Origin: Herbidospora daliensis
GTDB lineage: Bacteria > Actinomycetota > Actinomycetes > Streptosporangiales > Streptosporangiaceae
NCBI RefSeq assembly: GCF_001570585.1
Contig: NZ_BBXF01000009.1
Span: 186,001 to 250,000, forward strand
Length of the DNA: 64,000 bases
Direction of reading: 5' to 3'
Below are positions 1 to 64,000 of this stretch, piece by piece; positions within the stretch are counted from its first letter, which is position 1; every line of letters starts with the position of its first letter. Under the pieces are notes generated by a model. That model was not told where the DNA came from and did no database searches. It saw only the letters and a program-made list of their open reading frames with translations. The translations under genes and the position numbers were made by a program.

Positions 1-255
1 GGTTACTTGTCCGAGGTGGAGCGTGGTCAGAAGGAGGCGTCGTCCGAGCTGCTCGCCTCGATCTGCGGTGCGCTGGGCGTGCCGTTGTCGCAGGTGCTGC
101 GGGAGGTCTCCGACCAGTTCGCGCTCGCCGAGCTTCAGCACGCGCCTGTCTTGGCCGACGTGCCCGAGCGTGAGCGTCTGCCCATTGCGGAGACCGTGCC
201 CTCCGGGCCGGAGTTCGACGGTTTCCCCGAAGTCAAGGACATGGTGGCCGCCTAG
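1..255 (+). CDS. clgR: ClgR-type HTH transcriptional regulator, C-terminal part (5' truncated by window edge)
   Basis: The frame is open from base 1 and ends at the TAG at 253-255, so the true start lies upstream of the window. The visible part begins with [18 protein letters not shown], the second half of a Cro/C1-type helix-turn-helix with the recognition helix and the [14 protein letters not shown] helix that follow it in ClgR. From memory this matches mycobacterial ClgR (Rv2745c) closely. ClgR activates clp protease and other stress genes, and in actinobacteria it usually lies between cinA and recA, which fits recA at 36 kb here. The final 40 or so residues are a non-conserved tail. Its end overlaps the convergent glycosylase gene by 4 bases. 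Confidence 0.75.
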
Positions 256-1031
256 CCCCGCTGGCAGCGGGGGCACCAGTAGATCAACCGCTGCTGCGGT
301 TGTGATCCCGTCTCTCCACGTTCGATGATCGTTCCGCAGACGCGGCAGGGAAGGTGTGCCCTGCCGTAGACGAACAGCGCACGACCCGGTCTCGGGTCGC
401 CGGTCGTGACCGGTCCATGTTCGTTCTTGTTCTCCACCAGCAGGCGGTGGGCCGTTTCGGCCAGCCCCGCCAGATCCGCCACGTCACCGGTGCGCCGCCA
501 CGGCCCGACCCGGGCGACGAAGAGCGTCTCCGCACGCCATATCGTGCCGATCCCCGCAAGGTTGCGCTGGTCGAGCAGCGCGTCCCCGATCGTGCGGTCG
601 GGATCACCCATCAGGTTGGCGACGGCCGTGCCGGTGTCCCAGTCGGGGCCGAGCAGGTCGGGGCCCAGATGCCCGACGACCCGGTCCTCCTCGGCGGTCG
701 GCAGCAGGTCGACCACGCCGAGCTTGATCCCGGCGGCCTGCCAAACACCGTTGGCCAGCACCACCCTGACGACGTCGCCGCCCCGCAGCGGGCTGCCCGC
801 CCTGGTGACCCGCCACGAGCCGTCCATGCGCAGATGGGTGTGCAGGGTCACGCCGCCCTCGACCCGGGTGAGCAGGTTCTTCCCCCGGCTCACCGTGGTC
901 AGCACCCGCCGCCCGCGCAGATCGGCGGTGGCGTAGCGGGGCACCCGGAAGTCGGAGCGGGTCAGCTCCCGGTCGTCGAGCGCCTCCCGCAACCGCCTCG
1001 CCGTGCGATAGACGGCGTCGCCCTCGGGCAT
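252..1031 (-). CDS. nei: Fpg/Nei family DNA glycosylase (endonuclease VIII-like)
   Basis: Base-excision repair glycosylase/AP lyase of 259 residues. The N-terminus is MPEGD, giving the catalytic Pro2 and Glu3 once Met is removed. The helix-two-turn-helix region reads [17 protein letters not shown]. The C-terminus is a zinc finger with two Cys pairs (CRVC near residue 230 and CPRC near the end). The MPEGD start and the finger sequence favour a Nei-type enzyme over classical Fpg; substrate preference cannot be read from sequence. The stop overlaps the convergent clgR stop. The ATG shares an ATGA overlap with the stop of the upstream Rrf2 gene, so the two are probably translationally coupled. 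Confidence 0.88.
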
Positions 1032-1498
1032 CAGACCGGGGCGTTGGGGGAGTCCCAGGCGGAGGGGTCGTCGGACAGGTCGGTGACGCGCTTCGGGAGG
1101 TCGCCCGTAGCGATCTGGTCGAGGGTGACCTCTTCGAGGATGGCGCGTTCGCTGGCGCGCAGGGCGATCCAGACCTGCTGGAGGGCCTGGGCGGCGCCGG
1201 TGTAGCCGACGTGCTCGGGGCGTTCGCCGCGGACGTTGGCCAGCGGGCCGTCGACCGCGCGGATCACGTCGGCCAGGGAGATCTGGTTGGCCGGACGGGC
1301 CAGGACGTAGCCGCCCTCAGGGCCTCGCTGGCCGCGGACCAGCCCGGCCCGGCGCATCTGGAGCAGGATGTTCTCCAGGTATTTGGGCGGCATCTCCTGG
1401 CCCTTGGCGAGTTCGCCCACCGTGGTCGGGCCGTCGCCGGACGCGGCCAGTTCGGCGGCCGCCCGCAGGGCGTAGTCGACACGCGCAGAAAGTCGCAT
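1031..1498 (-). CDS. Rrf2 family transcriptional regulator without cluster cysteines
   Basis: A 155-residue winged-helix Rrf2 protein. It starts MRLSARVDYALRA and has the family helices GELAKGQEMPPKYLENILLQ and the wing GQRGPEGGYVLARP. Unlike IscR, NsrR or RirA there is no cysteine anywhere, so it cannot bind a [2Fe-2S] cluster through the usual three Cys; it resembles the CymR-like, cluster-free members common in actinobacteria. The start is the ATG at 1496-1498, because upstream in-frame sequence is unlike the family. The gene overlaps the glycosylase start by one base, so the pair is likely an operon. Targets are unknown. Confidence 0.85.
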   Translation of the reverse strand: MRLSARVDYALRAAAELAASGDGPTTVGELAKGQEMPPKYLENILLQMRRAGLVRGQRGPEGGYVLARPANQISLADVIRAVDGPLANVRGERPEHVGYTGAAQALQQVWIALRASERAILEEVTLDQIATGDLPKRVTDLSDDPSAWDSPNAPV

Positions 1499-1548
1499 GT
1501 AAACGATTATCCCGCCTGGTTGGCACTGGTTGACCTGGGTCCCCCATG

Positions 1549-3279
1549 TCAGTCGACGCGGATGCGCACGACCACGGGCAGATGGTCGGAGAACGGCACC
1601 CCCGGGACCTCGGCGGACACGGCCGTCAGCCCCGGGCTGAGCAGCACGTGATCGATGCGTTTGACCGGATTCTCGGCGGGCGAGGTCGGCGGGTCGCCGA
1701 ACGCCTTCAGGGGGTCGGTCAGGCCGGTCCGGCGCAGCAGCTCGGCGAAGGCGGGGTCGTCGGGCGTCAGGTTGAGGTCGCCCGCGAGCAGCGCGGGCGC
1801 GGCCGGCAGCAGGGCGGGCAGGTCGGCGCTCTGGCGGTCGGGCGACTGCAGATGGGTGTTCAGCACGCCCACCCGGTGCTCCCCGACCTCGATCGTGAAC
1901 GTCTGGGCCTGCGCGCCGGTCGGGTAGCCGTAGCTCTTCAGCGGGTGGCTGGTGAGCAGCGACACCGGCAGGTTGGTCAGCACCGCGTCGCCCCACAGTT
2001 CGTCGGCCGCCGGGGCGAAGTGGTAACTCATGCCGAGCCTGGCGGCGATCCGGTCGAGGTCGTCGTGGCCGCCGTTGAGGAACCAGCCCCGGTCGACCTC
2101 GCTGAGCAGCACCACGTCGGGGTCGCGCGACCGCGCCCAGTCGCCGATCGCGTCGAGGTCGAGGGTTCCCGTGGTGCCGAACCCCATTCTGATGTTGTAC
2201 GCGATCAGCGTGAACTCGTCGCCCTCGATGGGCTGCCGGGCCGCCGCCGGGGCCCCGGCCTGGGGGAGCAGCAGCGCCAGGGCGATGGCCGCCACCGCCG
2301 CCACGGCGGCCTTCCAATCGGGCAGCTCCCGGGCCACGGCCACCCCGGCGACCAGCAGGCCCATGACGAGCACGACCAGGCCGTTGGGGAAGCCCAGGTT
2401 CATGTCGTAGGCGGCGTAGTAGACGAACGTGCCGACGAAGAACGTGACCATCCCGCCGAGGAGGGCGCCGCCCGGACGGCGGGCGGCGCCGCTCCCGGCC
2501 AGGCGCAGGCAGGCGCCCAGGCCGATCGCGAAGATCAGCATGCTGCCGGCGTCGAGGCGGCCCTGGAGGTGGGCGAACGCGACCCCGACCAGCAGGGCGA
2601 GCGGGCCGAGCAGCCCGAACCGGCCCGCCTGCGAGGCCGCCACCAGCGCCGCGAGCGCGACGAGCAGCATCACGGCCGACCACGGGCCGCCGTCGTCGAT
2701 CAGGGCCGACGGGCCCAGGAACATGCCGGTCAGCAGCAGCGCGGGGCCGAGGGCGAACCACAGGCGGCCGGGTGCGGGCTCGGCCGTCTCGGTGACGCCG
2801 AGCACGGCCCACCCGAAGGCCACTACGGCCAGCACCGTGGGGATCCAGGGGAGGAGTCCGTCGCGCCAGACCAGGTCGAGGTGGCCGATCGACAGGTGGA
2901 GGGCGGGCGACAGCGCCAGTCCGAGGGGGAGGGCCAGGCGGGCGTGCGGACCGGCCACGAGCTTGGCGGAGCCGTACAGGAAGACGATGGCGGCGGTCAC
3001 CGAGACGGCGCTGACGTAGAGCTGGGGGAGGCCGCCGTCGGTGGCCTGCAGGGCCACCCGGCCGGCGGCCAGCACGGCCGCGCCGCCGAGCAGCGCCCAG
3101 CGCGGCGAGATCAGCAGCGCCAGGACGGGGAGGACGAACCACAACGCCGCGAACAGGCCCAGCTGCTCGGGCGGGGTGTCGCCCGCCTGGCCGTAGATGG
3201 TGATCAGGGAGGGGAGCAGGACACGCACGGCGTCCATGAGGAGGAGCAGGCCTAAGGTCACCGCCGCGACAGGACGCAT
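1549..3279 (-). CDS. Polytopic membrane protein with C-terminal endonuclease/exonuclease/phosphatase domain
   Basis: About 576 residues. The first roughly 330 are a series of hydrophobic segments (probably 9-10 membrane helices), followed by an extracytoplasmic or cytoplasmic EEP-fold domain. EEP motifs seen in order: LIAYNIRMGF, VVLLSEVDRG (catalytic Glu), LNTHLQS, LLAGDLNLTPDD, RIDHVLLS and FSDHLPVVV (catalytic His). This fold covers Mg2+-dependent nucleases, sphingomyelinases and phosphatases, so the substrate is not predictable. The ATG at 3277-3279 is preceded by AAGGATC as ribosome-binding site. It is divergent from the ROK gene at 3406 and convergent with nothing. The membrane plus EEP arrangement is a recognised actinobacterial architecture. 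Confidence 0.8.
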   Translation of the reverse strand: MRPVAAVTLGLLLLMDAVRVLLPSLITIYGQAGDTPPEQLGLFAALWFVLPVLALLISPRWALLGGAAVLAAGRVALQATDGGLPQLYVSAVSVTAAIVFLYGSAKLVAGPHARLALPLGLALSPALHLSIGHLDLVWRDGLLPWIPTVLAVVAFGWAVLGVTETAEPAPGRLWFALGPALLLTGMFLGPSALIDDGGPWSAVMLLVALAALVAASQAGRFGLLGPLALLVGVAFAHLQGRLDAGSMLIFAIGLGACLRLAGSGAARRPGGALLGGMVTFFVGTFVYYAAYDMNLGFPNGLVVLVMGLLVAGVAVARELPDWKAAVAAVAAIALALLLPQAGAPAAARQPIEGDEFTLIAYNIRMGFGTTGTLDLDAIGDWARSRDPDVVLLSEVDRGWFLNGGHDDLDRIAARLGMSYHFAPAADELWGDAVLTNLPVSLLTSHPLKSYGYPTGAQAQTFTIEVGEHRVGVLNTHLQSPDRQSADLPALLPAAPALLAGDLNLTPDDPAFAELLRRTGLTDPLKAFGDPPTSPAENPVKRIDHVLLSPGLTAVSAEVPGVPFSDHLPVVVRIRVD

Positions 3280-3355
3280 GAACTGATCCTTCCGCCCGGA
3301 TGGGAGCGGTATCAAGGGTCGATTTCCGGGAGCTCGTATAGTCGCTAAGCTGGCC

Positions 3356-3372
3356 GGAAAAGTTTGTTGACA
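3356..3372 (+). promoter_or_regulatory. Putative ROK promoter and operator
   Basis: TTGACA at 3367-3372 is a good -35 box. A weak TAGAAA at 3392-3397 gives an 18-19 bp spacer and would place transcription start at, or just before, the ATG at 3406 (near-leaderless). The imperfect palindrome GGAAAAGTTTGTT at 3356-3368 overlaps the -35 and resembles the AAGAAACTTTCTT palindrome in front of the paralogous ROK gene at 9512-9524. Autorepression is inferred. Confidence 0.4.
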
Positions 3373-3405
3373 GTTTTCGCGGGGGCGATCATAGAAAGCA
3401 GGAGC

Positions 3406-4584
3406 ATGGAGCGACGTCCTGGCGTGCCCAGGTTGCTCCGGGAGATCAACGACCGGGCCGCCCTCGAACTTCTGCTGGCCTCCGGGCCGCTGACGCGCGG
3501 CCAGATCGGCGACCTGACCGGTCTGTCCAAGGTGACCGCCTCCCAGACGCTGTCCCGCCTCGAGGAGCGGGGGCTCGTCGAGGTCGTCGGCGAGCAGGCC
3601 GGCAACCGGGGGCCCAACGCGGCCCTCTACGGCGTGATCGCCTCGTGCGCCTACGTGGCCGGGCTCGACGTCGGGCCAGAACACGTCACCGCGGCCATCG
3701 CCGACATCAAGGGCGACGTGGTCGCCGAGGTCGTCGCGACGCCGAACGGCGCCGACGACCCCGTGTCGATGGTGCACAACGCGGTCGTGAAAGCCTGCCG
3801 GTCGGCCAAGGTCGCGCTGTCGCGGCTGAAGGGCGTCGTGATCGGCACGCCCGGCGTCGTCGACCCGCGCACCGGCGACGTGCAGTTCTCCTTCGACCTG
3901 CCCCACTGGCACGAGGGCATCCACGAGGCGCTGGCGCGCGACCTCAAGCGGTCGGTGCGGATCGAGAACGACGTGAACCTGGCCGCCATCGCCGAGCGGT
4001 CGAACGGCGCGGCCCGGCGAGCCGACGACTTCGTGCTGCTGTGGGTCGGGCGTGGCATCGGCCTCGCCGTCGTGCTGGGCGGGCGGCTGCACCGCGGCCG
4101 TTCGGGCAGCGCGGGCGAGATCGGCTACCTGCCGGTGCCCGGGGTGCCGCTGGCCGAAGACGTGCGCTCGGAGCCGGGGCGGCTGCCCTCGCTCGCGGGC
4201 GGGCTCCAGTCGCTGGTGAGCTCCGTGGCGGTGCTCGACCTGGCCCGCGACCTCGGGTTCGAGGGCGCGACGGCGGCCGAGTGCGTGACCGCCGCCGTCG
4301 ACGCCGGCGACCAGGGCGACCGGCTGCTCGACGAGATCGCCTCCCGGCTGGCGCTCGGGGTGGCGTCGGTGTGCGTGGTGCTCGACCCCGGGCTGGTCGT
4401 GCTCGCCGGCGAGGTCGGCCTGGCCGGGGGCGTGTCCCTGACCGGCCGGGTCGAACAGGCGGTGGCCCGCATCTGCCCGATCCGGCCGCAGGTCGTGACG
4501 TCCGAGGTGCAGGGCAACCCGGTGCTGCGCGGCGCGGTCATCGCCGCTTTAGAACAGGCGCGCGAGGAGATCTTCGCCTCCTGA
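3406..4584 (+). CDS. ROK family transcriptional regulator (paralogue 1)
   Basis: A 392-residue regulator with an N-terminal winged helix (LTRGQIGDLTGLSKVTASQTLSRLEERGLV, residues about 23-55) and a sugar-kinase-like ROK domain (GLDVGPEH, VVIGTPGVVDPRTG, RIENDVNLAAIAE, GSAGEIGYLP). The Cys-rich zinc motif typical of ROK kinases is absent after GEIGYLP, fitting a ligand-sensing repressor rather than an enzyme. The ATG at 3406 gives the ERRPGVPRLLREIND start shared with the second ROK gene; the AGGAG before it is only one base away, so translation may be leaderless. It converges on the GH3 hexosaminidase, 7 bases apart. It probably senses a sugar or sugar phosphate of the adjacent uptake locus. 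Confidence 0.88.
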   Translation: MERRPGVPRLLREINDRAALELLLASGPLTRGQIGDLTGLSKVTASQTLSRLEERGLVEVVGEQAGNRGPNAALYGVIASCAYVAGLDVGPEHVTAAIADIKGDVVAEVVATPNGADDPVSMVHNAVVKACRSAKVALSRLKGVVIGTPGVVDPRTGDVQFSFDLPHWHEGIHEALARDLKRSVRIENDVNLAAIAERSNGAARRADDFVLLWVGRGIGLAVVLGGRLHRGRSGSAGEIGYLPVPGVPLAEDVRSEPGRLPSLAGGLQSLVSSVAVLDLARDLGFEGATAAECVTAAVDAGDQGDRLLDEIASRLALGVASVCVVLDPGLVVLAGEVGLAGGVSLTGRVEQAVARICPIRPQVVTSEVQGNPVLRGAVIAALEQAREEIFAS

Positions 4585-4591
4585 GCGGCCG

Positions 4592-6046
4592 TCAGGCCGT
4601 CAGGAGTTCCACCGCCGCCTGCGCGTTGGCGCGGGCGGCGCCGTAGGTGGCGATGTGCACGCCGTGGTCGGGCCGCCAGATCGGCAGGCCCATCTCCATG
4701 ACGATGCTGTCGGGGCGGGCCGAGACGAGCTCGGTCACCAGTTCGCGGCTGGCGGGGTAGCGGTGGGCGTCCTTGACGACCACCACCAGCGACCGGCCGC
4801 GCGCCCGTGACAGCAGGTCGTCCGCGCGGGCGTCCTCCGGCTTGACGCGGACGATCTCCGCCTCCGGCAACCACGGCGCCACGCCCCACGGCACGTTGCC
4901 GACGGCGATCGTGGGCGGGGTGTCGATCTCCACCACGAACGGGTTCCGCAGCGGCAGCGTGGCCCCGCTGATCCTGACCGCGCGCCGGGCGGCCTGCAGG
5001 CCGACGACGGTGTCCTCGGTGTGCTGGCCCCGGGTCTCGCGGGCCCAGTCGCGCAGCCGCTGCGCGCGGGCGACGGCCTGCTCCAGGCGCTCGACCGCGA
5101 GGTCGCCCGACCTGACCGCCGACACGATGGCCGTGATGACGGCCTCGGTCTCCTCCTGCGTCGGGATCGACCCCATGCACAGCAGGTCGGCGCCCGCCTT
5201 CAGCGACAACACCGCGCCGCCGCCCAGGCCCACGCTCTTGGTGATGGCGTGCATGTCCAGGGCGTCGGTGACGACCACGCCGTCGTAGCCGAGCTCGCCG
5301 CGCAGCAGCGTGGTCAGCGCCTTCGGGCTGAGCGTGGCCGGGGTGTCGCCGGTCAGCGCCGGGACGGCCACGTGTGCGGTCATGATCGACCGGGTGCCCG
5401 CCTCGATCGCCGCCCGGAACGGGGCCAGCTCGCGCTCGCGCAGCAGCTCCAGGGAGGCGTCCACGACCGGGATGGACAGGTGGGAGTCCTCCGTGGTCGC
5501 GCCGTGGCCGGGGAAGTGCTTCACGCAGGCGGCCACGCCGAGCGACTGCAGACCGCGCACGGCGGCGACGGTGTGGCGGGACACCAGCGCGGGGTCGGCG
5601 CCGAACGAGCGGGTGCCGATCACCGGGTTGTCGTCGGCGGTGTTGACGTCGGCCGACGGGGCCATGTCGAGGTTCACGCCGGCCTTCACCAGGTCGCCCG
5701 CGATCGAACGGTAGACCCGCTCGGTCAGGTCGACGTCGTCGACCGCGCCCAGGGCCGCGTTGCCCGGGTATTCGCTGCCGACGTGGTAGGCGAGCCGGGT
5801 GACGTCGCCGCCCTCCTCGTCGAGCGAGATCACCGGGTCGCCGGCGTTCGTCAGGCTCGACGTGAGGGTGGCGACCTGGCCGGGGCCTTCGACGTTGAAG
5901 CCGAAGAGGCAGACGCCGCCGAGACCTCCGGACAGCCCGTCCAGCACCCAGTCAGGCGCGGTCAGGCCCCGGAAGGTCACGAGCAGCGTGCCGGCCGCGA
6001 GACGGCGCAGCCCCCGATCGCTGTGGCTCGCGGGTACTCCAGGCAT
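4592..6046 (-). CDS. Glycoside hydrolase family 3, beta-N-acetylhexosaminidase (NagZ-like)
   Basis: A 484-residue GH3 enzyme without a signal peptide, so cytoplasmic. It has the N-acetylglucosaminidase signature KHFPGHG followed by TTEDSHLSIP, whose Asp-His dyad is the acid/base in NagZ-type enzymes, and VVTDALDMHAI with the nucleophilic Asp. A C-terminal region of about 130 residues (from PLRNPF on) is additional to the catalytic barrel. It lies downstream of two sugar permeases and a sugar-binding lipoprotein, separated from the last by a strong hairpin. This suggests that imported GlcNAc-containing disaccharides (chitobiose or muropeptide sugars) are cleaved inside the cell. The ATG start has only a weak ribosome-binding site. 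Confidence 0.88.
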   Translation of the reverse strand: MPGVPASHSDRGLRRLAAGTLLVTFRGLTAPDWVLDGLSGGLGGVCLFGFNVEGPGQVATLTSSLTNAGDPVISLDEEGGDVTRLAYHVGSEYPGNAALGAVDDVDLTERVYRSIAGDLVKAGVNLDMAPSADVNTADDNPVIGTRSFGADPALVSRHTVAAVRGLQSLGVAACVKHFPGHGATTEDSHLSIPVVDASLELLRERELAPFRAAIEAGTRSIMTAHVAVPALTGDTPATLSPKALTTLLRGELGYDGVVVTDALDMHAITKSVGLGGGAVLSLKAGADLLCMGSIPTQEETEAVITAIVSAVRSGDLAVERLEQAVARAQRLRDWARETRGQHTEDTVVGLQAARRAVRISGATLPLRNPFVVEIDTPPTIAVGNVPWGVAPWLPEAEIVRVKPEDARADDLLSRARGRSLVVVVKDAHRYPASRELVTELVSARPDSIVMEMGLPIWRPDHGVHIATYGAARANAQAAVELLTA

Positions 6047-6079
6047 GGGAATTCATGACTCCGATCATGGACATGGGAA

Positions 6080-6108
6080 GGTACGGCCCCGGATCCCGGG
6101 GCCGTACC
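6080..6108 (-). terminator. Intra-operon hairpin between permease and hexosaminidase genes
   Basis: A perfect 13-bp inverted repeat (GGTACGGCCCCGG and its complement) around a 3-base loop. On the minus strand it is followed by TTCCC, a very weak U-tract. It lies between the permease stop (6129) and the GH3 start (6046), so it probably lowers read-through into the hydrolase gene or stabilises the upstream mRNA 3' end. Confidence 0.6.
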
Positions 6109-6128
6109 CGCACAGGGATTGAGGGCGG

Positions 6129-7016
6129 TCAGCCCTTGACGGCGCCCGCGACGAGGCCGGAGACCATGCGCCGCTGCACCAGGAGGAAGAACACGACGAC
6201 GGGGATCGTCATCAGGGTGGAGCTGGCCATGATGGCGCCCCAGTCGGTTCCCCGCTGTCCGAAGAAGAACTGCAACGCGACGGGCATGGTGTAGCCGTCG
6301 GGGCTCATCAGCACCAGCGCGAAGATCAGCTCGTTCCACGCGGTGATGAAGGAGAAGATACTGGTCGCGACCAGACCGGGCGCCACCAGGGGGAACAGTA
6401 CCTTCCAGAACGCCGTCATCCGGCTCGCGCCGTCGATCCACGCCGCCTCTTCCAGCGACTTCGGCACGGCCGCCACGAAGGTGCGCAACATCCAGATGCC
6501 GAACGGAAGCGTCAGGCCGACGTTGATCACGATGAGGCCGAGCAGCTGGTCGATCAGGCCCAGTCTCTTGACGCTCAGGAACAGCGGGATCAGCAGCGCC
6601 TCGGCCGGGATCATCTGCACGACCAGCAGCGTGATCAGGAACGAGGTGCGGCCCTTGAACTTGAAGCGGGCCACCGCGGTGGCGGCCAGCAGCGAGAAGA
6701 TCGCGCCCAACGCGACCGTGCCGAGGGCGACGATCGCGCTGTTGCGCAGGTAGAGCCAGATGGAGTTGCCCGCCACGCCTTCGGTGAGCACCCGGTCGAG
6801 ATGCTCGAAGGTGAAGCTGGTCGGGAACGGGATGAACTCCGTGGTGAAGATCTGGTCGTTGGTCTTGAACGCGGTCGAGACCATCCAGTAGACGGGGAAC
6901 ATCGCGATGAGGAACACCAGCGTCGCGGTGCCGTTGAGGGCGATCTTGCGCAGCCGCTTGCGCGTCCTGGCCGCGTCGCGGCCTCGCTTGACCCCGGGGG
7001 TCGTCAGAGTGGTCAC
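6129..7016 (-). CDS. Carbohydrate ABC transporter permease, MalG-like
   Basis: Inner membrane subunit of 295 residues with about six hydrophobic segments. It carries the EAA loop (LEEAAWIDGASRMTAFWKVLFPLVAPGL, near residue 200) that contacts the ATPase, as in MalG and DasC. The start codon overlaps the stop of the upstream permease by 4 bases (ATGA), so translation is coupled. No ATPase gene is present in the locus. Actinobacterial sugar importers of this class usually share the MsiK ATPase encoded elsewhere, and that is inferred here. Confidence 0.92.
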   Translation of the reverse strand: MTTLTTPGVKRGRDAARTRKRLRKIALNGTATLVFLIAMFPVYWMVSTAFKTNDQIFTTEFIPFPTSFTFEHLDRVLTEGVAGNSIWLYLRNSAIVALGTVALGAIFSLLAATAVARFKFKGRTSFLITLLVVQMIPAEALLIPLFLSVKRLGLIDQLLGLIVINVGLTLPFGIWMLRTFVAAVPKSLEEAAWIDGASRMTAFWKVLFPLVAPGLVATSIFSFITAWNELIFALVLMSPDGYTMPVALQFFFGQRGTDWGAIMASSTLMTIPVVVFFLLVQRRMVSGLVAGAVKG

Positions 7017-8035
7017 CGCAACTCCTCCGACTTCAGCATCTGGCGGACGTAGAACGCGGTCACGATCAGCAGGATGATCGTGAGGATCACCGCGATGGCC
7101 GCGCCGGAGCCCATCTTGGGCGGAGCCTTGAAGGCCTCCGAGAACGAGAAGACCGACAGGTTGAACGCCTCACGGACGGTGGGACCGTTCATCAGGGTGT
7201 AGAGCTGCGAGAAGACCTTGAAGTCCCAGATGATCGACAGGATCGTCAGGACCGCGAAGACGGGCTTCAGCAGCGGGAACGTGATCTGCCAGAAGGTCCG
7301 CCACGGGCTCGATCCGTCGACCCGGGCCGCTTCGTAGAGCTCGGTGGGGATGCCCTTGAGGCCGGCGAGCACCGAGACGGCGACGAACGGGAACGACGAC
7401 CAGAGCACCATCAGGATCAGGATCAGGTAGATGGTGAAGGCCTCGTTGGTCCACGGTTCGCCGGTCCAGTCGGCCCGCCCGAACAGGGCGTTGGACAGGA
7501 AGTCGGGCAGCAGGTTCAGCGCCCAGTTGATGATCCCGGCCTCGGCGTCGAACAGCCAGCGCCAGATCACGCCCTGCGCGACCGGCGGGACCGCCCAGGC
7601 GGACATGATGCCGACGATCACGAGCGTGGACATGCGCTTGCTGAGCTGGTTGAGCAGCACACCGACGGCGGTGCCCACGGCCAGCGTGAGGGTCACCGCG
7701 ATCACGGCGAACGAGACGGTGTTGCGGAGGGACGACCAGAAGATGTCGTTCTCGAAGACCTTGGTGTAGTTCTCCCAGCCCACCCAGTCGGCCGGCTTGG
7801 GATTGACGTCCCGGATCTGCGGGATCCCGACCTTCTGAAACGAGATGACGAACACCTGGATCATCGGGTAGAGCAGCAGCGCCGCGATCACGGCGAGGCC
7901 GGGGATCAGCAGGACGTACGGGATGAGTTTCGGGTTGAGGCCGGAGGCCTTCTGCGGACGGTGAGAGCGGCGGGGGCGCCCGCTCGGGGCGGAGGCAGAG
8001 CCTCCGCCCCGGCGGGCGATCGACGTGTCGGTCAT
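7013..8035 (-). CDS. Carbohydrate ABC transporter permease, MalF-like
   Basis: A 340-residue permease. A basic N-terminal region of about 35 residues precedes roughly six membrane segments, and the EAA loop is YEAARVDGSSPWRTFWQITF. It pairs with the MalG-like permease to form the channel of a CUT1 sugar importer. It begins 5 bases after the stop of the binding-protein gene, in one operon. Confidence 0.92.
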   Translation of the reverse strand: MTDTSIARRGGGSASAPSGRPRRSHRPQKASGLNPKLIPYVLLIPGLAVIAALLLYPMIQVFVISFQKVGIPQIRDVNPKPADWVGWENYTKVFENDIFWSSLRNTVSFAVIAVTLTLAVGTAVGVLLNQLSKRMSTLVIVGIMSAWAVPPVAQGVIWRWLFDAEAGIINWALNLLPDFLSNALFGRADWTGEPWTNEAFTIYLILILMVLWSSFPFVAVSVLAGLKGIPTELYEAARVDGSSPWRTFWQITFPLLKPVFAVLTILSIIWDFKVFSQLYTLMNGPTVREAFNLSVFSFSEAFKAPPKMGSGAAIAVILTIILLIVTAFYVRQMLKSEELR

Positions 8036-8040
8036 CGTCG

Positions 8041-9366
8041 CTACTGGTTGAGGATGTCTTCGAGTTCCTTGTTGGCCGTCGCGAGCGCCTCATCGGCCGA
8101 GGCCTTGCCCTCGATGACCGAGCGGGCCGCGTTCTGCAGCACCGCCTTGGTCTCGCCCGCCTCGGTCCAGTTCGGGTCGGCCGGGAAGCTCCGGGCCTTG
8201 GCGAACGCGGCCGCGAACGGGGCCTGGACCGGGTCGCTGGCCAGCGAGGCCAGGGTGTCCGGGTAGACCGGGAGCAGACCGCCGTCCTTGGCGTAGCGGT
8301 CGGCCCACTGCTTGCTCGTGGCGAGCTTGATGTACTCGCCCGCCAGCTCGGCGTTCTTGGTGGTGCCCCAGACGGCGATGTCGTTGCCGCCGAAGAACGC
8401 CGGAGCCTCACCGCCGGTCTTGGCGGGGAGCGGGAAGAAGGCCAGCTGGTCGGCCTTCACCTTGCCCTTGGAGTCGGTCTCGATGCCGGGGATGTCCCAC
8501 GACGCGGTCAGGTACATGCCGACCTTGTCGTTGGCGAAGCGGGTGCGGATGTCCACGGTGTTCTGGGTCAGCCGCGACTTGCCCGACAGGCCGCCGGTCA
8601 CCAGGCTCGTGTACGTCTCGAAGCCGGCCTTGAAGGTCGGGTCGGTGAGCTTGCCCACCCACTTGTCGCCTTCCTTGACGGCGTAGTCGCCGCCCTCGGA
8701 CCAGGCCATGGCGCCGAGGAGGTGGTTGGCGTCGGAGCCGCCGTTGAAGGCGAAGCCGTCGACGTCCTTGCCCTTCTCGTCCTGGATCTTCTTGGCGGCG
8801 GCGGTGACCTCGTCCCAGGTCTTCGGCACCTCGATCTTCAGCTCGTCGAACCAGTCCTTGCGGTAGAGGACCGCGCGGGTGCCGGCGCCCCACGGCACGG
8901 CGTAGACCTCGCCGTCGATGGTCTCGAGGCCGAAGAGGTTCTTCGGGATCTGGGCCTGGTCGCCCGCGCTGGTCAGCGGGGTGATCGGGCTCAGGGCCTC
9001 CTGGCTGACCCACAGCGGCACCTGGTCGTTGCCGATCTCGGTGACGTCGGGGCCGGCGCCGCCCGCGGCGGCGGCGGTGAACTTGTCGTTCACCTGCGGC
9101 CACGGGATCCATTCGAGCTTGACCGTGGCGCCGGTGACCTTCTGGAACTCGGCGTTCAGGTCGTCCATGTAGGCCTGGGCCGGCGGGTTCGAGTCGCCGA
9201 GACGCCACATGGTCAGGGTCTGACCGGCGAACTTGGGACCCGCGGCGGCGGGGGCCGATTCGGCGGCGGAGGCGGCGGGTGCGGGCTCGGCGGTCTCGCC
9301 ACCACCACAAGCGGCGACACCCAGGGCGAGGGCGGCTGTTACGCCGGCGATCTTCACGATCTTCAC
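8041..9366 (-). CDS. Extracellular sugar-binding lipoprotein (family 1 solute-binding protein)
   Basis: A 441-residue binding protein. A short basic and hydrophobic leader ends in the lipobox GVAAC, so Cys20 is lipidated and the protein is anchored outside the membrane. An Ala/Pro/Glu linker follows, then the mature two-lobed domain (for example QTLTMWRLGD near its start and FFGGNDIAVWG). The GTG start at 9364-9366 is preceded by AAGGGAGAA about 10 bases upstream; a second in-frame GTG lies four codons down. It is the first gene of the uptake operon, divergent from the second ROK gene. The GH3 enzyme in the operon suggests an N-acetylhexosamine disaccharide ligand. Confidence 0.92.
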   Translation of the reverse strand: MKIVKIAGVTAALALGVAACGGGETAEPAPAASAAESAPAAAGPKFAGQTLTMWRLGDSNPPAQAYMDDLNAEFQKVTGATVKLEWIPWPQVNDKFTAAAAGGAGPDVTEIGNDQVPLWVSQEALSPITPLTSAGDQAQIPKNLFGLETIDGEVYAVPWGAGTRAVLYRKDWFDELKIEVPKTWDEVTAAAKKIQDEKGKDVDGFAFNGGSDANHLLGAMAWSEGGDYAVKEGDKWVGKLTDPTFKAGFETYTSLVTGGLSGKSRLTQNTVDIRTRFANDKVGMYLTASWDIPGIETDSKGKVKADQLAFFPLPAKTGGEAPAFFGGNDIAVWGTTKNAELAGEYIKLATSKQWADRYAKDGGLLPVYPDTLASLASDPVQAPFAAAFAKARSFPADPNWTEAGETKAVLQNAARSVIEGKASADEALATANKELEDILNQ

Positions 9367-9511
9367 GTTGGGGGTTCTCCCTTCCCGGCTTCTCGTCTAG
9401 GCAAGTTGAGGTGTCGGCGGGCCGCGCACCTTGGGGTTTGCTGACGGTCGGCGTTTGTGGCACCTCAGAGGCTTGATCGCTTGCCTATGGGGTGACTGCC
9501 GTTAAACTAAC

Positions 9512-9524
9512 AAGAAACTTTCTT
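9512..9524. promoter_or_regulatory. Perfect palindrome, putative ROK operator
   Basis: AAGAAACTTTCTT is a perfect 13-bp palindrome, preceded by CTAAC and followed by an 8-base A run, in the 203-bp gap between the divergent binding-protein and ROK genes. Such AT-rich palindromes are typical ROK-repressor sites. It lies 46 bases before the ROK start and about 145 bases from the binding-protein start, so one bound dimer could control both directions. Confidence 0.55.
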
Positions 9525-9569
9525 AAAAAAAACCCGCGTTAGCGGATCGTGACGAGAAGGGAGACAGCG

Positions 9570-10736
9570 GTGGCCCGACGTCCCGGCACGCCCCGGCTGC
9601 TCCGGCAGATAAACGACAGATCGGCCCTGGAGCTCCTTCTCCTGCAGGGCCCCCTCACCCGCGCTGAGCTGGGCGAACTCACCGGATTGAGCAAGGTCAC
9701 CTCGGGTCAGCTGCTGGCCCGGCTGGAAGATCGCGGCTTGGTCACGACGGCCGGCGAACGGGCCGGCGGTAGAGGTCCGAACGCGGCCCTCTACGCCGTC
9801 AACCCCGAGTCGGCGTACGTCGCCGGGCTGGAGGTCTCGCCCGACAGCGTCACCGCCGGGGTCGCCGACATCACCGGCCGGGCCATCGCCGAGGTGACCG
9901 TCGACCCCAGCGAGGCCCCCGACCCCGTCAAGCTCGTGCACAACGCCCTGTTCCGCGCCTGCGAACGCGCCGGGATCGTGCTCGACCAGCTCAGCGGCCT
10001 GGTGATCGGCACGCGCGGCGTCGTCGACCCCCGCAGCGGCGACGTGCGCTACTCCTTCGACCTGCCCGCCTGGCACTTCGGCGTGCTCGCCGAACTGCGC
10101 GCCGACCTGGGCCGGGCGGTCCGCATAGAGAACGACGTCAACCTCGCCGCCCTGGCCGAACAGGCCCACGGGGCCGCGCGCGGCCTCGACGACTTCGTCA
10201 TGATGTGGGCCGGAATAGGGCAGGGCCTCGGCGTCATGCTCGGCGGCCGGCTGCACCGCGGCATCACCGGCGGCGCGGGCGAGATCGGCTGGTTGCCCGT
10301 CCCGGGCGAACCCCTTCCCTCCGATGTACGCGACCCGCAGTCCGGCTCCTTCCAGCGACTGGTCGGCGGCGACGCCCTGCACGGCATGGCCCTGGCCCAC
10401 GGCATGGGCCCGGAGGAGACCCCTGTGGCCGAACTGGTCGCCACGGCCGTCGCCGAGGGGAACGGGAGCTTCCTCGACGAGCTCGCCGGCCGCCTGGCCG
10501 TGGGCGTCGCGGCCGTGGCGGTGGTCCTCGACCCGGGCCTCATCGTCCTGTCGGGCGACGTCGGCCGGGCCGGCGGGCACGAGCTGGCCGACCGGGTGGA
10601 GGACGAGGTGGCCCGCGTCTGCCCGTCGCGGCCCCGGGTGGCGGTGACGGAGGTGGACGGCAACCCGGTGCTCCGGGGGGCGCTGGTCGCGGCCCTGGAG
10701 GAGGCGAGGGAGCAGGTCTTCTCGGATACGGTCTGA
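9570..10736 (+). CDS. ROK family transcriptional regulator (paralogue 2)
   Basis: A 388-residue paralogue of the ROK protein at 3406, collinear over its whole length: ARRPGTPRLLRQIND, HTH LTRAELGELTGLSKVTSGQLLARL, VIGTRGVVDPRSGDV, RIENDVNLAALAEQ and GGAGEIGWLPVPGEP. It also lacks the Cys-rich zinc motif. The GTG at 9570 is chosen because GAAGGGAGA sits 6-13 bases upstream and because it aligns with the paralogue; an in-frame GTG at 9549 lacks a ribosome-binding site. It is divergent from the sugar uptake operon and is the likely local repressor. The right end of a degraded insertion element begins immediately after its stop. Confidence 0.9.
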   Translation: MARRPGTPRLLRQINDRSALELLLLQGPLTRAELGELTGLSKVTSGQLLARLEDRGLVTTAGERAGGRGPNAALYAVNPESAYVAGLEVSPDSVTAGVADITGRAIAEVTVDPSEAPDPVKLVHNALFRACERAGIVLDQLSGLVIGTRGVVDPRSGDVRYSFDLPAWHFGVLAELRADLGRAVRIENDVNLAALAEQAHGAARGLDDFVMMWAGIGQGLGVMLGGRLHRGITGGAGEIGWLPVPGEPLPSDVRDPQSGSFQRLVGGDALHGMALAHGMGPEETPVAELVATAVAEGNGSFLDELAGRLAVGVAAVAVVLDPGLIVLSGDVGRAGGHELADRVEDEVARVCPSRPRVAVTEVDGNPVLRGALVAALEEAREQVFSDTV

Positions 10737-10747
10737 CGGTGACTCAT

Positions 10748-10782
10748 CCGCCCCCGAACGAGGCGGCTTCTCGCTAAGCCGC
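10748..10782 (-). ncRNA. Right-end hairpins of the tnpB element, possible omega-RNA remnant
   Basis: Two overlapping, mutually exclusive stems: CCGCC/GGCGG (10748-10752 with 10762-10766) and GCGGCTT/AAGCCGC (10763-10769 with 10776-10782, 6-base loop). The second overlaps the tnpB stop codon. In this family the 3' end of tnpB and the right end form the omega RNA, whose guide comes from flanking DNA. The assignment rests on position and foldability only. Confidence 0.4.
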
Positions 10783-11767
10783 TTCCACGACCGCGCGAAG
10801 GGCAAGCCCTGCCCTGAGGATGTTGATGGCCGCGTTGACGTCGGCGTGAGCGGTGTGCCCGCACGCCGTGCACGCGAACTCTGCTTGTGTGGGGCGGTTC
10901 TCCTTCGCGCGGTGCCCGCAGCGGGCACACGTGCGAGAGGTGCCGGAGGGGTTCACCGAGATCAGCTCGCGACCGGCGCTTTCAGCCTTGTCCGCCAGGA
11001 TCGTCAGGAACACCCCCCAGCCCGCGTCCAGGATGCTTCGGTTGAGACCGGACTTGGCTCCCACGTTCCGCCCCGGGAGCCCAATGGTGCCGGCGGCCGA
11101 GCGGGTCATACCGGTGATGGGCTTACCTGTCGTCTGCGGGCCAGGTCTCGTTGGGCGTCGGCCACACGGTCGGCGGAGGCGGCCAGGTAGCGCTGGTTGA
11201 CGACGTGGTCGCCGTCGGAGGTCGTGAGGAAGGAGGCGACGCCCATGTCGATTCCGGCCATCGCACCCGTTGCGGGCAGTGGTCGCGCCGGTACGTTGTC
11301 GCAGGAGAGCACCACGTACCAGCGGGACCCTTCCCGCTTCACGCTGATCGTCTTCACCTCACCTTCGCGGTGGGATGGTCGGGCTGGGAGTTCCACCGGC
11401 AGCCGTTACCGTTTTGGGGCCACTCGACGGAGTCGAATCGGCCCCGGCCCCTGAACCGGGGGAAGCCGGGAGCCTGCCCGGCTCTGACACGGGCGAAGAA
11501 CGCGCGGTATGCCTTGTCCAGACGGCGCAGCGTGGCCTGCTGGGAGGAGAACGACCAGCGGCCCTGCCCATCGAGATCGTCCGAGCGGATGTGCTTCAAC
11601 TCCGCCGACTGGTCGCCGTAGCGGACCGTCACTCCCGCCCTGCGGTAGGCGGTGCGGCGGTGTTCCAGGGCCGCGTTGTAAAGCTGCCGGTGATCCTCCA
11701 GGCACGCGGCGAGAGCGACGGCCTGCTTGGAGGTGGGACGCAGCAGGTACTTGAACGACCTACGCAC
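10774..11767 (-). pseudogene. tnpB: TnpB (RNA-guided nuclease) pseudogene
   Basis: Three frame pieces together resemble TnpB. The N-terminal piece starts with a GTG at 11765-11767 (VRRSFKYLLRPTSKQ) and ends after NGCRWNSQPDHPT. The next frame resumes at VKTISVKREGSRWYVVLSC and holds the RuvC-I Asp (AGIDMGVASFLT). The last frame resumes at MTRSAAGT and holds GAKSGLNRSILDAGW, the zinc finger CARC...CTAC and the RuvC-III Asp (HADVNAAINIL). Compared with intact family members, sequence is missing at both joints, and the second gap removes the RuvC-II segment with its catalytic Glu. The protein cannot be made or be active as it stands. Confidence 0.85.
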
Positions 11768-11946
11768 GGACGCCCGGCCGCCGCATCGGCGTGGAACCGG
11801 ATCCTTCTGACAGCACCACGCGTCCGACGAGCAGGAACCGGAGATCTGGCGCGCCAACCTGCAGGATCGGGGCAGGCTCAGGCTGAGTCGACCCTCCCGG
11901 CCCCCGGTTTCCTCGTCGCCCGGGGCGACGGTACTTTCGGGACATC

Positions 11947-12588
11947 ATGATTGGTGACGTCATTCTGATTTCCGACCCCCGGGTGACCTCCATACCGGTG
12001 ATCGATTGCCTGGAGCCGCTCGTCGACGTTCGCGCTTTCCTCCGCGTCGACCTGCGTTTGGCCGACCCGGGCGGGGCGTTCGCGCACCTGCGCGAAGGGG
12101 TGGCCGAGCGGTTGCGGCGGGTGGTGCTGCCGCTGGGCGTGCACCTCATGGTCGTCGAGGGGTACCGGCCGGTGTCGTTGCAGCGGGCGTGGTTCGAGGA
12201 GTACCGGGAGACGTTGCGTACGACATTTCCGGACATGTCGAGTGACGAGCTGCACGTGGCGGCCAGCCGCTTCGTCTCGCCCGTCGAGGTCGCGCCCCAC
12301 ACGGCCGGGGCCGCCGTCGACCTGACCCTGTGCGACGACGACGGCGTGGAGCTCGACATGGGCACCGAGGTCAACGCGACGCCCGAGCAGAGCGACGGGG
12401 CCTGCTACACCGCCTCCACCGCCATCTCGGCGGAGGCGATGCAGAACCGCAAGGTGCTGTCGACGGCGCTGGAGGCCGTCGGGCTGGTCAACTACCCGAC
12501 GGAGTGGTGGCACTGGTCCTACGGCGACCGCTACTGGGCGATGACCCGGGGGCGTGGTTCGGCGGTCTACGGGCCGGTCGAACTCTGA
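11947..12588 (+). CDS. D-alanyl-D-alanine dipeptidase, VanX/M15D family
   Basis: A 213-residue cytoplasmic zinc dipeptidase. The VanX catalytic set is complete: Arg74 in EGYRP, zinc ligands His118 and Asp125 in PHTAGAAVDLTL, catalytic Glu186 and zinc ligand His189 in EWWHW. VanX cleaves D-Ala-D-Ala; the family also includes house-keeping cell-wall recycling enzymes, and no vanH, vanA or vanRS genes are nearby. It ends 18 bases from the convergent end of the NRPS-cluster minus arm, so a self-protection role is possible but unproven. The ATG start has no strong ribosome-binding site. Confidence 0.85.
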   Translation: MIGDVILISDPRVTSIPVIDCLEPLVDVRAFLRVDLRLADPGGAFAHLREGVAERLRRVVLPLGVHLMVVEGYRPVSLQRAWFEEYRETLRTTFPDMSSDELHVAASRFVSPVEVAPHTAGAAVDLTLCDDDGVELDMGTEVNATPEQSDGACYTASTAISAEAMQNRKVLSTALEAVGLVNYPTEWWHWSYGDRYWAMTRGRGSAVYGPVEL

Positions 12589-12606
12589 CCCGAGCCGAGG
12601 CCGGCT

Positions 12607-14439
12607 TCATGGTCTGCCGAAGCGCGTATCGCGCCACCGCAACGGCCGGCCCGGGGCCGTGGTGACGAAGCGGCCCGCGTGGGCGGTGAACGTCGTCGTG
12701 CCCTCCGGCAGGGCGCCCGCCGGGTGCCAGGTGTCCGTCGCGTCCGGGCGGCGGGTGACCAGGGTGCCCTCGCTCGTCAGGGCGTAGAGGCGGCCGTTCA
12801 TGCCGCTCATCGCGACCGCGTCGCAGCCGCCCCGGTCGAGCCACTCCTCGCCGGTGAACGGCAGCGCCCACAGGCGGCCCGAGGCGGTCGCGGCCCAGAA
12901 CGTGCAGTCGGCGACGGCCAGGGCCACCGTGCCCTCCGGGCAGCGGGCCTCGTCGGTCCAGGGGGAGGGCCCCTCCACGGCCGCCCGGGAGCGCAGCGTG
13001 CCGTCGGGGGTGACGCCGTAGAGGAGCACGCCGCGGCGTCCCGCCGCCTCCCGGGGGGTGTCGAGGCAGGTCACGTCGCCGGCCCAGCCGATGGGGCGCC
13101 ACGGGAGGTTCTGGCCGCACAGTTCGCGGCTGACCAGCGCTCCGTCGGACGTCACGCCGTAGAGGACGCGGGCGTCGGCGGCCAGGGCGCGGACGTCGGA
13201 CGGTTCGCCGATCACGTCCCAGCCGTCGTACGGCGCGCTCAGGCGGGTCAGGACGTTGCGGGTGATGCGGTCGACGACCGGGTCGTGGAGGGTGTTGCCC
13301 CAGTTGACCGTGGCGGCGTTGAAGACGGTGCCGAGGCCCGAGGTGAAGACGCCCATGGTCGCCCAGCCGCCCTGGCCGCCGCTGCGCCAGTGCCGCAGGT
13401 CGGCGGTGGCGAGCACGGTGAACGACGGCGGGGTGCCGTCGCGCGAGGTCACCCGGGGGACGCCGCCGACTTCGACGAACTCGGCCGCGTCGGTCTCGTA
13501 GCCCAGCGCCCCCTGGGCGAACTTGTCGCCCTCGGTCAGGCCGGTGCCCTCGAAGACCCAGTGGCCGGCGAAGCGGGTGACGTACGACTCCTCGTTCATC
13601 AGCGGCATCGACGGGCCCCAGGTGCCCGCGCCCGCGCGGAACGAGACGCCCGTCAGGGTGTTCTCCGGGCGGCCGACGGTCGACCACTCGGCGGTGACCA
13701 GCGACGGGTCGCCGACGGGGTCGGTGAAGGGGTCGCGGTGGCAGACCAGGGTGCGGCCCTCCAGGCGGGCCTGCCACCAGGCGGTGTTGCCGGCGAAGAT
13801 CGCCATGTTGCCGCCCCGCCGCACGAACTCCTCGCAGGCGTCGCGCATCTCGCGGGTCCAGTACTCGTCGTGGCCGTTGACCACCAGCAGCCGGTAGCCC
13901 CGCAGCAGGTCGGGAGACAGGTCGAGGCCGTCGCAGAAGTCGGCGTCGTAGCCCGCCGGGCGCAACCAGCGCAGGAAGCCGTCCTCCCAGCGTTCGGGCG
14001 ACGGGCCGCCGCCCGGCCGGTCGAAGGTCACCTCGGCGGCCCGCGACGGGTCCTCCGTCCAGTAGAGGCCCTCGCCGGGCACCCCGGCGCGGTTGTACGC
14101 CTGCCAGGTCCCGAACGGGACCGACACCAGGATGTCCTTCTTCGGCCCCGACGGCGTGACGACGAAGTAGACCTCGTCGTCGCCGGACACCCCGGCGCCG
14201 GGCAGCTCCCCGGTCGCCCTCGGCACCTCCGACGACGGCGCGTCGGTGAAGTGGGCGCGGTAGAGGGAGCTCGGCCAGTGGGCGGGCACGACGAGCGTCC
14301 AGCGCGGGCCGGTGGCGCGGGTGGTCAGCACGTGGGCGCCCGTGGTGGCGTCGTGGACGTGCACGCCGCTGTCGCCCTCCAGCCGGAAGGTCAGCGGGCG
14401 GCCCTGGGGGCACGAGGTCGACTCGGCGTAGGCGATCAC
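12607..14439 (-). CDS. DmfA2-like domain protein with C-terminal beta-propeller repeats
   Basis: About 610 residues starting from the GTG at 14437-14439, which overlaps the stop of the condensation gene (GTGA). Residues 1-410 match the N,N-dimethylformamidase beta-subunit C-terminal family: SVPFGTWQAYNRAG, VNGHDEYWTREMRDACEEF and RRGGNMAIFAGNTAWWQ. Residues about 412-610 hold roughly five repeats of the form LYGVTSDGALVSRE, LLYGVTPDGTLRSR, FWAATASGRLW, LYALTSEGTLVTRR, which looks like a tachylectin-type five-bladed propeller. No signal peptide is seen. It is translationally coupled to the NRPS genes, so it is probably a tailoring, release or resistance hydrolase. The reaction is not known. 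Confidence 0.7.
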   Translation of the reverse strand: MIAYAESTSCPQGRPLTFRLEGDSGVHVHDATTGAHVLTTRATGPRWTLVVPAHWPSSLYRAHFTDAPSSEVPRATGELPGAGVSGDDEVYFVVTPSGPKKDILVSVPFGTWQAYNRAGVPGEGLYWTEDPSRAAEVTFDRPGGGPSPERWEDGFLRWLRPAGYDADFCDGLDLSPDLLRGYRLLVVNGHDEYWTREMRDACEEFVRRGGNMAIFAGNTAWWQARLEGRTLVCHRDPFTDPVGDPSLVTAEWSTVGRPENTLTGVSFRAGAGTWGPSMPLMNEESYVTRFAGHWVFEGTGLTEGDKFAQGALGYETDAAEFVEVGGVPRVTSRDGTPPSFTVLATADLRHWRSGGQGGWATMGVFTSGLGTVFNAATVNWGNTLHDPVVDRITRNVLTRLSAPYDGWDVIGEPSDVRALAADARVLYGVTSDGALVSRELCGQNLPWRPIGWAGDVTCLDTPREAAGRRGVLLYGVTPDGTLRSRAAVEGPSPWTDEARCPEGTVALAVADCTFWAATASGRLWALPFTGEEWLDRGGCDAVAMSGMNGRLYALTSEGTLVTRRPDATDTWHPAGALPEGTTTFTAHAGRFVTTAPGRPLRWRDTRFGRP

Positions 14440-15704
14440 CGCAGCGCCGCTTCGACCAGCATCGTCTCCAGGCCGTGCAGGAAACGCTCCATGTCGGCTC
14501 TGGACAACCAGCGGGTGTCGGCGGTCACCGACACGTCCATGGTGCCGCTGAGGTGGACGCAGAACCGGCAGTTCAGCTGGTCCTGCGACATCGGCCAGCT
14601 GAGCGTGCTCTCGCCGAGCGCCCGGCGGATCAGCGCGTCGTCGCGGTAGACGGGGTTGTCGGCGAAGCGCATGTCGTTGAAGCAGCACCACGGGTGCACG
14701 ACCGTGCCGCGTTCGGCCGCGACCCGCTCCAGCGCCGCCGACCGGTCGGCGGGGTCGTGGTAGGCGCTCCGGTACGCCCGCAGCGCCGCCGGCCCGGCCA
14801 GGCCCAGCAGTTCGTCGAACCGCACCTTCTCCAGGTCCAGGACGAACAGTCCCTCCTGCGACATCGTCGTCACCGCGGTCCGGGTGTCGGCCCGGAACCG
14901 GTTGCCCACGATCGGCAGCATCGCCACCGTCTCGTGCCCGGTCATCTCCGACACCAGCGCGGTCACCGCCGTCAGCAGGACCGTCGAGGTGCTGGTGCCG
15001 TGCTTGACCGCGATGCGCTGCGCGGCCAGGTCGACGGCGGGGGAGCGCAACGACGCCCGCCAGATCGGCGGCGTCTCCCCGGCGCCCGAGGGCACGTGGA
15101 ACATCGTCGGCGGGATGCGCCGGTGGGCGTCCTCCCAGTACGCCGCCGCCTCGGCGGCCACCCGGCGGCCCGCGTCGGAGCCCTGCCAGCGGGCGATGTC
15201 CATCGGCTGGGGCGGCCGGGACGCGGGCGCGCCGCCGCGCAGGAGCAGCAGGCGCAGGTCGCGGATGGCCTGCTCTGCTCCCAAGCCGTCGGCCGCCAGA
15301 TGGCAGAACACCAAAACCAGATGGGTGACCTCGCCCCGGCCGGACAGCACCAGCCCGGCGCGCAGCGGCCACTCCTCCGCGTAGGCGAACGGGGTCGCCG
15401 CCAGCTCGGCCAGCAGGGCGCCGGGGTCGTCGCCGACGCGCACGGTCAGCTCCCCGCCGGCCTTGAGCACCTGGCCGCCGTCGCCGACCAGGGTGCGCAG
15501 CGACTCGTGCCGTTCGACCAGGCGGCCCAGCGCCCACAGCGCCGACGACACCGACGCCGGGCGCGCGCCGAGCGGCAGCACCCGGCCGAAGTTGAAGTAG
15601 TGGTCGTCCGGCCGGGTGCGCTCGATCGCCTCCCAGATCGCGCGCTGGCCCCAGGTGAACGACGCCGTCCCGGTACGCCCGCCCGAGAACACGGCCCGCG
15701 TCAT
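14436..15704 (-). CDS. Stand-alone NRPS condensation domain protein
   Basis: A 422-residue protein of the condensation/chloramphenicol acetyltransferase fold. The usual HHxxxDG is CHLAADG at residues 134-140, so the essential second His and the Asp-Gly are kept while the first His is Cys. Other family features are WGQRAIWEAIE near the start and LLTAVTALVSEMTG mid-protein. It overlaps the carrier-protein gene upstream (ATGA-type, 4 bases) and the DmfA2-like gene downstream. It probably joins an acyl or aminoacyl group on one carrier protein to the partner on another. Confidence 0.85.
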   Translation of the reverse strand: MTRAVFSGGRTGTASFTWGQRAIWEAIERTRPDDHYFNFGRVLPLGARPASVSSALWALGRLVERHESLRTLVGDGGQVLKAGGELTVRVGDDPGALLAELAATPFAYAEEWPLRAGLVLSGRGEVTHLVLVFCHLAADGLGAEQAIRDLRLLLLRGGAPASRPPQPMDIARWQGSDAGRRVAAEAAAYWEDAHRRIPPTMFHVPSGAGETPPIWRASLRSPAVDLAAQRIAVKHGTSTSTVLLTAVTALVSEMTGHETVAMLPIVGNRFRADTRTAVTTMSQEGLFVLDLEKVRFDELLGLAGPAALRAYRSAYHDPADRSAALERVAAERGTVVHPWCCFNDMRFADNPVYRDDALIRRALGESTLSWPMSQDQLNCRFCVHLSGTMDVSVTADTRWLSRADMERFLHGLETMLVEAALR

Positions 15705-15943
15705 GCGGGTGACCGGGCGGCCTCGACCCAGGCCGCCAGCCCGTCGACGCTGTCGAGGAACGTCACGTCGCCGCTCAGATCGACCTCGACGCCGTATTCG
15801 CGTTCGACGGCGTCGATGAGCCGCATCTGCGCCAGCGAGGTCACGCCGAGGTAGGCCAGCGGCACGGTCGCCGCCAGCACGTCGGCCGGGGTGAGCTCGC
15901 CGTCACACGACTCCGACACCAGTTCGGCCAGTCTTTCCTTCAT
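15701..15943 (-). CDS. Free-standing peptidyl/acyl carrier protein
   Basis: An 80-residue four-helix carrier protein. The phosphopantetheine site is Ser36 in YLGVTSLAQM. The ATG at 15941-15943 lies inside the 3' end of the NRPS-MFS gene (41-base overlap, different frame), and the gene overlaps the condensation gene downstream. Discrete carrier proteins like this accept a substrate from a separate ligase, here most simply the AMP ligase of the plus arm. Confidence 0.85.
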   Translation of the reverse strand: MKERLAELVSESCDGELTPADVLAATVPLAYLGVTSLAQMRLIDAVEREYGVEVDLSGDVTFLDSVDGLAAWVEAARSPA

Positions 15944-18900
15944 TCCGCACCTTCCGTTCCAGCCCGACCAGGTCGTCGGGGGTGGCGTCGGGGACCGCGT
16001 CGTCGAACCGGGCCAGCCTCCTGGTGAGCAGCGCCCCGGCCACGACCAGCAGGATGAATCCGGCGAAGACGGCGTACATCAGGGAGACGTCGCCGAGGAG
16101 CCCGGTGCCCACGGGAGCGATGATCCCGACGCCGATCGGGATGGTCGACCAGGCGACCATCTGGTTGAGCGCGAACACCCGGCCGTGGAACCGCTGCGGC
16201 ACCTTGACCTGGATGATCGTGTTGTAGACGCCGTTGACCAGGGCCAGGCCGAAGCTGACGCCGAACGCGCCGACGCCGACGACGACCAGGTCGTCGCGGA
16301 GCGCCACGACGCCGCACGACCCGGCGATGACCAACGTGAGCAGCAGCATGCCGCGCATGCGGCGCCTGGACGGGCCGCCCCACAGGCCCATCGTGAGCCC
16401 GCCGACGACCGCGCCCGACCCCGCCACCAGGGCGATGACACCGGCGTCCTGGACGGTGCCGAACTCCAGCACCAGCGGCGAGTACATCATGAAGACCGGC
16501 GACAACCCGAGCGACAGGAACGCGAAGAAGACGACCATCGCCCGGAAGTACGGGTTGCCGAACGAGATCTTGAACCCTTCGGCGATCTCCCGGCCGACCG
16601 TCTCGCGGCGGCGCATGGCCAGCGCGGCCGGGAAGGCCACCAGGGCCAGCACGGCGATGGTGAAGACGTGCCCGACGACGTCCAGGATGAGGATGCCCTT
16701 CAGCCCCCAGACCGCCATCAGCCCCACGGCCGCGAGCGGCGCGACGAACTGCGCCATGCCGAGCGCGGTCTGGGCGATGCCGTTGGCGTGGCCGAGGTAG
16801 CGCTTGGGCACCAGCTGCGGCACCGCCGCCGTGAACGCCAGCCGTTGCGTGGTCAGCGCGACCGACAGCAGCGGCAGCAGCAGGTAGAGGGTCCAGACGT
16901 GCAGGTTCCCGGTCCACACGAGCACGCCCGTCGCGGCCTGGACGGCCAGCGCCGCCGCGTTCCCGCCGATCATCACGGCCCGTTTGGACGACCGGTCGAC
17001 CAGCGCCCCGGCCAGCGGCGCGGCCAGCACGCCCGGGATGACGGCCAGGACCTGGAGCAGGGCCAGCTGGGTCATCGACTGGTGCTGGAGATAGACCCAG
17101 AGGGGCAGCGCGAACTCGGTCAGCGTCGACCCGGCCAGGCAGACCATCTGGCCGAACGCGACCAGCAGGAACCGCCTGACCGAGGGCGCGAGCCCGGCCG
17201 GAGCCGGGGCGGCGCGGGGGACGACGGGAGCGGGGGCCGGAGCCGTGATGATTTCGGCCAGTTCGTCGGGGCGGTACTTCAGGAAGTAGTGGCCCGCCTC
17301 GTCGAGCACGACCAGCCGGGTGCGCTCGGCGATGAAGCCCCACTCCGCGAAGCGCTCCTCGTAGTAGTCGGTCGCGGGGTCGTACTCGCCGACGACGGAC
17401 ACGATCGGGGCCTTGAGCTTGGGCGCGCCGCTGTCCATCAGGGCGGTGAAGTAGTCCTCGGCCGCGCGGGCGTCGTGGCGCATGTTCCCGATGACGAACG
17501 CCTTCTGGGCGTCGTCCAGGTCGGAGAGGTCCGCGCCGAGCGCGGTGAGCCAGTTGAGCTGGCCCTTGTCGCTGCGGAACCGCTCCAGCCGCGAAAGCCC
17601 GGCCCAGCGCCCGAGCACGCCCCTGGTGGGGCGGGCGAACGGGAAGATGCCGCCGAGGTAGACGGTGTCGACCGCGCGTCCGGCCGCTTCGAGGCGGCGG
17701 GCGATCTCGACGGTGAGCGCGCCGCCGACGCCGCAGTGGCCGTAGAGGGTGATCGGGGCCTCGACGCGCAGGATCTCCTCGACGCAGCGGCGGGCCACCT
17801 CCTCCAGCGGTTGCGACTCCTCGGGCAGCCCGAGGTCGTGGCCGGGCACCGCGACCGACCAGAGCTCCCACTCCGTCGGCAGGGCGTCGGCGAGCGGCTG
17901 GTAGACCACCGCGCTGCCGCCGCCGTAGGGGACGCAGACCAGGGCCTTCTCGCCCGGCCCGGTGAGCCGGTAGAGCAGCGGCCGGGGGCCGGACGCCGAC
18001 CGGGCGACGGCGGCCAGAGCGCGGACCGTGGGGTGCTGGAACAGGTCCATCAGGGCGACGGGCGAGGAGCCCTCGGGCAGGGTCCGGCGCAGCCTGGCCA
18101 CGACGCGGGTCGCGAGCAGGGAGTGGCCGCCCAGGTCGAAGAAGTCGTCCAGCACGCCCACCCGCTGGAGCCCCAGCACCTCGCACCAGGCGGCGGCGAC
18201 GGCCTCCTCCCAGGCGTCGGCCGGAGGTTCGAACGGCACGTCCTCGGCGCGGACGTCACCGGGGGCGGGCAGCGCCGCCCGGTCGACCTTGCCGTGCCCC
18301 TTCAGCGGGAGCTCGTCGAGGAACACCCAGCGGGTCGGCACCATGTACTCCGGCAGCCGCTCGGCCAGCGTCCGGCGCAGGTCGCCGATCGCGGGCCGGG
18401 GGTCGGCGACGACGTAGCCGACCAGTTCGCCATCTCGGGCGTCGGTGACGGCGTGGGAGACGCCGGGCACCAGGCGCAGCGCCTCGTCGATCTCGCCGAG
18501 CTCGACCCGGTAGCCGCGGATCTTGACCTGGAGGTCGCGGCGGCCCAGGAACTCCAGGTCGCCGGTCGGCAACCAGCGGGCCAGGTCGCCCGAGCGGTAG
18601 AGGCGGCCGTGGACCGGGTGGTCGACGAACTTCTCGGCGGTCAGCTCGGGGCGGCCCAGGTATTCGCGGGCCAGCCGGCCGCCGATGCACAGTTCGCCCG
18701 CCACGCCGGCCGGGACGGGCGCGAGGTGCTGATCCAGGACGTACAGCACCGAATGACCCAGCGGTTTCCCGATCGGGGTGATCGGGCCGGTCGGCGCGGT
18801 GGACGGGGAGACGCGGTAGGTCGAGACGCCGACGATGGCCTCGGTCGGGCCGTAGTGGTTGACGACCGGCACCCGCCGGGCGAGGTCGCGGGCGAACTCC

Positions 18901-20936
18901 CAGCTCGACCCCTCGCCGCCGAAGATGAGCAGCTTGCGCGGCAGTAGGTCGGCGACGTCGTCGACGTCGGCGGCGAGCGCGCCCAGGTGCGACGGGGTGA
19001 GCTTGACGTAGTCGATGCCGCGCATGCGCTCGGCGAGTTCGGGGCCGGAGACGCGGGCGGGCAGCAGGTGCAGGGTGCCGCCGGTGCTCAGGCACAGATA
19101 GAGGATCGTGATGCCGAAGTCGAAGGCGAGCGACTGGAGGAGGGCGTATTCGGCGTCGTCCGCCACGGCGAAGCGCTGCTTCGCGTCGGCCAGGTAGCGC
19201 AGGATCTCGCGGTTGCCGACCGCGACGCCCTTCGGCTTCCCGGTCGAACCCGAGGTGTAGATGACGTAGGCGAGGTCGTCGCCGCCGCCCAGGGGCTCCA
19301 GGTCGTCGGCCTCGGCGTCGTCGATCTCGGTGAGCAGCAGCGCCGCCCCGGAGTCCTCGACCATGAAGGCGCGGCGTTCATCGGGATACTCGGGGTCGAT
19401 CGGCACGTAGGCCCCGCCCGCCTTCAGCACCGCGAGCAGCGCGACGGCCAGGTCGATCGACTGCTCCATGCAGACCGCCACCCGCACCCCCGGGCCGACG
19501 CCGCGCTCCCGCAACCGCCGCGCGGTGCCCGCGACCCTCCGGTGCAGTCTCCGGTACGTGATCGCGTCGTCCCCGTGCCGGATCGCGACCCGGTCGGGGG
19601 AGCGGGTGGAGATCACCTCGCCGAGGGTCTCCTGGGTGGGCGCGACCGGGTCGTCGGGCCCCTGCGACCAACCGGCGAGCAGCTCCCGCTCGGCGGGTGA
19701 GACGAGGCCGAGGCGGGACACCGGCTGACCGGGGTCGGCGACGATCGAGCGCAGCAGCGTCTCGAAGTTGGCCGCGAACCGTTCGACCGTCTCGGGGTGG
19801 AACAGGTCGGCCGAGTAGACGAAGAAGGCGTCGAGCCCCTCGGCGGCCGGGGTGACCTCCAGCGACAGGTCGAACTTGGCCTGGCGGAAGTCGGGGTCGA
19901 CCGGTTCGGCGACGAGTCCGTCGAGGTGGAGGCGGGTGCCGGCCTCGCTGCGGAGGCTGAACTGGGTCTGGAAGACGGGCGTGCGGCTCAGGTCGCGGGC
20001 CACGCCGAGGTCCTGCACCACCCGGTCGAACGGCGTCTCCGCGTGGGTGAACGCGTCGATCGCGGTGCGGCGGGTGCGCTTCAGCAGCTCGCGGAAGGTC
20101 GGATCTTCAGTGAGGTCGGCGCGGAGCACGACGGTGTTGAGGAAGAACCCGATGAGCCGTTCGAGGTCCTCGTCGGGCCGGGCCGCGACGGGGGTGCCCA
20201 CCGCGAAGTCGGCGGCCCCCGTGTAGCGGTGCAGCTGGGTCTGGAAGGCGGCCATGAGCAGCATGAACAGGGTGACGCGCTCCTTGCGGGCGAGCACGTT
20301 CACCTGGTCGGCGAGCTCACGGGGCAGCCTGCGGGCGACGACCGCGCCCCGGGAGGTGCGGATCCTCGGCCGGGGCAGGTCGGCGGGCAGGTCGAGCACC
20401 GGCACGCGGTCGAGCCGGTCGCGCCAGTAAGAGGTGTCGATCGGCTGCTCACGCTGCCTGCGGGCGTGGTCGCCGTACTGCATCGGCAGGTCGGGCAGGT
20501 CGCCGCCGGAGTAGAGGGTGGCGATCTCGTCGTACAGCAGGCCGAGCGACCAGCCGTCGCCGGCGATGTGGTGCAGGACGATGACGAGCGTCTGGTCGTC
20601 GGTCAGACAGGCCCTGACGACGGGGCCGTTCGCCAAGTCGAACGGCCGGTTGGTGAGGTCGGCCAGCGGCACGCCCGAAACGATTTCGAGGGGGAGCGTG
20701 CGGTCCTCGACCAGCGCGACCGGATTGCCGTCGACGGCGGGGTAACGCGTCCGCAATACCTCGTGCCGCCGCATGACCGTGTCAAGTGCCCGCTGTAAGG
20801 CGGCCACGTCGAGATCGCCGACGAGCCGTTCGGTCACACAGATGTTGTACGACGCGTCGTCGGGGTTGAGCTCGTGCAGGAACCAGAGCCGTTCCTGTCC
20901 GAGCGAGAGCGGATTGGCCGGTGTGACGGCGAGCAT
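15903..20936 (-). CDS. Single-module NRPS (C-A-PCP-TE) fused to an MFS transporter
   Basis: 1677 residues. The condensation domain spans 1-430 with HHIAGDG at 122-128. The adenylation domain spans about 440-890: TSGSTGKPKG at 561-570, pocket residues D606 F607 T610 K645 I671 G673 H694 V702 G703, and the core Lys883. Read as DFTKIGHVGK, this is closest to aspartate codes. The carrier domain is at 905-985 with Ser939 in DLGGHSL. The thioesterase is at 990-1232: nucleophile elbow GHCGVG with Cys1068 replacing Ser, then Asp1186 and His1216. After a Pro/Ala linker, residues 1255-1660 are an MFS domain with about 12 membrane segments. The frame is continuous with no frameshift. First gene of the minus arm. 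Confidence 0.93.
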   Translation of the reverse strand: MLAVTPANPLSLGQERLWFLHELNPDDASYNICVTERLVGDLDVAALQRALDTVMRRHEVLRTRYPAVDGNPVALVEDRTLPLEIVSGVPLADLTNRPFDLANGPVVRACLTDDQTLVIVLHHIAGDGWSLGLLYDEIATLYSGGDLPDLPMQYGDHARRQREQPIDTSYWRDRLDRVPVLDLPADLPRPRIRTSRGAVVARRLPRELADQVNVLARKERVTLFMLLMAAFQTQLHRYTGAADFAVGTPVAARPDEDLERLIGFFLNTVVLRADLTEDPTFRELLKRTRRTAIDAFTHAETPFDRVVQDLGVARDLSRTPVFQTQFSLRSEAGTRLHLDGLVAEPVDPDFRQAKFDLSLEVTPAAEGLDAFFVYSADLFHPETVERFAANFETLLRSIVADPGQPVSRLGLVSPAERELLAGWSQGPDDPVAPTQETLGEVISTRSPDRVAIRHGDDAITYRRLHRRVAGTARRLRERGVGPGVRVAVCMEQSIDLAVALLAVLKAGGAYVPIDPEYPDERRAFMVEDSGAALLLTEIDDAEADDLEPLGGGDDLAYVIYTSGSTGKPKGVAVGNREILRYLADAKQRFAVADDAEYALLQSLAFDFGITILYLCLSTGGTLHLLPARVSGPELAERMRGIDYVKLTPSHLGALAADVDDVADLLPRKLLIFGGEGSSWEFARDLARRVPVVNHYGPTEAIVGVSTYRVSPSTAPTGPITPIGKPLGHSVLYVLDQHLAPVPAGVAGELCIGGRLAREYLGRPELTAEKFVDHPVHGRLYRSGDLARWLPTGDLEFLGRRDLQVKIRGYRVELGEIDEALRLVPGVSHAVTDARDGELVGYVVADPRPAIGDLRRTLAERLPEYMVPTRWVFLDELPLKGHGKVDRAALPAPGDVRAEDVPFEPPADAWEEAVAAAWCEVLGLQRVGVLDDFFDLGGHSLLATRVVARLRRTLPEGSSPVALMDLFQHPTVRALAAVARSASGPRPLLYRLTGPGEKALVCVPYGGGSAVVYQPLADALPTEWELWSVAVPGHDLGLPEESQPLEEVARRCVEEILRVEAPITLYGHCGVGGALTVEIARRLEAAGRAVDTVYLGGIFPFARPTRGVLGRWAGLSRLERFRSDKGQLNWLTALGADLSDLDDAQKAFVIGNMRHDARAAEDYFTALMDSGAPKLKAPIVSVVGEYDPATDYYEERFAEWGFIAERTRLVVLDEAGHYFLKYRPDELAEIITAPAPAPVVPRAAPAPAGLAPSVRRFLLVAFGQMVCLAGSTLTEFALPLWVYLQHQSMTQLALLQVLAVIPGVLAAPLAGALVDRSSKRAVMIGGNAAALAVQAATGVLVWTGNLHVWTLYLLLPLLSVALTTQRLAFTAAVPQLVPKRYLGHANGIAQTALGMAQFVAPLAAVGLMAVWGLKGILILDVVGHVFTIAVLALVAFPAALAMRRRETVGREIAEGFKISFGNPYFRAMVVFFAFLSLGLSPVFMMYSPLVLEFGTVQDAGVIALVAGSGAVVGGLTMGLWGGPSRRRMRGMLLLTLVIAGSCGVVALRDDLVVVGVGAFGVSFGLALVNGVYNTIIQVKVPQRFHGRVFALNQMVAWSTIPIGVGIIAPVGTGLLGDVSLMYAVFAGFILLVVAGALLTRRLARFDDAVPDATPDDLVGLERKVRNEGKTGRTGVGVV

Positions 20937-20996
20937 CTTCCCTCAAGTGATCGGACGAATGCAGCACGAAGAGGCCAAACGCCTCAGCCGGGGAAG

Positions 20997-21023
20997 CTAA
21001 CTGGAAAGGTTCTTTGCAATTAG
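20997..21023. promoter_or_regulatory. 27-bp palindrome, copy 1 (putative operator)
   Basis: Arms CTAACTGGAAAG and CTTTGCAATTAG around GTT; 9 of the 12 arm positions are symmetric. It lies 61 bases upstream of the NRPS-MFS start on the minus strand. A second copy is at 21150. The spacing, symmetry and divergent promoter position point to a repressor or activator site for the cluster. The cognate regulator is not identified. Confidence 0.6.
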
Positions 21024-21149
21024 CGGACGGCGTCAGTCTGGCACGCCCCGCCGCCTCTCACAAGCTCTAAACGTGCCTAACCCATTGGGGCGGTGGAGCC
21101 CGATACCCCTTGTGACGAGCGTCCGGACCGTGCCACACTGGCGACTGAT

Positions 21150-21176
21150 CTAACTGGAAAGAATCTTTTCAGTAAT
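21150..21176. promoter_or_regulatory. 27-bp palindrome, copy 2 (putative operator)
   Basis: It begins CTAACTGGAAAG exactly as copy 1, then AAT and CTTTTCAGTAAT; the inner inverted repeat TGGAAAG/CTTTTCA is nearly perfect. It lies 42 bases before the AMP-ligase ATG on the plus strand and 153 bases (start to start) from copy 1. Confidence 0.6.
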
Positions 21177-21218
21177 GGCATGCTCGGGCAGTATTCATCC
21201 GATCTTTGAGGAAGTCCA

Positions 21219-22595
21219 ATGACGCTCTCGGATCTGCTGGCGGGCCGCGCCGCCGCCGAGCCTGACGGCGTCGCCATGATCGTCCACGGCGTGGGGGAAC
21301 TGACCTACGCCGGCTGGGACAGCCGCGCCGACGGTCTGGCGAACCTGCTGATCACCGAAGGTGTGCGCCCCGGGGAACCGGTGGGACTGGTCTACCCCCA
21401 CGCCGGGTGGCTCGACTACGCGGTGGCGTTCATGGGGGTGCTGCGGGCGGGGGCCGTCGCGGTGCCGATCTCCGACCGGACGCCGGAGGGAGAGATCGGA
21501 CATCTTGCGGAACGTGTCGGAATGACACGGATTCTGCGCAATGAAAGTTTCATGACAGGACCCTTGACAGAGGTCCGACGGGTGTCCCCGACAGACCCGG
21601 CGCAGATCCTGTTCACCTCCGGCACGACCGGCGCGGCCAAGGGCGTCACCGCCACCCACGCCAACCTCGCCCACGGCCTGCCCCGCGACCCGCGCCGCCG
21701 GGCCTTCCGGCACTCCCGGCACCTCGCGCACGCGTTCCCGATCGGCACCAACGCCGGTCAGATGATGCTGGTGAACGCCATCGCGGCGCACCCGACCGTC
21801 GTCACGGTGCCCGTCTTCACCCCCGGCCGGTTCGCCTCGCTCATCGCGAAGTACCAGGCCGGGACGGTGTTCCTGGTGCCCGCCATGGCCATCGAGATGT
21901 TGTCGGGCACGCCCGAGCCGCTCGACAGCGTGCTGCTGCTCGGGTCGGCCGCCGCGCCGCTGCCCTCGGCCGTGGCGGTCCGGCTGGCCGGGCTGTTCCC
22001 GGCCGCGATGATCACGAACTACTACACCTCGACCGAGGCCGCCCCCGCCCAGACGATCATGGTCTTCGACCCCGAGCGTCCCGGGTCCGTGGGCCGGGCG
22101 GCGGCGGGCGGATCCGTCCGGATCACCTCGGGCGACGGAACCCCGGCCGGGCCCGGCGAGGTCGGCGAGGTGTGGATGCGCTCGGCCGCCGCGCCGCGCG
22201 CCTACCTCGGCGAGACCGAGTCGGACACCTTCCGCGACGGATGGGTGCGGATGGGCGACCTCGGCTACGTCGACGAGGAGGGCTACCTGTTCCTGGTCGA
22301 CCGGACCGGCGACGTCGTCAAGTCGGGCGCCCACAAGGTCTCCACGCTGAAGGTCGAGGAGGCGCTGCACGCGCACCCGCTGGTCGTCGAGGCCGCCGCC
22401 TACGGGGTGCCCCACCCGGTGCTCGGGACGGTGGTGGCGGCGGCTCTGGTCGTACAGGAAGAGATCCCGCTCGCCGACCTGCGGGCGTTCCTGCTCGACC
22501 GGCTCGCCCCGCACGAGCTGCCGGCGAAGGTCACCACGATGGACACGCTGCCGCGCAACCGGGGCGGCAAGGTCGACAAGAAGGCGCTGCCATGA
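21219..22595 (+). CDS. AMP-dependent carboxylate ligase (ANL superfamily)
   Basis: A 458-residue free-standing adenylating enzyme. It has the P-loop LFTSGTTGAAKGV near residue 130, YYTSTE, the hinge GDLGYVDEEGYLFLVDR and the C-terminal catalytic Lys in GGKVDKKALP. Amino-acid A domains have a conserved Asp at the start of the pocket; here the equivalent stretch is FPIGTNAG with no Asp, so a plain carboxylic acid substrate is more likely than an alpha-amino acid. GAGGAAG precedes the ATG. First gene of the plus arm; its TGA overlaps the ATG of the C-PCP gene. Proposed role: load an acyl group onto a cluster carrier protein. Confidence 0.85.
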   Translation: MTLSDLLAGRAAAEPDGVAMIVHGVGELTYAGWDSRADGLANLLITEGVRPGEPVGLVYPHAGWLDYAVAFMGVLRAGAVAVPISDRTPEGEIGHLAERVGMTRILRNESFMTGPLTEVRRVSPTDPAQILFTSGTTGAAKGVTATHANLAHGLPRDPRRRAFRHSRHLAHAFPIGTNAGQMMLVNAIAAHPTVVTVPVFTPGRFASLIAKYQAGTVFLVPAMAIEMLSGTPEPLDSVLLLGSAAAPLPSAVAVRLAGLFPAAMITNYYTSTEAAPAQTIMVFDPERPGSVGRAAAGGSVRITSGDGTPAGPGEVGEVWMRSAAAPRAYLGETESDTFRDGWVRMGDLGYVDEEGYLFLVDRTGDVVKSGAHKVSTLKVEEALHAHPLVVEAAAYGVPHPVLGTVVAAALVVQEEIPLADLRAFLLDRLAPHELPAKVTTMDTLPRNRGGKVDKKALP

Positions 22596-24007
22596 CCGAG
22601 GCGTCGTTCGCGCAGACCGGGATGTGGATCACCGAGCGCATGGGACGGGCCCGCACGGCCTACCACATGCCGCTGGTCGTCGACTTCGAAGGGCCGCTCG
22701 ACGCGTGCGCGCTGCACGCGGCCTGCGAGGCGGTCGTCCGGCGGCACGCGGTGTTGTCGAGCGCGGTCGCCGAGGTCGACGGCCTGCCCGTGATGGTGCC
22801 CGGGGCGCGCCCGCCGATCCTGCTCACCACCACCGACGACCTGCCCGCGCTCGTGCGGGAGGAGACCCTGCGGCCGTTCGACGTCGAGAACGGGCCGCTC
22901 GCCCGGTTCACGCTGGCCCGGCTGAACCCCGGGCGGCACGCCCTGGTCTTCGTGGCGCACCACCTCGTGTTCGACGGCGAGTCGAAGGACATCCTGGTCA
23001 GAGACCTGGCCGACTTCTACAACGGGGTGTCGCGGCCCCGGCTCGACGTGTCTTATGCCAGCTTCGCCGACGGGGAGCGGGAGCGGGTCCGCGACGACCT
23101 CGACGAGGCGAAGGCGTACTGGTCGGCCCGGCCGCCCGGGGAGGCGACGGCGCTGCCCGGCCTGACCTCGGCCGGACGGGGGGCCGCCGAGGGCGCGGTG
23201 TACACCTTTCGCGGCCGGATGCCCGACGTGCCGGGCGTCTCCCGCTTCGAGCTCTTCCTGGCCTCCGTGCACACCCTGCTGCACCGCTACGGCGACCCCG
23301 CGCCGACCGTCGCCGTCGACCTGTCGACCCGCGTCCCCGAGGTGCGCGACAACCTCGGCCTGTTCGTCAACGAACTGCCCGTCACCGTCACGCCCGAGGG
23401 GACCGTCGCCGACGTCGCCAAGGCCCTGCACCACGACCTGCGCACGATGTACCGCTTCCGGCACGTCCCCTACGCCCGCGCCGTCAGGGGGGTACGCCCG
23501 CGCACCGCCCTCGCGCAGGTCTCGGTCAGCTACCGCAAACGCCGCCCCGACCCCGTCTTCACCGGCGTGACGACCACCGTCGACTGGGCGGTCTTCAACC
23601 ATTCCGTCCGCAGCACCCTGCACCTCCAGGCCGTCGACCACCCCGACGGCCTCTACGTGATCATGCAATACGGCGCCGGCTCCGCCACGGAGCCGGACGT
23701 CGCCCGGATAGCGGAGGACCTTCTCACCATCATGAACAACCCCGAAAGCCCCGTGGACGCCACCCCGCAGGCGACCGGCCTCGACGACGCCGTCCGCGAG
23801 ATCTGGCAGGACGTCCTGGGCATCGACGAGATCGGCGACGACGAGGACCTGTTCGACCTCGGCGGGCACTCCCTCACCATCACCCAGATCATCGCCCGCA
23901 TGCGCAAGCGGCTCGGCGTCGAGGTCCCCCTGGACGTCTTCTTCGACACCCCGACCATCGCGGGCGTCGTCCAGGCGATCCGCGAGGCGGAACCGGCCGT
24001 CAGGTGA
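22592..24007 (+). CDS. NRPS condensation-carrier didomain protein (C-PCP)
   Basis: 471 residues. Residues 1-385 are a condensation domain with intact HHLVFDG at 123-129. Residues about 395-465 are a carrier domain, Ser427 in DLGGHSLTIT. There is no adenylation domain, so its carrier must be loaded in trans. The ATG overlaps the ligase stop and its own TGA overlaps the GTG of the E1alpha gene, so three proteins are made by coupled translation. It may take the acyl group from the ligase or from the dehydrogenase complex. Confidence 0.88.
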   Translation: MTEASFAQTGMWITERMGRARTAYHMPLVVDFEGPLDACALHAACEAVVRRHAVLSSAVAEVDGLPVMVPGARPPILLTTTDDLPALVREETLRPFDVENGPLARFTLARLNPGRHALVFVAHHLVFDGESKDILVRDLADFYNGVSRPRLDVSYASFADGERERVRDDLDEAKAYWSARPPGEATALPGLTSAGRGAAEGAVYTFRGRMPDVPGVSRFELFLASVHTLLHRYGDPAPTVAVDLSTRVPEVRDNLGLFVNELPVTVTPEGTVADVAKALHHDLRTMYRFRHVPYARAVRGVRPRTALAQVSVSYRKRRPDPVFTGVTTTVDWAVFNHSVRSTLHLQAVDHPDGLYVIMQYGAGSATEPDVARIAEDLLTIMNNPESPVDATPQATGLDDAVREIWQDVLGIDEIGDDEDLFDLGGHSLTITQIIARMRKRLGVEVPLDVFFDTPTIAGVVQAIREAEPAVR

Positions 24008-24894
24008 CCACCGACCTCGACCGGCTGCTGCTCATCCGCCACTTCGAGCGCGCCCTGCTCGACCTGTTCGCCAAGGGCGAGCTCAACGGCACCACCCACA
24101 CCTGCCTGGGCCAGGAGATCGTGCCGGTGGCGCTGGCGCCGCTGCTCGGCCCCCGCGACCACGTGTTCAGCAACCATCGGGGGCACGGCCACTACCTGGC
24201 CCGCTTCGACGACCCGGCCGGCCTGCTGGCCGAGATCATGGGCCGCGAGGGCGCGGTCTGCGACGGGGTCGGCGGCAGCCAGCACATCCTGCGCGAGGGC
24301 TACCTGTCGACGGGCGTCCAGGGGGAGAGCCTGCCGGTCGCGGCCGGCGCCGCCCTGCACCTGCGCGGCTCGGGGGCGCTGGCCTGCGCGTACATCGGCG
24401 ACGGCACGTGGGGCGAGGGGGCGGTCTACGAGGCCCTGAACCTGGCGGCCCTGTGGTCGCTGCCGCTGCTGGTCGTGGTCGAGCACAACGGCATCGCCCA
24501 GACCACCCCGACGTCGCTGGCGATGGCGGGCGACATCGGGGCCCGCTGCGCGGCCTTCGGCGTCCGGCACGCGGCGCTGCCCGCCGACGACGTCCTGGAG
24601 ATCCGCGACCGGCTCGCGCCGTTGATCGCCTCGGTCCGCGACGGCGCACCGCTGGTCGTGGAGTTCGCGGTCAACCGCCTGGGCCCGCACAGCAAGGGCG
24701 ACGACACCCGGTCGGGCGTCGCGGACCTGCGCGACTGGTACCGCGAGATGGTCGGCGTGCCCGGCTTCGCCGACGCGGACGCCCGCGCCCGGGACCGGGT
24801 CGAGTCGGTGGTGCGCGACGTGAAGGCCCGCCCGCCGTCGACGTGGGGCCAGGACAGCGCTGACCCGCGCCTGTTGCACGGAGCCAAGCCATGA
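24004..24894 (+). CDS. 2-oxoacid dehydrogenase E1 alpha subunit (ThDP-dependent)
   Basis: A 296-residue E1alpha, somewhat short for the family. The ThDP/Mg motif is present: AYIGDGTWGEGAVYEALNLAALW followed by VVVEHNGIAQ. GHYLARF and GVQGESLPVAAGAAL also match the family. It decarboxylates a 2-oxo acid and passes the acyl group to a lipoyl E2. The GTG at 24004 overlaps the upstream stop (GTGA). It lies 10 bases before the E1beta gene. The fit to the NRPS operon indicates a cluster-specific acyl supply and not central metabolism. The substrate is unknown. Confidence 0.88.
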   Translation: MTTDLDRLLLIRHFERALLDLFAKGELNGTTHTCLGQEIVPVALAPLLGPRDHVFSNHRGHGHYLARFDDPAGLLAEIMGREGAVCDGVGGSQHILREGYLSTGVQGESLPVAAGAALHLRGSGALACAYIGDGTWGEGAVYEALNLAALWSLPLLVVVEHNGIAQTTPTSLAMAGDIGARCAAFGVRHAALPADDVLEIRDRLAPLIASVRDGAPLVVEFAVNRLGPHSKGDDTRSGVADLRDWYREMVGVPGFADADARARDRVESVVRDVKARPPSTWGQDSADPRLLHGAKP

Positions 24895-24904
24895 GGCGGG
24901 ACGT

Positions 24905-25882
24905 ATGCGAGTCGTAGAGAACCTCAACCACGCGCTGCACGAGGTGCTCGCCGCGGACCCGAGGGCCTTCCTGCTGGGAGAGGACCTCCTGGACCCCTAC
25001 GGCGGCGCGTTCAAGGCCACCCGCGGTCTGTCGACGCGGTTCCCGGCGCAGGTCGTCACCACCCCGATCAGCGAGTCGGCGATCACCGGCGTCGGCGCGG
25101 GCCTCGCGCTGTGCGGCGACACCGCGATCGTCGAGATCATGTTCAGCGACTTCGTCACGCTGGCGTTCGACCAGATCGTCAACTTCGCCGCCAAATCCGT
25201 CTCCATGTACGGCTCCCGCGTCCCGATGCGCCTCATCGTCCGCCTGCCCACCGGCGGCGGTCGCGGCTACGGCCCCACCCACAGCCAGAGCCTGCAGAAA
25301 CACTTCATCGGCGTGCCCGGCCTCGACGTCTACGAGATGTCGCCGCTGCACGACAACCGCGCCGTCTTCGCCGAGATGATCGCCGCCGAGCGCCCCTGCG
25401 TCTTCTTCGAGGACAAGATCCTCTACACCAAGCGCATGCACGAGGTGGACGACCTGTTCACCTGGGACCTCACCGGCGGCCTGGCCCGCGTCCACGTCGA
25501 CACACCCCCCGACTGCGTGATCATCGCCCCCGGCGGCGTGACCCACCGCGCCCTGGCCGCCATGCGCCGCCTCCTGCTCGAACAGGAGATCGTCTGCACC
25601 CTGCTCGTCCCCTCCCGCCTCCACCCTCTGGACGCCGCCCCGCTGGTGGCCGTCGCCCGCGAGGCCCGATCGGTCGTCGTCGCCGAGGAGAGCACCGCCG
25701 GAGGCACCTGGGGCGCCGAAGTGGCCCACGCCCTGCACCGCGAGCTCTGGGGCGTGCTGCGCAACCCGGTAGCGCTGGCCCACTCGGCCGACAGCATCAT
25801 CCCGACGGCGAGCCACCTGGAACGTGCGGTCCTGCTGACCGAGACCACCATTTACGACACCGTCCTGGAGTCCCTGAAGTGA
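24905..25882 (+). CDS. 2-oxoacid dehydrogenase E1 beta subunit
   Basis: A 325-residue E1beta: FLLGEDLLDPYGGAFKATRGL, TTPISESAITGVGAGLAL, EIMFSDFVTLAFDQIVN, the pocket loop RLPTGGGRGYGPTHSQS and the C-terminal transketolase domain (VVVAEESTAGGTWGAEV). It pairs with the E1alpha encoded just upstream to form the heterotetrameric E1. The ATG follows GGCGGGAC; the TGA overlaps the GTG of the E2 gene. Confidence 0.9.
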   Translation: MRVVENLNHALHEVLAADPRAFLLGEDLLDPYGGAFKATRGLSTRFPAQVVTTPISESAITGVGAGLALCGDTAIVEIMFSDFVTLAFDQIVNFAAKSVSMYGSRVPMRLIVRLPTGGGRGYGPTHSQSLQKHFIGVPGLDVYEMSPLHDNRAVFAEMIAAERPCVFFEDKILYTKRMHEVDDLFTWDLTGGLARVHVDTPPDCVIIAPGGVTHRALAAMRRLLLEQEIVCTLLVPSRLHPLDAAPLVAVAREARSVVVAEESTAGGTWGAEVAHALHRELWGVLRNPVALAHSADSIIPTASHLERAVLLTETTIYDTVLESLK

Positions 25883-26955
25883 AGGTCCCCAAGCTCAACA
25901 ACAACGACGACACCTACGTCCTGGTCGAATGGCTGGTGGCGACGGGGACCGAGGTCAAGGAGGGCGACCCGATCGCCGTCCTGGAGACCTCGAAGTCGGC
26001 CGAGGAGGTGCCCGCCGACGCGACGGGAGTGCTGCGGCAGGAGATCGCCCTCATGGCCGACTGCGCCCCCGGCGACCTCCTCGCGACCATCGGCGCGGCG
26101 GCCCCCGCGTCACCCGCCGCGGTCGCCTCTCCTGTGGCGTCGCCGACGGGCCCGGTGATCACCGCCCCGGCACGGGCGGCCATGGACGAACTCGGCGTGA
26201 CCGAAGCCCAGATCGCGACCCTGGGCGTGAACGTCGTCCGCCGGGCCGACGTGGAACGCCTCGCGGCGGAGACCTCCACCCGGACCGCCCCGCTGTCGAA
26301 GGTCCAGCAGGCCGTCGGCCGGGCGGTCACCCTCTCGCACTCGACGATCCCGGCCGCGTACGCGGTCCTGGACATGGCCCTCGACGAGGAACTCGCGGCG
26401 ACCCGGCGGCTGACGAAACAGGTCCGCCGGCCTGTCGGCCTGGCCGAGCTCTTCGTGATGGGCGTCGCCCGGCTCCACGCGGAGTTCCCCCTGTTCTTCG
26501 CGACCCTCGGCTCCGGCGGCACCCAGGCGGTGCTGTCGGAGGCCGCCAACGTCGGGGTGACCTTCGACACCGGCGACGGGCTGTACGTGCCGGTGGTCCA
26601 CGACGCCGGGGCGAAGACGCTGCAGGAGGTGGCGACGCGGCTGATGGAGTATCGCGTCGCGGCGATGAAGGGCGACTTCAGCGCGGCGGACCTGGCCGAC
26701 GCGAACATCGCGGTGACCCTCCACCACGACGGCGGGATCACGCTGGCGATCCCGTTCATCTTCCCGGGGACCGTGTGCGCACTGGCCGTCACCGCGCCTC
26801 AGGAAGTGCTCTACCTGGACGGCGGGGAGGTGCGGTCGCGGCAGGTGGCCCACATCGGGCTGGCCTACGACCATCGGCTCATCAACGGGCGGGACGCGGC
26901 GCGGTTCCTCAACGCTCTCCAGCGGGAGGTCCGGGCGCTGGTCGCCACGGAGTGA
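25879..26955 (+). CDS. 2-oxoacid dehydrogenase E2, lipoyl acyltransferase
   Basis: 358 residues from a GTG overlapping the E1beta stop. The lipoyl domain (1-78) has Lys39 in ETSKSAEE as attachment site. A short Ala/Pro linker and a degenerate peripheral-subunit-binding segment (APARAAMDELGV, about 95-130) follow. The acyltransferase core (about 140-358) ends with YDHRLINGRDAARFL: His332 is present, while the usual Asp four residues on is Asn336. That D-to-N change is seen in some E2 proteins but could alter acceptor use. There is no E3 gene in the window, so E3 must come from primary metabolism, or the acyl group is handed on without reoxidation. Confidence 0.88.
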   Translation: MKVPKLNNNDDTYVLVEWLVATGTEVKEGDPIAVLETSKSAEEVPADATGVLRQEIALMADCAPGDLLATIGAAAPASPAAVASPVASPTGPVITAPARAAMDELGVTEAQIATLGVNVVRRADVERLAAETSTRTAPLSKVQQAVGRAVTLSHSTIPAAYAVLDMALDEELAATRRLTKQVRRPVGLAELFVMGVARLHAEFPLFFATLGSGGTQAVLSEAANVGVTFDTGDGLYVPVVHDAGAKTLQEVATRLMEYRVAAMKGDFSAADLADANIAVTLHHDGGITLAIPFIFPGTVCALAVTAPQEVLYLDGGEVRSRQVAHIGLAYDHRLINGRDAARFLNALQREVRALVATE

Positions 26956-27323
26956 CAGTCTGGCCGTCCCCCGTCGTCGAGGGTTTCGGAGAAGGTCCAG
27001 CGGTGACCGGCGAAATCCTCGGCGGCGTCTTGGCGTTCGCCGGCATCTTGCTGATTCGTCACGTGGAGCTGCACCAGCACTCCGCAACGCTGCCAAGAGT
27101 TCTGGCTCAGTGAAGGCAGCGCGCGGCCAGTTCGCAGCCCGTTGGCCGTGTCGCCTTGATTGAGCTGGGACAACCCGCAGGACATCGGTGCAGGTGAAAG
27201 TGGGCGGGCCGGTCGGCGCCAGGGGCGACCCTGGCTTATTGGGGCCGAAAGTCCAGGGTGAACGGATCTTTCGGCGGCCCGCAGAATGACGGTGTCGTCT
27301 CAGGTCTGACAAGGAGCTCGGTT
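26956..27323. other. Intergenic region with no recognised gene
   Basis: 368 bases between the E2 gene and a secreted-protein gene. An open stretch continues in the +3 frame from about 26955 to 27113 (VTVWPSPVVEGFGEG...), and an open minus-strand stretch covers 26865-27185, but neither has a start with a ribosome-binding site or a recognisable family. A GGTCGGCGCC/GGCGACC-type hairpin near 27210-27230 could end the plus-arm transcript. Confidence 0.4.
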
Positions 27324-27899
27324 ATGCGCTCAGCACTCTTACGCGCGCTGATGGCGGTGGTCATCGCCCTGGCAGCGGTACTCGTCCCGGCGGGGCCCGC
27401 GTCCGCGGGCATCTGGCAGCTCTCCGACAGCTTCGAACCGGTGTCGAACCCGGCCTCCCGGTGGGCGTTCACCGACCAGGGCGACTGCGAGGCCCCGTAC
27501 TTCCAGAGCGACGGGATCGCCTCTCCCCGTACGGGCACCGGAATGGCCGGTCTGCGCGTGCACAACACCGGCGGCTGGTGCTCGCTCAGCCGGACCATCT
27601 TCCTCAGCCCGGTGCCCCTCCACCCTGGTGCCCGCTGCAGTGCGGGCGTCTGGCTGGACCTGCGCAACGCCGCGGCAACCTTCAATCTGGAGGTCATCAA
27701 CCCGGCCAACTGGACCTACATCGCCCTGAAGACGGTGCCGGTGGACCAGACGGTGGCTTCAGCCTGGCGCCTGCACACGGTGAGCTGGACCGCGCAGCGC
27801 TCCGACGTCGTGCTGCGGCTGACCGTGGGAAAGGCCTTCAACCACACGTTCGCCTCACGCGCCGAACTCGACGACGTCGTCGTCCAGTGCGCCTACTGA
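27324..27899 (+). CDS. Secreted protein of unknown function
   Basis: 191 residues. The ATG at 27324 is preceded by AAGGAG. A clear Sec signal peptide (two Arg, then a hydrophobic core) ends at GPASAG, about residue 28. The mature part, about 160 residues, has four Cys (GDCEAP, GGWCSLS, ARCSAG, VVQCAY) that could form two disulfides, and alternating hydrophobic strands resembling a carbohydrate-binding jelly-roll (LRVHNTGG, VSWTAQRSDVVLRLTVG, AELDDVVVQC). No catalytic motif is visible. I do not recognise the family with confidence. Confidence 0.75.
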   Translation: MRSALLRALMAVVIALAAVLVPAGPASAGIWQLSDSFEPVSNPASRWAFTDQGDCEAPYFQSDGIASPRTGTGMAGLRVHNTGGWCSLSRTIFLSPVPLHPGARCSAGVWLDLRNAAATFNLEVINPANWTYIALKTVPVDQTVASAWRLHTVSWTAQRSDVVLRLTVGKAFNHTFASRAELDDVVVQCAY

Positions 27900-28063
27900 C
27901 CGTCCTGGCTGGGCTGAAGCGGATTCGAGGGGATGCTCGTCCCGGGACACCAGGTCGCGGAGGTTCTGACGGGTCGCTGAAGGCGGCTCGCAGGCCTTCG
28001 GTCGTGCCACCCCGCTGGGGCGCGAGAGCCTCGACTGTCACTGTCTGGCGCGGGTGCGTTGCT

Positions 28064-28117
28064 CGGGTGCTGCTCCGCCGTTTGATGCGGCCGCGCCGTC
28101 GGGTGCTGCTTCGCCGT
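28064..28117. repeat. Short direct repeat, 18 bp, two copies
   Basis: CGGGTGCTGCTCCGCCGT at 28064-28081 and the same with one change (T for C) at 28100-28117. It lies in the 277-base gap between the convergent secreted-protein and SDR genes, where no gene is seen. Significance unknown. Confidence 0.5.
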
Positions 28118-28176
28118 GCGCGGGGCGTCGCGTGTCAGTCGTCGATGAGCCGCCGACGCGCACGTTCCGCCGCTTG

Positions 28177-29100
28177 TCAGGCGAAGCTGTAGCGCACCCC
28201 CGTCAGCTGTTCCGACTCGTCCCACAACCGGCGGGCCGCTCTCTCGTCATGGGAGGCCGCGCTGCTGGAGACCAGTTTCGGGTACCCCCGCATCTCCCCG
28301 CGCCCGTCAGGCCCGTAGTACCCTGCGGGCGGCACCCCGGGCGCCGTGGCCGCGTACAGCTGTGGCAGGACCCCCATCTCCGCCCGCTGCGCCATGAGCC
28401 TGTTTCCCACCCGCATGAGCAGCCCCTGCAGCGGACTCCCCGTCATCCGGGGACCCGCCTCCTGGAGGCCGGTCGCCGAATAGCCGGGATGTGCGGCCAG
28501 CGACAGCAGGGGAGTGGCCGCCGCGCGGCGCTGGAGTTCGTAGGCGAACAGGAGGTTCGCCAGCTTCGACTGCGAGTAGGCCCCGTAGGGCGAGTAGTTC
28601 CGGCTTCCGTGCAGGTCGTCGAAGTCGACGCGCCCCCGCTTGTGCATGTTGGAGCTGACCGTCACCACCCGGGGAGCGGGTCGCAGCAGCAGGGACGACA
28701 GCAGCAGCCCGGTGAGGGCGAAATGTCCCAGGTGGTTGGTGGCGAACTGCGTCTCGTAGCCGTCGACCGACAACTTCCGGGGCAGGGCCATGACGCCGGC
28801 GTTGTTCATCAGGAGGTCGAGCCCGTTGGGGAACACCTCGGGCATGCGCCCGGCGAAGTCGCGCACGGACGACAGGTCGGCCAGGTCGAGCCGCGACACC
28901 ACGATCTCGGCCTTGGGGGCGGCGGCGCGGACCCGTGCCGCAGCGGCTTCGCCCCTGGTCACGTCGCGGACCGCGAAGACGACCTTCGCGCCGCGCCGGG
29001 CCAGTTCACCCGCCGCGAGGAGCCCGAGGCCGTTGCCGGCGCCGGTCACGATCGCGCCCTTGCCCGACAGATCGGCGATGTCCGCAGCCGTCCATGCCAT
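28177..29100 (-). CDS. Short-chain dehydrogenase/reductase, retinol-dehydrogenase-like
   Basis: A 307-residue SDR of the longer, RDH-like subgroup. Cofactor motif VTGAGNGLGLLAAGEL (TGxxxGxG), DLADLSSVRDF, NNAGVM, VVTVSSN, and the catalytic Tyr/Lys in YGAYSQSKLANLL. After the catalytic site come about 110 residues typical of this subgroup (HPGYSATGLQ). It probably uses NADP(H) on an alcohol or ketone. It is the first gene on the lhr side of the accessory block, transcribed in the same direction as lhr with a 38-base gap. Confidence 0.87.
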   Translation of the reverse strand: MAWTAADIADLSGKGAIVTGAGNGLGLLAAGELARRGAKVVFAVRDVTRGEAAAARVRAAAPKAEIVVSRLDLADLSSVRDFAGRMPEVFPNGLDLLMNNAGVMALPRKLSVDGYETQFATNHLGHFALTGLLLSSLLLRPAPRVVTVSSNMHKRGRVDFDDLHGSRNYSPYGAYSQSKLANLLFAYELQRRAAATPLLSLAAHPGYSATGLQEAGPRMTGSPLQGLLMRVGNRLMAQRAEMGVLPQLYAATAPGVPPAGYYGPDGRGEMRGYPKLVSSSAASHDERAARRLWDESEQLTGVRYSFA

Positions 29101-29138
29101 TACGCCTCCTCGCCTCGAACGCCCACCCTAAGCGGCGA

Positions 29139-32100
29139 TCACCCCCGTATCCTCAGCCCTCGCGGGGTCGGGTGGAAACCCGCCGCTTCCAGCGCCGCCG
29201 CCAGGGGTGAGTCGTTGATCGCCGTGCCGTCGGCCCGCTCGACGGTGAGCCGCCCCAGTGCTCCTTCCCGTACGGCTCCCGCCAACGCCCCCACCGCCAC
29301 GGTCAGATGGTCGTCCTCCCCGAACGACAGCAGCGTCTTGCCGCCCCGTTCGACGTAGAGCACCAGCTTCCCGGCCACCGTCACCACCAGCGCCCCGGCC
29401 TTGCGCCCCGGACGGTGCCCGGCGTCGCCGCCCCGGTCGGGCCACGGCAGCGCCGCACCGAAGGGGTTGGCCGGATCGGCCGCCGCCATCACCGTCGCCT
29501 TGGGCGCTTCGCGTTCGGCCTCCTGGGGACGCCAGACCGTCCACGGATCGACGTAGTCACCCTCGGCCGGAGCCGGAGCGGGGGTCTCCTTGCGGTCGGA
29601 CGCCCGCAGCCGGTCGACCGCTCCCGGCAGCGCGAACTGCGCCCCGCCCAGCCCTTCGACGAAGTAGCCCCGGCGGCACCGCCCGCTCTCCTCGAACGCC
29701 CGCAGCACCTGGTAGACGGCCGCGAACCCGCCCGGCAGCCGCTCGGCGGTCACCCCGCCGCGCGTCACCACGCCGTGGCGTTCGAGCAGCATCTCGGCCT
29801 GCGCCTGGGCCCGCAGGGTCACCTCGCCCGACGGCTCGGGCAGCAGCCACCACCGCCCGCCGACCGTCGGCGGCCCCGACCGCGTCGGCAGCACGGCGCG
29901 GCGACGCCGTGACGGCGACGCCGGACGATGGGCCGGTTTGCCGGTCCCGAGCGTGGCGCGCAGCGGGGCGAGGGTGTCGCCGGTCACCCGCCCCGACCAG
30001 ACCAGATCCCACAACGCCGCCGCCAGCGTGGCGTCGTCGGGCAGGCCGTCGTGGACCACCCGGTTGGACAGGTCGCGGAAGAACAGCGCCCCGCCGCCCG
30101 CGAGCACGTCGAGCACGGCCTCGTGGACCGGCGTCATGGTGATCTCGGCCGGCGCGGGCATCAGCAGCGGCGCGGTGTCGGCGAAGAAGAGCGACACCCA
30201 CCCGTCGCCGCCGGGCAGCGCCCCCTGCCCCACCCAGAGCAGCTCGCCCGACGAGGTCAGTTCGTCGAGCAGCGACGGCGAGTATCCGGGCACCCGCCCG
30301 GGCAGCACGAGCGTCTCCAGCGCCGACGCCGGAACCGCCGCCCCCTGGAGCCGTTCGACCGCGGCGACCAGCGAATCCATCGCGCGATGCGAGGAGGCCG
30401 AGCCCGGCCGGGCCCACGGATCGGGGGTGTCGGAGCGGCCCCTCGACCGCATGACGCGCCCGTCGCCGCCTGGCGGTTCGTACGCCGTGATGCCGTGCCA
30501 GCGCGGCAGGAACATCGCCAGCGCCTCGGGCGGCACCGGCTCGACCTCCTTGCGCAGCCGGGCCAGCGACCGCCGCCGCAGCAGCCGCAGCACCCCGGCG
30601 TCGCACCACTCCTCGCCCCGCCCGCCGGGCCGGAACTCGCCCGACACCACTCGCCCGGACGCCGCCAGCCGGGCCAGCCCGTCGGACACCACCGCGATCC
30701 CCACTCCGAACCGCGCGGCGGCGGTCGAGGCCGGGAACGGCCCGCGGGTGCGGGCGTGACGGGACAGCAGGTCGCCCAGCGGATCGGGCCGGGCGGACGT
30801 CTCGGGCGCGTCGAGGAACTCCAGCGGCACCCCCACCGGCAGCGGCGCGCCCAGCGCGTCGCGCAGCCGCCAGGCGTCTTCGACCGCCGCCCACTGCGTC
30901 ACCCCCGCGACCCGCACCTGGATCGCCCGCCGCGACCGCTCCAGCTCGGTCAGCCAGCCGGGATCGCCCTCGCGGATGGCCACGTCTTCGGTGAGCAGCG
31001 GCCCGTGGGAGCGGAGCAGGTCGGCCAGGTCTTCGAGGTCGCGCAGCGGCCGGTCGAGCCGGGCCAGCTCGCGCTCGGTCTCGGCGATCACGTCGGGGTC
31101 GAGGAGTTCGCGCAGGTCGGCCTGGCCGAGCAGCTCGGCCAGGAGAGAGGTGTCGAGCGCGAGAGCCTGGGCCCGGCGTTCGGCGAGGGGGGCGTCGCCC
31201 TCGTACATGAACTCGCCGATGTAGTTGAACAGCAGCGACGCCGCGAACGGCGACGCCTGCCGGGTCTCCACCTCGACCACCCGGATCCGCCGCGCCGAGA
31301 TGTCGCGCATCAGCTGCACCAGGCCGGGCACGTCGAACACGTCCTGCAGGCACTCGCGCATCGTCTCGAGCACGACCGGGAACCCGGCGTACTTGGCCGC
31401 CACGCCCAGCAGCGACGCCGACCGCTGCCGCTGCTGCCACAGGGGGCTGCGCCGCCCGGGGGTGCGGCGCGGGAGCAGCAGCGACCGCCCGGCGCACTCG
31501 CGGAACCGGGCCGCGAACAGCGCGGAGCCGCCGAGTTCCTCGGTGACGATCTGCTCGATCTCCTCGGGGTCGAACGCCGCGACGTCGCTCGGCGCCTCGT
31601 CGAGGGTGTCGGGCACACGCAGGATGATCCCGTCGTCGGAGTGGACGGCCTGGACGTCGACCCCGTAGCGCTCGCGCAGCCGCCGCCCGATGGCCAGCGC
31701 CCAGGGCGCGTGCACCCGGGCCCCGAACGGCGAGTGGATGATCACCCGCCAGTCGCCCAGTTCGTCGTGGAACCGCTCGACCAGCAGGGTGCGGTCGTCG
31801 GGCACGTAGCCGGTCGACTCCCGCTGTTCGGCGAGATAGCCGATGAGGTTCCCGGTCGCGAACTCGTCGAGCCCGGCCGCGCGGACCCGCTCGGCGGCCG
31901 CCGGACCGGCCCCGGCCAGCTCCCGGACGAACGCGCCGATCGCCCGCCCCAGCTCGGCCGGGCGCCCCTGCGGGTCGCCCTTCCAGAACGGCAGCTTCCC
32001 CGGCAGGCCGGGGGCGGGGGAGACGAGCACCCGGTCGGCCGTGATGTCCTCGATCCGCCACGAGGTGGCGCCGAGGACGAAGACGTCGCCGACGCGGGAC

Positions 32101-33761
32101 TCGTACACCATCTCCTCGTCGAGCTCCCCGACCCGGGACGCCTTCTCCCCGACGAGGAACACGCCGAACAGGCCCCGGTCGGGGATGGTGCCGCCGTTGG
32201 TGACGGCGAGCCGCTGCGCCCCGGGACGGCCGCGCAGGGTGCCGGTCACCCGGTCCCACACCAGGCGGGGCCGCAACTCGGCGAACTCCTCGCTCGGGTA
32301 GCGTCCGGCCAGCATGTCGAGGGTGGCCTCCAGCGCCGAGCGCGGCAGCGTGGCGTAGGGCGCGGCGCGGCGGATCACGGTCTCGAGCTCGTCGACGGTC
32401 CACTCGTCGAGCGCGGTCATCGCGACGATCTGCTGCGCCAGCACGTCGAGCGCGTTGCGCGGGTAGCGCATCTCCTCGATCTGGCCGCTCTTCATGCGCT
32501 CGGCCACCACGGCGGTCTGCACCAGGTCGCCCCGGTATTTCGGGAAGATCACCCCACGGGAGACGGCCCCCACCTGGTGCCCGGCCCGCCCGACCCGCTG
32601 CAGCCCGCTGGCCACGCTCGGCGGCGCCTCGACGCACGCCACCAGGTCGACCGCCCCCATGTCGATGCCCAGCTCCAGACTGGACGTCGCCACGACCGCC
32701 GGCAGCCGCCCCGACTTGAGCGCCTCCTCGATCTGCGACCGCTCCTCCTTCGACACCGACCCGTGATGGGCCCGCACGACCTCGGGGATCGCCCCCTTGG
32801 ACGCCCCGGCCTGGGCCATCATCTCGGCCGGTACCCCCGAGGGCATCGGCTCGGACGTGCCTCTCTCATATGCGAGCTCGTTGAGGCGGCTGCACAGACG
32901 CTCCGACAGCCGCCGTGAGTTGGCGAAGACGATCGTCGACCGGTGGGCCTCGATCAGATCGAGCAGGTGCTCTTCCACGTGGGGCCAGATGCTGCGCCGG
33001 TTGGGCTCGTTGTCGTCACGCGAGGTGATCTCGGCCATGTCTTCGACCGGCACGACCACGTCGATCTCGATCTGCTTCTCGGACGGCGGCTGCACCACCT
33101 TGGCCGGCCGCGCGCCCCCGAGGAAGGCCGCCACCTCGGAGACCGGCCGCACGGTCGCCGACAACCCGATCCGCTGCGCGGGCCTTTCGAGCAGCGCGTC
33201 GAGCCGTTCGAGGCTGAGCGCCAGATGTGCCCCCCGCTTGGTGCCCGCCACCGCGTGGACCTCGTCGACGATCACCGTCTCGACCCCGCGCAGCGCCTCG
33301 CGCGCCTGCGAGGTGAGCAGCAGGAACAGCGACTCGGGCGTGGTGATCAGGATGTCGGACGGCTTGGACGCGAACCGCCGCCGATCCTCCGCCGGGGTGT
33401 CGCCCGACCGGATCGCCACCGAGATCTCGGGCACGGTCACCCCTGTGCGCCGCGCCGTCTGCCGCACGCCGGTCAGCGGCGCCCGCAGGTTGCGTTCGAC
33501 GTCGACCGCCAGCGCCTTGAGCGGTGAGACGTAGATGACGCGGCACTTCTTCTCGGGGTCGCCGCGGGTGGCCAGCCGGTCGATCGACCACAGGAACGCC
33601 GCCAGGGTCTTGCCGGAGCCGGTCGGGGCCACCACCAGCGTGTTGTCGCCGTCGGCGATGGAGTTCCAGGCGCCTTCCTGGGCGGCGGTCGGTTCGGCGA
33701 AGGCGCCGGTGAACCACTCGCGCGTCACCGCTCCGAACCTGCTCAGCGCGCCTTTCACCAT
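29139..33761 (-). CDS. lhr: Lhr-type ATP-dependent DNA helicase
   Basis: A 1540-residue superfamily 2 helicase, full length for the actinobacterial Lhr family. Walker A is APTGSGKT at 45-52, motif II VDEVHAVAG, motif III LSATVRP, motif VI GLQRVGRAGHQVG. The winged-helix, Lhr beta-barrel and long C-terminal domain follow. Lhr translocates 3'-5' on single-stranded DNA and unwinds RNA:DNA hybrids, and is induced by mitomycin in mycobacteria. The start at 33759-33761 is chosen because GGAGGTGGAGGGAC lies just upstream; an earlier ATG at 33782 would put that site inside the gene. It is divergent from the VOC gene. Confidence 0.93.
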   Translation of the reverse strand: MVKGALSRFGAVTREWFTGAFAEPTAAQEGAWNSIADGDNTLVVAPTGSGKTLAAFLWSIDRLATRGDPEKKCRVIYVSPLKALAVDVERNLRAPLTGVRQTARRTGVTVPEISVAIRSGDTPAEDRRRFASKPSDILITTPESLFLLLTSQAREALRGVETVIVDEVHAVAGTKRGAHLALSLERLDALLERPAQRIGLSATVRPVSEVAAFLGGARPAKVVQPPSEKQIEIDVVVPVEDMAEITSRDDNEPNRRSIWPHVEEHLLDLIEAHRSTIVFANSRRLSERLCSRLNELAYERGTSEPMPSGVPAEMMAQAGASKGAIPEVVRAHHGSVSKEERSQIEEALKSGRLPAVVATSSLELGIDMGAVDLVACVEAPPSVASGLQRVGRAGHQVGAVSRGVIFPKYRGDLVQTAVVAERMKSGQIEEMRYPRNALDVLAQQIVAMTALDEWTVDELETVIRRAAPYATLPRSALEATLDMLAGRYPSEEFAELRPRLVWDRVTGTLRGRPGAQRLAVTNGGTIPDRGLFGVFLVGEKASRVGELDEEMVYESRVGDVFVLGATSWRIEDITADRVLVSPAPGLPGKLPFWKGDPQGRPAELGRAIGAFVRELAGAGPAAAERVRAAGLDEFATGNLIGYLAEQRESTGYVPDDRTLLVERFHDELGDWRVIIHSPFGARVHAPWALAIGRRLRERYGVDVQAVHSDDGIILRVPDTLDEAPSDVAAFDPEEIEQIVTEELGGSALFAARFRECAGRSLLLPRRTPGRRSPLWQQRQRSASLLGVAAKYAGFPVVLETMRECLQDVFDVPGLVQLMRDISARRIRVVEVETRQASPFAASLLFNYIGEFMYEGDAPLAERRAQALALDTSLLAELLGQADLRELLDPDVIAETERELARLDRPLRDLEDLADLLRSHGPLLTEDVAIREGDPGWLTELERSRRAIQVRVAGVTQWAAVEDAWRLRDALGAPLPVGVPLEFLDAPETSARPDPLGDLLSRHARTRGPFPASTAAARFGVGIAVVSDGLARLAASGRVVSGEFRPGGRGEEWCDAGVLRLLRRRSLARLRKEVEPVPPEALAMFLPRWHGITAYEPPGGDGRVMRSRGRSDTPDPWARPGSASSHRAMDSLVAAVERLQGAAVPASALETLVLPGRVPGYSPSLLDELTSSGELLWVGQGALPGGDGWVSLFFADTAPLLMPAPAEITMTPVHEAVLDVLAGGGALFFRDLSNRVVHDGLPDDATLAAALWDLVWSGRVTGDTLAPLRATLGTGKPAHRPASPSRRRRAVLPTRSGPPTVGGRWWLLPEPSGEVTLRAQAQAEMLLERHGVVTRGGVTAERLPGGFAAVYQVLRAFEESGRCRRGYFVEGLGGAQFALPGAVDRLRASDRKETPAPAPAEGDYVDPWTVWRPQEAEREAPKATVMAAADPANPFGAALPWPDRGGDAGHRPGRKAGALVVTVAGKLVLYVERGGKTLLSFGEDDHLTVAVGALAGAVREGALGRLTVERADGTAINDSPLAAALEAAGFHPTPRGLRIRG

Positions 33762-33851
33762 GTCCCTCCACCTCCTCCGCACATCATGCCTCCGGCGACC
33801 GACAGTTCTCGCCGGGTCTGATGTGGTTCATCTGCGGTCAAAGCGACAATC

Positions 33852-34349
33852 ATGAGAACCATGGACATCGACTACGAGGCCATCGAAGCCACCCGTGCCT
33901 CCATAAAAGAACGTCATCTGAACGAGCGCCGCCCCCCGAGCAGTGCGCGCGGCCTCCACCACTTCGCCCTGCTGTCGTCGAATGTCGAACGCACGATCGA
34001 ATTCTACCAGGACCTTCTGGAGTTCCCGCTCACCGAGATCTTCGAGAACCGCGACTACAGGGGCTCCAACCACTTCTTCTTCGACATCGGCAACGGCAAC
34101 CTGCTGGCCTTCTTCGACTTCCCCGGCCTCGACCTCGGCCCCTACAAAGAGGTGCTCGGCGGCCTCCACCACATCGCCATCTCCGTCGACCCCGTCGTGT
34201 GGGAGCGCCTGCGCGGGAAGCTGGAGGCCGCCGGAGTGCCGTACATCATGGAGAGCGGCGCCTCCATCTACTTCAGCGACCCCGACGGCGCCCGCCTGGA
34301 ACTCCTCGCCGATCCCCTCGGTGAGATGTACGGCTCCCGCGTGCTCTGA
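33852..34349 (+). CDS. VOC (glyoxalase/bleomycin resistance/dioxygenase) family protein
   Basis: A 165-residue paired beta-alpha-beta-beta-beta protein. Metal-binding positions are visible as His in GLHHFALLSSNV, His in GLHHIAISV and Glu in DPDGARLELL, a layout shared by glyoxalase I-like and extradiol-type enzymes. The N-terminal 30 residues are charged and lie outside the fold. Start at ATG 33852, with a second in-frame ATG at 33861. Substrate unknown. It lies between lhr and DUF3046, 31 bases before the latter. Confidence 0.8.
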   Translation: MRTMDIDYEAIEATRASIKERHLNERRPPSSARGLHHFALLSSNVERTIEFYQDLLEFPLTEIFENRDYRGSNHFFFDIGNGNLLAFFDFPGLDLGPYKEVLGGLHHIAISVDPVVWERLRGKLEAAGVPYIMESGASIYFSDPDGARLELLADPLGEMYGSRVL

Positions 34350-34380
34350 CCACCCCCGACATCCGGCCATACTGGGGGCC

Positions 34381-34575
34381 ATGCGACTCACGGAATTCTG
34401 GAACCGCATGTCCCGCCATTTCGGCGAGACGTACGCCGAGTCCTGGGCGAAGGACTACGTGATCGCAGGACTCGGCGGCCGGACCGTCGAACAGGCCCTG
34501 GCCGACGGCTTCGCCGCCAAGCAGGTCTGGCAGGCGGTCTGCCAGGTCGTCGACGTCGACCCCCGCCTCCGCTGA
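34381..34575 (+). CDS. DUF3046 family protein
   Basis: A small 64-residue protein, MRLTEFWNRMSRHFGETYAES at its start, with AGLGGRTVEQALADG and VCQVVDVDPRLR at its end. These match DUF3046, a family of unknown function nearly always encoded just upstream of recA in actinobacteria, as here. There is no clear ribosome-binding site, and the 31-base gap upstream suggests a leaderless or coupled start. Confidence 0.9.
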   Translation: MRLTEFWNRMSRHFGETYAESWAKDYVIAGLGGRTVEQALADGFAAKQVWQAVCQVVDVDPRLR

Positions 34576-34586
34576 CCAGGAGAGAC

Positions 34587-34850
34587 ATGACCCCCCTCAC
34601 GGCAGACGAGAAGCGCCGCGCCGAGGCGAACTTCGTCCCGATGGTCGCCGAGCACCTGACCGCCAGCGGCCGGTTCCGGATCAGCGCCGACACCCCCGAC
34701 CTGGTGGAGATGTTCCAGAACGTCGCCCATTCGGTCGGCGAACTGCTGGGCCGTCGCGTGGTCGGCTATGCCAACGGCAGATACATGGTGATCACGTTCG
34801 CCGAGGCCGGGAGCCTCGTCGTCGCGGAGCCGCGCCCGCTGGAGGACTGA
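34587..34850 (+). CDS. Small conserved-looking protein of unknown function
   Basis: 87 residues with an AGGAGAGAC ribosome-binding site 2-10 bases upstream of the ATG. Predicted alpha/beta, soluble, no Cys: helices around ADEKRRAEANFVPMVAEHL and DLVEMFQNVAHSVGELLG, then strands VVGYANGRYMVITFAEAGSLVVAEP. It is 11 bases behind DUF3046 and probably co-transcribed. I do not recognise a family. Confidence 0.7.
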   Translation: MTPLTADEKRRAEANFVPMVAEHLTASGRFRISADTPDLVEMFQNVAHSVGELLGRRVVGYANGRYMVITFAEAGSLVVAEPRPLED

Positions 34851-34857
34851 GCCGGCT

Positions 34858-35610
34858 TCAGACGATGAGCCCGCCGGTCGCCCTCAGGTTCTGCCCGGTG
34901 ATCCACTGTGAGTCGGGCCCGGCCAGGAACGCCACCACGTTGGCGATGTCGGCCGGTTCGCCCAGCCGCCGCAGGGCGGTCTTGGCGGTGACCCCGTCGA
35001 ACGTCTCGTCGGCGCTCGCCCCCGACGACTCGCGCATCAGCTCGGTGTCGGTCACCCCGGGCGAGACCGCGTTGACGGTGATCCCGCGCGCGCCCAGCTC
35101 CCGGGCGGCCACGGCGGTCAGCAGCTCCAGCGCCGCCTTGCTGGCCAGATAGAGCGACAGCCCCTCGGCGGGCGCACGGGTGCCGAACGAGGAGATGTTC
35201 ACGATCCGCCCGCCCGCGCGCAGAATGCGGGACGCCGCCTGGATCGCCAGGAAAGGGCCCTTCGCGTTCACGCCCATCACCCGGTCGAAGTCGTCGGCGG
35301 TGGCGTCGATGATGCGCCTGATCGGGTTGATCGCCGCGTTGTTGACGAGGATGTCGAGGGCGCCGAGCCGGCGTACCGTCTGCTCGAAAAGCAGTTTCAC
35401 GTCGTCGGGGCAGCCCATGTCGGCCCGCACGGCGTGCGCGGTGCCGCCGAACCTGGCCACCTGCGCGACGACCTCCTCGGCCGCCGAACGGTTTTCGTTG
35501 AAGCTGAAGACCACATGGGCGCCTTCACGGGCCAGTTTCTGTACGACGGCCCGCCCGATCCCCCGCGATCCACCCGTCACCAGAGCCGCTTTCGCCTCCA
35601 GTGCGCCCAT
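34858..35610 (-). CDS. SDR family oxidoreductase (3-oxoacyl-ACP reductase-like)
   Basis: A 250-residue classical SDR: LVTGGSRGIGRAV (cofactor motif), NNAAIN, IVNISSFG, catalytic Tyr/Lys in LSLYLASKAALELL, VSPGVTDTE and the C-terminal GQNLRATGGLIV. The ATG at 35608-35610 is preceded by GAGGAG about 10 bases upstream. FabG-like reductases act with NADPH, but this single gene gives no pathway context. Its stop lies 8 bases from the end of the convergent small gene. Confidence 0.87.
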   Translation of the reverse strand: MGALEAKAALVTGGSRGIGRAVVQKLAREGAHVVFSFNENRSAAEEVVAQVARFGGTAHAVRADMGCPDDVKLLFEQTVRRLGALDILVNNAAINPIRRIIDATADDFDRVMGVNAKGPFLAIQAASRILRAGGRIVNISSFGTRAPAEGLSLYLASKAALELLTAVAARELGARGITVNAVSPGVTDTELMRESSGASADETFDGVTAKTALRRLGEPADIANVVAFLAGPDSQWITGQNLRATGGLIV

Positions 35611-35674
35611 GTGTCGTCTCCTCACCGCTGGGGCCCAACGGATCAGCGTGCCACACATTTGTGGAGAAGGGGTG

Positions 35675-35938
35675 TCAAGCGGCCTGAGAGAGCAGTTTCT
35701 CCAGGGTGTCGGCGGCGACGTCGGGATCGGCGGCCTCTGCCTGGCCGTCGGGCGACCAGAGGAACAGCCACCCCCCGGCCGACTGGGTGGCGAAGACGAT
35801 CGTCTGCCGGTTGGTCCGGGGATGCCAGATCCACAACACGGGCTCGCCCCCGCCGAGCATCCGGCCCTGGAGCCCCCGGCCCGGAAGCCGTTCGGCGAGC
35901 GCTTCGAGGAGAGTACGGCGTTCGTTTTCGGTCGACAC
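35675..35938 (-). CDS. Small protein of unknown function
   Basis: 87 residues from a GTG at 35938 preceded by AAGG. Tryptophan-rich centre (VLWIWHPRTNRQTIVFATQ, GGWLFLWSPDGQ), then a helix DVAADTLEKLLSQ. No signal peptide or Cys. Similar short proteins occur in actinomycetes, but I know of no function. It is divergent from recA, 285 bases away. Confidence 0.65.
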   Translation of the reverse strand: MSTENERRTLLEALAERLPGRGLQGRMLGGGEPVLWIWHPRTNRQTIVFATQSAGGWLFLWSPDGQAEAADPDVAADTLEKLLSQAA

Positions 35939-36099
35939 GGCGCCGCCTTCTCACTCGCGGTCTGGTCTGGCTGATTCGCCCGTCTCCTCCAGGATCGCCG
36001 CAGGTCAACGGCATGGCAACACCCTGATCACAATGCCCGCGAATGTGACCTTCCGGATGGGTTCCCTTTCCCGAAACGATGGGCCGTTCGAGGTGTGAT

Positions 36100-36113
36100 C
36101 GAACAGCCGTTCG
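36100..36113. promoter_or_regulatory. LexA (SOS) box upstream of recA
   Basis: CGAACAGCCGTTCG is a perfect symmetric match to the Gram-positive/actinobacterial SOS box CGAAC-N4-GTTCG. It lies 110 bases before the recA start. Confidence 0.9.
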
Positions 36114-36156
36114 GCTATATTTGTGGCTGCCGCCCTGGAGGCAGCGTCTCCAGAAA

Positions 36157-36179
36157 ATGTCAGTGGCACCCCATAGCGT
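36157..36179 (+). promoter_or_regulatory. RecA-NDp (PafBC-type) promoter of recA
   Basis: TGTCAGTG at 36158-36165, an 8-base spacer, then TAGCGT at 36174-36179. This agrees with the RecA-NDp consensus known from mycobacteria (TTGTCRGTG-N8-TANNNT), bound by PafBC and giving LexA-independent DNA-damage induction. Transcription would start about 36186, 38 bases before the ATG. Confidence 0.8.
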
Positions 36180-36223
36180 TCCGTTGACCGGAACAACCCA
36201 CGACCCTCACAGGGGGCACCCCA

Positions 36224-37321
36224 ATGGCAGTGAACGACCGCGACAAGGCCCTCGAGACCGCCCTCGCCCAGATCGAGCGGCAGTTCGGCAAGGGCTCCGT
36301 CATGCGCCTCGGCGAAGACGCACGCGCCCCCGTCGAGGTCATCCCGACGGGTGCGATCGCCCTCGACGTCGCCCTGGGCATCGGCGGCTTCCCCCGCGGC
36401 CGGATCGTCGAGGTCTACGGCCCCGAGTCCTCCGGTAAGACCACCGTCGCCCTCCACGCGGTGGCCAACGCCCAGCGCCAGGGCGGCATCGCCGCCTTCA
36501 TCGACGCCGAGCACGCGCTCGACCCCGAATACGCCAAGAAGCTCGGCGTCGACGTCGACGCCCTCCTGGTCTCCCAGCCCGACACGGGCGAGCAGGCCCT
36601 GGAGATCGCCGACATGCTGATCCGCTCCGGCGCGATCGACATCATCGTCATCGACTCGGTCGCGGCCCTGGTGCCGAAGGCCGAAATCGAGGGCGAGATG
36701 GGCGACAGCCACGTGGGTCTCCAGGCCCGCCTGATGTCCCAGGCCCTCCGCAAGGTCGCCGGCGCGCTCAACAACACCGGCACCACCGCGATCTTCATCA
36801 ACCAGCTCCGCGAGAAGATCGGCGTCATGTTCGGCTCGCCCGAGACCACGACCGGTGGCAAGGCGCTGAAGTTCTACGCCTCGGTCCGCCTCGACGTCCG
36901 CCGCATCGAGACCCTGAAAGACGGCACCGAGCCGGTCGGCAACCGCACCCGCGTGAAGGTCGTCAAGAACAAGATGGCCCCGCCCTTCCGCACGGCCGAC
37001 TTCGACATCCTCTACGGCTTCGGCATCAGCCGCGAGGGCGGCCTTATCGACATGGGCGTGGAGCACGGCTTCGTCCGCAAGGCCGGCGCCTGGTACACCT
37101 ACGAGGGCGACCAGCTCGGCCAGGGCAAGGAGAACGCCCGCAACTTCCTGAAGAACCACCCCGACATCGCCAACGAGATCGAGAAGAAGATCAAGGAGAA
37201 GCTCGGCGTCGGCCCCCGCCTCGACGCCGCTCCCGAGGCCCCCGCGGTCCCCGTCGCGGCCCCCGCCCCGACCGGCCGCGGCTCGAAGGCGTCGGCCACC
37301 CCCAAGCCGGGTGACGTCTGA
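36224..37321 (+). CDS. recA: Recombinase RecA
   Basis: A 365-residue RecA with no intein. Walker A GPESSGKT near residue 67, the catalytic stretch [17 protein letters not shown], Walker [14 protein letters not shown], loop L1 [22 protein letters not shown] and loop L2 near [22 protein letters not shown]. The C-terminus is Pro/Ala-rich and basic rather than acidic. It forms the strand-exchange filament and triggers LexA self-cleavage. AGGGGG precedes the ATG. Two damage-responsive elements lie upstream. recX follows after 8 bases. Confidence 0.98.
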
Positions 37322-37329
37322 CCGATCCG

Positions 37330-39426
37330 GTGCACCCCTGGAACGACGACGACCGCGGCCGCCCCGGCTGGCCGTACGACGACGACCGATGGTCCGACGA
37401 GCGCGACTCCGACCCCCCGGGATGGGGCTTCCCGGATTCGCGCTCGGAATGGACCACGGGCGGCTCGACCTGGTCCGAGATCGACCCGGAGACGGTCCGA
37501 GACGGCGGCGGCACATGGCCCGGCGCCGCTCCGGGCGGGCTGAGCGGTGACGCGCCTGACGACTGGTTCTCCGGCTGGCGACGCGAGCCGTCCGCTGACG
37601 GTGAGCGGTCGCCTGAGCGTGACGCCCGAGAGGGCGCCGGCTCGGCTTCCGACGACGGCGAACCGGAGAGCCCCACTGGGGAGTCCGGCCGCAGTCGGCC
37701 GCGCAAGGGCCGGTCTTCCGCGCGGGGGCGATCCCGCCTGCCTGCGGAGGGGGACGACCAGGAGGCACGGTCGTCATGGGGTGATCGGCGGGGGCACCTC
37801 AGCCGGCCACCCGAGGATGATGCGCAATCAGATGAGGGCCCGCCCGGATGGGATCTTGAAGGTGAGCCATCCGGCAGCAGCCTGCGCCGGCGATCCGGCC
37901 TGCGGCCTGGCAGTGATGAGCACGAAGACGTAACCCCGCCTTCGTCGGATGGCCGATGGAGCCGCCGTAGCCGTAGGTCCGAGGAGGGTTCACCGGGGCT
38001 CGCAGATGATCGGGGTAGGTCTCTTCGCGATCGGTATGACGGTGACGACGGCTCACTGGAACTGTCAGATGGCCGGAACAGGCGTCATGGCGGTCGGTCT
38101 GCTCGTGATGAGCAGGAAAGCGTGACCCCGTCCCCTTCAGATGATCAACTGGAGAGTCTCGGTCGGTCGTCAGGTAGTGAGGCCGGTGGGAACGCCGACT
38201 CGGTTCTCGGTGAAGACGCGGTGGAGGACTTCGCGCGGTCTTCCGGCCAGGGCGACCATGGGCGATGGCCTACTCCGGTTTCGGACGGTGATGAGCCATG
38301 GCCTGGGGTCTCGCACTCCCATCGTGAAGAAGACCAGCCCCCGCCTCTCGGCCAACCGTCTGACGATGACGAGGCGAGGTCCTCTGGCCTGCCTATCACC
38401 AGTGACGGCCGGGAACCTCTTGGTGGCTCGCCTGGTGATGAGGGGCTAGGGGGAGGGTCGTCTGAGGCGTCTTCTGGTGCCGATGGTCGGGGCAAGGCGG
38501 GCCAGGCTCTCGACGGGCCGGATCACGCGGATCGATTCCCTGGTGATGATGGGGGCGACGGAGCGACAGGGTCTTCGAACCGCCAGGCAGCAGCCGATGA
38601 TCGCCCGAATCCCCTGGACTGGGGTGGTCGGCCTGATGAGGAGCCCTCTGGTCGCGGCGGACGCGGGCGTAGATCAAAGACCGGCAGAGCAGGCCGGCGT
38701 ACTTCGCGTCGTGACGACCCATTTGACGGCGACCCCGCCGATGGTGATGGGCTGTTCGACAGCGGCAGCGGCTTCCGTGATGCCTCTGACAGTCGCACCT
38801 CTGGGAATCGTGCCTCCGGAAACCGCAGCTCAAGCAGTCGCGGCTCCAAGAGCGGTGGCTTCGGGGACGGTGACTCCGGTGGTCGGTCGAAGCGGCGCAA
38901 TCCCTTCTCCGCGGAGCAGAGTTCCGATCCCGAAGCCCGGGCCCGAGGCATCTGTCTCCGCCTTCTGACCCTCGCCCCCCGCACCCGTGCCCAACTCGCC
39001 GAAGCCCTCCTGAAGCGGGAGATCCCGGCTGAAGTCGCCGACCGTGTCCTTGAACGCTTCTCCGAAGTCGGACTGATCGACGATCAGGCGTTCGCCGCCA
39101 TGTGGGTGAGTTCGCGTCACCACGGCCGGGGGCTCGCGCGCCGGGCGTTGGCGCAGGAGTTGCGGCATCGCGGGGTCGAGGAGGAGATGGTCAAGGAGGC
39201 CGTCGAGCAGCTCGATCCCGAGGAGGAGGTCGAGACGGCGCGGCGGCTCGTGGCGCGGAAGCTGGGCTCGACCAGGGGCGCCGATCCGCGTGCCCGGACC
39301 CGCAAGCTGGTGGGCATGCTGGCGCGTAAGGGGTATCCGGCGGGGCTGGCTTTCCGGATCGTCAGGGAGGCTCTGGAGGCCGAGGGGGAGGAGGCGTCCG
39401 GGGAGGACGAGGGCTACCTGGAGTGA
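37330..39426 (+). CDS. recX: RecX regulatory protein with very long disordered N-terminal extension
   Basis: 698 residues from a GTG 8 bases after recA. Only the last 160 or so residues (from about 535, DPEARARGICLRLL) are RecX, with tandem three-helix repeats (LLKREIPAEVADRVLERF, RGLARRALAQELRHRGV, LVARKLGS). RecX binds the RecA filament and limits it. Residues 1-520 are Ser, Asp, Gly and Arg-rich low complexity, with an internal duplication (DEHEDVTPPSSDG about residue 197 and DEQESVTPSPSDD 64 residues later). GC is visibly lower over 38.1-38.7 kb. RecX proteins are usually 150-300 residues. A later true start inside the extension cannot be excluded, but no good ribosome-binding site marks one. 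Confidence 0.85.
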   Translation: MHPWNDDDRGRPGWPYDDDRWSDERDSDPPGWGFPDSRSEWTTGGSTWSEIDPETVRDGGGTWPGAAPGGLSGDAPDDWFSGWRREPSADGERSPERDAREGAGSASDDGEPESPTGESGRSRPRKGRSSARGRSRLPAEGDDQEARSSWGDRRGHLSRPPEDDAQSDEGPPGWDLEGEPSGSSLRRRSGLRPGSDEHEDVTPPSSDGRWSRRSRRSEEGSPGLADDRGRSLRDRYDGDDGSLELSDGRNRRHGGRSARDEQESVTPSPSDDQLESLGRSSGSEAGGNADSVLGEDAVEDFARSSGQGDHGRWPTPVSDGDEPWPGVSHSHREEDQPPPLGQPSDDDEARSSGLPITSDGREPLGGSPGDEGLGGGSSEASSGADGRGKAGQALDGPDHADRFPGDDGGDGATGSSNRQAAADDRPNPLDWGGRPDEEPSGRGGRGRRSKTGRAGRRTSRRDDPFDGDPADGDGLFDSGSGFRDASDSRTSGNRASGNRSSSSRGSKSGGFGDGDSGGRSKRRNPFSAEQSSDPEARARGICLRLLTLAPRTRAQLAEALLKREIPAEVADRVLERFSEVGLIDDQAFAAMWVSSRHHGRGLARRALAQELRHRGVEEEMVKEAVEQLDPEEEVETARRLVARKLGSTRGADPRARTRKLVGMLARKGYPAGLAFRIVREALEAEGEEASGEDEGYLE

Positions 39427-39875
39427 CGACGAGTCGTCCGGTTTCGGGGGTCCGCGTGTCTTGACGCCGAGTATGACCGGCCCCGTGCTCAAATGATCCT
39501 GATCGCATTTCTTGGGTGCATCTGGGGCCTCGCCGTGACGCCGTCTTCGTGGCATCGGGGGCGCATCGCCCATGACGTACAGAAATGGATCAAACCCGGT
39601 CTGTCATCGGGTGCCCCGTCCGGCTCGTCCGGAAACCGGGAAATGATGATCGAGAAAAACTCGCCACCTGCCGCGTCTTTGCTTGCTCGTTACCCGAATG
39701 ACGCTTAACCTCGACCGCAGTGAGGAGTTACTCCGCGCAGCGCGGATTGCCATAACGGTGAACCACGGCCCCGATCGTTTCGGGGTACGAATATATGCCC
39801 TGGTGGTGCCACCAGGTCTCTTCGTGCTGTGCTGGTGACCCCTTGTCGGCTTGACGCTAGAAGGGGTGGGTGCGC
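39427..39875. other. Intergenic region before rny
   Basis: 449 bases without a gene. It is lower in GC than its surroundings, especially 39640-39720. A 6-bp stem-loop CCCCGA/TCGGGG lies at 39769-39785, and an A/T-rich ATATAT at 39790-39796 could be a -10 box. The region presumably holds the rny promoter and a long leader. Confidence 0.5.
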
Positions 39876-41516
<1,641 letters not shown>

Positions 41517-41712
41517 CCGTGGGCGGGGGAGCCGCTCGCCGTCGTGGGCAATCGCCGCTTTTCGAGATTCGTTACGGCTTCGCCCACCCATTCACCCCAC
41601 GTGCCACGTGACCGGCTCCCGAGATCGCGGGCAAGGACTACGAACATCACATGATTCGCCGGCCACGTGGTCCGGCTGACGATGAGCGGGTCGTCGACGA
41701 CTCCGAGGAGCA

Positions 41713-42516
41713 ATGATGTCCCGCTTACTGAAATCACTCATGGCCGCCTTCCTGCTGGCCGGTCTCACCGTCGCCACTCCTGCGCAGGCCGGGAGCACGC
41801 CCAAGCCGAAGCCGAAGCCCACCGTCGTGCTGGTCCACGGCGCCTTCGCCGACTCCAGCGGCTGGAACGACGTGGCGGGGCGGCTGATCGCCAAGGGGTA
41901 TCCGGTGGCCGCGTTCTCCAACCCGCTGCGGGGGCCGCTGTCCGACGGTGAGTACCTGCGGAAGTTCCTGGCGACGGTCGAGGGGCCGGTCGTGCTCGTC
42001 GGGCACTCCTACGGCGGGGCCGTCATCTCCAACGCCGCCACCGGGAACGCGAACGTGAAGTCGCTGGTGTTCGTGGCCGCCTACGCGCTCAACGAGGGCG
42101 AGAGCGTGTCGGACGCGAACCACCTCGACGGCGGCGAGACCGAGGTCACCAACCACCTGAAGACCAAGCCGTTCCCGGGCGCGCAGGGCCAGGACGCGGA
42201 CGCGTACATCGACCCGGCGCACTTCCACCGTCTGTTCGCGCAGGACCTGCCGCGTTCGACGGCCGCGGTCATGGCCGCCACCCAGCGGCCCGGCGCGCTG
42301 GCGGCGCTGGTGACGCCGTCGGGGCCGGCGGCGTGGAAGACGATCCCGAGCTACTTCGTGGTCGCCAAGCAGGACAACATCATCCCGACCGTGGCGGAGC
42401 GGGCGATGGCCAAGCGCGCCAAGGGCGTCATCGTCGAGGTCAACAGCTCGCACGTGCCGATGATGAGCCACCCCGACCTGGTGACCTCGCTGATCGTGAA
42501 GGCCGCCTCGCGCTGA
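41713..42516 (+). CDS. Secreted alpha/beta hydrolase
   Basis: 267 residues: signal peptide ending ATPAQAG (about residue 27), a short Lys-Pro repeat linker, then an alpha/beta-hydrolase fold with oxyanion strand VVLVHGAFADSSGW, nucleophile elbow VGHSYGG, acid in the KQDNIIP region and catalytic His in SSHVPMMSHP. It resembles EstA/salicylate-esterase-like hydrolases annotated in many actinomycetes; the substrate is unknown. AGGAG lies just before tandem ATG codons at 41713 and 41716. A strong terminator follows the stop. Confidence 0.87.
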   Translation: MMSRLLKSLMAAFLLAGLTVATPAQAGSTPKPKPKPTVVLVHGAFADSSGWNDVAGRLIAKGYPVAAFSNPLRGPLSDGEYLRKFLATVEGPVVLVGHSYGGAVISNAATGNANVKSLVFVAAYALNEGESVSDANHLDGGETEVTNHLKTKPFPGAQGQDADAYIDPAHFHRLFAQDLPRSTAAVMAATQRPGALAALVTPSGPAAWKTIPSYFVVAKQDNIIPTVAERAMAKRAKGVIVEVNSSHVPMMSHPDLVTSLIVKAASR

Positions 42517-42533
42517 CGTCCAGGAGCAGTGAA

Positions 42534-42557
42534 GGGCCCGCCCGCCAGGCGGGCCTT
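42534..42557 (+). terminator. Rho-independent terminator after the hydrolase gene
   Basis: 8-bp GC stem GGCCCGCC/GGCGGGCC with loop CGCCA, followed by TTCCGCGTTCTT. It begins 18 bases after the hydrolase stop and separates it from the CqsA-like gene. Confidence 0.8.
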
Positions 42558-42609
42558 CCGCGTTCTTGACCCGTTCCGGGTGGCGTTCGATACCCGGCGC
42601 CTTGTATCA

Positions 42610-42645
42610 CTCTGAGTTGTTGAAAGACCACTTTCCGGCTCAGAG
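42610..42645 (+). promoter_or_regulatory. Nested inverted repeats in the leader of the CqsA-like gene
   Basis: Outer arms CTCTGAG (42610-42616) and CTCAGAG (42639-42645) enclose inner arms GAAAG (42622-42626) and CTTTC (42631-42635) around ACCA. The outer right arm runs into GAGAAAG, the only ribosome-binding-site candidate, 14 bases from the ATG. It could be a protein operator or an RNA hairpin that limits translation. Confidence 0.5.
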
Positions 42646-42658
42646 AAAGCTTGGTGCG

Positions 42659-43792
42659 ATGACCTTGTCCTCCCAGCCCGCCACCGCTCGTGTCCGGGCC
42701 CGGGTCGAGCGGTTCCACCAGGAGAGGGTCGGGGGGGAGTGGGGCGGCCGGGACCTGCTGTCGGGGCGGCCGCCCGGCCCCGGCGACGTCGTGGTCGACA
42801 AGAATGACTACCTGGCGCTGGCCGGTGACGAGCGGGTCGCCAAGCAGATGGCCGACTGCCTGCTCGACGGGGGCGGGCCGCCGCAGCACGTCCTGGAGCG
42901 GGATCTCGCCGACTACATGCACGCCACCGCCGGGGTGTTGTGCCAGTCGGGCTGGGACGCGAACCTGGGCCTGCTCCAGGCGGTCTCCGACGTGCACACG
43001 CCGGTGTACGTCGACCAGCTCGCCCACATGTCCCTGGCGGCCGGGGCGAGGCTGGCGGGCGCGCCGGTCCACGCGTTCCGGCACAACGACCTGGCGCATC
43101 TCGAACGGCGGATCGTGCGCAACGGCCCCGGCGTGGTCGCGGTCGACGCCCTCTACAGCACCAACGGGAGCAGCTGCCCGCTGGCGGAGATCTGCGACCT
43201 GGTCGAGCAGAGCGGCTGCGTGCTCGTGGTCGACGAGTCGCACTCTCTCGGTACGACCGGCCCGCTGGGCGCCGGCCTGGTCGTCGCGCTGGGCCTGACC
43301 GACCGCGTGCACTTCCGGATCGCGAGCCTGTCGAAGGCGTTCGCCGGGCGGGCCGGGTTCGTCACGGCCGCCGACCCGGCGTTCGTGCCGTACTTCCGGC
43401 TGGAGTCCTTCCCGGCCGTGTTCTCCTCGGCGCTGCTGCCGCATGAGCTGGCGGGGCTGGCGGCGACCCTGGAGGCGGTGCGCACCGACGAGTGGCGGCG
43501 CGACCGGCTCCACCAGGTGTCGGAGTGGGTGCGCGACGAGGTCGCGGCGCTCGGCTTCGACCTGGAGGGTTCGGTGAGCCAGATCGTGGCCCTCCAGACC
43601 GGCACGGAGTGGGCCACCATCGAGGTCCGGGAGCTGCTGGAGGAGCACGGCGTGTTCGGCTCGGTGTTCGCCCCGCCCGCGACGCCCCGCAACCGGGCGC
43701 TGATCAGGTTGTCGCTGCACGCCGGGCTGCGCGACGACGACGTCGACCGGATCGTGGCCGCGTGCGAGGCGGTGCGGGACCGCTGGAGCTGA
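42659..43792 (+). CDS. CqsA-like alpha-oxoamine synthase (putative autoinducer synthase)
   Basis: A 377-residue fold-type I PLP enzyme. It resembles Vibrio CqsA, as I recall it, far more than KBL, AONS or ALAS: KNDYLALA, CQSGWDANLGLLQ, VYVDQLAHMSLAAGAR, VDALYSTNGSSCPLAEI, VDESHSLGTTGPLGAG and EEHGVFGSVFAPPATPRN. PLP Lys226 lies in ASLSKAFAGRAG and Asp192 in VDESH. CqsA condenses an acyl-CoA with an amino acid to make CAI-1-type alpha-aminoketone signals. The loop between CLLDGGG and QHVLERDL is about 12 residues shorter than in Vibrio CqsA. No CqsS-like sensor is adjacent. The ATG at 42659 aligns best with family length. Confidence 0.82.
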   Translation: MTLSSQPATARVRARVERFHQERVGGEWGGRDLLSGRPPGPGDVVVDKNDYLALAGDERVAKQMADCLLDGGGPPQHVLERDLADYMHATAGVLCQSGWDANLGLLQAVSDVHTPVYVDQLAHMSLAAGARLAGAPVHAFRHNDLAHLERRIVRNGPGVVAVDALYSTNGSSCPLAEICDLVEQSGCVLVVDESHSLGTTGPLGAGLVVALGLTDRVHFRIASLSKAFAGRAGFVTAADPAFVPYFRLESFPAVFSSALLPHELAGLAATLEAVRTDEWRRDRLHQVSEWVRDEVAALGFDLEGSVSQIVALQTGTEWATIEVRELLEEHGVFGSVFAPPATPRNRALIRLSLHAGLRDDDVDRIVAACEAVRDRWS

Positions 43793-43802
43793 TCTCCCCG
43801 CG

Positions 43803-45623
43803 TCAGCCGAAGATCTGCAGGTAGAACGACAGCTCGGCGGCGAGGGCGGCGGTCTTGGTCTCCAGCCTGCGGAACCCGTGCCCCTCGCCCTCGAACGCCA
43901 GATAGGTGCAGGAGACGCCCCGGGCGGTCAGCGCCGCCATGAAGGTCTCGGCCTGCGACGGCGGCACGACCGGGTCGTTCTGGCCCTGCAGCAGCAGGAT
44001 CGGGCAGTCGATGCCGCCGACCCGCGCCAGCGGTTCGCGGCGCGGCCCGTCGGCGCCGGCCAGCCAGTCGGCGTACTGCGACTCGAAGTCGTGGGTGGCC
44101 TCCAGGAGCGGGCCGAGCGAGGTGACCCCGGCGATCGAGACGCCGCCGGCGAACACGTCGGAGGCGGCGCAGGCGGCGAGCACCGTCCAGCCGCCGGCGC
44201 TGCCGCCGCGGATCGCGATGCGCGCGGGGTCGGCGTGGCCCGAGAAGGCGAGCCACTCGGCGGCGGCGACCACGTCGTCGACGTCGACGACGCCCCACTG
44301 GCCGCGCAGCTTCTCGCGGTAGGCGCGCCCGTAGCCGGTCGAGCCGCCGTAGTTCACGTCGAGCACGCCGATGCCGCGCGTGGTGAAGAACGCCCGCGCC
44401 AGGCTCAGCTCGGTCGTCACGTGGCCGGTCGGGCCGCCGTGGGCGAACACCACGAACGGCGACGGGCCGGTCGCGTCGATGGGGGCGTAGAGGTAGGCGG
44501 GCACCCGGTGGTCGATCATCACCTCCGACGGCCGCGGGAGGTAGGCGACGTCGGGGAGTTCGGCGATGTCGCGCCGCAGGCCCTCGACGCGGCCGGTCAC
44601 GGTGTCGACGCGGACGACCGAGCGGGGCACGTCCCAGCCGTAGCCGAGGCCGACCAGCATCCGGCCGTCGGCCGACAGCTCGGGATAGAAGCCGTCGTAG
44701 GGCACGTCGAGGTCGGTCAGCACGCCCGACTCGACGTCGAGCACGCCCAGCCGCAGGTTGCCCTGCCCGTGCAGCACGCCCAGCCGGTCGGCGCCCAGCA
44801 TCACGAACGGCCGGCCGCCGAGTTGCCACAACGGGCCGGCGAACTCCTCCTCGGCCGGGTAGAGCGCGCGGGGCGAGGTGCCGAACATGCCGATCTGGTA
44901 GATGTTCCACCAGCCCGACCAGTCGGACACCAGGTAGAGGGTGCGGTCGTCCTTCCAGGCCGGCGCGAGCACCGACTCGGCCGGGCCGCCCTTGACCGTC
45001 CACGACGAGCCGTCGTCGATCCGGGTGATGCGCAGCTCGGTGCCCACCCACGGCATGCGGGGGTGGTTCCAGCAGACGTACGCCACGTGCTCCCCGTCGG
45101 GCGAGACGGTCGGGAAGGCGTAGAAGTCGGAGCCCGACGCGATCACCGAGACCGACCCGTCGAGCGAGACGGCCACGACGGCGCGTTCGACCTTGCCGTC
45201 GTCGTGGTGGCGTTCCTGGACGCCGAAGATCCGCCCGCCCGCCCACGACAGGTCGGCGTAGCGGCACTCGCCCTCGTCGGTGATCGCCCGCGGGGTGCCG
45301 TCGGAGATCAGGTAGAGCCGCTGGTCGGAGTGTTCGGCGAAGACGACGCCGAGTTCCGGGATGACGAGATGCGACCGTCCGCCGTATTCGTGCACCCGCG
45401 TGCGGGCGTCCCAGGGCGCGGGCAGGATCTCGCGCCGCCGCCCGTCGGCGGCACGGTGGACGACGGTCCGGCGGCCGTTCTGGGCGGGCCGGTCCTCCTC
45501 CCACCACACCTCGTCGCCGATCACGGTCGGGAAGCCGAGGTTGAGGCCCGACCGGGCCACGTCGGCGGTGGATATGCGGGCGGCGTACGGCAACGGCGTG
45601 CGCTCGGGGAGCATGCACGGCAT
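43803..45623 (-). CDS. S9 family (prolyl oligopeptidase-like) peptidase
   Basis: About 606 residues, cytoplasmic. The N-terminal 370 residues are WD-like beta-propeller strands (GRSHLVIPELG, VSPDGEHVAYV, WKDDRTLYLVSD). The C-terminal 240 are the alpha/beta-hydrolase domain, with nucleophile Ser in RGGSAGGW, Asp in GQNDPVVP and His in EGEGHGFRR. These match the acylaminoacyl/dipeptidyl peptidase group. Start taken at ATG 45621-45623 with GGGCAGG upstream; ATG 45614 is the alternative. It is convergent with the CqsA-like gene (10-base gap). Confidence 0.87.
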   Translation of the reverse strand: MPCMLPERTPLPYAARISTADVARSGLNLGFPTVIGDEVWWEEDRPAQNGRRTVVHRAADGRRREILPAPWDARTRVHEYGGRSHLVIPELGVVFAEHSDQRLYLISDGTPRAITDEGECRYADLSWAGGRIFGVQERHHDDGKVERAVVAVSLDGSVSVIASGSDFYAFPTVSPDGEHVAYVCWNHPRMPWVGTELRITRIDDGSSWTVKGGPAESVLAPAWKDDRTLYLVSDWSGWWNIYQIGMFGTSPRALYPAEEEFAGPLWQLGGRPFVMLGADRLGVLHGQGNLRLGVLDVESGVLTDLDVPYDGFYPELSADGRMLVGLGYGWDVPRSVVRVDTVTGRVEGLRRDIAELPDVAYLPRPSEVMIDHRVPAYLYAPIDATGPSPFVVFAHGGPTGHVTTELSLARAFFTTRGIGVLDVNYGGSTGYGRAYREKLRGQWGVVDVDDVVAAAEWLAFSGHADPARIAIRGGSAGGWTVLAACAASDVFAGGVSIAGVTSLGPLLEATHDFESQYADWLAGADGPRREPLARVGGIDCPILLLQGQNDPVVPPSQAETFMAALTARGVSCTYLAFEGEGHGFRRLETKTAALAAELSFYLQIFG

Positions 45624-45655
45624 CCTGCCCGAACGCGGCTGACGATGTCGTGCGG

Positions 45656-46435
45656 TTAGCGCTTTTCCAGGGCCGGCGGCATCTCGTACTGGGTGGCGAG
45701 CTCGCCCAGGTAGTCGATCACGGCCCGGTGCCACGAACCGTCGTCGTACATCTGGCGCAGCGCGTCCTCGATGTCGTCGCGCCACGACTCGGTGCGTTCC
45801 GACAGGCCGATCCCGTAGCGTTCCTGCGCGAGGGGGCGTCCGACCAGCCGGAACCGGCCGGGGTACTGGGCCGACAGGCCGGCCAGCACGGGCGCGTCGG
45901 CGATGATCGCGTCGGTGCGCCGGTCGGCCAGCAGCGGCCCGCACGCGGCGGGCACGTTGGCCTCGGCGAGATGGGCGGCCCGCCAGGCGGGGCCGAACCG
46001 CCCGCTGAGGCCGAGGGTGTCGGCCCGGGTGCCGCACACCAGCCCGCCGGCCAAATCCTTCAGGGTCCGGTCGCGGTCGCGGGCCCTGACCAGGATGTCC
46101 TTGGCCGCGACCAGGTAGGGGCCGACGTACGGCTCGCGCGCCGGCCCCATGACGAGGTCGGCCGAGTCGAGGTCGGTGGTGTACCGGATCTGGTCTTTGC
46201 GATAACCGAGCTGCCGGGCCACGTAGTGGGCCACGGCGATGTCGAAACCGGACCACCCGCCGCCGGGCAGCATCTCGGCCAGGCCGGGCTGGCCCGCCCG
46301 GACGCCGATCAGGAGGCCGGTGCCCGAACAACCCGTGAGCCCGGCCGCGATCGAGAGGGCCGCGATACCCGCGGAGACGACACGCCACACCCGATCAGGA
46401 TCAGATCTTGATCGCCGATCGCGGCGAAACGACAC
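45656..46435 (-). CDS. Second glutamate-type ABC binding lipoprotein
   Basis: About 259 residues from a GTG at 46433-46435, with a hydrophobic leader and lipobox GLTGC. The mature part is a family 3 solute-binding protein distantly like GluB: WSGFDIAVAHYVARQLGY, CGPLLADRRTDAIIADAPVLAG and the C-terminal PPALEKR shared with GluB (PPALEKY). It is shorter in the first lobe (DSADLVMGPAREPYVGPYL). It sits 8 bases after gluD in the same operon. An extra binding protein would widen or tune substrate choice; its ligand is unknown. Confidence 0.82.
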   Translation of the reverse strand: MSFRRDRRSRSDPDRVWRVVSAGIAALSIAAGLTGCSGTGLLIGVRAGQPGLAEMLPGGGWSGFDIAVAHYVARQLGYRKDQIRYTTDLDSADLVMGPAREPYVGPYLVAAKDILVRARDRDRTLKDLAGGLVCGTRADTLGLSGRFGPAWRAAHLAEANVPAACGPLLADRRTDAIIADAPVLAGLSAQYPGRFRLVGRPLAQERYGIGLSERTESWRDDIEDALRQMYDDGSWHRAVIDYLGELATQYEMPPALEKR

Positions 46436-46443
46436 GTAAAGCC

Positions 46444-47298
46444 CTACCCAACGCCGACCGACTGGGGAGCCTCGATCGGCTTGATCGTGGTCTTGCGGCT
46501 GCGGCGGGAGCGGCGTTCCAGCCAGTTGGCGAGCAGTCCGACCAGGACGTTGATGATGATGTAGATGATCGCGACGACGATGACCGCCGGGATCAGGTTG
46601 CGGAAGTTGGCGGGCAGGATGCGGGCGCCCGCGTTCAGCAGGTCCTCGAACGCCACGATGAAGCCGAGCGCGGTGTCCTTGAGCAGCACGATGAGCTGGC
46701 TGACGATGGCCGGCATCATCGCGGTCACCGCCTGCGGCAGCAGGATCAGCCGCATGACCTGCCCCTTGCGCAGCCCGACGGCCAGCGCGGCCTCGGTCTG
46801 GCCGCGCGGCAGCGACTGGATGCCCGCCCGGACGATCTCCGCCAGCACCGACCCGTTGTAGAGCACCAGGCCGAACACCACGGCCGTGAACGAGGTCACC
46901 GTGAGGCCGAGCACGGCCGAGCCGCCGTACTGGGCGAAGAAGATCATGATGAGCAGCGGGATCGCGCGGAAGAACTCCACGACCGCGCCCGCGGGCACCC
47001 TGATCCACTTGTGCTCCGACAGGCGGGCGATGCCGAACACGAACCCGAACGGCACCGCGATCAGCGCCGCCACGGCCGCCGCGGAAAGGGTGTTGAGCAG
47101 GCCCGGGATGATCAGGTTCACCCACACGTCGCCCTGCAGGAACGGCTCCCACAGGGCCGCGTCGAACTGGCCCTTCTCGTCGAACTTCAGGTAGGCGAAG
47201 TAGAGCCCGGCCAGCAGTGCGGCGGCGAAGAGGAAGGTCAGGATCCGGTTGCGGAGGATGCCGCGGGGGCCCGGGGTGTCGTACAGGACGGTGCTCAT
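46444..47298 (-). CDS. gluD: Glutamate ABC transporter permease GluD
   Basis: A 284-residue His/Glu/Gln-type permease with about five membrane segments and the EAA-like loop QTEAALAVGLRKGQVMRLILLPQAV. The ATG at 47296-47298 overlaps the gluC stop (ATGA). The C-terminal tail is basic (ERRSRRSRKTT). It forms the channel with GluC. Confidence 0.88.
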   Translation of the reverse strand: MSTVLYDTPGPRGILRNRILTFLFAAALLAGLYFAYLKFDEKGQFDAALWEPFLQGDVWVNLIIPGLLNTLSAAAVAALIAVPFGFVFGIARLSEHKWIRVPAGAVVEFFRAIPLLIMIFFAQYGGSAVLGLTVTSFTAVVFGLVLYNGSVLAEIVRAGIQSLPRGQTEAALAVGLRKGQVMRLILLPQAVTAMMPAIVSQLIVLLKDTALGFIVAFEDLLNAGARILPANFRNLIPAVIVVAIIYIIINVLVGLLANWLERRSRRSRKTTIKPIEAPQSVGVG

Positions 47299-47963
47299 CG
47301 GACCACCTTCAGCCGTCGGGACAGCCAGCCGAAGAACAGGCCGGTGGGGAGGGTGAGCACGAGGAAGGCCAGCGCGAACCCGAAGAAGATCGCGACCACC
47401 GAGTCCTGGTGCCGTTCGAACAGGGACTTCATCGTCAGCGACGCCTCGGCCACGCCGATCGCGGCGGCGACCGTGGTGTTCTTCGTCAGCGCGATCAGCA
47501 GGCTGCCCAGCGGCGCGATGATCGCCCGGAATGCCTGCGGCAGCACGACGAACCGCAGGTTCTGGACGAACGTGAGCCCGAGGGCCCGCGCCGCCTCGGC
47601 CTGCCCGACGGGCACGGTGTTGATGCCCGACCTGATCGCCTCGCAGACGAACGCGGCCGTGTACGCCGACAGCCCGATGATCGACAACCACAGGTAGTTG
47701 GTCGACAACGACTCGGAGAACGAGACGTCGAGCACCAGCCCGAGGCCGAGCCCGCAGAACACGATGACCAGGGTCAGCGGCGTGTTCCGCAGCGTGTTGA
47801 CGTACGCCGTGGCCACCCCGCGCAGCACGGCGATCGGGCTGACCCGCATCGCCGCCAGGACGGTGCCCAGCACCAGCGCGGCCACGGCGCTGGCCAGCGT
47901 GAGCCGTACGGTCAGCCAGAACGCGCCCAGGATGACCGGGAACTCTTCGACGAGGGCACCCAA
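47295..47963 (-). CDS. gluC: Glutamate ABC transporter permease GluC
   Basis: A 222-residue permease with EAA-like loop QAEAARALGLTFVQNLRFVVLPQAFRAI and about five membrane segments. It starts at a TTG (47961-47963) preceded by GGAGGT 7 bases away; the nearby ATG at 47980 runs at once into a stop. A strong hairpin separates it from gluB. Confidence 0.88.
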   Translation of the reverse strand: MGALVEEFPVILGAFWLTVRLTLASAVAALVLGTVLAAMRVSPIAVLRGVATAYVNTLRNTPLTLVIVFCGLGLGLVLDVSFSESLSTNYLWLSIIGLSAYTAAFVCEAIRSGINTVPVGQAEAARALGLTFVQNLRFVVLPQAFRAIIAPLGSLLIALTKNTTVAAAIGVAEASLTMKSLFERHQDSVVAIFFGFALAFLVLTLPTGLFFGWLSRRLKVVR

Positions 47964-47985
47964 CGCCCTACCTCCCCATGAGAAA

Positions 47986-48009
47986 CGGCCCTCCCGGACG
48001 GGAGGGCCG
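47986..48009 (-). terminator. Attenuating terminator between gluB and gluC
   Basis: Perfect 10-bp stem CGGCCCTCCC/GGGAGGGCCG with a 4-base loop, followed on the minus strand by TTTCTC. It lies 14 bases after the gluB stop and would let more binding protein than permease be made. Confidence 0.8.
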
Positions 48010-48022
48010 GGAGCCGGTCAGA

Positions 48023-48832
48023 TCAGTACTTCTCCAGGGCGGGCGGGTTGGCGAAGTTGGGCGCGAACTCGCCGAAGTTCGCCTCCACGGCCTTCTTCCA
48101 CGAGCCGTCGGCGAACATCTTCTCGATCGCCGCGTTGACCTTGTCGCGGGTCTCCTTGTCGTCCTTCTTGAGGCCGACGCCGTACTTCTCCTCGGAGAAG
48201 ACCTGGCCCACGAGGCGGAACTTGCCGGGGCTCTGCGCGGCGAAGCCCGCGAGGATGGTGGCGTCGGTGGAGATCGCGTCGACCTGGCCCTGCTCCAGCA
48301 GCGGCAGGCAGTTGCCGTAGCCCTGCTGCTCGGTCAGGTACTGGCCCTTCCACGCCTCGCCGAACTTCTCGACCAGGCGGGCGGGGGAGGTGGAGCCCTG
48401 GGCGCCGCAGACCTTCTTGGTCTGCAGGCTGTCCTGGCCGGTGATCGAGGTGTCGTCGGCGCGGGTCAGGATGTCCTGGCCGGTGATCAGGTAGGGGCCG
48501 GCGAAGGAGATGACCTCCTTGCGCTTGTCGGTGATCGAGTAGGTCGCCACCACCATGTCGACCTGGCCCTGCTGGATGAAGGGCTCGCGGTTGGCCGACA
48601 CGGTCTCCTTCCACTCGATCTGCTCGGGGGTGTAGCCGAGCTCCTTGGCGATGTAGGCGGCGACGTCGACGTCGAAACCCTTCACCGAACCGTCGGTCTG
48701 CTTCAGACCCAGTCCGGGCTGGTCGAACTTCACGCCGATGACGAACTTGTCGTCGCCACCGCTGCACGCGGTCAAGGACGCCGCCAACGCGGCGGCGGTC
48801 ATCAGGAGGGCACCAATTCGACGGACACGCAT
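48023..48832 (-). CDS. gluB: Glutamate-binding lipoprotein GluB
   Basis: 269 residues with a signal ending in lipobox SLTAC. Family 3 binding protein: FVIGVKFDQPGLGLKQ, GFDVDVAAYIAKELGY, VDMVVATYSITDKRKEVISFAGPY and QVDAISTDATILAGFA. The ATG at 48830-48832 is preferred over an upstream GTG (48841) because AAGG lies 8 bases before it. It follows gluA by 11 bases. It captures glutamate outside the cell for GluCD. Confidence 0.92.
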   Translation of the reverse strand: MRVRRIGALLMTAAALAASLTACSGGDDKFVIGVKFDQPGLGLKQTDGSVKGFDVDVAAYIAKELGYTPEQIEWKETVSANREPFIQQGQVDMVVATYSITDKRKEVISFAGPYLITGQDILTRADDTSITGQDSLQTKKVCGAQGSTSPARLVEKFGEAWKGQYLTEQQGYGNCLPLLEQGQVDAISTDATILAGFAAQSPGKFRLVGQVFSEEKYGVGLKKDDKETRDKVNAAIEKMFADGSWKKAVEANFGEFAPNFANPPALEKY

Positions 48833-48843
48833 GACAGCCACCT

Positions 48844-49599
48844 TCAGTGTGTGAGGATCTTGCTGAGGAAATCGCGGGCACGGTCGGTGCCCGGATTCGT
48901 GAAGAATTCGTCGGGGGAGTTCTGCTCGACGACGGCGCCGTCGGCCATGAACACCACCCGGTTGGCGGCCCGGCGGGCGAAGCCCATCTCGTGGGTCACG
49001 ACGAGCATGGTCATGCCGTCTCTGGCCAGCGAGATCATGACGTCGAGCACCTCCTGCACCATCTCGGGGTCGAGGGCGGAGGTGGGCTCGTCGAAGAGGA
49101 TCATCTTCGGGTCCATGGCCAGGGCGCGGGCGATGGCCACCCGCTGCTGCTGGCCGCCGGAGAGCTGGGCGGGGTACTTCTCCGCCTGCGAGGCGATGCC
49201 GACCCGCTCCAGCAGCTCCATGCCGCGCTTCTCGGCCTGATCGCGCGCCATCTTGCGGACCCTGATCGGCCCCAGGGTGACGTTCTCGAGGATCGTCTTG
49301 TGGGCGAAGAGGTTGAACGACTGGAACACCATGCCGACCTCGGAGCGCAGCTGGGCCAGCGCGCGGCCCTCGACCGCCAGGCTCTTGCCGTCGAAGGTGA
49401 TGGTGCCCGAGTCGATGGTCTCCAGCCGGTTGATCACCCGGCAGAGGGTCGACTTCCCGGCCCCCGACGGGCCGATGGCGACCACGACCTCGCCCCGAGC
49501 GATGTCGAGGTCGATGTCCTTCAGCACGTGTAGGGCGCCGAAGTGCTTGTTGACGTTCTCAAGTCTGACGAGAGAAGTCGATCCGACGGCTTCTGTCAT
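48844..49599 (-). CDS. gluA: Glutamate ABC transporter ATPase GluA
   Basis: 251 residues from ATG 49597-49599. Walker A GPSGAGKST, signature LSGGQQQRVAIARAL, Walker B MILFDEPTSALD, switch His in VTHEMGFARR. First gene of the operon. There is no clear ribosome-binding site, and the sequence TTGACT just upstream overlaps the alternative TTG start at 49608. It powers uptake through GluCD. Confidence 0.94.
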   Translation of the reverse strand: MTEAVGSTSLVRLENVNKHFGALHVLKDIDLDIARGEVVVAIGPSGAGKSTLCRVINRLETIDSGTITFDGKSLAVEGRALAQLRSEVGMVFQSFNLFAHKTILENVTLGPIRVRKMARDQAEKRGMELLERVGIASQAEKYPAQLSGGQQQRVAIARALAMDPKMILFDEPTSALDPEMVQEVLDVMISLARDGMTMLVVTHEMGFARRAANRVVFMADGAVVEQNSPDEFFTNPGTDRARDFLSKILTH

Positions 49600-49749
49600 G
49601 GGAGTCAACGTAAAGGGGGCTATATCTCCAAGTCAGCAGCGGAGTTATACCGATCACATCACGACTGTCCTGGTCATCCCGGCTGGTCGGGACATTTTTC
49701 CCGAGTCTGACTCATGAGGTTTGGGGCACCTCATCGGTTTGCTGAGGGC

Positions 49750-50379
49750 ATGACCGATAACTACCGGCGCGTCGTCGCCGCGGGCGCGCTGGTCGCCTGG
49801 CCCGTCCTGCTCTTCGCCGCCTTCCTCACCTCGCCGCCCGGCGACGAGCACGACCCGGCCGTCTTCGCCTCGATGCCGGGCCAGGTGCAGGTCAGCGGCC
49901 TGCTCTTCCTGTACGCCACCCTCGCGATGATCCCCGCGTTCTTCGGCCTGGCCGCGCTCCTCCACCCGAGGGCCCCGGGCCTGGCGAACACGGGCCTGAC
50001 CCTGGGCCTGTTCGGCGCGGCGGCGGCCTGCACCCTGTTCACCACCGACTTCTACGACCTGGCGCTGGCCCAGACCGTGCCCGCCGAGACGGCCAGGCAG
50101 GTCACGGCGGTGGCGAACGAGTTGCCCGGCTTCCTGTTCGGCATGTTGTTCCCCGGCTTCCTCACCCACGTGGGCACGCTGGTGCTGCTCGTCGGCCTGG
50201 CGGTGAAGAAGGCCGCCCCGTGGTGGGTGCCGGCGGCGATGGTGGCCGGCATCGTGGTGCCGTTCGTGGTGGCGGGCTCCTCGCCCGCCGTCCAGTCGAT
50301 CGGGTCGCTGCTGGAACTCGCCGCGCTCGGCTACCTGGCCCGGAGCGTGCTCAGAAGCCCGATTCGCGTGCCCGCATGA
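49750..50379 (+). CDS. Polytopic membrane protein of unknown function
   Basis: 209 residues with about six hydrophobic segments (AGALVAWPVLLFAAFLTS, LLFLYATLAMIPAFFGLAALL, LPGFLFGMLFPGFLTHVGTLVLLVGL, WVPAAMVAGIVVPFVVAG). No catalytic motif. The ATG at 49750 has GAGG upstream. Its 3' end overlaps the convergent response-regulator gene by 29 bases. Family not recognised. Confidence 0.75.
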   Translation: MTDNYRRVVAAGALVAWPVLLFAAFLTSPPGDEHDPAVFASMPGQVQVSGLLFLYATLAMIPAFFGLAALLHPRAPGLANTGLTLGLFGAAAACTLFTTDFYDLALAQTVPAETARQVTAVANELPGFLFGMLFPGFLTHVGTLVLLVGLAVKKAAPWWVPAAMVAGIVVPFVVAGSSPAVQSIGSLLELAALGYLARSVLRSPIRVPA

Positions 50380-50986
50380 TCGCCTCGGCGCGGTCGGCGA
50401 CGTGCAGCTTGGCGAAGATGCTCGACACGTGGTTGCGGACCGTCTTGCCGCTCAGCCCGAGCCGCTCGGCGATCACCGGATTGGTCAGGTGACTCGACAT
50501 GAGGATCAGGATCTCCCGCTCCCGGGCGGTCAGCTCGGGGAAGCCCTGCTCGCGCCGGGCCAGGCCGGTGAAGTAGCCGGTCAGCCGCGACGCGATGGCC
50601 GGGCCGAAGATCGCCTCGCCGCCGTGCACGGCCACGATCGACCGCACCAGCTCGGCCTTCCTGGCCCCCTTCAGCACGTAGCCCCGGGCCCCGGCCCGCA
50701 GCGCGGCGAAGACCGAATCGTCGTCGTCGGCCATGCTCAGCACCAGCACCCGGATGTGGGGATGGTCGCGGACCAGCCGTTCGGTCGCGGCCACCCCGCC
50801 CATGCCGGGCATCGCCAGGTCCATCAGCACGACGTCGGGCTGCACCCCGCCGACGAGCGCCAGGGCCTGCTCGCCGGTGGACGCCTCGTCGGCGATCGCG
50901 ATCTCGCGGACCGGCTTGAGCAGCGCCGACAGACCCGCCCGGAACGCGGGGTGGTCGTCGACGAGCAGGACGCGGATCTGGTCCAT
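50351..50986 (-). CDS. NarL/LuxR-type response regulator
   Basis: 211 residues. Receiver domain: acidic pair in VLLVDDHPAFRAG, phospho-Asp in VVLMDLAMPGMGG, Thr/Ser-Lys switch with YVLKGARKAE. C-terminal LuxR HTH: LTAREREILILMSSHLTNPVIAERLGLSGKTVRNHVSSIF. The kinase gene ends at the base before its start, so the two are co-transcribed. Targets unknown; the divergent membrane protein is not a clear candidate because it is convergent. Confidence 0.92.
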   Translation of the reverse strand: MDQIRVLLVDDHPAFRAGLSALLKPVREIAIADEASTGEQALALVGGVQPDVVLMDLAMPGMGGVAATERLVRDHPHIRVLVLSMADDDDSVFAALRAGARGYVLKGARKAELVRSIVAVHGGEAIFGPAIASRLTGYFTGLARREQGFPELTAREREILILMSSHLTNPVIAERLGLSGKTVRNHVSSIFAKLHVADRAEAIMRARESGF

Positions 50987-52888
50987 TCAGGCTCCCATCG
51001 GCAGCTGCGCGCGGACGGTGGTGCCGCGCGCAGTGATGACCGCGAAGGACCCGCCCAGTTCGACGGCCCGTTCGCGCAGAGAATTCAGGCCGATGCCCGG
51101 TGGGCCCTGAACCCCGCGGCCGTCGTCGACGACTTCGACCAGCAGGTTCTTCCAGGGCACGAGCCGGAGCGTGACGGTGCCGGCGCCGGAGTGGCGGCGG
51201 GCGTTGTTGATCGCCTCGACAGCGATATGGTATGCCGCCACCTCGGTGGCCGCCGACAATTCGGGCAGGTCGGCAGGCAGATCGAGACCGACCTGCGGCT
51301 CCCCGGGCAGCCCCGCCACATGGGCCCGCAGCGCCCCGAGAAGACCGAGGGTGTCGAGCGCGGGCGGGCGCAGCCCGTCGATGAGGGCCCGCACGTCGGC
51401 CGTGGCCGCCTGGGCCGCGCCGATCATCTCCTCCAGCAGATCCTGCGCTCTGGGGTCGTTGACCAGGTCCTGGACCGCCTCCGCCCGCATGGTCAGCGCG
51501 GCCAGCGTCGGCCCGAGCCCGTCGTGCAGGTCCCTGCGGAGCCGCCGCCGCTCCTCCTCGCGGGCCACCACCAGGCGCTCGCGCGAGGCCCGCAGGTCGG
51601 CGGCCAGCCGCTCGGCGTGCACGACCGAGCCCATCTGCCGGGCCAGGTCCCGCAGCAGCCGCAGGTCGCGGGCGCCGAACTCGCGCTGCCCCGGGCGCGG
51701 CGCGAGGGCCAGGTGCCCGACGAGCTCGTTCTGGTACGTCAGCGGCAGCCGCACCAGCCCCGGGTCCCCGGCCTGGCCGGGCAGCTCGACGGCGGCGTGG
51801 GGGAGCTTCAGCGCTTCGGCCACCGACGCGGCCGCCGCCTGGGCGTCCGGCCGGGTCTCCAGGCTGCGCCCCAGGTGGGCCAGGGCGGCGTAGGGGTCGT
51901 CGCGGCGGCCGTACATGAGCACGTTGACGGCGCGCTGGACGCGGGCCCGGAGCGGCGCGAAGACGAGGGCGACGACCGCGGCGGCGGCCACCGACTGGGG
52001 CAGGCCCCGGCTCTCGAAGACCGCGCCCAGATAGCCGACGACCGCGACGTAGCCGCCGGTCACGAACGCGGTGAGGACGGCGTAGACGAGCGTGCGGTTG
52101 ATGACGAGCTCGACGTCGAACAGTCCGTGCCGCACGATCGCGATGCCGATGGCGGCCAGCACGAGGGTGATCGCGGCGGTCCCGGCGAGCTCCCAGAAGC
52201 CGCTGTCGAGCGGCCAGATCACGTTGGGCAGGTCGTCGGTCAGCCCGGCCGTCAGCCGGAGCACGACGACCACGCCGGCGACCGAGAGGGCGTAGACGAG
52301 CCACTGGACCTGGGCCCGCTCGATGCGCCGGGCCCGGCGGGCCAGGTCGGCGGCGCCGGCCACGAACAGCAGGGCCGCGACCACGGTGATCGCGGGCTCC
52401 ACGAAGGCCGCGAGCCCGGCCAGGGCCTCGATCCCGAGGGGGTTGGGCAGCGCGACGCCGTAGCCGAGCTGCTGGTTGGCCCCCGGCGCGAAGGCGCAGG
52501 GCAGCGCGGCCAGCACCACGGCGGGCACGACCAGCCTCGGCGCGGGGAGGGGCCGGTCGGGGAAGCAGAAGGGGATCGCGGCCAGCGCCAGGTTGGCCGG
52601 CACCCAGAGGAAGTTCTGCGGCCAGGCCAGCAGGGTCAGCTCGGGCCGCCAGAGCGCGAGCTGGCCGCAGAAGTCGAGGGCCGTGAACGAGAGCCCGGCG
52701 GTCAGCAGCAGCCCGCCCACGGCGTTGCGGGGCCGGTGCGCCACGATGATCGTGCCGATCAGCACGCAGGCCGCCGCATAGATCAGATGGCTGAGCGCCA
52801 CCGGCCCGAGCCCGTTGACCAGCCCGAGGACGAGCGCCACGGCCGCCGCCGCGAGCCCGCCCACGCCGACCGCCCACCTCACTGTCAT
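50987..52888 (-). CDS. Membrane sensor histidine kinase (NarL-type, HisKA_3)
   Basis: 633 residues. An N-terminal half with about ten hydrophobic segments (1-320), then a GAF-like cytosolic domain (about 335-430), the dimerisation helix with phospho-His in LRRDLHDGLGPTLAALTMR, and an HATPase_c domain (VVDDGRGVQGPPGIGLNSLRERAVELGG). The large membrane region suggests sensing within or at the membrane. It partners the adjacent response regulator. Confidence 0.9.
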   Translation of the reverse strand: MTVRWAVGVGGLAAAAVALVLGLVNGLGPVALSHLIYAAACVLIGTIIVAHRPRNAVGGLLLTAGLSFTALDFCGQLALWRPELTLLAWPQNFLWVPANLALAAIPFCFPDRPLPAPRLVVPAVVLAALPCAFAPGANQQLGYGVALPNPLGIEALAGLAAFVEPAITVVAALLFVAGAADLARRARRIERAQVQWLVYALSVAGVVVVLRLTAGLTDDLPNVIWPLDSGFWELAGTAAITLVLAAIGIAIVRHGLFDVELVINRTLVYAVLTAFVTGGYVAVVGYLGAVFESRGLPQSVAAAAVVALVFAPLRARVQRAVNVLMYGRRDDPYAALAHLGRSLETRPDAQAAAASVAEALKLPHAAVELPGQAGDPGLVRLPLTYQNELVGHLALAPRPGQREFGARDLRLLRDLARQMGSVVHAERLAADLRASRERLVVAREEERRRLRRDLHDGLGPTLAALTMRAEAVQDLVNDPRAQDLLEEMIGAAQAATADVRALIDGLRPPALDTLGLLGALRAHVAGLPGEPQVGLDLPADLPELSAATEVAAYHIAVEAINNARRHSGAGTVTLRLVPWKNLLVEVVDDGRGVQGPPGIGLNSLRERAVELGGSFAVITARGTTVRAQLPMGA

Positions 52889-52992
52889 CGCACGTCAGGA
52901 TATAGACGGAGATGCCCGGACGACGGGGACAGTGTCCTGACAGTGTCCCGGGCTTTTTGGGCTCGCCGGAGCGCCTACGCTTGTCGATTGAG

Positions 52993-54468
52993 ATGACTGC
53001 GACAGAGGAGAGCACCCGCACGTACGAAGTACGGACCTACGGGTGCCAGATGAACGTCCACGACTCCGAGCGCCTCTCCGGCCTGCTCGAAGACGCCGGC
53101 TACGTGCGCGCGCCCGAGGGCGCGGCCCCCGACGTGATGGTGTTCAACACCTGCGCCGTGCGCGAGAACGCCGACAACCGCCTCTACGGCAACCTCGGTC
53201 ACCTGCGGCAGGCCGCCCGCGACGGCATGCAGATCGCCGTCGGCGGCTGCCTCGCCCAGAAGGACCAGGGCGAGATCGTGCGCCGCGCCCCGTGGGTCGA
53301 CGTGGTCTTCGGCACCCACAACATCGGCTCCCTGCCGGTCCTCCTCGAACGCGCCCGCATCGAGCAGGAGTCGCAGGTCGAGCTGGAGGAGTCGCTGACG
53401 GTCTTCCCGTCGACCCTCCCGACCAAGCGCGAGTCGGCCTACGCCGCCTGGGTCGCCATCTCGGTGGGCTGCAACAACACCTGCACCTTCTGCATCGTGC
53501 CCGCCCTGCGCGGCAAGGAGAAGGACCGCCGTCCCGGCGACATCCTCGGCGAGATCCAGGCCCTGGTCGACCAGGGCGTCATGGAGGTCACCCTCCTCGG
53601 GCAGAACGTCAACACCTACGGCGTCGAGTTCGGCGACCGGCTCGCCTTCGGCAAGCTGCTGCGCGCCTGCGGCGACATCGACGGCCTGGAGCGGGTGCGC
53701 TTCACCTCGCCCCACCCCGCCGCCTTCACCGACGACGTGATCGCCGCCATGGCCGAGACCCCCAACGTGATGCACCAGCTGCACATGCCGCTCCAGTCGG
53801 GCTCCGACCGGATCCTCAAGGCGATGCGCCGCTCCTACCGGGCCGAGAAGTACCTCGGGATCATCTCCCGGGTGCGCGCCGCGATGCCCGACGCCGCCAT
53901 CTCGACCGACATCATCGTCGGCTTCCCCGGCGAGACCGAAGACGACTTCCAGGCCACCCTCGACGTCGTGCGCGAGTCGCGGTTCGCCAACGCCTTCACC
54001 TTCCAGTACTCGATCCGCCCCGGCACCCCCGCCGCGACCATGCCCGACCAGGTGCCCAAAGAGGTCGTCCGCGAGCGGTACGACCGGCTCATCGAGGTCC
54101 AGGAGGAGATCGCCTGGGCCGAGAACAAGACCCAGACCGGGCGGGTCGTCGAGGTGCTCATCGCCGAGGGCGAGGGCCGCAAGGACGACGCGACCCGGCG
54201 CCTGTCGGGCCGCGCGCCCGACAACCGGCTGGTCCACGTGGCCTGGGCCGACGCCCGGCCCGGCGACGTCGTGACCGCCGAGGTGACCTACGCGGCCCCC
54301 CACCACCTGGTGGCCGACACGGTCGTCGGGGTGCGGCGCACCCGCTCGGGCGACGCGTGGGAGGCCCGGCAGGGGCGGCCCGCCGCCGCCAAGGGGGTCG
54401 ATCTCGGCATGCCGACGATCGGGCGGCCGGCGCCGCTGCCGGTCGTCTCGGGATGTGAGGTCTCCTAG
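52993..54468 (+). CDS. miaB: tRNA-2-methylthio-N6-dimethylallyladenosine synthase MiaB
   Basis: 491 residues. UPF0004 domain with three Cys ([23 protein letters not shown]) for the auxiliary cluster; radical-SAM CxxxCxxC is CNNTCTFC; C-terminal TRAM domain ([17 protein letters not shown]). It methylthiolates i6A37 of tRNAs made by MiaA, encoded about 4.5 kb downstream. Start taken at ATG 52993 because the sequence before it is not conserved-looking; the ribosome-binding site is weak. Confidence 0.96.
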
Positions 54469-54481
54469 CCGTCGGGCGGCG

Positions 54482-54503
54482 CGCCGGGAGCGGCCGCTCG
54501 GCG
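54482..54503 (+). terminator. GC-rich hairpin after miaB
   Basis: CGCCG...CGGCG flanking the perfect palindrome GAGCGGCCGCTC, 13 bases after the miaB stop. There is no T-run, so it may only protect the mRNA end or work with Rho. Confidence 0.4.
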
Positions 54504-54668
54504 CCGGATGCGGCGCTCGCCGGGGGCTGACGGTCGGGGCCAGGGTGGGCGGAGCCGTAACGGAAAGTCGGCCTTTGTCGCCTTCGGTGACACGATCCGA
54601 GATGTCGTGATTCTTTCGTGATTCGCGTGCGGCGAATTCGTTACTGGGAATAGTGTGGCACCCGTTCG

Positions 54669-54681
54669 CTGTGTGACACAG
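54669..54681. promoter_or_regulatory. Palindrome in the CAP-lipoprotein promoter
   Basis: CTGTGTGACACAG is symmetric apart from its centre base and lies 11 bases before the ATG at 54693, overlapping the likely transcription start; TAGTGT (about 54653) could be the -10. Possible operator; no regulator is known. Confidence 0.3.
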
Positions 54682-54692
54682 GAAGGTCCCGG

Positions 54693-55337
54693 ATGCCCTC
54701 GTTCCGGCAGCGTGGCTGGCTTTTTCTGGTGCCCGCGCTCCTGACCGCCTGCGGGAGCGGGCAGACCGGGGCGTTCGACATGGCCAGCGAGCCTCCCGTG
54801 CCGGTCGACTCCTACACGGTGCCGAGCCCGGAGGCCACGCCCCGCCCGCCGAAGCAGAAGCCGACGGTCCGGGTGAAGACCAACAGACCCGCCCGCAAGA
54901 CGACCAAGGAGCGCGCCGGGGCCGCCCCGGTCGCCGCCACCGCGCCGTCGAACCCGGCGAAGACCGCCGAAGACGAGGTGGTCCGGCTGACCAACGTCGC
55001 CCGCCGGGCCGAGGGTTGCGAGCCGCTGCGCATCGACGAACGGCTGCGCCGCGCGGCCCGGCTCCATTCGGCCGACATGGCCGCCCGCGACTACTTCAGC
55101 CACGACTCCCTCGACGGCCGCTCGCCGTGGGACCGCATCGAGGCGGCCGGCTACGACTACCCGGCGGCAGAGAACATCGCCCGAGGTCAGACCACTCCGA
55201 GGCAGGTCGTGCAGGCGTGGCTCGACAGCCCCGGCCACCGGGCCAACATCGTCAACTGCGACCTGGAGGCCATCGGCGTCGGCCTGAAGCTGGGGGTCGA
55301 CGGGCCATGGTGGACGCAGGACTTCGGTTACCGCTGA
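54693..55337 (+). CDS. CAP (SCP-like) domain lipoprotein
   Basis: 214 residues. Lipobox LLTAC (Cys about 20), a Pro/Lys-rich linker (residues 35-85, including KQKPTVRVKTNRPARK) and a CAP domain: VVRLTNVARRAEGCEPL, LHSADMAARDYFSHDSLDG, AENIARGQTTPRQVVQAWLDSPGHRANI and WWTQDFGYR. CAP signature His and Glu (FSHDS, YPAAEN) and the second His (PGHRANI) are kept. Bacterial CAP proteins are cell-surface or secreted, with mostly unknown ligands. GGAAGG lies 8 bases before the ATG. Confidence 0.88.
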   Translation: MPSFRQRGWLFLVPALLTACGSGQTGAFDMASEPPVPVDSYTVPSPEATPRPPKQKPTVRVKTNRPARKTTKERAGAAPVAATAPSNPAKTAEDEVVRLTNVARRAEGCEPLRIDERLRRAARLHSADMAARDYFSHDSLDGRSPWDRIEAAGYDYPAAENIARGQTTPRQVVQAWLDSPGHRANIVNCDLEAIGVGLKLGVDGPWWTQDFGYR

Positions 55338-55429
55338 TTTGTGCCTATATCGGCATTTATGAGCCTAGATTTCGGCTTTGTGGCTAGGCTGCTGGGCACC
55401 CTCAACCCAAGCAGCCTGGAGTCACCCTC

Positions 55430-55915
55430 ATGAACCGCTCCGCGCGAAAGGCGCCACGCGGCAACACCAAGACCATCGCGATCGTCGCCGGCGCGCTGGT
55501 CGCGGTCGTCGGCGGCGCCGGCATCGGCCTCGCCCTCAACGGCGACCCGACCTCTCCGGCCCCCGCCCCCGCGGCGACCTCGGCCGCACCTCCGGCGGCC
55601 GACTACGCCGACGACGCCGCCGACGTGAACACCCCCGAGGCGGAGTCGCCCCCCGACGACCTGGCGGCCGAAGACGGCGACGCGCCCGCGACCCAGGAGG
55701 ACGTCCAGGACGACCCGCCCGTCGCCTCCGGCGACACCCCGGCCCAGGAGGAACAGGGCAGCGGCGGGAACAGCGGCCAGGACAGGCCCGCGGCCAAACC
55801 CACCAAGAAGCCCGCGACGAAGCCCACCCAGGCACCCCAGGACGACCCCGACGCCATCGACCGCGACGGCGACGCGGGCGCGGTCGAACCGGGCGGACCG
55901 ATCGGCGGCTACTAA
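55430..55915 (+). CDS. Single-pass membrane protein with acidic, proline-rich exterior
   Basis: 161 residues: a basic cytoplasmic start (MNRSARKAPRGNTK), one membrane helix (IAIVAGALVAVVGGAGIGLAL), then about 120 residues rich in Ala, Pro, Asp and Glu with a Lys-Pro stretch (AAKPTKKPATKPTQ) before an acidic Gly end. No fold is recognisable; it is probably a cell-wall spacer or surface protein. It has no Cys. It follows the CAP lipoprotein gene by 92 bases. Confidence 0.7.
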   Translation: MNRSARKAPRGNTKTIAIVAGALVAVVGGAGIGLALNGDPTSPAPAPAATSAAPPAADYADDAADVNTPEAESPPDDLAAEDGDAPATQEDVQDDPPVASGDTPAQEEQGSGGNSGQDRPAAKPTKKPATKPTQAPQDDPDAIDRDGDAGAVEPGGPIGGY

Positions 55916-55921
55916 GCCGAA

Positions 55922-56040
55922 GCACCGAGCCATGGCGAGCCGGTAGAACCGGGCCGTGGAGAGCCGGTCGGCGGGTGTTCAGCTGGAGAACCGGGCCCGT
56001 GGCCAGTCGGCGAACCGGGCCATGGCGAGCCGGTAGACCG
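55922..56040. repeat. Imperfect tandem repeat (about 25-30 bp units)
   Basis: Roughly four diverged copies of a unit resembling GAACCGGGCC-ATGG-CGAGCCGGT. GCCATGGCGAGCCGGTAGA occurs at 55929 and again near 56019; GAACCGGGCC occurs three times. The 309-base gap between 55916 and 56224 holds this array and no convincing gene. Confidence 0.65.
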
Positions 56041-56224
56041 ATATTGGGCCGGAGCGGCGGGCCTGACTGGCTCGTCGGTGGGTATCAGGCGGAGACGGCA
56101 GACCGGAGCGGCCAGGCGGGAACGGGCCGATTTCGATTCGCCGGGTCGGCCTTGGCTCCTCTGGAGCCGGGCGGGCTCGCTCGCGGGGGACGTTGGACTG
56201 ATCAGCGGTGGATACGCTGAGGCG

Positions 56225-56899
56225 GTGCTCGTCGCCGCTGCCGTGTGCCCGAATCCACCGCTGATCGTTCCCTCCCTCGCCGGGGAGGCCGCGGGGGAGC
56301 TCGACGACCTCAGGGCCGCCTGCGCGCAGGCCGTCGCCGTGCTCCTGTCCGCCGCGCCCGACCTCGTCGCGGTCGTCGGCGGAGACGACGCCGCGTGCGT
56401 CTACCCGCCTGCCGCCGCCGGGACGTTGCGGCCCTGGGGTGGTGACGTGACCGTCGGGAGCGGGACGCCGGTGCTGCCGCTGTCGCTCACGATCGGGCGG
56501 TGGTTGCTGGCCGCCTCCGAGGTGCCGCTCCACCTCGAAACGCTCCGGTACGACACCCCGCCCGCCGACTGCAAGGCCATCGGCGACCGGGTGGGCGGGC
56601 TGGCCGGGCGGGTGGCGTTGCTGGTCATGGGCGACGGCTCGGCCCGGCTGACCGAGAAGTCGCCCGGTTACCTGCACCCCGGCGCGGCGGCCTACGCCGA
56701 ACGTATGGAGGCGGCCCTGCTCGACGGCCGCGCCGCCGCGCTCGACCCCGCCGAGGCGGCCGAGATGTGGGCGGCCGGGCGGGCGGCCTTCCAGACCCTG
56801 CCTGGCTGGCCCCTGGCCTCGCTCTACTCGGGCGCGCCCTACGGCGTGGCCTACTACGTCACGGCCGCGAGCCGCGTTTCGGCACCGGCACCCGCATGA
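56225..56899 (+). CDS. Class III extradiol dioxygenase-like (LigB/MEMO-fold) protein
   Basis: 224 residues from GTG 56225: [63 protein letters not shown]. Proteins of this family sit between miaB and miaA in many actinomycetes and are annotated as dioxygenase-like; the iron ligands of LigB are not clearly complete, so it may not be an oxygenase. A -10-like TACGCT ends 7 bases before the GTG, suggesting leaderless mRNA. It overlaps convergent rnz by 41 bases. Confidence 0.72.
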
Positions 56900-57776
56900 G
56901 GTCGCGGGCGACCACGATGTCGCCCGAATAGGCCTTCGCGGCCTCCTCGGCGAAGCGGCGCTCGTCGTCGTGGCCGTAGCGTTCGGAGAAGTGGGTCAGC
57001 ACCAGCTTCCGCACGCCCGCGTCGGCGGCGACCTGCCCGGCCTGGGCGGCGGTGAGGTGGCCGTAGTCGTGGGCCAGCGTCGACTCGGGCGTCAGGAACG
57101 TCGACTCGACGACCAGCAGGTCGACGCCGTCGGCCAGTTCGTGCACGTTGTCGCACAACCGGGTGTCCATGACGAACGCCATGCTCTGGCCCCTGCGAGG
57201 TTCGCTGACCTGCTCCAGGGTGACCTCGCCGAGGCGGCCCTCCCGCTGGAGTTCGCCCACCTGGGCGCCGCTGACGCCGTACCGGGCGAGTTCGGCGGGG
57301 ATCATCCGGCGGCCCGACGGCTCGTCGAGCCGGTAGCCGTAGGCGTCGACCGGGTGCGACAGCGGGCGCGCGGTCAGCGTGAGCCCGCCGGAGGGCAGCG
57401 TCACGACCTCGCCCTCGACCGGGCACGGCGTGACGACCGAGGTGTCGGCGAAGGCGGTGGCGTGCCGGAGCCGCTGCCAGTAGTCCTCGCCACTGGCCGG
57501 GTAGACGGCCCGCACCTCGTGGGGCACCCCGTCGCGGGCGATGCGCTGGATCACGCCGGGCAGGCCCAGGCAGTGGTCGCCGTGGAAGTGGGTGACGCAG
57601 ATCGTGGTGACGTCGTGGGCGCTGACCCCGGCCAGCCGCATCTGCCGCTGGGTGCCCTCGCCGGGGTCGAAGAGGAAGCCCTGGTCGTCCCAGCGCAGGA
57701 AGTAGCCGTTGTGGTTGCGCGACCGCGTCGGCACCGCACTCGACGTGCCGAGGACGATCAGCTCACGGTTGGACAT
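56859..57776 (-). CDS. rnz: Ribonuclease Z (tRNA 3' endonuclease)
   Basis: A 305-residue metallo-beta-lactamase fold protein. [17 protein letters not shown] at the start, zinc motif [13 protein letters not shown] (HxHxDH), AFVMDTR with the bridging Asp, LVVEST and the C-terminal LTHFSERYG. It removes tRNA 3' trailers. The ATG at 57774-57776 has GAGGCG directly before it. Convergent overlap with the preceding gene. Confidence 0.92.
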
Positions 57777-57830
57777 CGCCTCATGGTAGGAGGTCCGGTT
57801 CGGTCCGTGGCGGGGGCTATGGTCGGGTGG

Positions 57831-58343
57831 ATGGGGCTGGTTTTCGTGTCGGTGCCGACCGACGTCGGGCATGTCGTGGCGGCCGTGACCGGCGACGGGG
57901 TGGTCGCCACCTCGTTCGAGGGCGATCCGGAGTTCCGCGAGCGGGTCCGGGAGCGGATGCGGCCGTTCCCCGACGACGCGGGCGAGCCCGAGACCGAGGA
58001 GGTCGGGCGTCAGCTCGCGGCCTACTTCGCGGGGGAGCTGACGGAGTTCACCGTGCCGATCGACTGGCGGCTGATGTCCACGACGCAGCGCAGGGTGCTG
58101 GGCCTGCTGTTCGAGACCGTGCCCTACGGCCGGGCCGTCACCTACGGCGATCTGGCGCGCGAGACCGGCATCCCGGCCCGCGCCATCGGGTCGATCATGG
58201 GGAGCAACCCGATCCCGATCATCGTGCCGTGCCACCGCGTGGTGGCGAGCGACGGCCTGGGCGGGTTCTCCGGCGGGACCGGCGTCGAGTCGAAGCGCCG
58301 GCTGCTGACCATGGAGGGCCACCTGCCGCCGACGCTGTTCTGA
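57831..58343 (+). CDS. ogt: Methylated-DNA-[protein]-cysteine S-methyltransferase
   Basis: 170 residues. The acceptor motif IVPCHRVV and helix-turn-helix [17 protein letters not shown] with [14 protein letters not shown] are those of Ogt/AGT. It repairs O6-alkylguanine by transferring the alkyl group to its own Cys. TATGGT ends 7-8 bases before the ATG at 57831, so the mRNA is probably leaderless. Confidence 0.93.
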
Positions 58344-58363
58344 CCTGCTTGCGAACCACCCGG

Positions 58364-58400
58364 GCGCCCGCCCCTTCGACTGCGAGAGGCGGGCGGGGCG
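58364..58400. terminator. Hairpin between convergent genes
   Basis: GCCCGCC (58366-58372) pairs with GGCGGGC (58388-58394), flanked by further G/C pairs, loop about 15 bases. It lies between the convergent ogt and small-protein genes and could end both. Confidence 0.5.
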
Positions 58401-58407
58401 GAGGAGG

Positions 58408-58668
58408 CTAGTCCTGCTTGCCGTCGATCTTGTCGGCGGCGTTCCTGGCCGAGCCCGCGGTGCGGTTGATCTGGTCGCGGTACTTGCCCTTGGTCATCTC
58501 GTCGGCCTTGCGCGCGGCGGAGTCGATGCCGTTCTTCACGGAATCCTCCACTCTGTCGCGGAAGCCGTCCTGCTCGGTTCCGGGCATGCGCTGGGGTCGA
58601 GGAGTCGTCGGGGCGGACTGGGTGTGATGTCCGCCGAACATGTCCTTGACCTTGTCGAAGAACGACAT
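58408..58668 (-). CDS. MT0933/Rv0909-like small protein, copy 1
   Basis: 86 residues, highly charged, helical: [32 protein letters not shown] and the closing AADKIDGKQ. This matches the family annotated as MT0933-like putative antitoxin. No toxin gene is adjacent, so the antitoxin label is doubtful; it may be a stress-type (CsbD-like) protein. GGGGGAA precedes the ATG. A longer paralogue of the next gene. Confidence 0.72.
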
Positions 58669-58679
58669 CAGAGTTCCCC

Positions 58680-58871
58680 CTACTGCTTGCCGTCGATCTT
58701 GTCGGCCGCTTCCTTGGCCTTGTCGGCGGCCTTGTCGATCTTGTCGTCGTGGCGGCCGCCGGTCTTGTGGCGGGCGGCCTCGGAGACCTTGTCGACGCCC
58801 TTCTTGGCGGCGTCTTCCACCTTGTCGGAGTGTTCGCCGAGCTTGTCCTTGGCCTTGTCGAACATGGACAT
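58680..58871 (-). CDS. MT0933/Rv0909-like small protein, copy 2
   Basis: 63 residues: [50 protein letters not shown]. It shares start and end sequences with copy 1, which lies 11 bases downstream, so the pair arose by tandem duplication and is co-transcribed. GGGGGA is 7 bases before the ATG (58869-58871). It is divergent from miaA. No adjacent toxin. Confidence 0.72.
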   Translation of the reverse strand: MSMFDKAKDKLGEHSDKVEDAAKKGVDKVSEAARHKTGGRHDDKIDKAADKAKEAADKIDGKQ

Positions 58872-58947
58872 GTCGTATCCCCCGATCGTGACGCCGTCGG
58901 GCGCCACTCGTCCCATTCTTACCCGGGGGCTTGGGACACTGGATGGC

Positions 58948-59853
58948 GTGGGGCAGCTACCAGTCATCGCCGTCGTGGGGCCCACGGCGGCCGGAAAGTC
59001 CGACCTGGCCGTGGAATTGGCGATCCGTCTCGGGGGCGAGGCGGTGAACGCCGACTCCATGCAGCTTTACCGAGGAATGGATATCGGTACGGCCAAGTTG
59101 ACCATCCCCGAACGAAAAGGTGTCACCCACCATTTGTTCGACATCTGGGGCGTCGAACAGACGGCGAGCGTGGCCGAATACCAGCGGCTCGCCCGTCCCC
59201 TGATCGACGGACTGCTGGTCAGAGGGGTCACCCCGGTGATCGTCGGGGGTTCGGGCCTGTACGTCCGGGCGATCCTCGACGACCTGGAGTTCCCCGGCAC
59301 CGACAGCACGATCAGGGCCCGGCTCGAGGCCGAACTCGCCGAGAAGGGCGTCGCGCCCCTCTACGCGCGGCTCCAGGTCGAAGACCCGGTGGCCGCCGCC
59401 GCGATCCTGCCCAGCAACGGGCGCCGGGTGGTGCGCGCCCTGGAGGTCATCGAACTGTCGGGGCGGCCGTTCTCGGCCACCATGCCGTCCTACGAGTCGG
59501 TCTACCAGTCCGTCCAGATCGGGCTGAGCATCCCCCGTCCGGTGCTCGACGAGCGGATCGAGCTCCGGGTTCACCGCATGTGGGCGGCCGGTTTCGTGGA
59601 AGAGACGCGGAAACTGCACGAGGCCGGCCTGGGCCCGACCGCGTCGCGGGCGCTCGGATACGCCCAGGTGATCAAATACCTCGACGGCGACTGGACCGAG
59701 GAGCAGGCCGTCGACGAGACGGTCCGGGCCACGCGGCGCTTCGCGCGCCGTCAGGAGTCGTGGTTCCGCCGCGATCCGCGGGTGGTCTGGTTGCCCCACG
59801 ACGCCCCGGACCTGCCTGCTCAAGCGATTAGAGTTGTCTCATGCGCTTCGTGA
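58948..59853 (+). CDS. miaA: tRNA dimethylallyltransferase MiaA
   Basis: 301 residues. P-loop VVGPTAAGKSDLA, NADSMQLYRGMDIGTAK, VIVGGSGLYVRAI and the C-terminal RRFARRQESWFRRD, all diagnostic of MiaA. It adds dimethylallyl to A37 of tRNAs reading UNN codons, the substrate for MiaB. The GTG at 58948 fits the family start (GQLPVIAVVGPTAAGKS). The end overlaps dapF by 13 bases. Confidence 0.96.
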   Translation: MGQLPVIAVVGPTAAGKSDLAVELAIRLGGEAVNADSMQLYRGMDIGTAKLTIPERKGVTHHLFDIWGVEQTASVAEYQRLARPLIDGLLVRGVTPVIVGGSGLYVRAILDDLEFPGTDSTIRARLEAELAEKGVAPLYARLQVEDPVAAAAILPSNGRRVVRALEVIELSGRPFSATMPSYESVYQSVQIGLSIPRPVLDERIELRVHRMWAAGFVEETRKLHEAGLGPTASRALGYAQVIKYLDGDWTEEQAVDETVRATRRFARRQESWFRRDPRVVWLPHDAPDLPAQAIRVVSCAS

Positions 59854-60647
59854 AGGGTCATGGGACCGAGAACGATTTCGTCCTGCTTCCCGACCCCGAG
59901 GGGCGTCTCGACCTCCCCGCTCCGCTCGTGGCCCAGATCTGCGACCGCCGGGCCGGAATCGGCGGCGACGGCGTCCTCCACGTGGTCCCGACCAAGCTGG
60001 TCCCCGAGGTGGAGTCCCAGGCCCCCGAGGCCGAGTGGTTCATGGACTACCGCAACGCCGACGGCAGCCTGGCCGAGATGTGCGGCAACGGCGTGCGCGT
60101 GTTCGCCCGCTACCTGGTCGAGGCCGGTCTGGCCGAGCCGGGCGAGTTCGGCGTGGCGACCCGGGCCGGGGTCCGGCGGGTCCGCCTGGGCGCTTCCGGC
60201 GACGTGCGGGTCGACATGGGCCGCCCGGTCGTCTCGGGCGAGAGCCGGACCGTCCTGAACGGCCGCGAATACCGGGGCCTGAAGGTCAGCGTCGGCAACC
60301 CCCACCTGGCCTGCGTGATCACCGATCCGGTGACCGAGCTCGACCTGTCGGCCCAGCCGTCCTTCGACCGCCACGACTTCCCCGACGGCGTCAACATCGA
60401 GCTGATCAACCCGATCGGCGACCACTCGGTCTCGATGCGCGTCTACGAACGCGGCTCCGGCGAGACCCGCTCCTGCGGCACCGGCGCGGTGGCCACGGCG
60501 GTGGCGGCGGCCCACGCGGCGGGGGAGAACGAAGGCGTCTGGTCCGTACGCGTGCTCGGCGGCACCCTGACGATCACCCTCGACGGGCGGACCAGCTATC
60601 TGGCGGGCCCGGCCGACCTGGTCGCCGACGGCGACTACCGCGGCTGA
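59841..60647 (+). CDS. dapF: Diaminopimelate epimerase DapF
   Basis: 268 residues. The two catalytic Cys are in EMCGNGVRVFARY and RSCGTGAVATA; GTENDFVLL and GNPHLACVI also match. It converts LL- to meso-diaminopimelate for lysine and peptidoglycan. The ATG lies inside the miaA end, so translation is coupled, the usual actinobacterial arrangement. Confidence 0.97.
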   Translation: MRFVKGHGTENDFVLLPDPEGRLDLPAPLVAQICDRRAGIGGDGVLHVVPTKLVPEVESQAPEAEWFMDYRNADGSLAEMCGNGVRVFARYLVEAGLAEPGEFGVATRAGVRRVRLGASGDVRVDMGRPVVSGESRTVLNGREYRGLKVSVGNPHLACVITDPVTELDLSAQPSFDRHDFPDGVNIELINPIGDHSVSMRVYERGSGETRSCGTGAVATAVAAAHAAGENEGVWSVRVLGGTLTITLDGRTSYLAGPADLVADGDYRG

Positions 60648-60736
60648 GGGGCGCAATCCCCACCTGATCACTGGGTTGCCGAATATTGTTCTGTCTCCCA
60701 TCCTGGGTGCGCTGTGCAGACCCAGGAGGCGGACAC

Positions 60737-61471
60737 ATGTACAAGAAGGCGATCGGGGCGCTCGGGGGCCGGTTCATGATCTCCCGCGAGGTCAAGGCCC
60801 TCTGCGACGAGCACGGGCTCGGCCGGTGGGAGATGTACTTCCGGGGCCGCTGCGGCGTCCTCGGCGAGGTCCACCCCGACGTGGTGCTCGCCGCCGCGCC
60901 GTTCTTCGAGCCCGGGTTCGTGCGCGCCACGTGGGAGAACGGGCGGTCGCTGCCGGCCGAGAAGGCCGCGGCGCTGTTCGCCGGCGCGTGCGCCGACTGG
61001 GGCCGCCGCAACCTCGGCTTCGACGGCGCCGGACGGCTCGCCGACCTCCTCACCAAGGCCACCTCGTCGGCGTCTGCGGCCGCCGCGCCGCTGTTCGCGG
61101 GCTGGCGCGCGCTGCCCCTCCCCGACGACGACCCGGGCCGGGCCGCCCACGCCCTCCAGGTGGCGCGGGAACACCGCGGCGGCATGCACGCCGTCGCGGT
61201 CGCCGCCGCGCGGCTCGACCTCCTCATGGCGACCATCGTCGGCAGCGACGAGTCGGGCGCGCCGCTCAGCTACCGGAGCACTGCCGAGGTCGCCAGGTTT
61301 CTGTCGTGGCCGGAGCCCTATCCCGTACCCGCCGACGACGACCTGGCGAAGCGCGCGCACGCCGAGGAACTCACCGACGCGCTGGTCGCGCCCGCATACG
61401 AGGTGCTCACCGACGGCGAGGCGGCCGAGCTCGGCGAACTGCTGCGCGCGGCACAGGCCAACGTGAATTAG
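60737..61471 (+). CDS. SCO6745-like protein of unknown function
   Basis: 244 residues with a perfect AGGAGG 7 bases before the ATG. Mostly helical: YFRGRCGVLGEVHPDVVLAAAPFFEPGFV, GRRNLGFDGAGRLADLL, LQVAREHRGGMHAVAV. These resemble the actinobacterial family named after SCO6745, where R-G-R-x-G-x-L and an HRGxxH pattern recur. Function is unknown; the HRGGMH could be a metal or catalytic site. Confidence 0.7.
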   Translation: MYKKAIGALGGRFMISREVKALCDEHGLGRWEMYFRGRCGVLGEVHPDVVLAAAPFFEPGFVRATWENGRSLPAEKAAALFAGACADWGRRNLGFDGAGRLADLLTKATSSASAAAAPLFAGWRALPLPDDDPGRAAHALQVAREHRGGMHAVAVAAARLDLLMATIVGSDESGAPLSYRSTAEVARFLSWPEPYPVPADDDLAKRAHAEELTDALVAPAYEVLTDGEAAELGELLRAAQANVN

Positions 61472-61529
61472 TGCGCAGAGCCGTGCGGACGTTTGGGGCA
61501 GCCCTGCTGACCTGGCAGACTGGCTGCCC

Positions 61530-63815
61530 ATGGACGTGGACATCTGGTCGTGGGTCGGCGGCACCCAGCGGCAACTGCACGAAGCGGGAAATGTCGGGCT
61601 GGCGATGGCGCTGGGCGACGTTCCGGCGCAGGCCCTCGAAGGCCGCTACGGCCAGCTCGACGTCGTGGCCCCGGCGATCGCGCAGCAGGCCGAGGGCATG
61701 GAGCAGCCCTGGCTCGAACTGTTCGCCCGTTACTGGCACCTGATCGGCCGCGTCGGCGACCGCGCGAACGGCTCCGTGGCCATCGACGACGCGCGCGAGC
61801 TGGTCAGCTTCGCCGCCCGCAGTGACGTCGCCGACTGCCCGGCGGCCCCCGGCGCCGTCGAGGTGCTGGCGATGGCCCAGGCCAACACCGACGGGCCCGG
61901 CTACGCCGACGAGCGGCTCGGCTCGCTCGGTCGTGCGTTGCAGACCGTGGGGCCCGACTCGCTCGCCTTCTCGGGGCTCACCACCCAATACGTGCTCGCG
62001 CTGCTCGACGCCGGCAAGCAGGCCGAGGCCGTCGCCTACGCCGAGGCCGCCGTCGAGCGGCTGCGCGGCGCCGGCCGCGAGGCCTCCTGGGAGCTCGCCG
62101 CCATGTCGGCGCGGGCCCTGCTGGCCACCGGCCGCGCGCAGGACGCGCTCAACGCGCTCCAGGCGGCCGGCGGCTTCAAGCCCGACGACCCGGTGGCCAA
62201 GGCCCGCCGCGAGGGCATCCTGCACTCGCGCATCCTCGTCGAGCTCGGCGAGGTCCAGCACGCCGTCGAGTCGCTGCCCGACCTCGACGTCGTCGGCGAG
62301 CACCCTCGTGACTGGGTCGAGTGGGCGCAGGTCGTCCACCGGCTGTCGGAGCAGGACGCCATCCAGAACTCCTGGCAGCTCGGCCGGATCGTCCGGCAGT
62401 GGATGAGCTACTTCGAGACCATGGGCTCTCCGCGCGCCCGCGTCGACCTGGCGTTCACCGGCGCCCGGCTGGCGCTGCGGCGGCAGGGCGTCTGGCAGGC
62501 CCGGTTGCTCGCCGACCTGGCCGAGGCCGCCTCGCGCGAGCTGAAGTCGGCCGAGGGCGTCGCCGAGCGCATCGCCGCGCTGCGCGCCGAGTGCGACGCC
62601 GCCGTCGAGCTGCCCGCGCCCGGCCCCGAGGGCGAACTGGTCGCCTACTTCGACGCCGCCGACGGCCGCACCGCCGACCCCGAGCGCTGGGTCGGCTGGC
62701 TCTGGCCGCTGTCGGGCAAAGACCTCGAGGCGACCCGCCGCCACACCACCACGCTCGGCTTCCTGGGCTACGCGCCCACCGGCGCCGACGTCTACTGGCA
62801 GATGGCGGCCGTGCAGGGCGACCCGGCGAAGGCCGACGTCGAAGACATCGCCTACCTGACCGGCCTCCTCATCGAGGCGGGGCAGGACGAACGCGTCCAC
62901 GACCTCGCGGCCCGCCTCAAGGCGCCCGCCTCCCACCTGGCGCTGGCCCGGCTCCACCGGGCGCGCGAGCGCTGGGAGGAGACCGCCGACGAGGCCGAGA
63001 AGGCCGCCAAGGGCGGCGCCGGCCTCGAGTCGCTGCGCCTGTGGTCGGGCGCGGTGCAGCAGCTCGGCGACAACGTCCGCGCGGCCGAGATCCTCCGCCC
63101 GATCATCGACGGCGACGTCGAGGGCGAGGAGGAGGACATCTGGCGCGTCATCGTGCTGGCCACGGCCGCCGAAGACTGGGTGACCGTGCGCAAGGGCGCC
63201 GACCGGCTCGGCATGCCGATCCAGTCGACCGAGGGCCCGATCGAAGAGGAGTGGCACCTCATCCGCGCCATCCTCCCGGCGCCCGACGGCAGCCAGCGTG
63301 AGGTCCTCGCGGTCCGCACCGGCCCCGCCACCGCCCGGCTGGCGATCCCGCAGCCGCGCGGCATGGAGTACAACGCCGGCGACATCGTCGTCATCGACCC
63401 CCGCCCGCTCGAGCCGGTGCCCGAGTCGGAGGAGGAGAAGGAGAACTTCGTCATCCCGTTCGCCGGGGTCACGATGCTCCGTCCCGGCGGCTACACCAGC
63501 TGGTTCTTCGACGGCGCGGCGCCGACCGACGAGGAGTGGTCGGAGTTCGACGAGCTGATGGCCGAGCGCGGCTGGCCGATGTGGGTCTACTCCGACAAGA
63601 ACTACACGGTCACCCACCCCGGCACCGGCGAGCAGCTCCCGGGCGTGTTCGGCTGGATCGCGATCCCGCCGGACGCCGGAGCGACCGAGCTCGACGCCGT
63701 GCTCGACGACGTGACCGAGACGTGGGTCCACCCGCTGGCCTGGCTCGACCTGGCCCGCGAGGTCGGCGTCGAGGCCGAGCGCCACGAGCACATCGTGAAG
63801 GAGTACGGCCTCTAG
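61530..63815 (+). CDS. Large TPR-like repeat protein of unknown function
   Basis: 761 residues, soluble, no signal or membrane segment. Residues 1-540 are helical repeats of TPR type ([66 protein letters not shown]). The last 200 residues are beta-rich and acidic ([60 protein letters not shown]). The first Met follows CTGCCC with no ribosome-binding site. Similar proteins are found in related actinomycetes, but no function is known to me. Confidence 0.75.
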
Positions 63816-63840
63816 AACGTGGCTCGATATCGTGGCGGCC

Positions 63841-64000
63841 GTGATTCTCGAACGTTTTCGTCTTGACGGGAAAGTCGCGGTCGTCACGGGAGCCTCGTCG
63901 GGCCTGGGCGTCGCCTTCGCCCGCGGCCTCGCCGAGGCCGGAGCCGACGTCGCCATCGGCGCGCGCCGCGCCGACCGGCTGGAGGAGACCCGGCGGCTGG
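63841..64000 (+). CDS. SDR family oxidoreductase, N-terminal part (cut by window edge)
   Basis: 53 codons visible from GTG 63841: [36 protein letters not shown], a classical SDR Rossmann start with TGxxxGxG. A -10-like TATCGT ends 7 bases before the GTG, suggesting a leaderless transcript. Substrate cannot be judged from this part. Confidence 0.85.

Follow-up and report, generated by a model that had tools for sequence, protein, structure and literature searches.

Organization of the gene cluster

In the window, i.e., the whole analysed stretch of 64,000 nucleotides of DNA of the soil actinobacterium Herbidospora daliensis, reading frames, GC3, start sites and Pfam matches delimit nine packed genes at positions 12607–26955, arranged in two divergent arms (Table 1). 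The sequence-only reading had described the same nine genes in two tight arms, and the boundaries it gave are the outer stop codons of the cluster. Adjacent genes within each arm overlap by 4 bp, with the exception of the ACP and NRPS genes, which overlap by 41 bp, and the gene of E1beta, preceded by a 10-bp gap; the divergent gap between the arms is 282 bp. The cluster encodes one adenylation (A) domain, three condensation (C) domains, three carriers, all with the Ser of the attachment motif, one ligase, one E1/E2 set, one thioesterase (TE) with Cys and one MFS exporter, all of which had been counted correctly before; the ninth gene encodes a dimethylformamidase-like protein. Judging by its motif HAFPIGTNAGQ, the acyl ligase probably lacks the amino-acid-type Asp at the A4 position. 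A tRNA predicted at 15331–15420 was rejected as false, being located inside the C-only gene and having a four-base anticodon.

Table 1. Genes and operator-like sites of the cluster (positions in the window).
Feature	Position	Strand	Characteristics
DMFA2_C protein (N,N-dimethylformamidase large-subunit-like)	12607..14439	-	610 aa; PF20254, E 1e-64
Stand-alone condensation domain (C-only)	14436..15704	-	422 aa; CHLAADG; PF00668, E 1e-8
Free-standing acyl carrier protein (ACP)	15701..15943	-	80 aa; PF00550; Ser motif GVTSL
NRPS C-A-T-TE(Cys)-MFS	15903..20936	-	1677 aa; Pfam; code DFTKIGHVGK; GHCGVGG
Palindromic operator-like site 1	20997..21023	.	61-87 bp upstream of NRPS start
Palindromic operator-like site 2	21150..21176	.	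43-69 bp upstream of ligase start
AMP-dependent acyl ligase	21219..22595	+	458 aa; PF00501/PF13193; motif HAFPIGTNAGQ
C-PCP protein	22592..24007	+	471 aa; PF00668 3-383, PF00550 399-463; HHLVFDG, GGHSL
E1alpha (ThDP-binding), NapB/QncN/SclQ2 type	24004..24894	+	296 aa; PF00676; tree
E1beta (transketolase pyrimidine and C-terminal domains), SclQ3 type	24905..25882	+	325 aa; PF02779/PF02780
E2 (lipoyl domain and acyltransferase), SclQ4 type	25879..26955	+	358 aa; PF00364/PF00198; lipoyl motif ETSK, catalytic YDHRLING

Conservation of the cluster

The cluster is a member of a conserved family and no singleton; the loci seen belong mostly to Streptosporangiaceae, in which a core of eight genes, DMFA-C-ACP on one arm and ligase-C-PCP-E1alpha-E1beta-E2 on the other, recurs. 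The gene order is kept in the relatives; the motif CHxxxDG of the C-only protein is present in 40/40 alignment rows, HHxxxDG of the C-PCP protein in 49/50 (the remaining one is a gap row), and GHC of the TE in all 39 rows of one alignment, with four Ser-containing TE in a wider set. Since order and motifs are preserved, the arrangement is not due to chance. The NRPS is a variable addition to the core, often a terminal module with an Asp code, Cys-TE and MFS fusion. In core-only clusters neither NRPS nor TE was seen nearby, so the core there needs another release route or a distant partner.

Genes of ROK and M15 proteins frequently flank the core. They were rejected as obligate parts of the cluster: an M15 match (E 1e-45) was found in 122/297 genomes of the family versus 68/297 for DMFA (E 1e-60), and the palindrome at the ROK promoter is spaced differently from those of the cluster. 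Another locus of the same genome, L135, encodes homologues of the ligase (57% identity), ACP (39%) and C-only protein (34%) with no E1/E2 match; therefore, the presence of ACP and C-only does not depend on the E1/E2 cassette.

The iron site of dimethylformamidase consists of two Tyr, His and Glu. Residues H190 and E192 of the DMFA-like protein, invariant in 19/19 homologues, align with H519 and E521 of dimethylformamidase by manual count on the alignment; Y115 and Y60 are also invariant and are candidates, by rough spacing, for the iron-site tyrosines. Weak matches to designed repeat proteins of the propeller type (Cake) were obtained for the C-terminal part. The gene has a GTG start overlapping the stop codon of the upstream gene. 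The literature search revealed no paper joining dimethylformamidase, biosynthetic gene cluster and nonribosomal.

Terminal NRPS module

The A-domain code of the NRPS reads as Asp-like, with an F at the second position that is unusual for an Asp code, and is not of the proline-activating type of scleric acid-type pathways. It supports the earlier suggestion of a small-molecule pathway involving Asp, Cys-TE and export. All 62 related TE proteins examined carry the fused MFS; in this set, which was not deduplicated, 46 proteins have an Asp-like terminal A code and 16 another one. No relevant report of NRPS with fused TE-MFS was found among the papers listed in the literature search (10 of 28), as judged by titles and abstract openings.

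The cluster adjoins a group of GH3, sugar-ABC and ROK genes, and paralogous TE-MFS NRPS loci of the same genome were seen by eye near glycosidase-like genes. A link of TE-MFS loci to sugars was dropped, as family comparison with controls gave no clear excess. In the TE-MFS set, made up of 120 of the 121 proteins of 20 loci, GH1, alpha-amylase, SBP_bac_1 and LacI were each found three times. The 121 control proteins, sampled from 264 in 18 loci with proteins of at least 1100 aa excluded, yielded alpha-amylase once and SBP_bac_1, LacI, alpha-1,3-glucanase and pectate-lyase-like proteins twice each. The comparison is a weak one, as it covers the 25 commonest families; one control, L159, is located less than 5 kb from a TE-MFS gene.

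Asp residues and MFS export, common in siderophore pathways as is generally known, would suit a siderophore or another metal binder with Asp as ligand and the fused MFS as exporter. Such a product is very improbable: no siderophore uptake or reductase family was found in the subset of window genes scanned with Pfam, and the palindromes bear little resemblance to a DtxR/IdeR box.

E1/E2 cassette

By sequence, the E1/E2 proteins are assigned to the family of two-component transketolases (glycolyl-S-carrier) of naphthyridinomycin, quinocarcin and scleric acid biosynthesis. As in those systems (Nap/Qnc/Scl), E1alpha, E1beta and lipoyl-E2 are encoded together, and the split genes are similar in form and size to SclQ2, SclQ3 and SclQ4 (305, 338 and 386 aa). 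E1alpha is 63–74% identical to E1alpha of the 74 non-Herbidospora loci among the best 80 loci kept, and 60% identical to that of a second cassette of the same genome; tblastn (E 1e-3) gave no match in the genome’s own BCDH-type locus. In the tree, 87 cassette rows, including the naphthyridinomycin-type locus L060, are split with a branch support of 100/99 from two non-cassette E1 of the same genome, which serve as outgroup, both branches being saturated. The gene order of L060 is UvrA, metallophosphatase, FAD monooxygenase, E1alpha, ACP, fused E1beta-E2, KASIII; it was called NapB-type from gene content and order rather than from a named sequence. In PMC7570522, NapA, B, C, D and E are tabulated with matching functions and mostly consecutive accessions. 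The scl cluster was sought in a sample of 392 genomes from the genus to which L060 belongs: 17 matched (E 1e-90), and 0/11 regions inspected were scl-like by gene sizes and order.

The top NCBIfam matches are models of pyruvate dehydrogenase E1 and E2, all under their own cut-offs, and the pepteridine pathway (PMC5384830) provides a precedent, E1 with E2-T-C, for which 2-oxo acids were proposed. It is nevertheless improbable that the cassette uses pyruvate or a similar 2-oxo acid to charge the carrier with acetyl or a different acyl group: E1alpha groups with the Nap/Scl-type family in the tree, the motif GPHSKGDD is conserved in 81/81 E1alpha rows, L060 included, and acetyl on C-PCP would offer no nucleophile, while a C2 hydroxy acid in place of a glycine module fits.

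C-PCP protein and glycine modules

C domains of the type found in C-PCP, designated CT-type, numbered 94, of which 81 were distinct by a 200-aa identity test. Behind seven of the 81 an A domain follows directly with no E1alpha in view; 67 have E1alpha and no A domain; seven have neither in view; no C domain combines the two (Fisher p 1e-6, kinship ignored). The codes of the seven A domains are Gly-like: DILQ.G..W in six and DALQLGVIW in one. Thus, within the stretches viewed, A(Gly) and E1 exclude each other. Gly-like A domains behind CT-type C with no E1/E2 in view occur in Streptomyces clavuligerus, Embleya, two loci of the same Herbidospora genome (L197, at C4:250905, and L135, at C2:374000–393900) and others. 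The seven C-PCP genes with neither A domain nor E1alpha in view speak against a replacement of the A domain by E1/E2; three of their genomes, G063, G551 and G021, have E1alpha at another locus. The C-domain tree is a quick version in which long branches meet.

In the window cluster, the C domain of C-PCP runs straight into the PCP, the Gly-like A is absent, and E1/E2 is present instead. The best matches to this PCP in the plasmid loci L195 (Embleya, 60%) and L196 (S. clavuligerus, 52%) are the PCPs behind the Gly-like A. These loci also share the ligase (48%), C domain (39–43%), PCP (52–60%), TE (59–62%) and Asp-code module; ligase, CT-type C and the Asp-code C-A-T-TE-MFS module are all present in the window as in the L196 family. 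L196 shows the MFS fusion; the sequence of L195, which has one module more, ends inside the TE. Unlike the window cluster, both keep the Gly-like A behind CT-type C, with no E1/E2 match within the 19 kb viewed. Accordingly, C-PCP is best read from its sequence as corresponding to a C-A(Gly)-PCP module minus the A domain.

Three carriers are available as partner of E1/E2. It is possible, though rather unlikely, that glycolyl is loaded on the free ACP, as in NapC/QncM, and that C-PCP holds a ligase-activated unit bearing its own amine or hydroxyl, the product logic otherwise being unchanged. The free ACP scores 60 with the ACP beside E1alpha in L060 (the two PCPs 32 and 43), a likeness that would put glycolyl on ACP. 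Of 43 ligase-less cassette loci, nine have a carrier-like stretch beside E1alpha, and five were kept after dropping L030 (C-PCP), L081 and L116 (spurious) and L113 (duplicate). The window ACP outscores the PCP of C-PCP against the carriers of L062, L072, L079 and L083 (50 versus 51 in L114), and the upstream ACPs of L117–L120 score 64–65 with ACP versus 56–58. Against this arrangement, C-PCP overlaps the E1alpha gene by 4 bp and occupies the SclQ1 position, a free 76-aa PCP directly precedes E1alpha in several relatives, the ACP and C-only homologues of L135 occur without E1/E2, and C-PCP pairs with Gly modules.

Proposed pathway and known systems

We somewhat favour the view that the product of the cluster is a small acyl-glycolyl-aspartate (depsi)peptide, of the predicted class acyl-O-CH2-CO-Asp, C-PCP being a former glycine module that lost its A domain and is supplied with glycolate by E1/E2. 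The sequence-only reading had treated ligase and E1/E2 as alternative acyl sources; since E1/E2 falls in the glycolyl-carrier family, the two most likely supply different units of a three-unit product.

Gene content, family placement, conservation and the A(Gly)/E1 exclusion in the stretches viewed are read directly from sequence; substrates, bond types, order of steps and release mode are inferred, and so is any part played by the DMFA-like protein or by C-only with its ACP. A ketose phosphate would donate a two-carbon unit to E1alpha/E1beta with ThDP; the lipoyl-Lys of E2 would carry this unit and pass it on as glycolyl (HO-CH2-CO-), with the PCP of C-PCP as the most likely recipient among the carriers. 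The ligase would activate a carboxylic acid without alpha-amine and attach it to a carrier, for which the free ACP is the probable candidate. The glycolyl hydroxyl would be esterified with the acyl group by the C domain of C-PCP, and the C domain of the NRPS would transfer acyl-O-CH2-CO- onto Asp. Hydrolysis or cyclisation by the Cys-TE would free the chain, which the fused MFS would export. Glycolate being the hydroxy analogue of glycine, the swap would turn an amide into an ester.

As far as the searched papers and loci go, the earlier statement that no known cluster has this set is true of the set as a whole, and no described product of the cluster family was found in the literature search; the glycolyl sub-pathway, by contrast, is known from Nap, Qnc and Scl, and the cluster belongs to a conserved family. 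With the scleric acid pathway (scl) of Streptomyces sclerotialus (PMC6335953, PMC13307308), the shared elements are E1alpha, E1beta, E2 and the carrier for the glycolic unit (SclQ1-4), one C-A-PCP module adding one amino acid, TE, MFS exporter and a product of the form acyl-O-CH2-CO-amino acid. In scl the amino acid is Pro, not Asp, and benzoyl is joined by the ATP-grasp protein SclG; the Pfam scan of a subset of window genes revealed neither an ATP-grasp family (SclG-type) nor Mmf-type regulators. The window cluster further differs from scl by its ligase and DMFA-like protein, by two additional C domains and one more free carrier, and by the fusion of Cys-TE and MFS to the NRPS.

The same E1alpha/E1beta/E2 family includes NapB/NapD and QncN/QncL with the ACPs NapC/QncM, for which papers citing the original 2012 work describe transfer of glycolyl by the lipoyl E2 to the carrier; the window cluster differs in having separate E1beta and E2 genes and a context other than tetrahydroisoquinoline. 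In the pepteridine pathway of Photorhabdus (PMC5384830), a PDH-like E1/E2 likewise feeds an NRPS carrier and C domain, with the differences that E2 is fused to T-C, the acceptor is a pteridine and the proposed substrates are 2-oxo acids.

A wider proposal, for which we see even chances, is a natural amide-to-ester swap within a conserved family of assembly lines, in which the A domain of a glycine module disappeared and the PCP of that module became charged with glycolate by the transketolase/E2 cassette, giving depsi-analogues of acyl-Gly-Asp peptides; the eight-gene acyl-glycolyl core would then be a portable unit that functions without an NRPS, with a single module or with more than one. 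The glycolyl-loading enzyme set, known from few pathways, is hereby tied to a widespread uncharacterised cluster family, and natural pairs of glycine and glycolate clusters, even within one genome, may represent the conversion of an amide into an ester by a swapped NRPS loading enzyme.

Gene content and surroundings of the cluster

The nine genes in two arms proposed by the sequence-only reading were borne out by reading frame and GC3, start-site checks and Pfam.

Genes and palindromes of the cluster (window positions; DMFA2_C, dimethylformamidase-like protein; C, condensation domain; TE, thioesterase)
Feature	Position	Arm	Basis
DMFA2_C protein	12607-14439	minus	frame, GC3, Pfam
Stand-alone C (C-only)	14436-15704	minus	frame, GC3, Pfam
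ACP	15701-15943	minus	frame, GC3, Pfam
NRPS C-A-T-TE-MFS	15903-20936	minus	frame, GC3, Pfam
Palindrome	20997-21023	ahead of one arm	
Palindrome	21150-21176	ahead of the other arm	
Ligase	21219-22595	plus	frame, GC3, Pfam
C-PCP	22592-24007	plus	frame, GC3, Pfam
E1a	24004-24894	plus	frame, GC3, Pfam
E1b	24905-25882	plus	frame, GC3, Pfam
E2	25879-26955	plus	frame, GC3, Pfam

One flank contains an M15 peptidase gene and a group of GH3, sugar-ABC and ROK genes; SDR, Lhr helicase, glyoxalase and RecA genes are found on the opposite flank. Between the ROK and M15 peptidase genes (10774-11857), TNB-domain and HTH_OrfB pieces are left of a transposase of IS605/TnpB type. Neither an E3 nor an ATP-grasp family protein was found among the subset of window genes scanned with Pfam.

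The palindrome core GGAAAGNNTCTTTNC, sought with at most one mismatch in 49 ligase loci (48 fetched plus the window; 1.02 Mb), occurs 49 times in 32 of these loci, which are related and not independent, and every occurrence is within 330 bp upstream of a ligase start. The palindrome of the neighbouring ROK gene differs in spacing from those of the cluster. This palindrome, TAACAAGAAA(C/G)TTTCTT, is conserved in several genera about 34-37 bp before ROK genes, with sites in the window (~9505-9530) and in the ROK promoters of loci L026, L035, L052, L066, L068, L180 and L194.

Conservation of the core and of the NRPS

The cluster is real and conserved. In the 80 best E1a loci (of 506 E1a relatives found), viewed over up to 20 kb each, the ligase gene was found in 48, and genes of C-only, ACP, ligase, C-PCP and E1a jointly in 29, 21 of which also contain the DMFA gene. 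In 13 of the 29 (6 from Herbidospora), ACP and ligase flank a C-A-T-TE-MFS gene, the arrangement of the window; NRPS A or TE domains are absent from view in 10, and layouts of another kind are present in 6. Among 20 DMFA loci selected from those in 68 genomes, 16 contain the core (5 without an NRPS in view, 2 window-like, 9 other) and 4 the DMFA gene alone. DMFA2_C homologues (49-64%) with the remaining core genes not in view were observed at L175, L176, L177 and L188.

The DMFA-like protein was assigned by Pfam at E 1e-64. By alignment positions counted by hand, its H190 and E192 pair with H519 and E521 of dimethylformamidase, presumably iron ligands together with two Tyr; H190, E192, Y115 and Y60 are retained in all 19 homologues. 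It may act on an amide, either in tailoring or in release of the product.

Each of the 62 TE proteins collected across the studied loci, duplicates included, carries an MFS fusion. The terminal A code DFTK(I/L/V)GH(V/I)G is present in 46, and the TE motif, readable in 45 of these, is GHC in every case; the 16 proteins with different terminal codes contain GHC (10), GHS (4) or an unreadable motif (2). The TE-MFS query matched, at E 1e-20, all 21 genomes selected for holding the core or the window, the match in one (G073) covering the TE part only; the genome carrying the window has five full matches.

E1/E2 cassette and its relatives

The window is part of a Herbidospora genome: the six closest relatives of its E1a all belong to Herbidospora (86-90% identity). 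According to PMC6335953, the ACP, E1a, E1b and E2 of scleric acid biosynthesis, SclQ1-4 (76, 305, 338 and 386 aa), are the source of the glycolic unit and are similar to QncM/N/L. The window E1a, E1b and E2 (296, 325 and 358 aa) share the split form of SclQ2-4.

Locus L060 of Streptomyces griseus BIG105 contains, in order, genes of UvrA, metallophosphatase, FAD monooxygenase, E1a, ACP, fused E1b-E2 and KASIII. A table in PMC7570522 presents NapA as monooxygenase, NapB as E1a, NapC as ACP, NapD with the size of E1b-E2 and NapE as KASIII, as well as a UV-repair protein, under mostly consecutive accessions; L060 was therefore taken as naphthyridinomycin-type. Its E1a and the window E1a share 63% identity, and the E1b motif GYGPTHSQSLQKHF is the same in both. 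Naphthyridinomycin-like gene runs were seen at L054, L058, L059, L060 and L077 (S. griseus BIG105, S. griseoincarnatus, S. sp. HM190 and others; Pfam check for L060 only), possibly tetrahydroisoquinoline clusters.

GPHSKGDD is retained in all 81 E1a rows. In the E1a tree, a branch with support 100/99 separates 87 cassette rows from two non-cassette E1 of the window's own genome, the latter two branches being saturated. The genome carrying the window has a second cassette (L126/G000:C3:563777, L130; E1a 60%, E1b 63% identical) adjoining another TE-MFS NRPS; glycosyltransferase-, GH1- and aldose-epimerase-like genes were seen nearby by eye. The cassette also occurs in Streptomyces clusters L045, L053, L057 and L121. 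Pfam, run on L057 only, showed that its NRPS has a Lys/Orn N-monooxygenase, a luciferase-like enzyme and a DAO oxidase as neighbours, perhaps for hydrazine-type chemistry combined with glycolate.

Glycine-type relatives and the probable glycolyl carrier

In a plasmid search, C-PCP matched five records, which belong to Embleya and Streptomyces clavuligerus. The one locus opened from each resembles the window in ligase (48%), C domain (39-43%), PCP (52-60%) and an Asp-code TE module, but has an A domain between C and PCP, absent from the window C-PCP, with the code DILQ(V/L)G(A/V)(V/I)W, which we take to be a glycine code. No E1/E2 match was found within the ~19 kb viewed at either locus.

A class-wide search matched 17 of 394 genomes at E 1e-60. 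Twenty further regions selected from it, together with the earlier loci, gave 94 CT-type C domains, with surroundings viewed over ~9-10 kb or up to the contig end: 7 are followed by an A domain with no E1a, 78 have E1a and no A domain, 9 have neither and none has both (7, 67, 7 and 0 of 81 after deduplication). All seven A domains have glycine-like codes. A strict A-or-E1a rule is spoken against by the seven A-less C domains with no E1a in view; in the three such genomes looked at, E1a is encoded at another locus. In a quick C-domain tree, glycine types lie near the outgroup, where long branches meet, and the A-less types fall into groups of 54 and 20 rows, while one A-less row, L198, belongs to neither. 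Two glycine-type relatives of the C-PCP module, L197 (G000:C4) and L135 (G000:C2), occur in the genome carrying the window.

The free ACP is the other candidate carrier: its similarity score with the L060 ACP is 60, against 32 and 43 for the two PCPs, and of the five E1-side ACPs that could be read at other loci, four are likewise nearer to it. C-PCP occupies the same position as SclQ1. The C-only motif CHxxxDG is present in 40 of 40 rows. At L135, homologues of ligase, ACP and C-only accompany a Gly-like A domain, whereas E1/E2 was not found; ACP and C-only are therefore able to exist where glycolyl loading is absent. C-PCP is favoured as the glycolyl carrier.

The simplest reading is that C-PCP descends from a glycine module, has lost the A domain and is now loaded with glycolate. 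As glycolate differs from glycine in having a hydroxyl in place of the amine, E2 would charge the PCP of C-PCP, and its C domain would form an ester. No described product was found in the literature as far as searched. The enzymes are of known kinds; what is new is their combination and the proposed replacement of glycine by glycolate.
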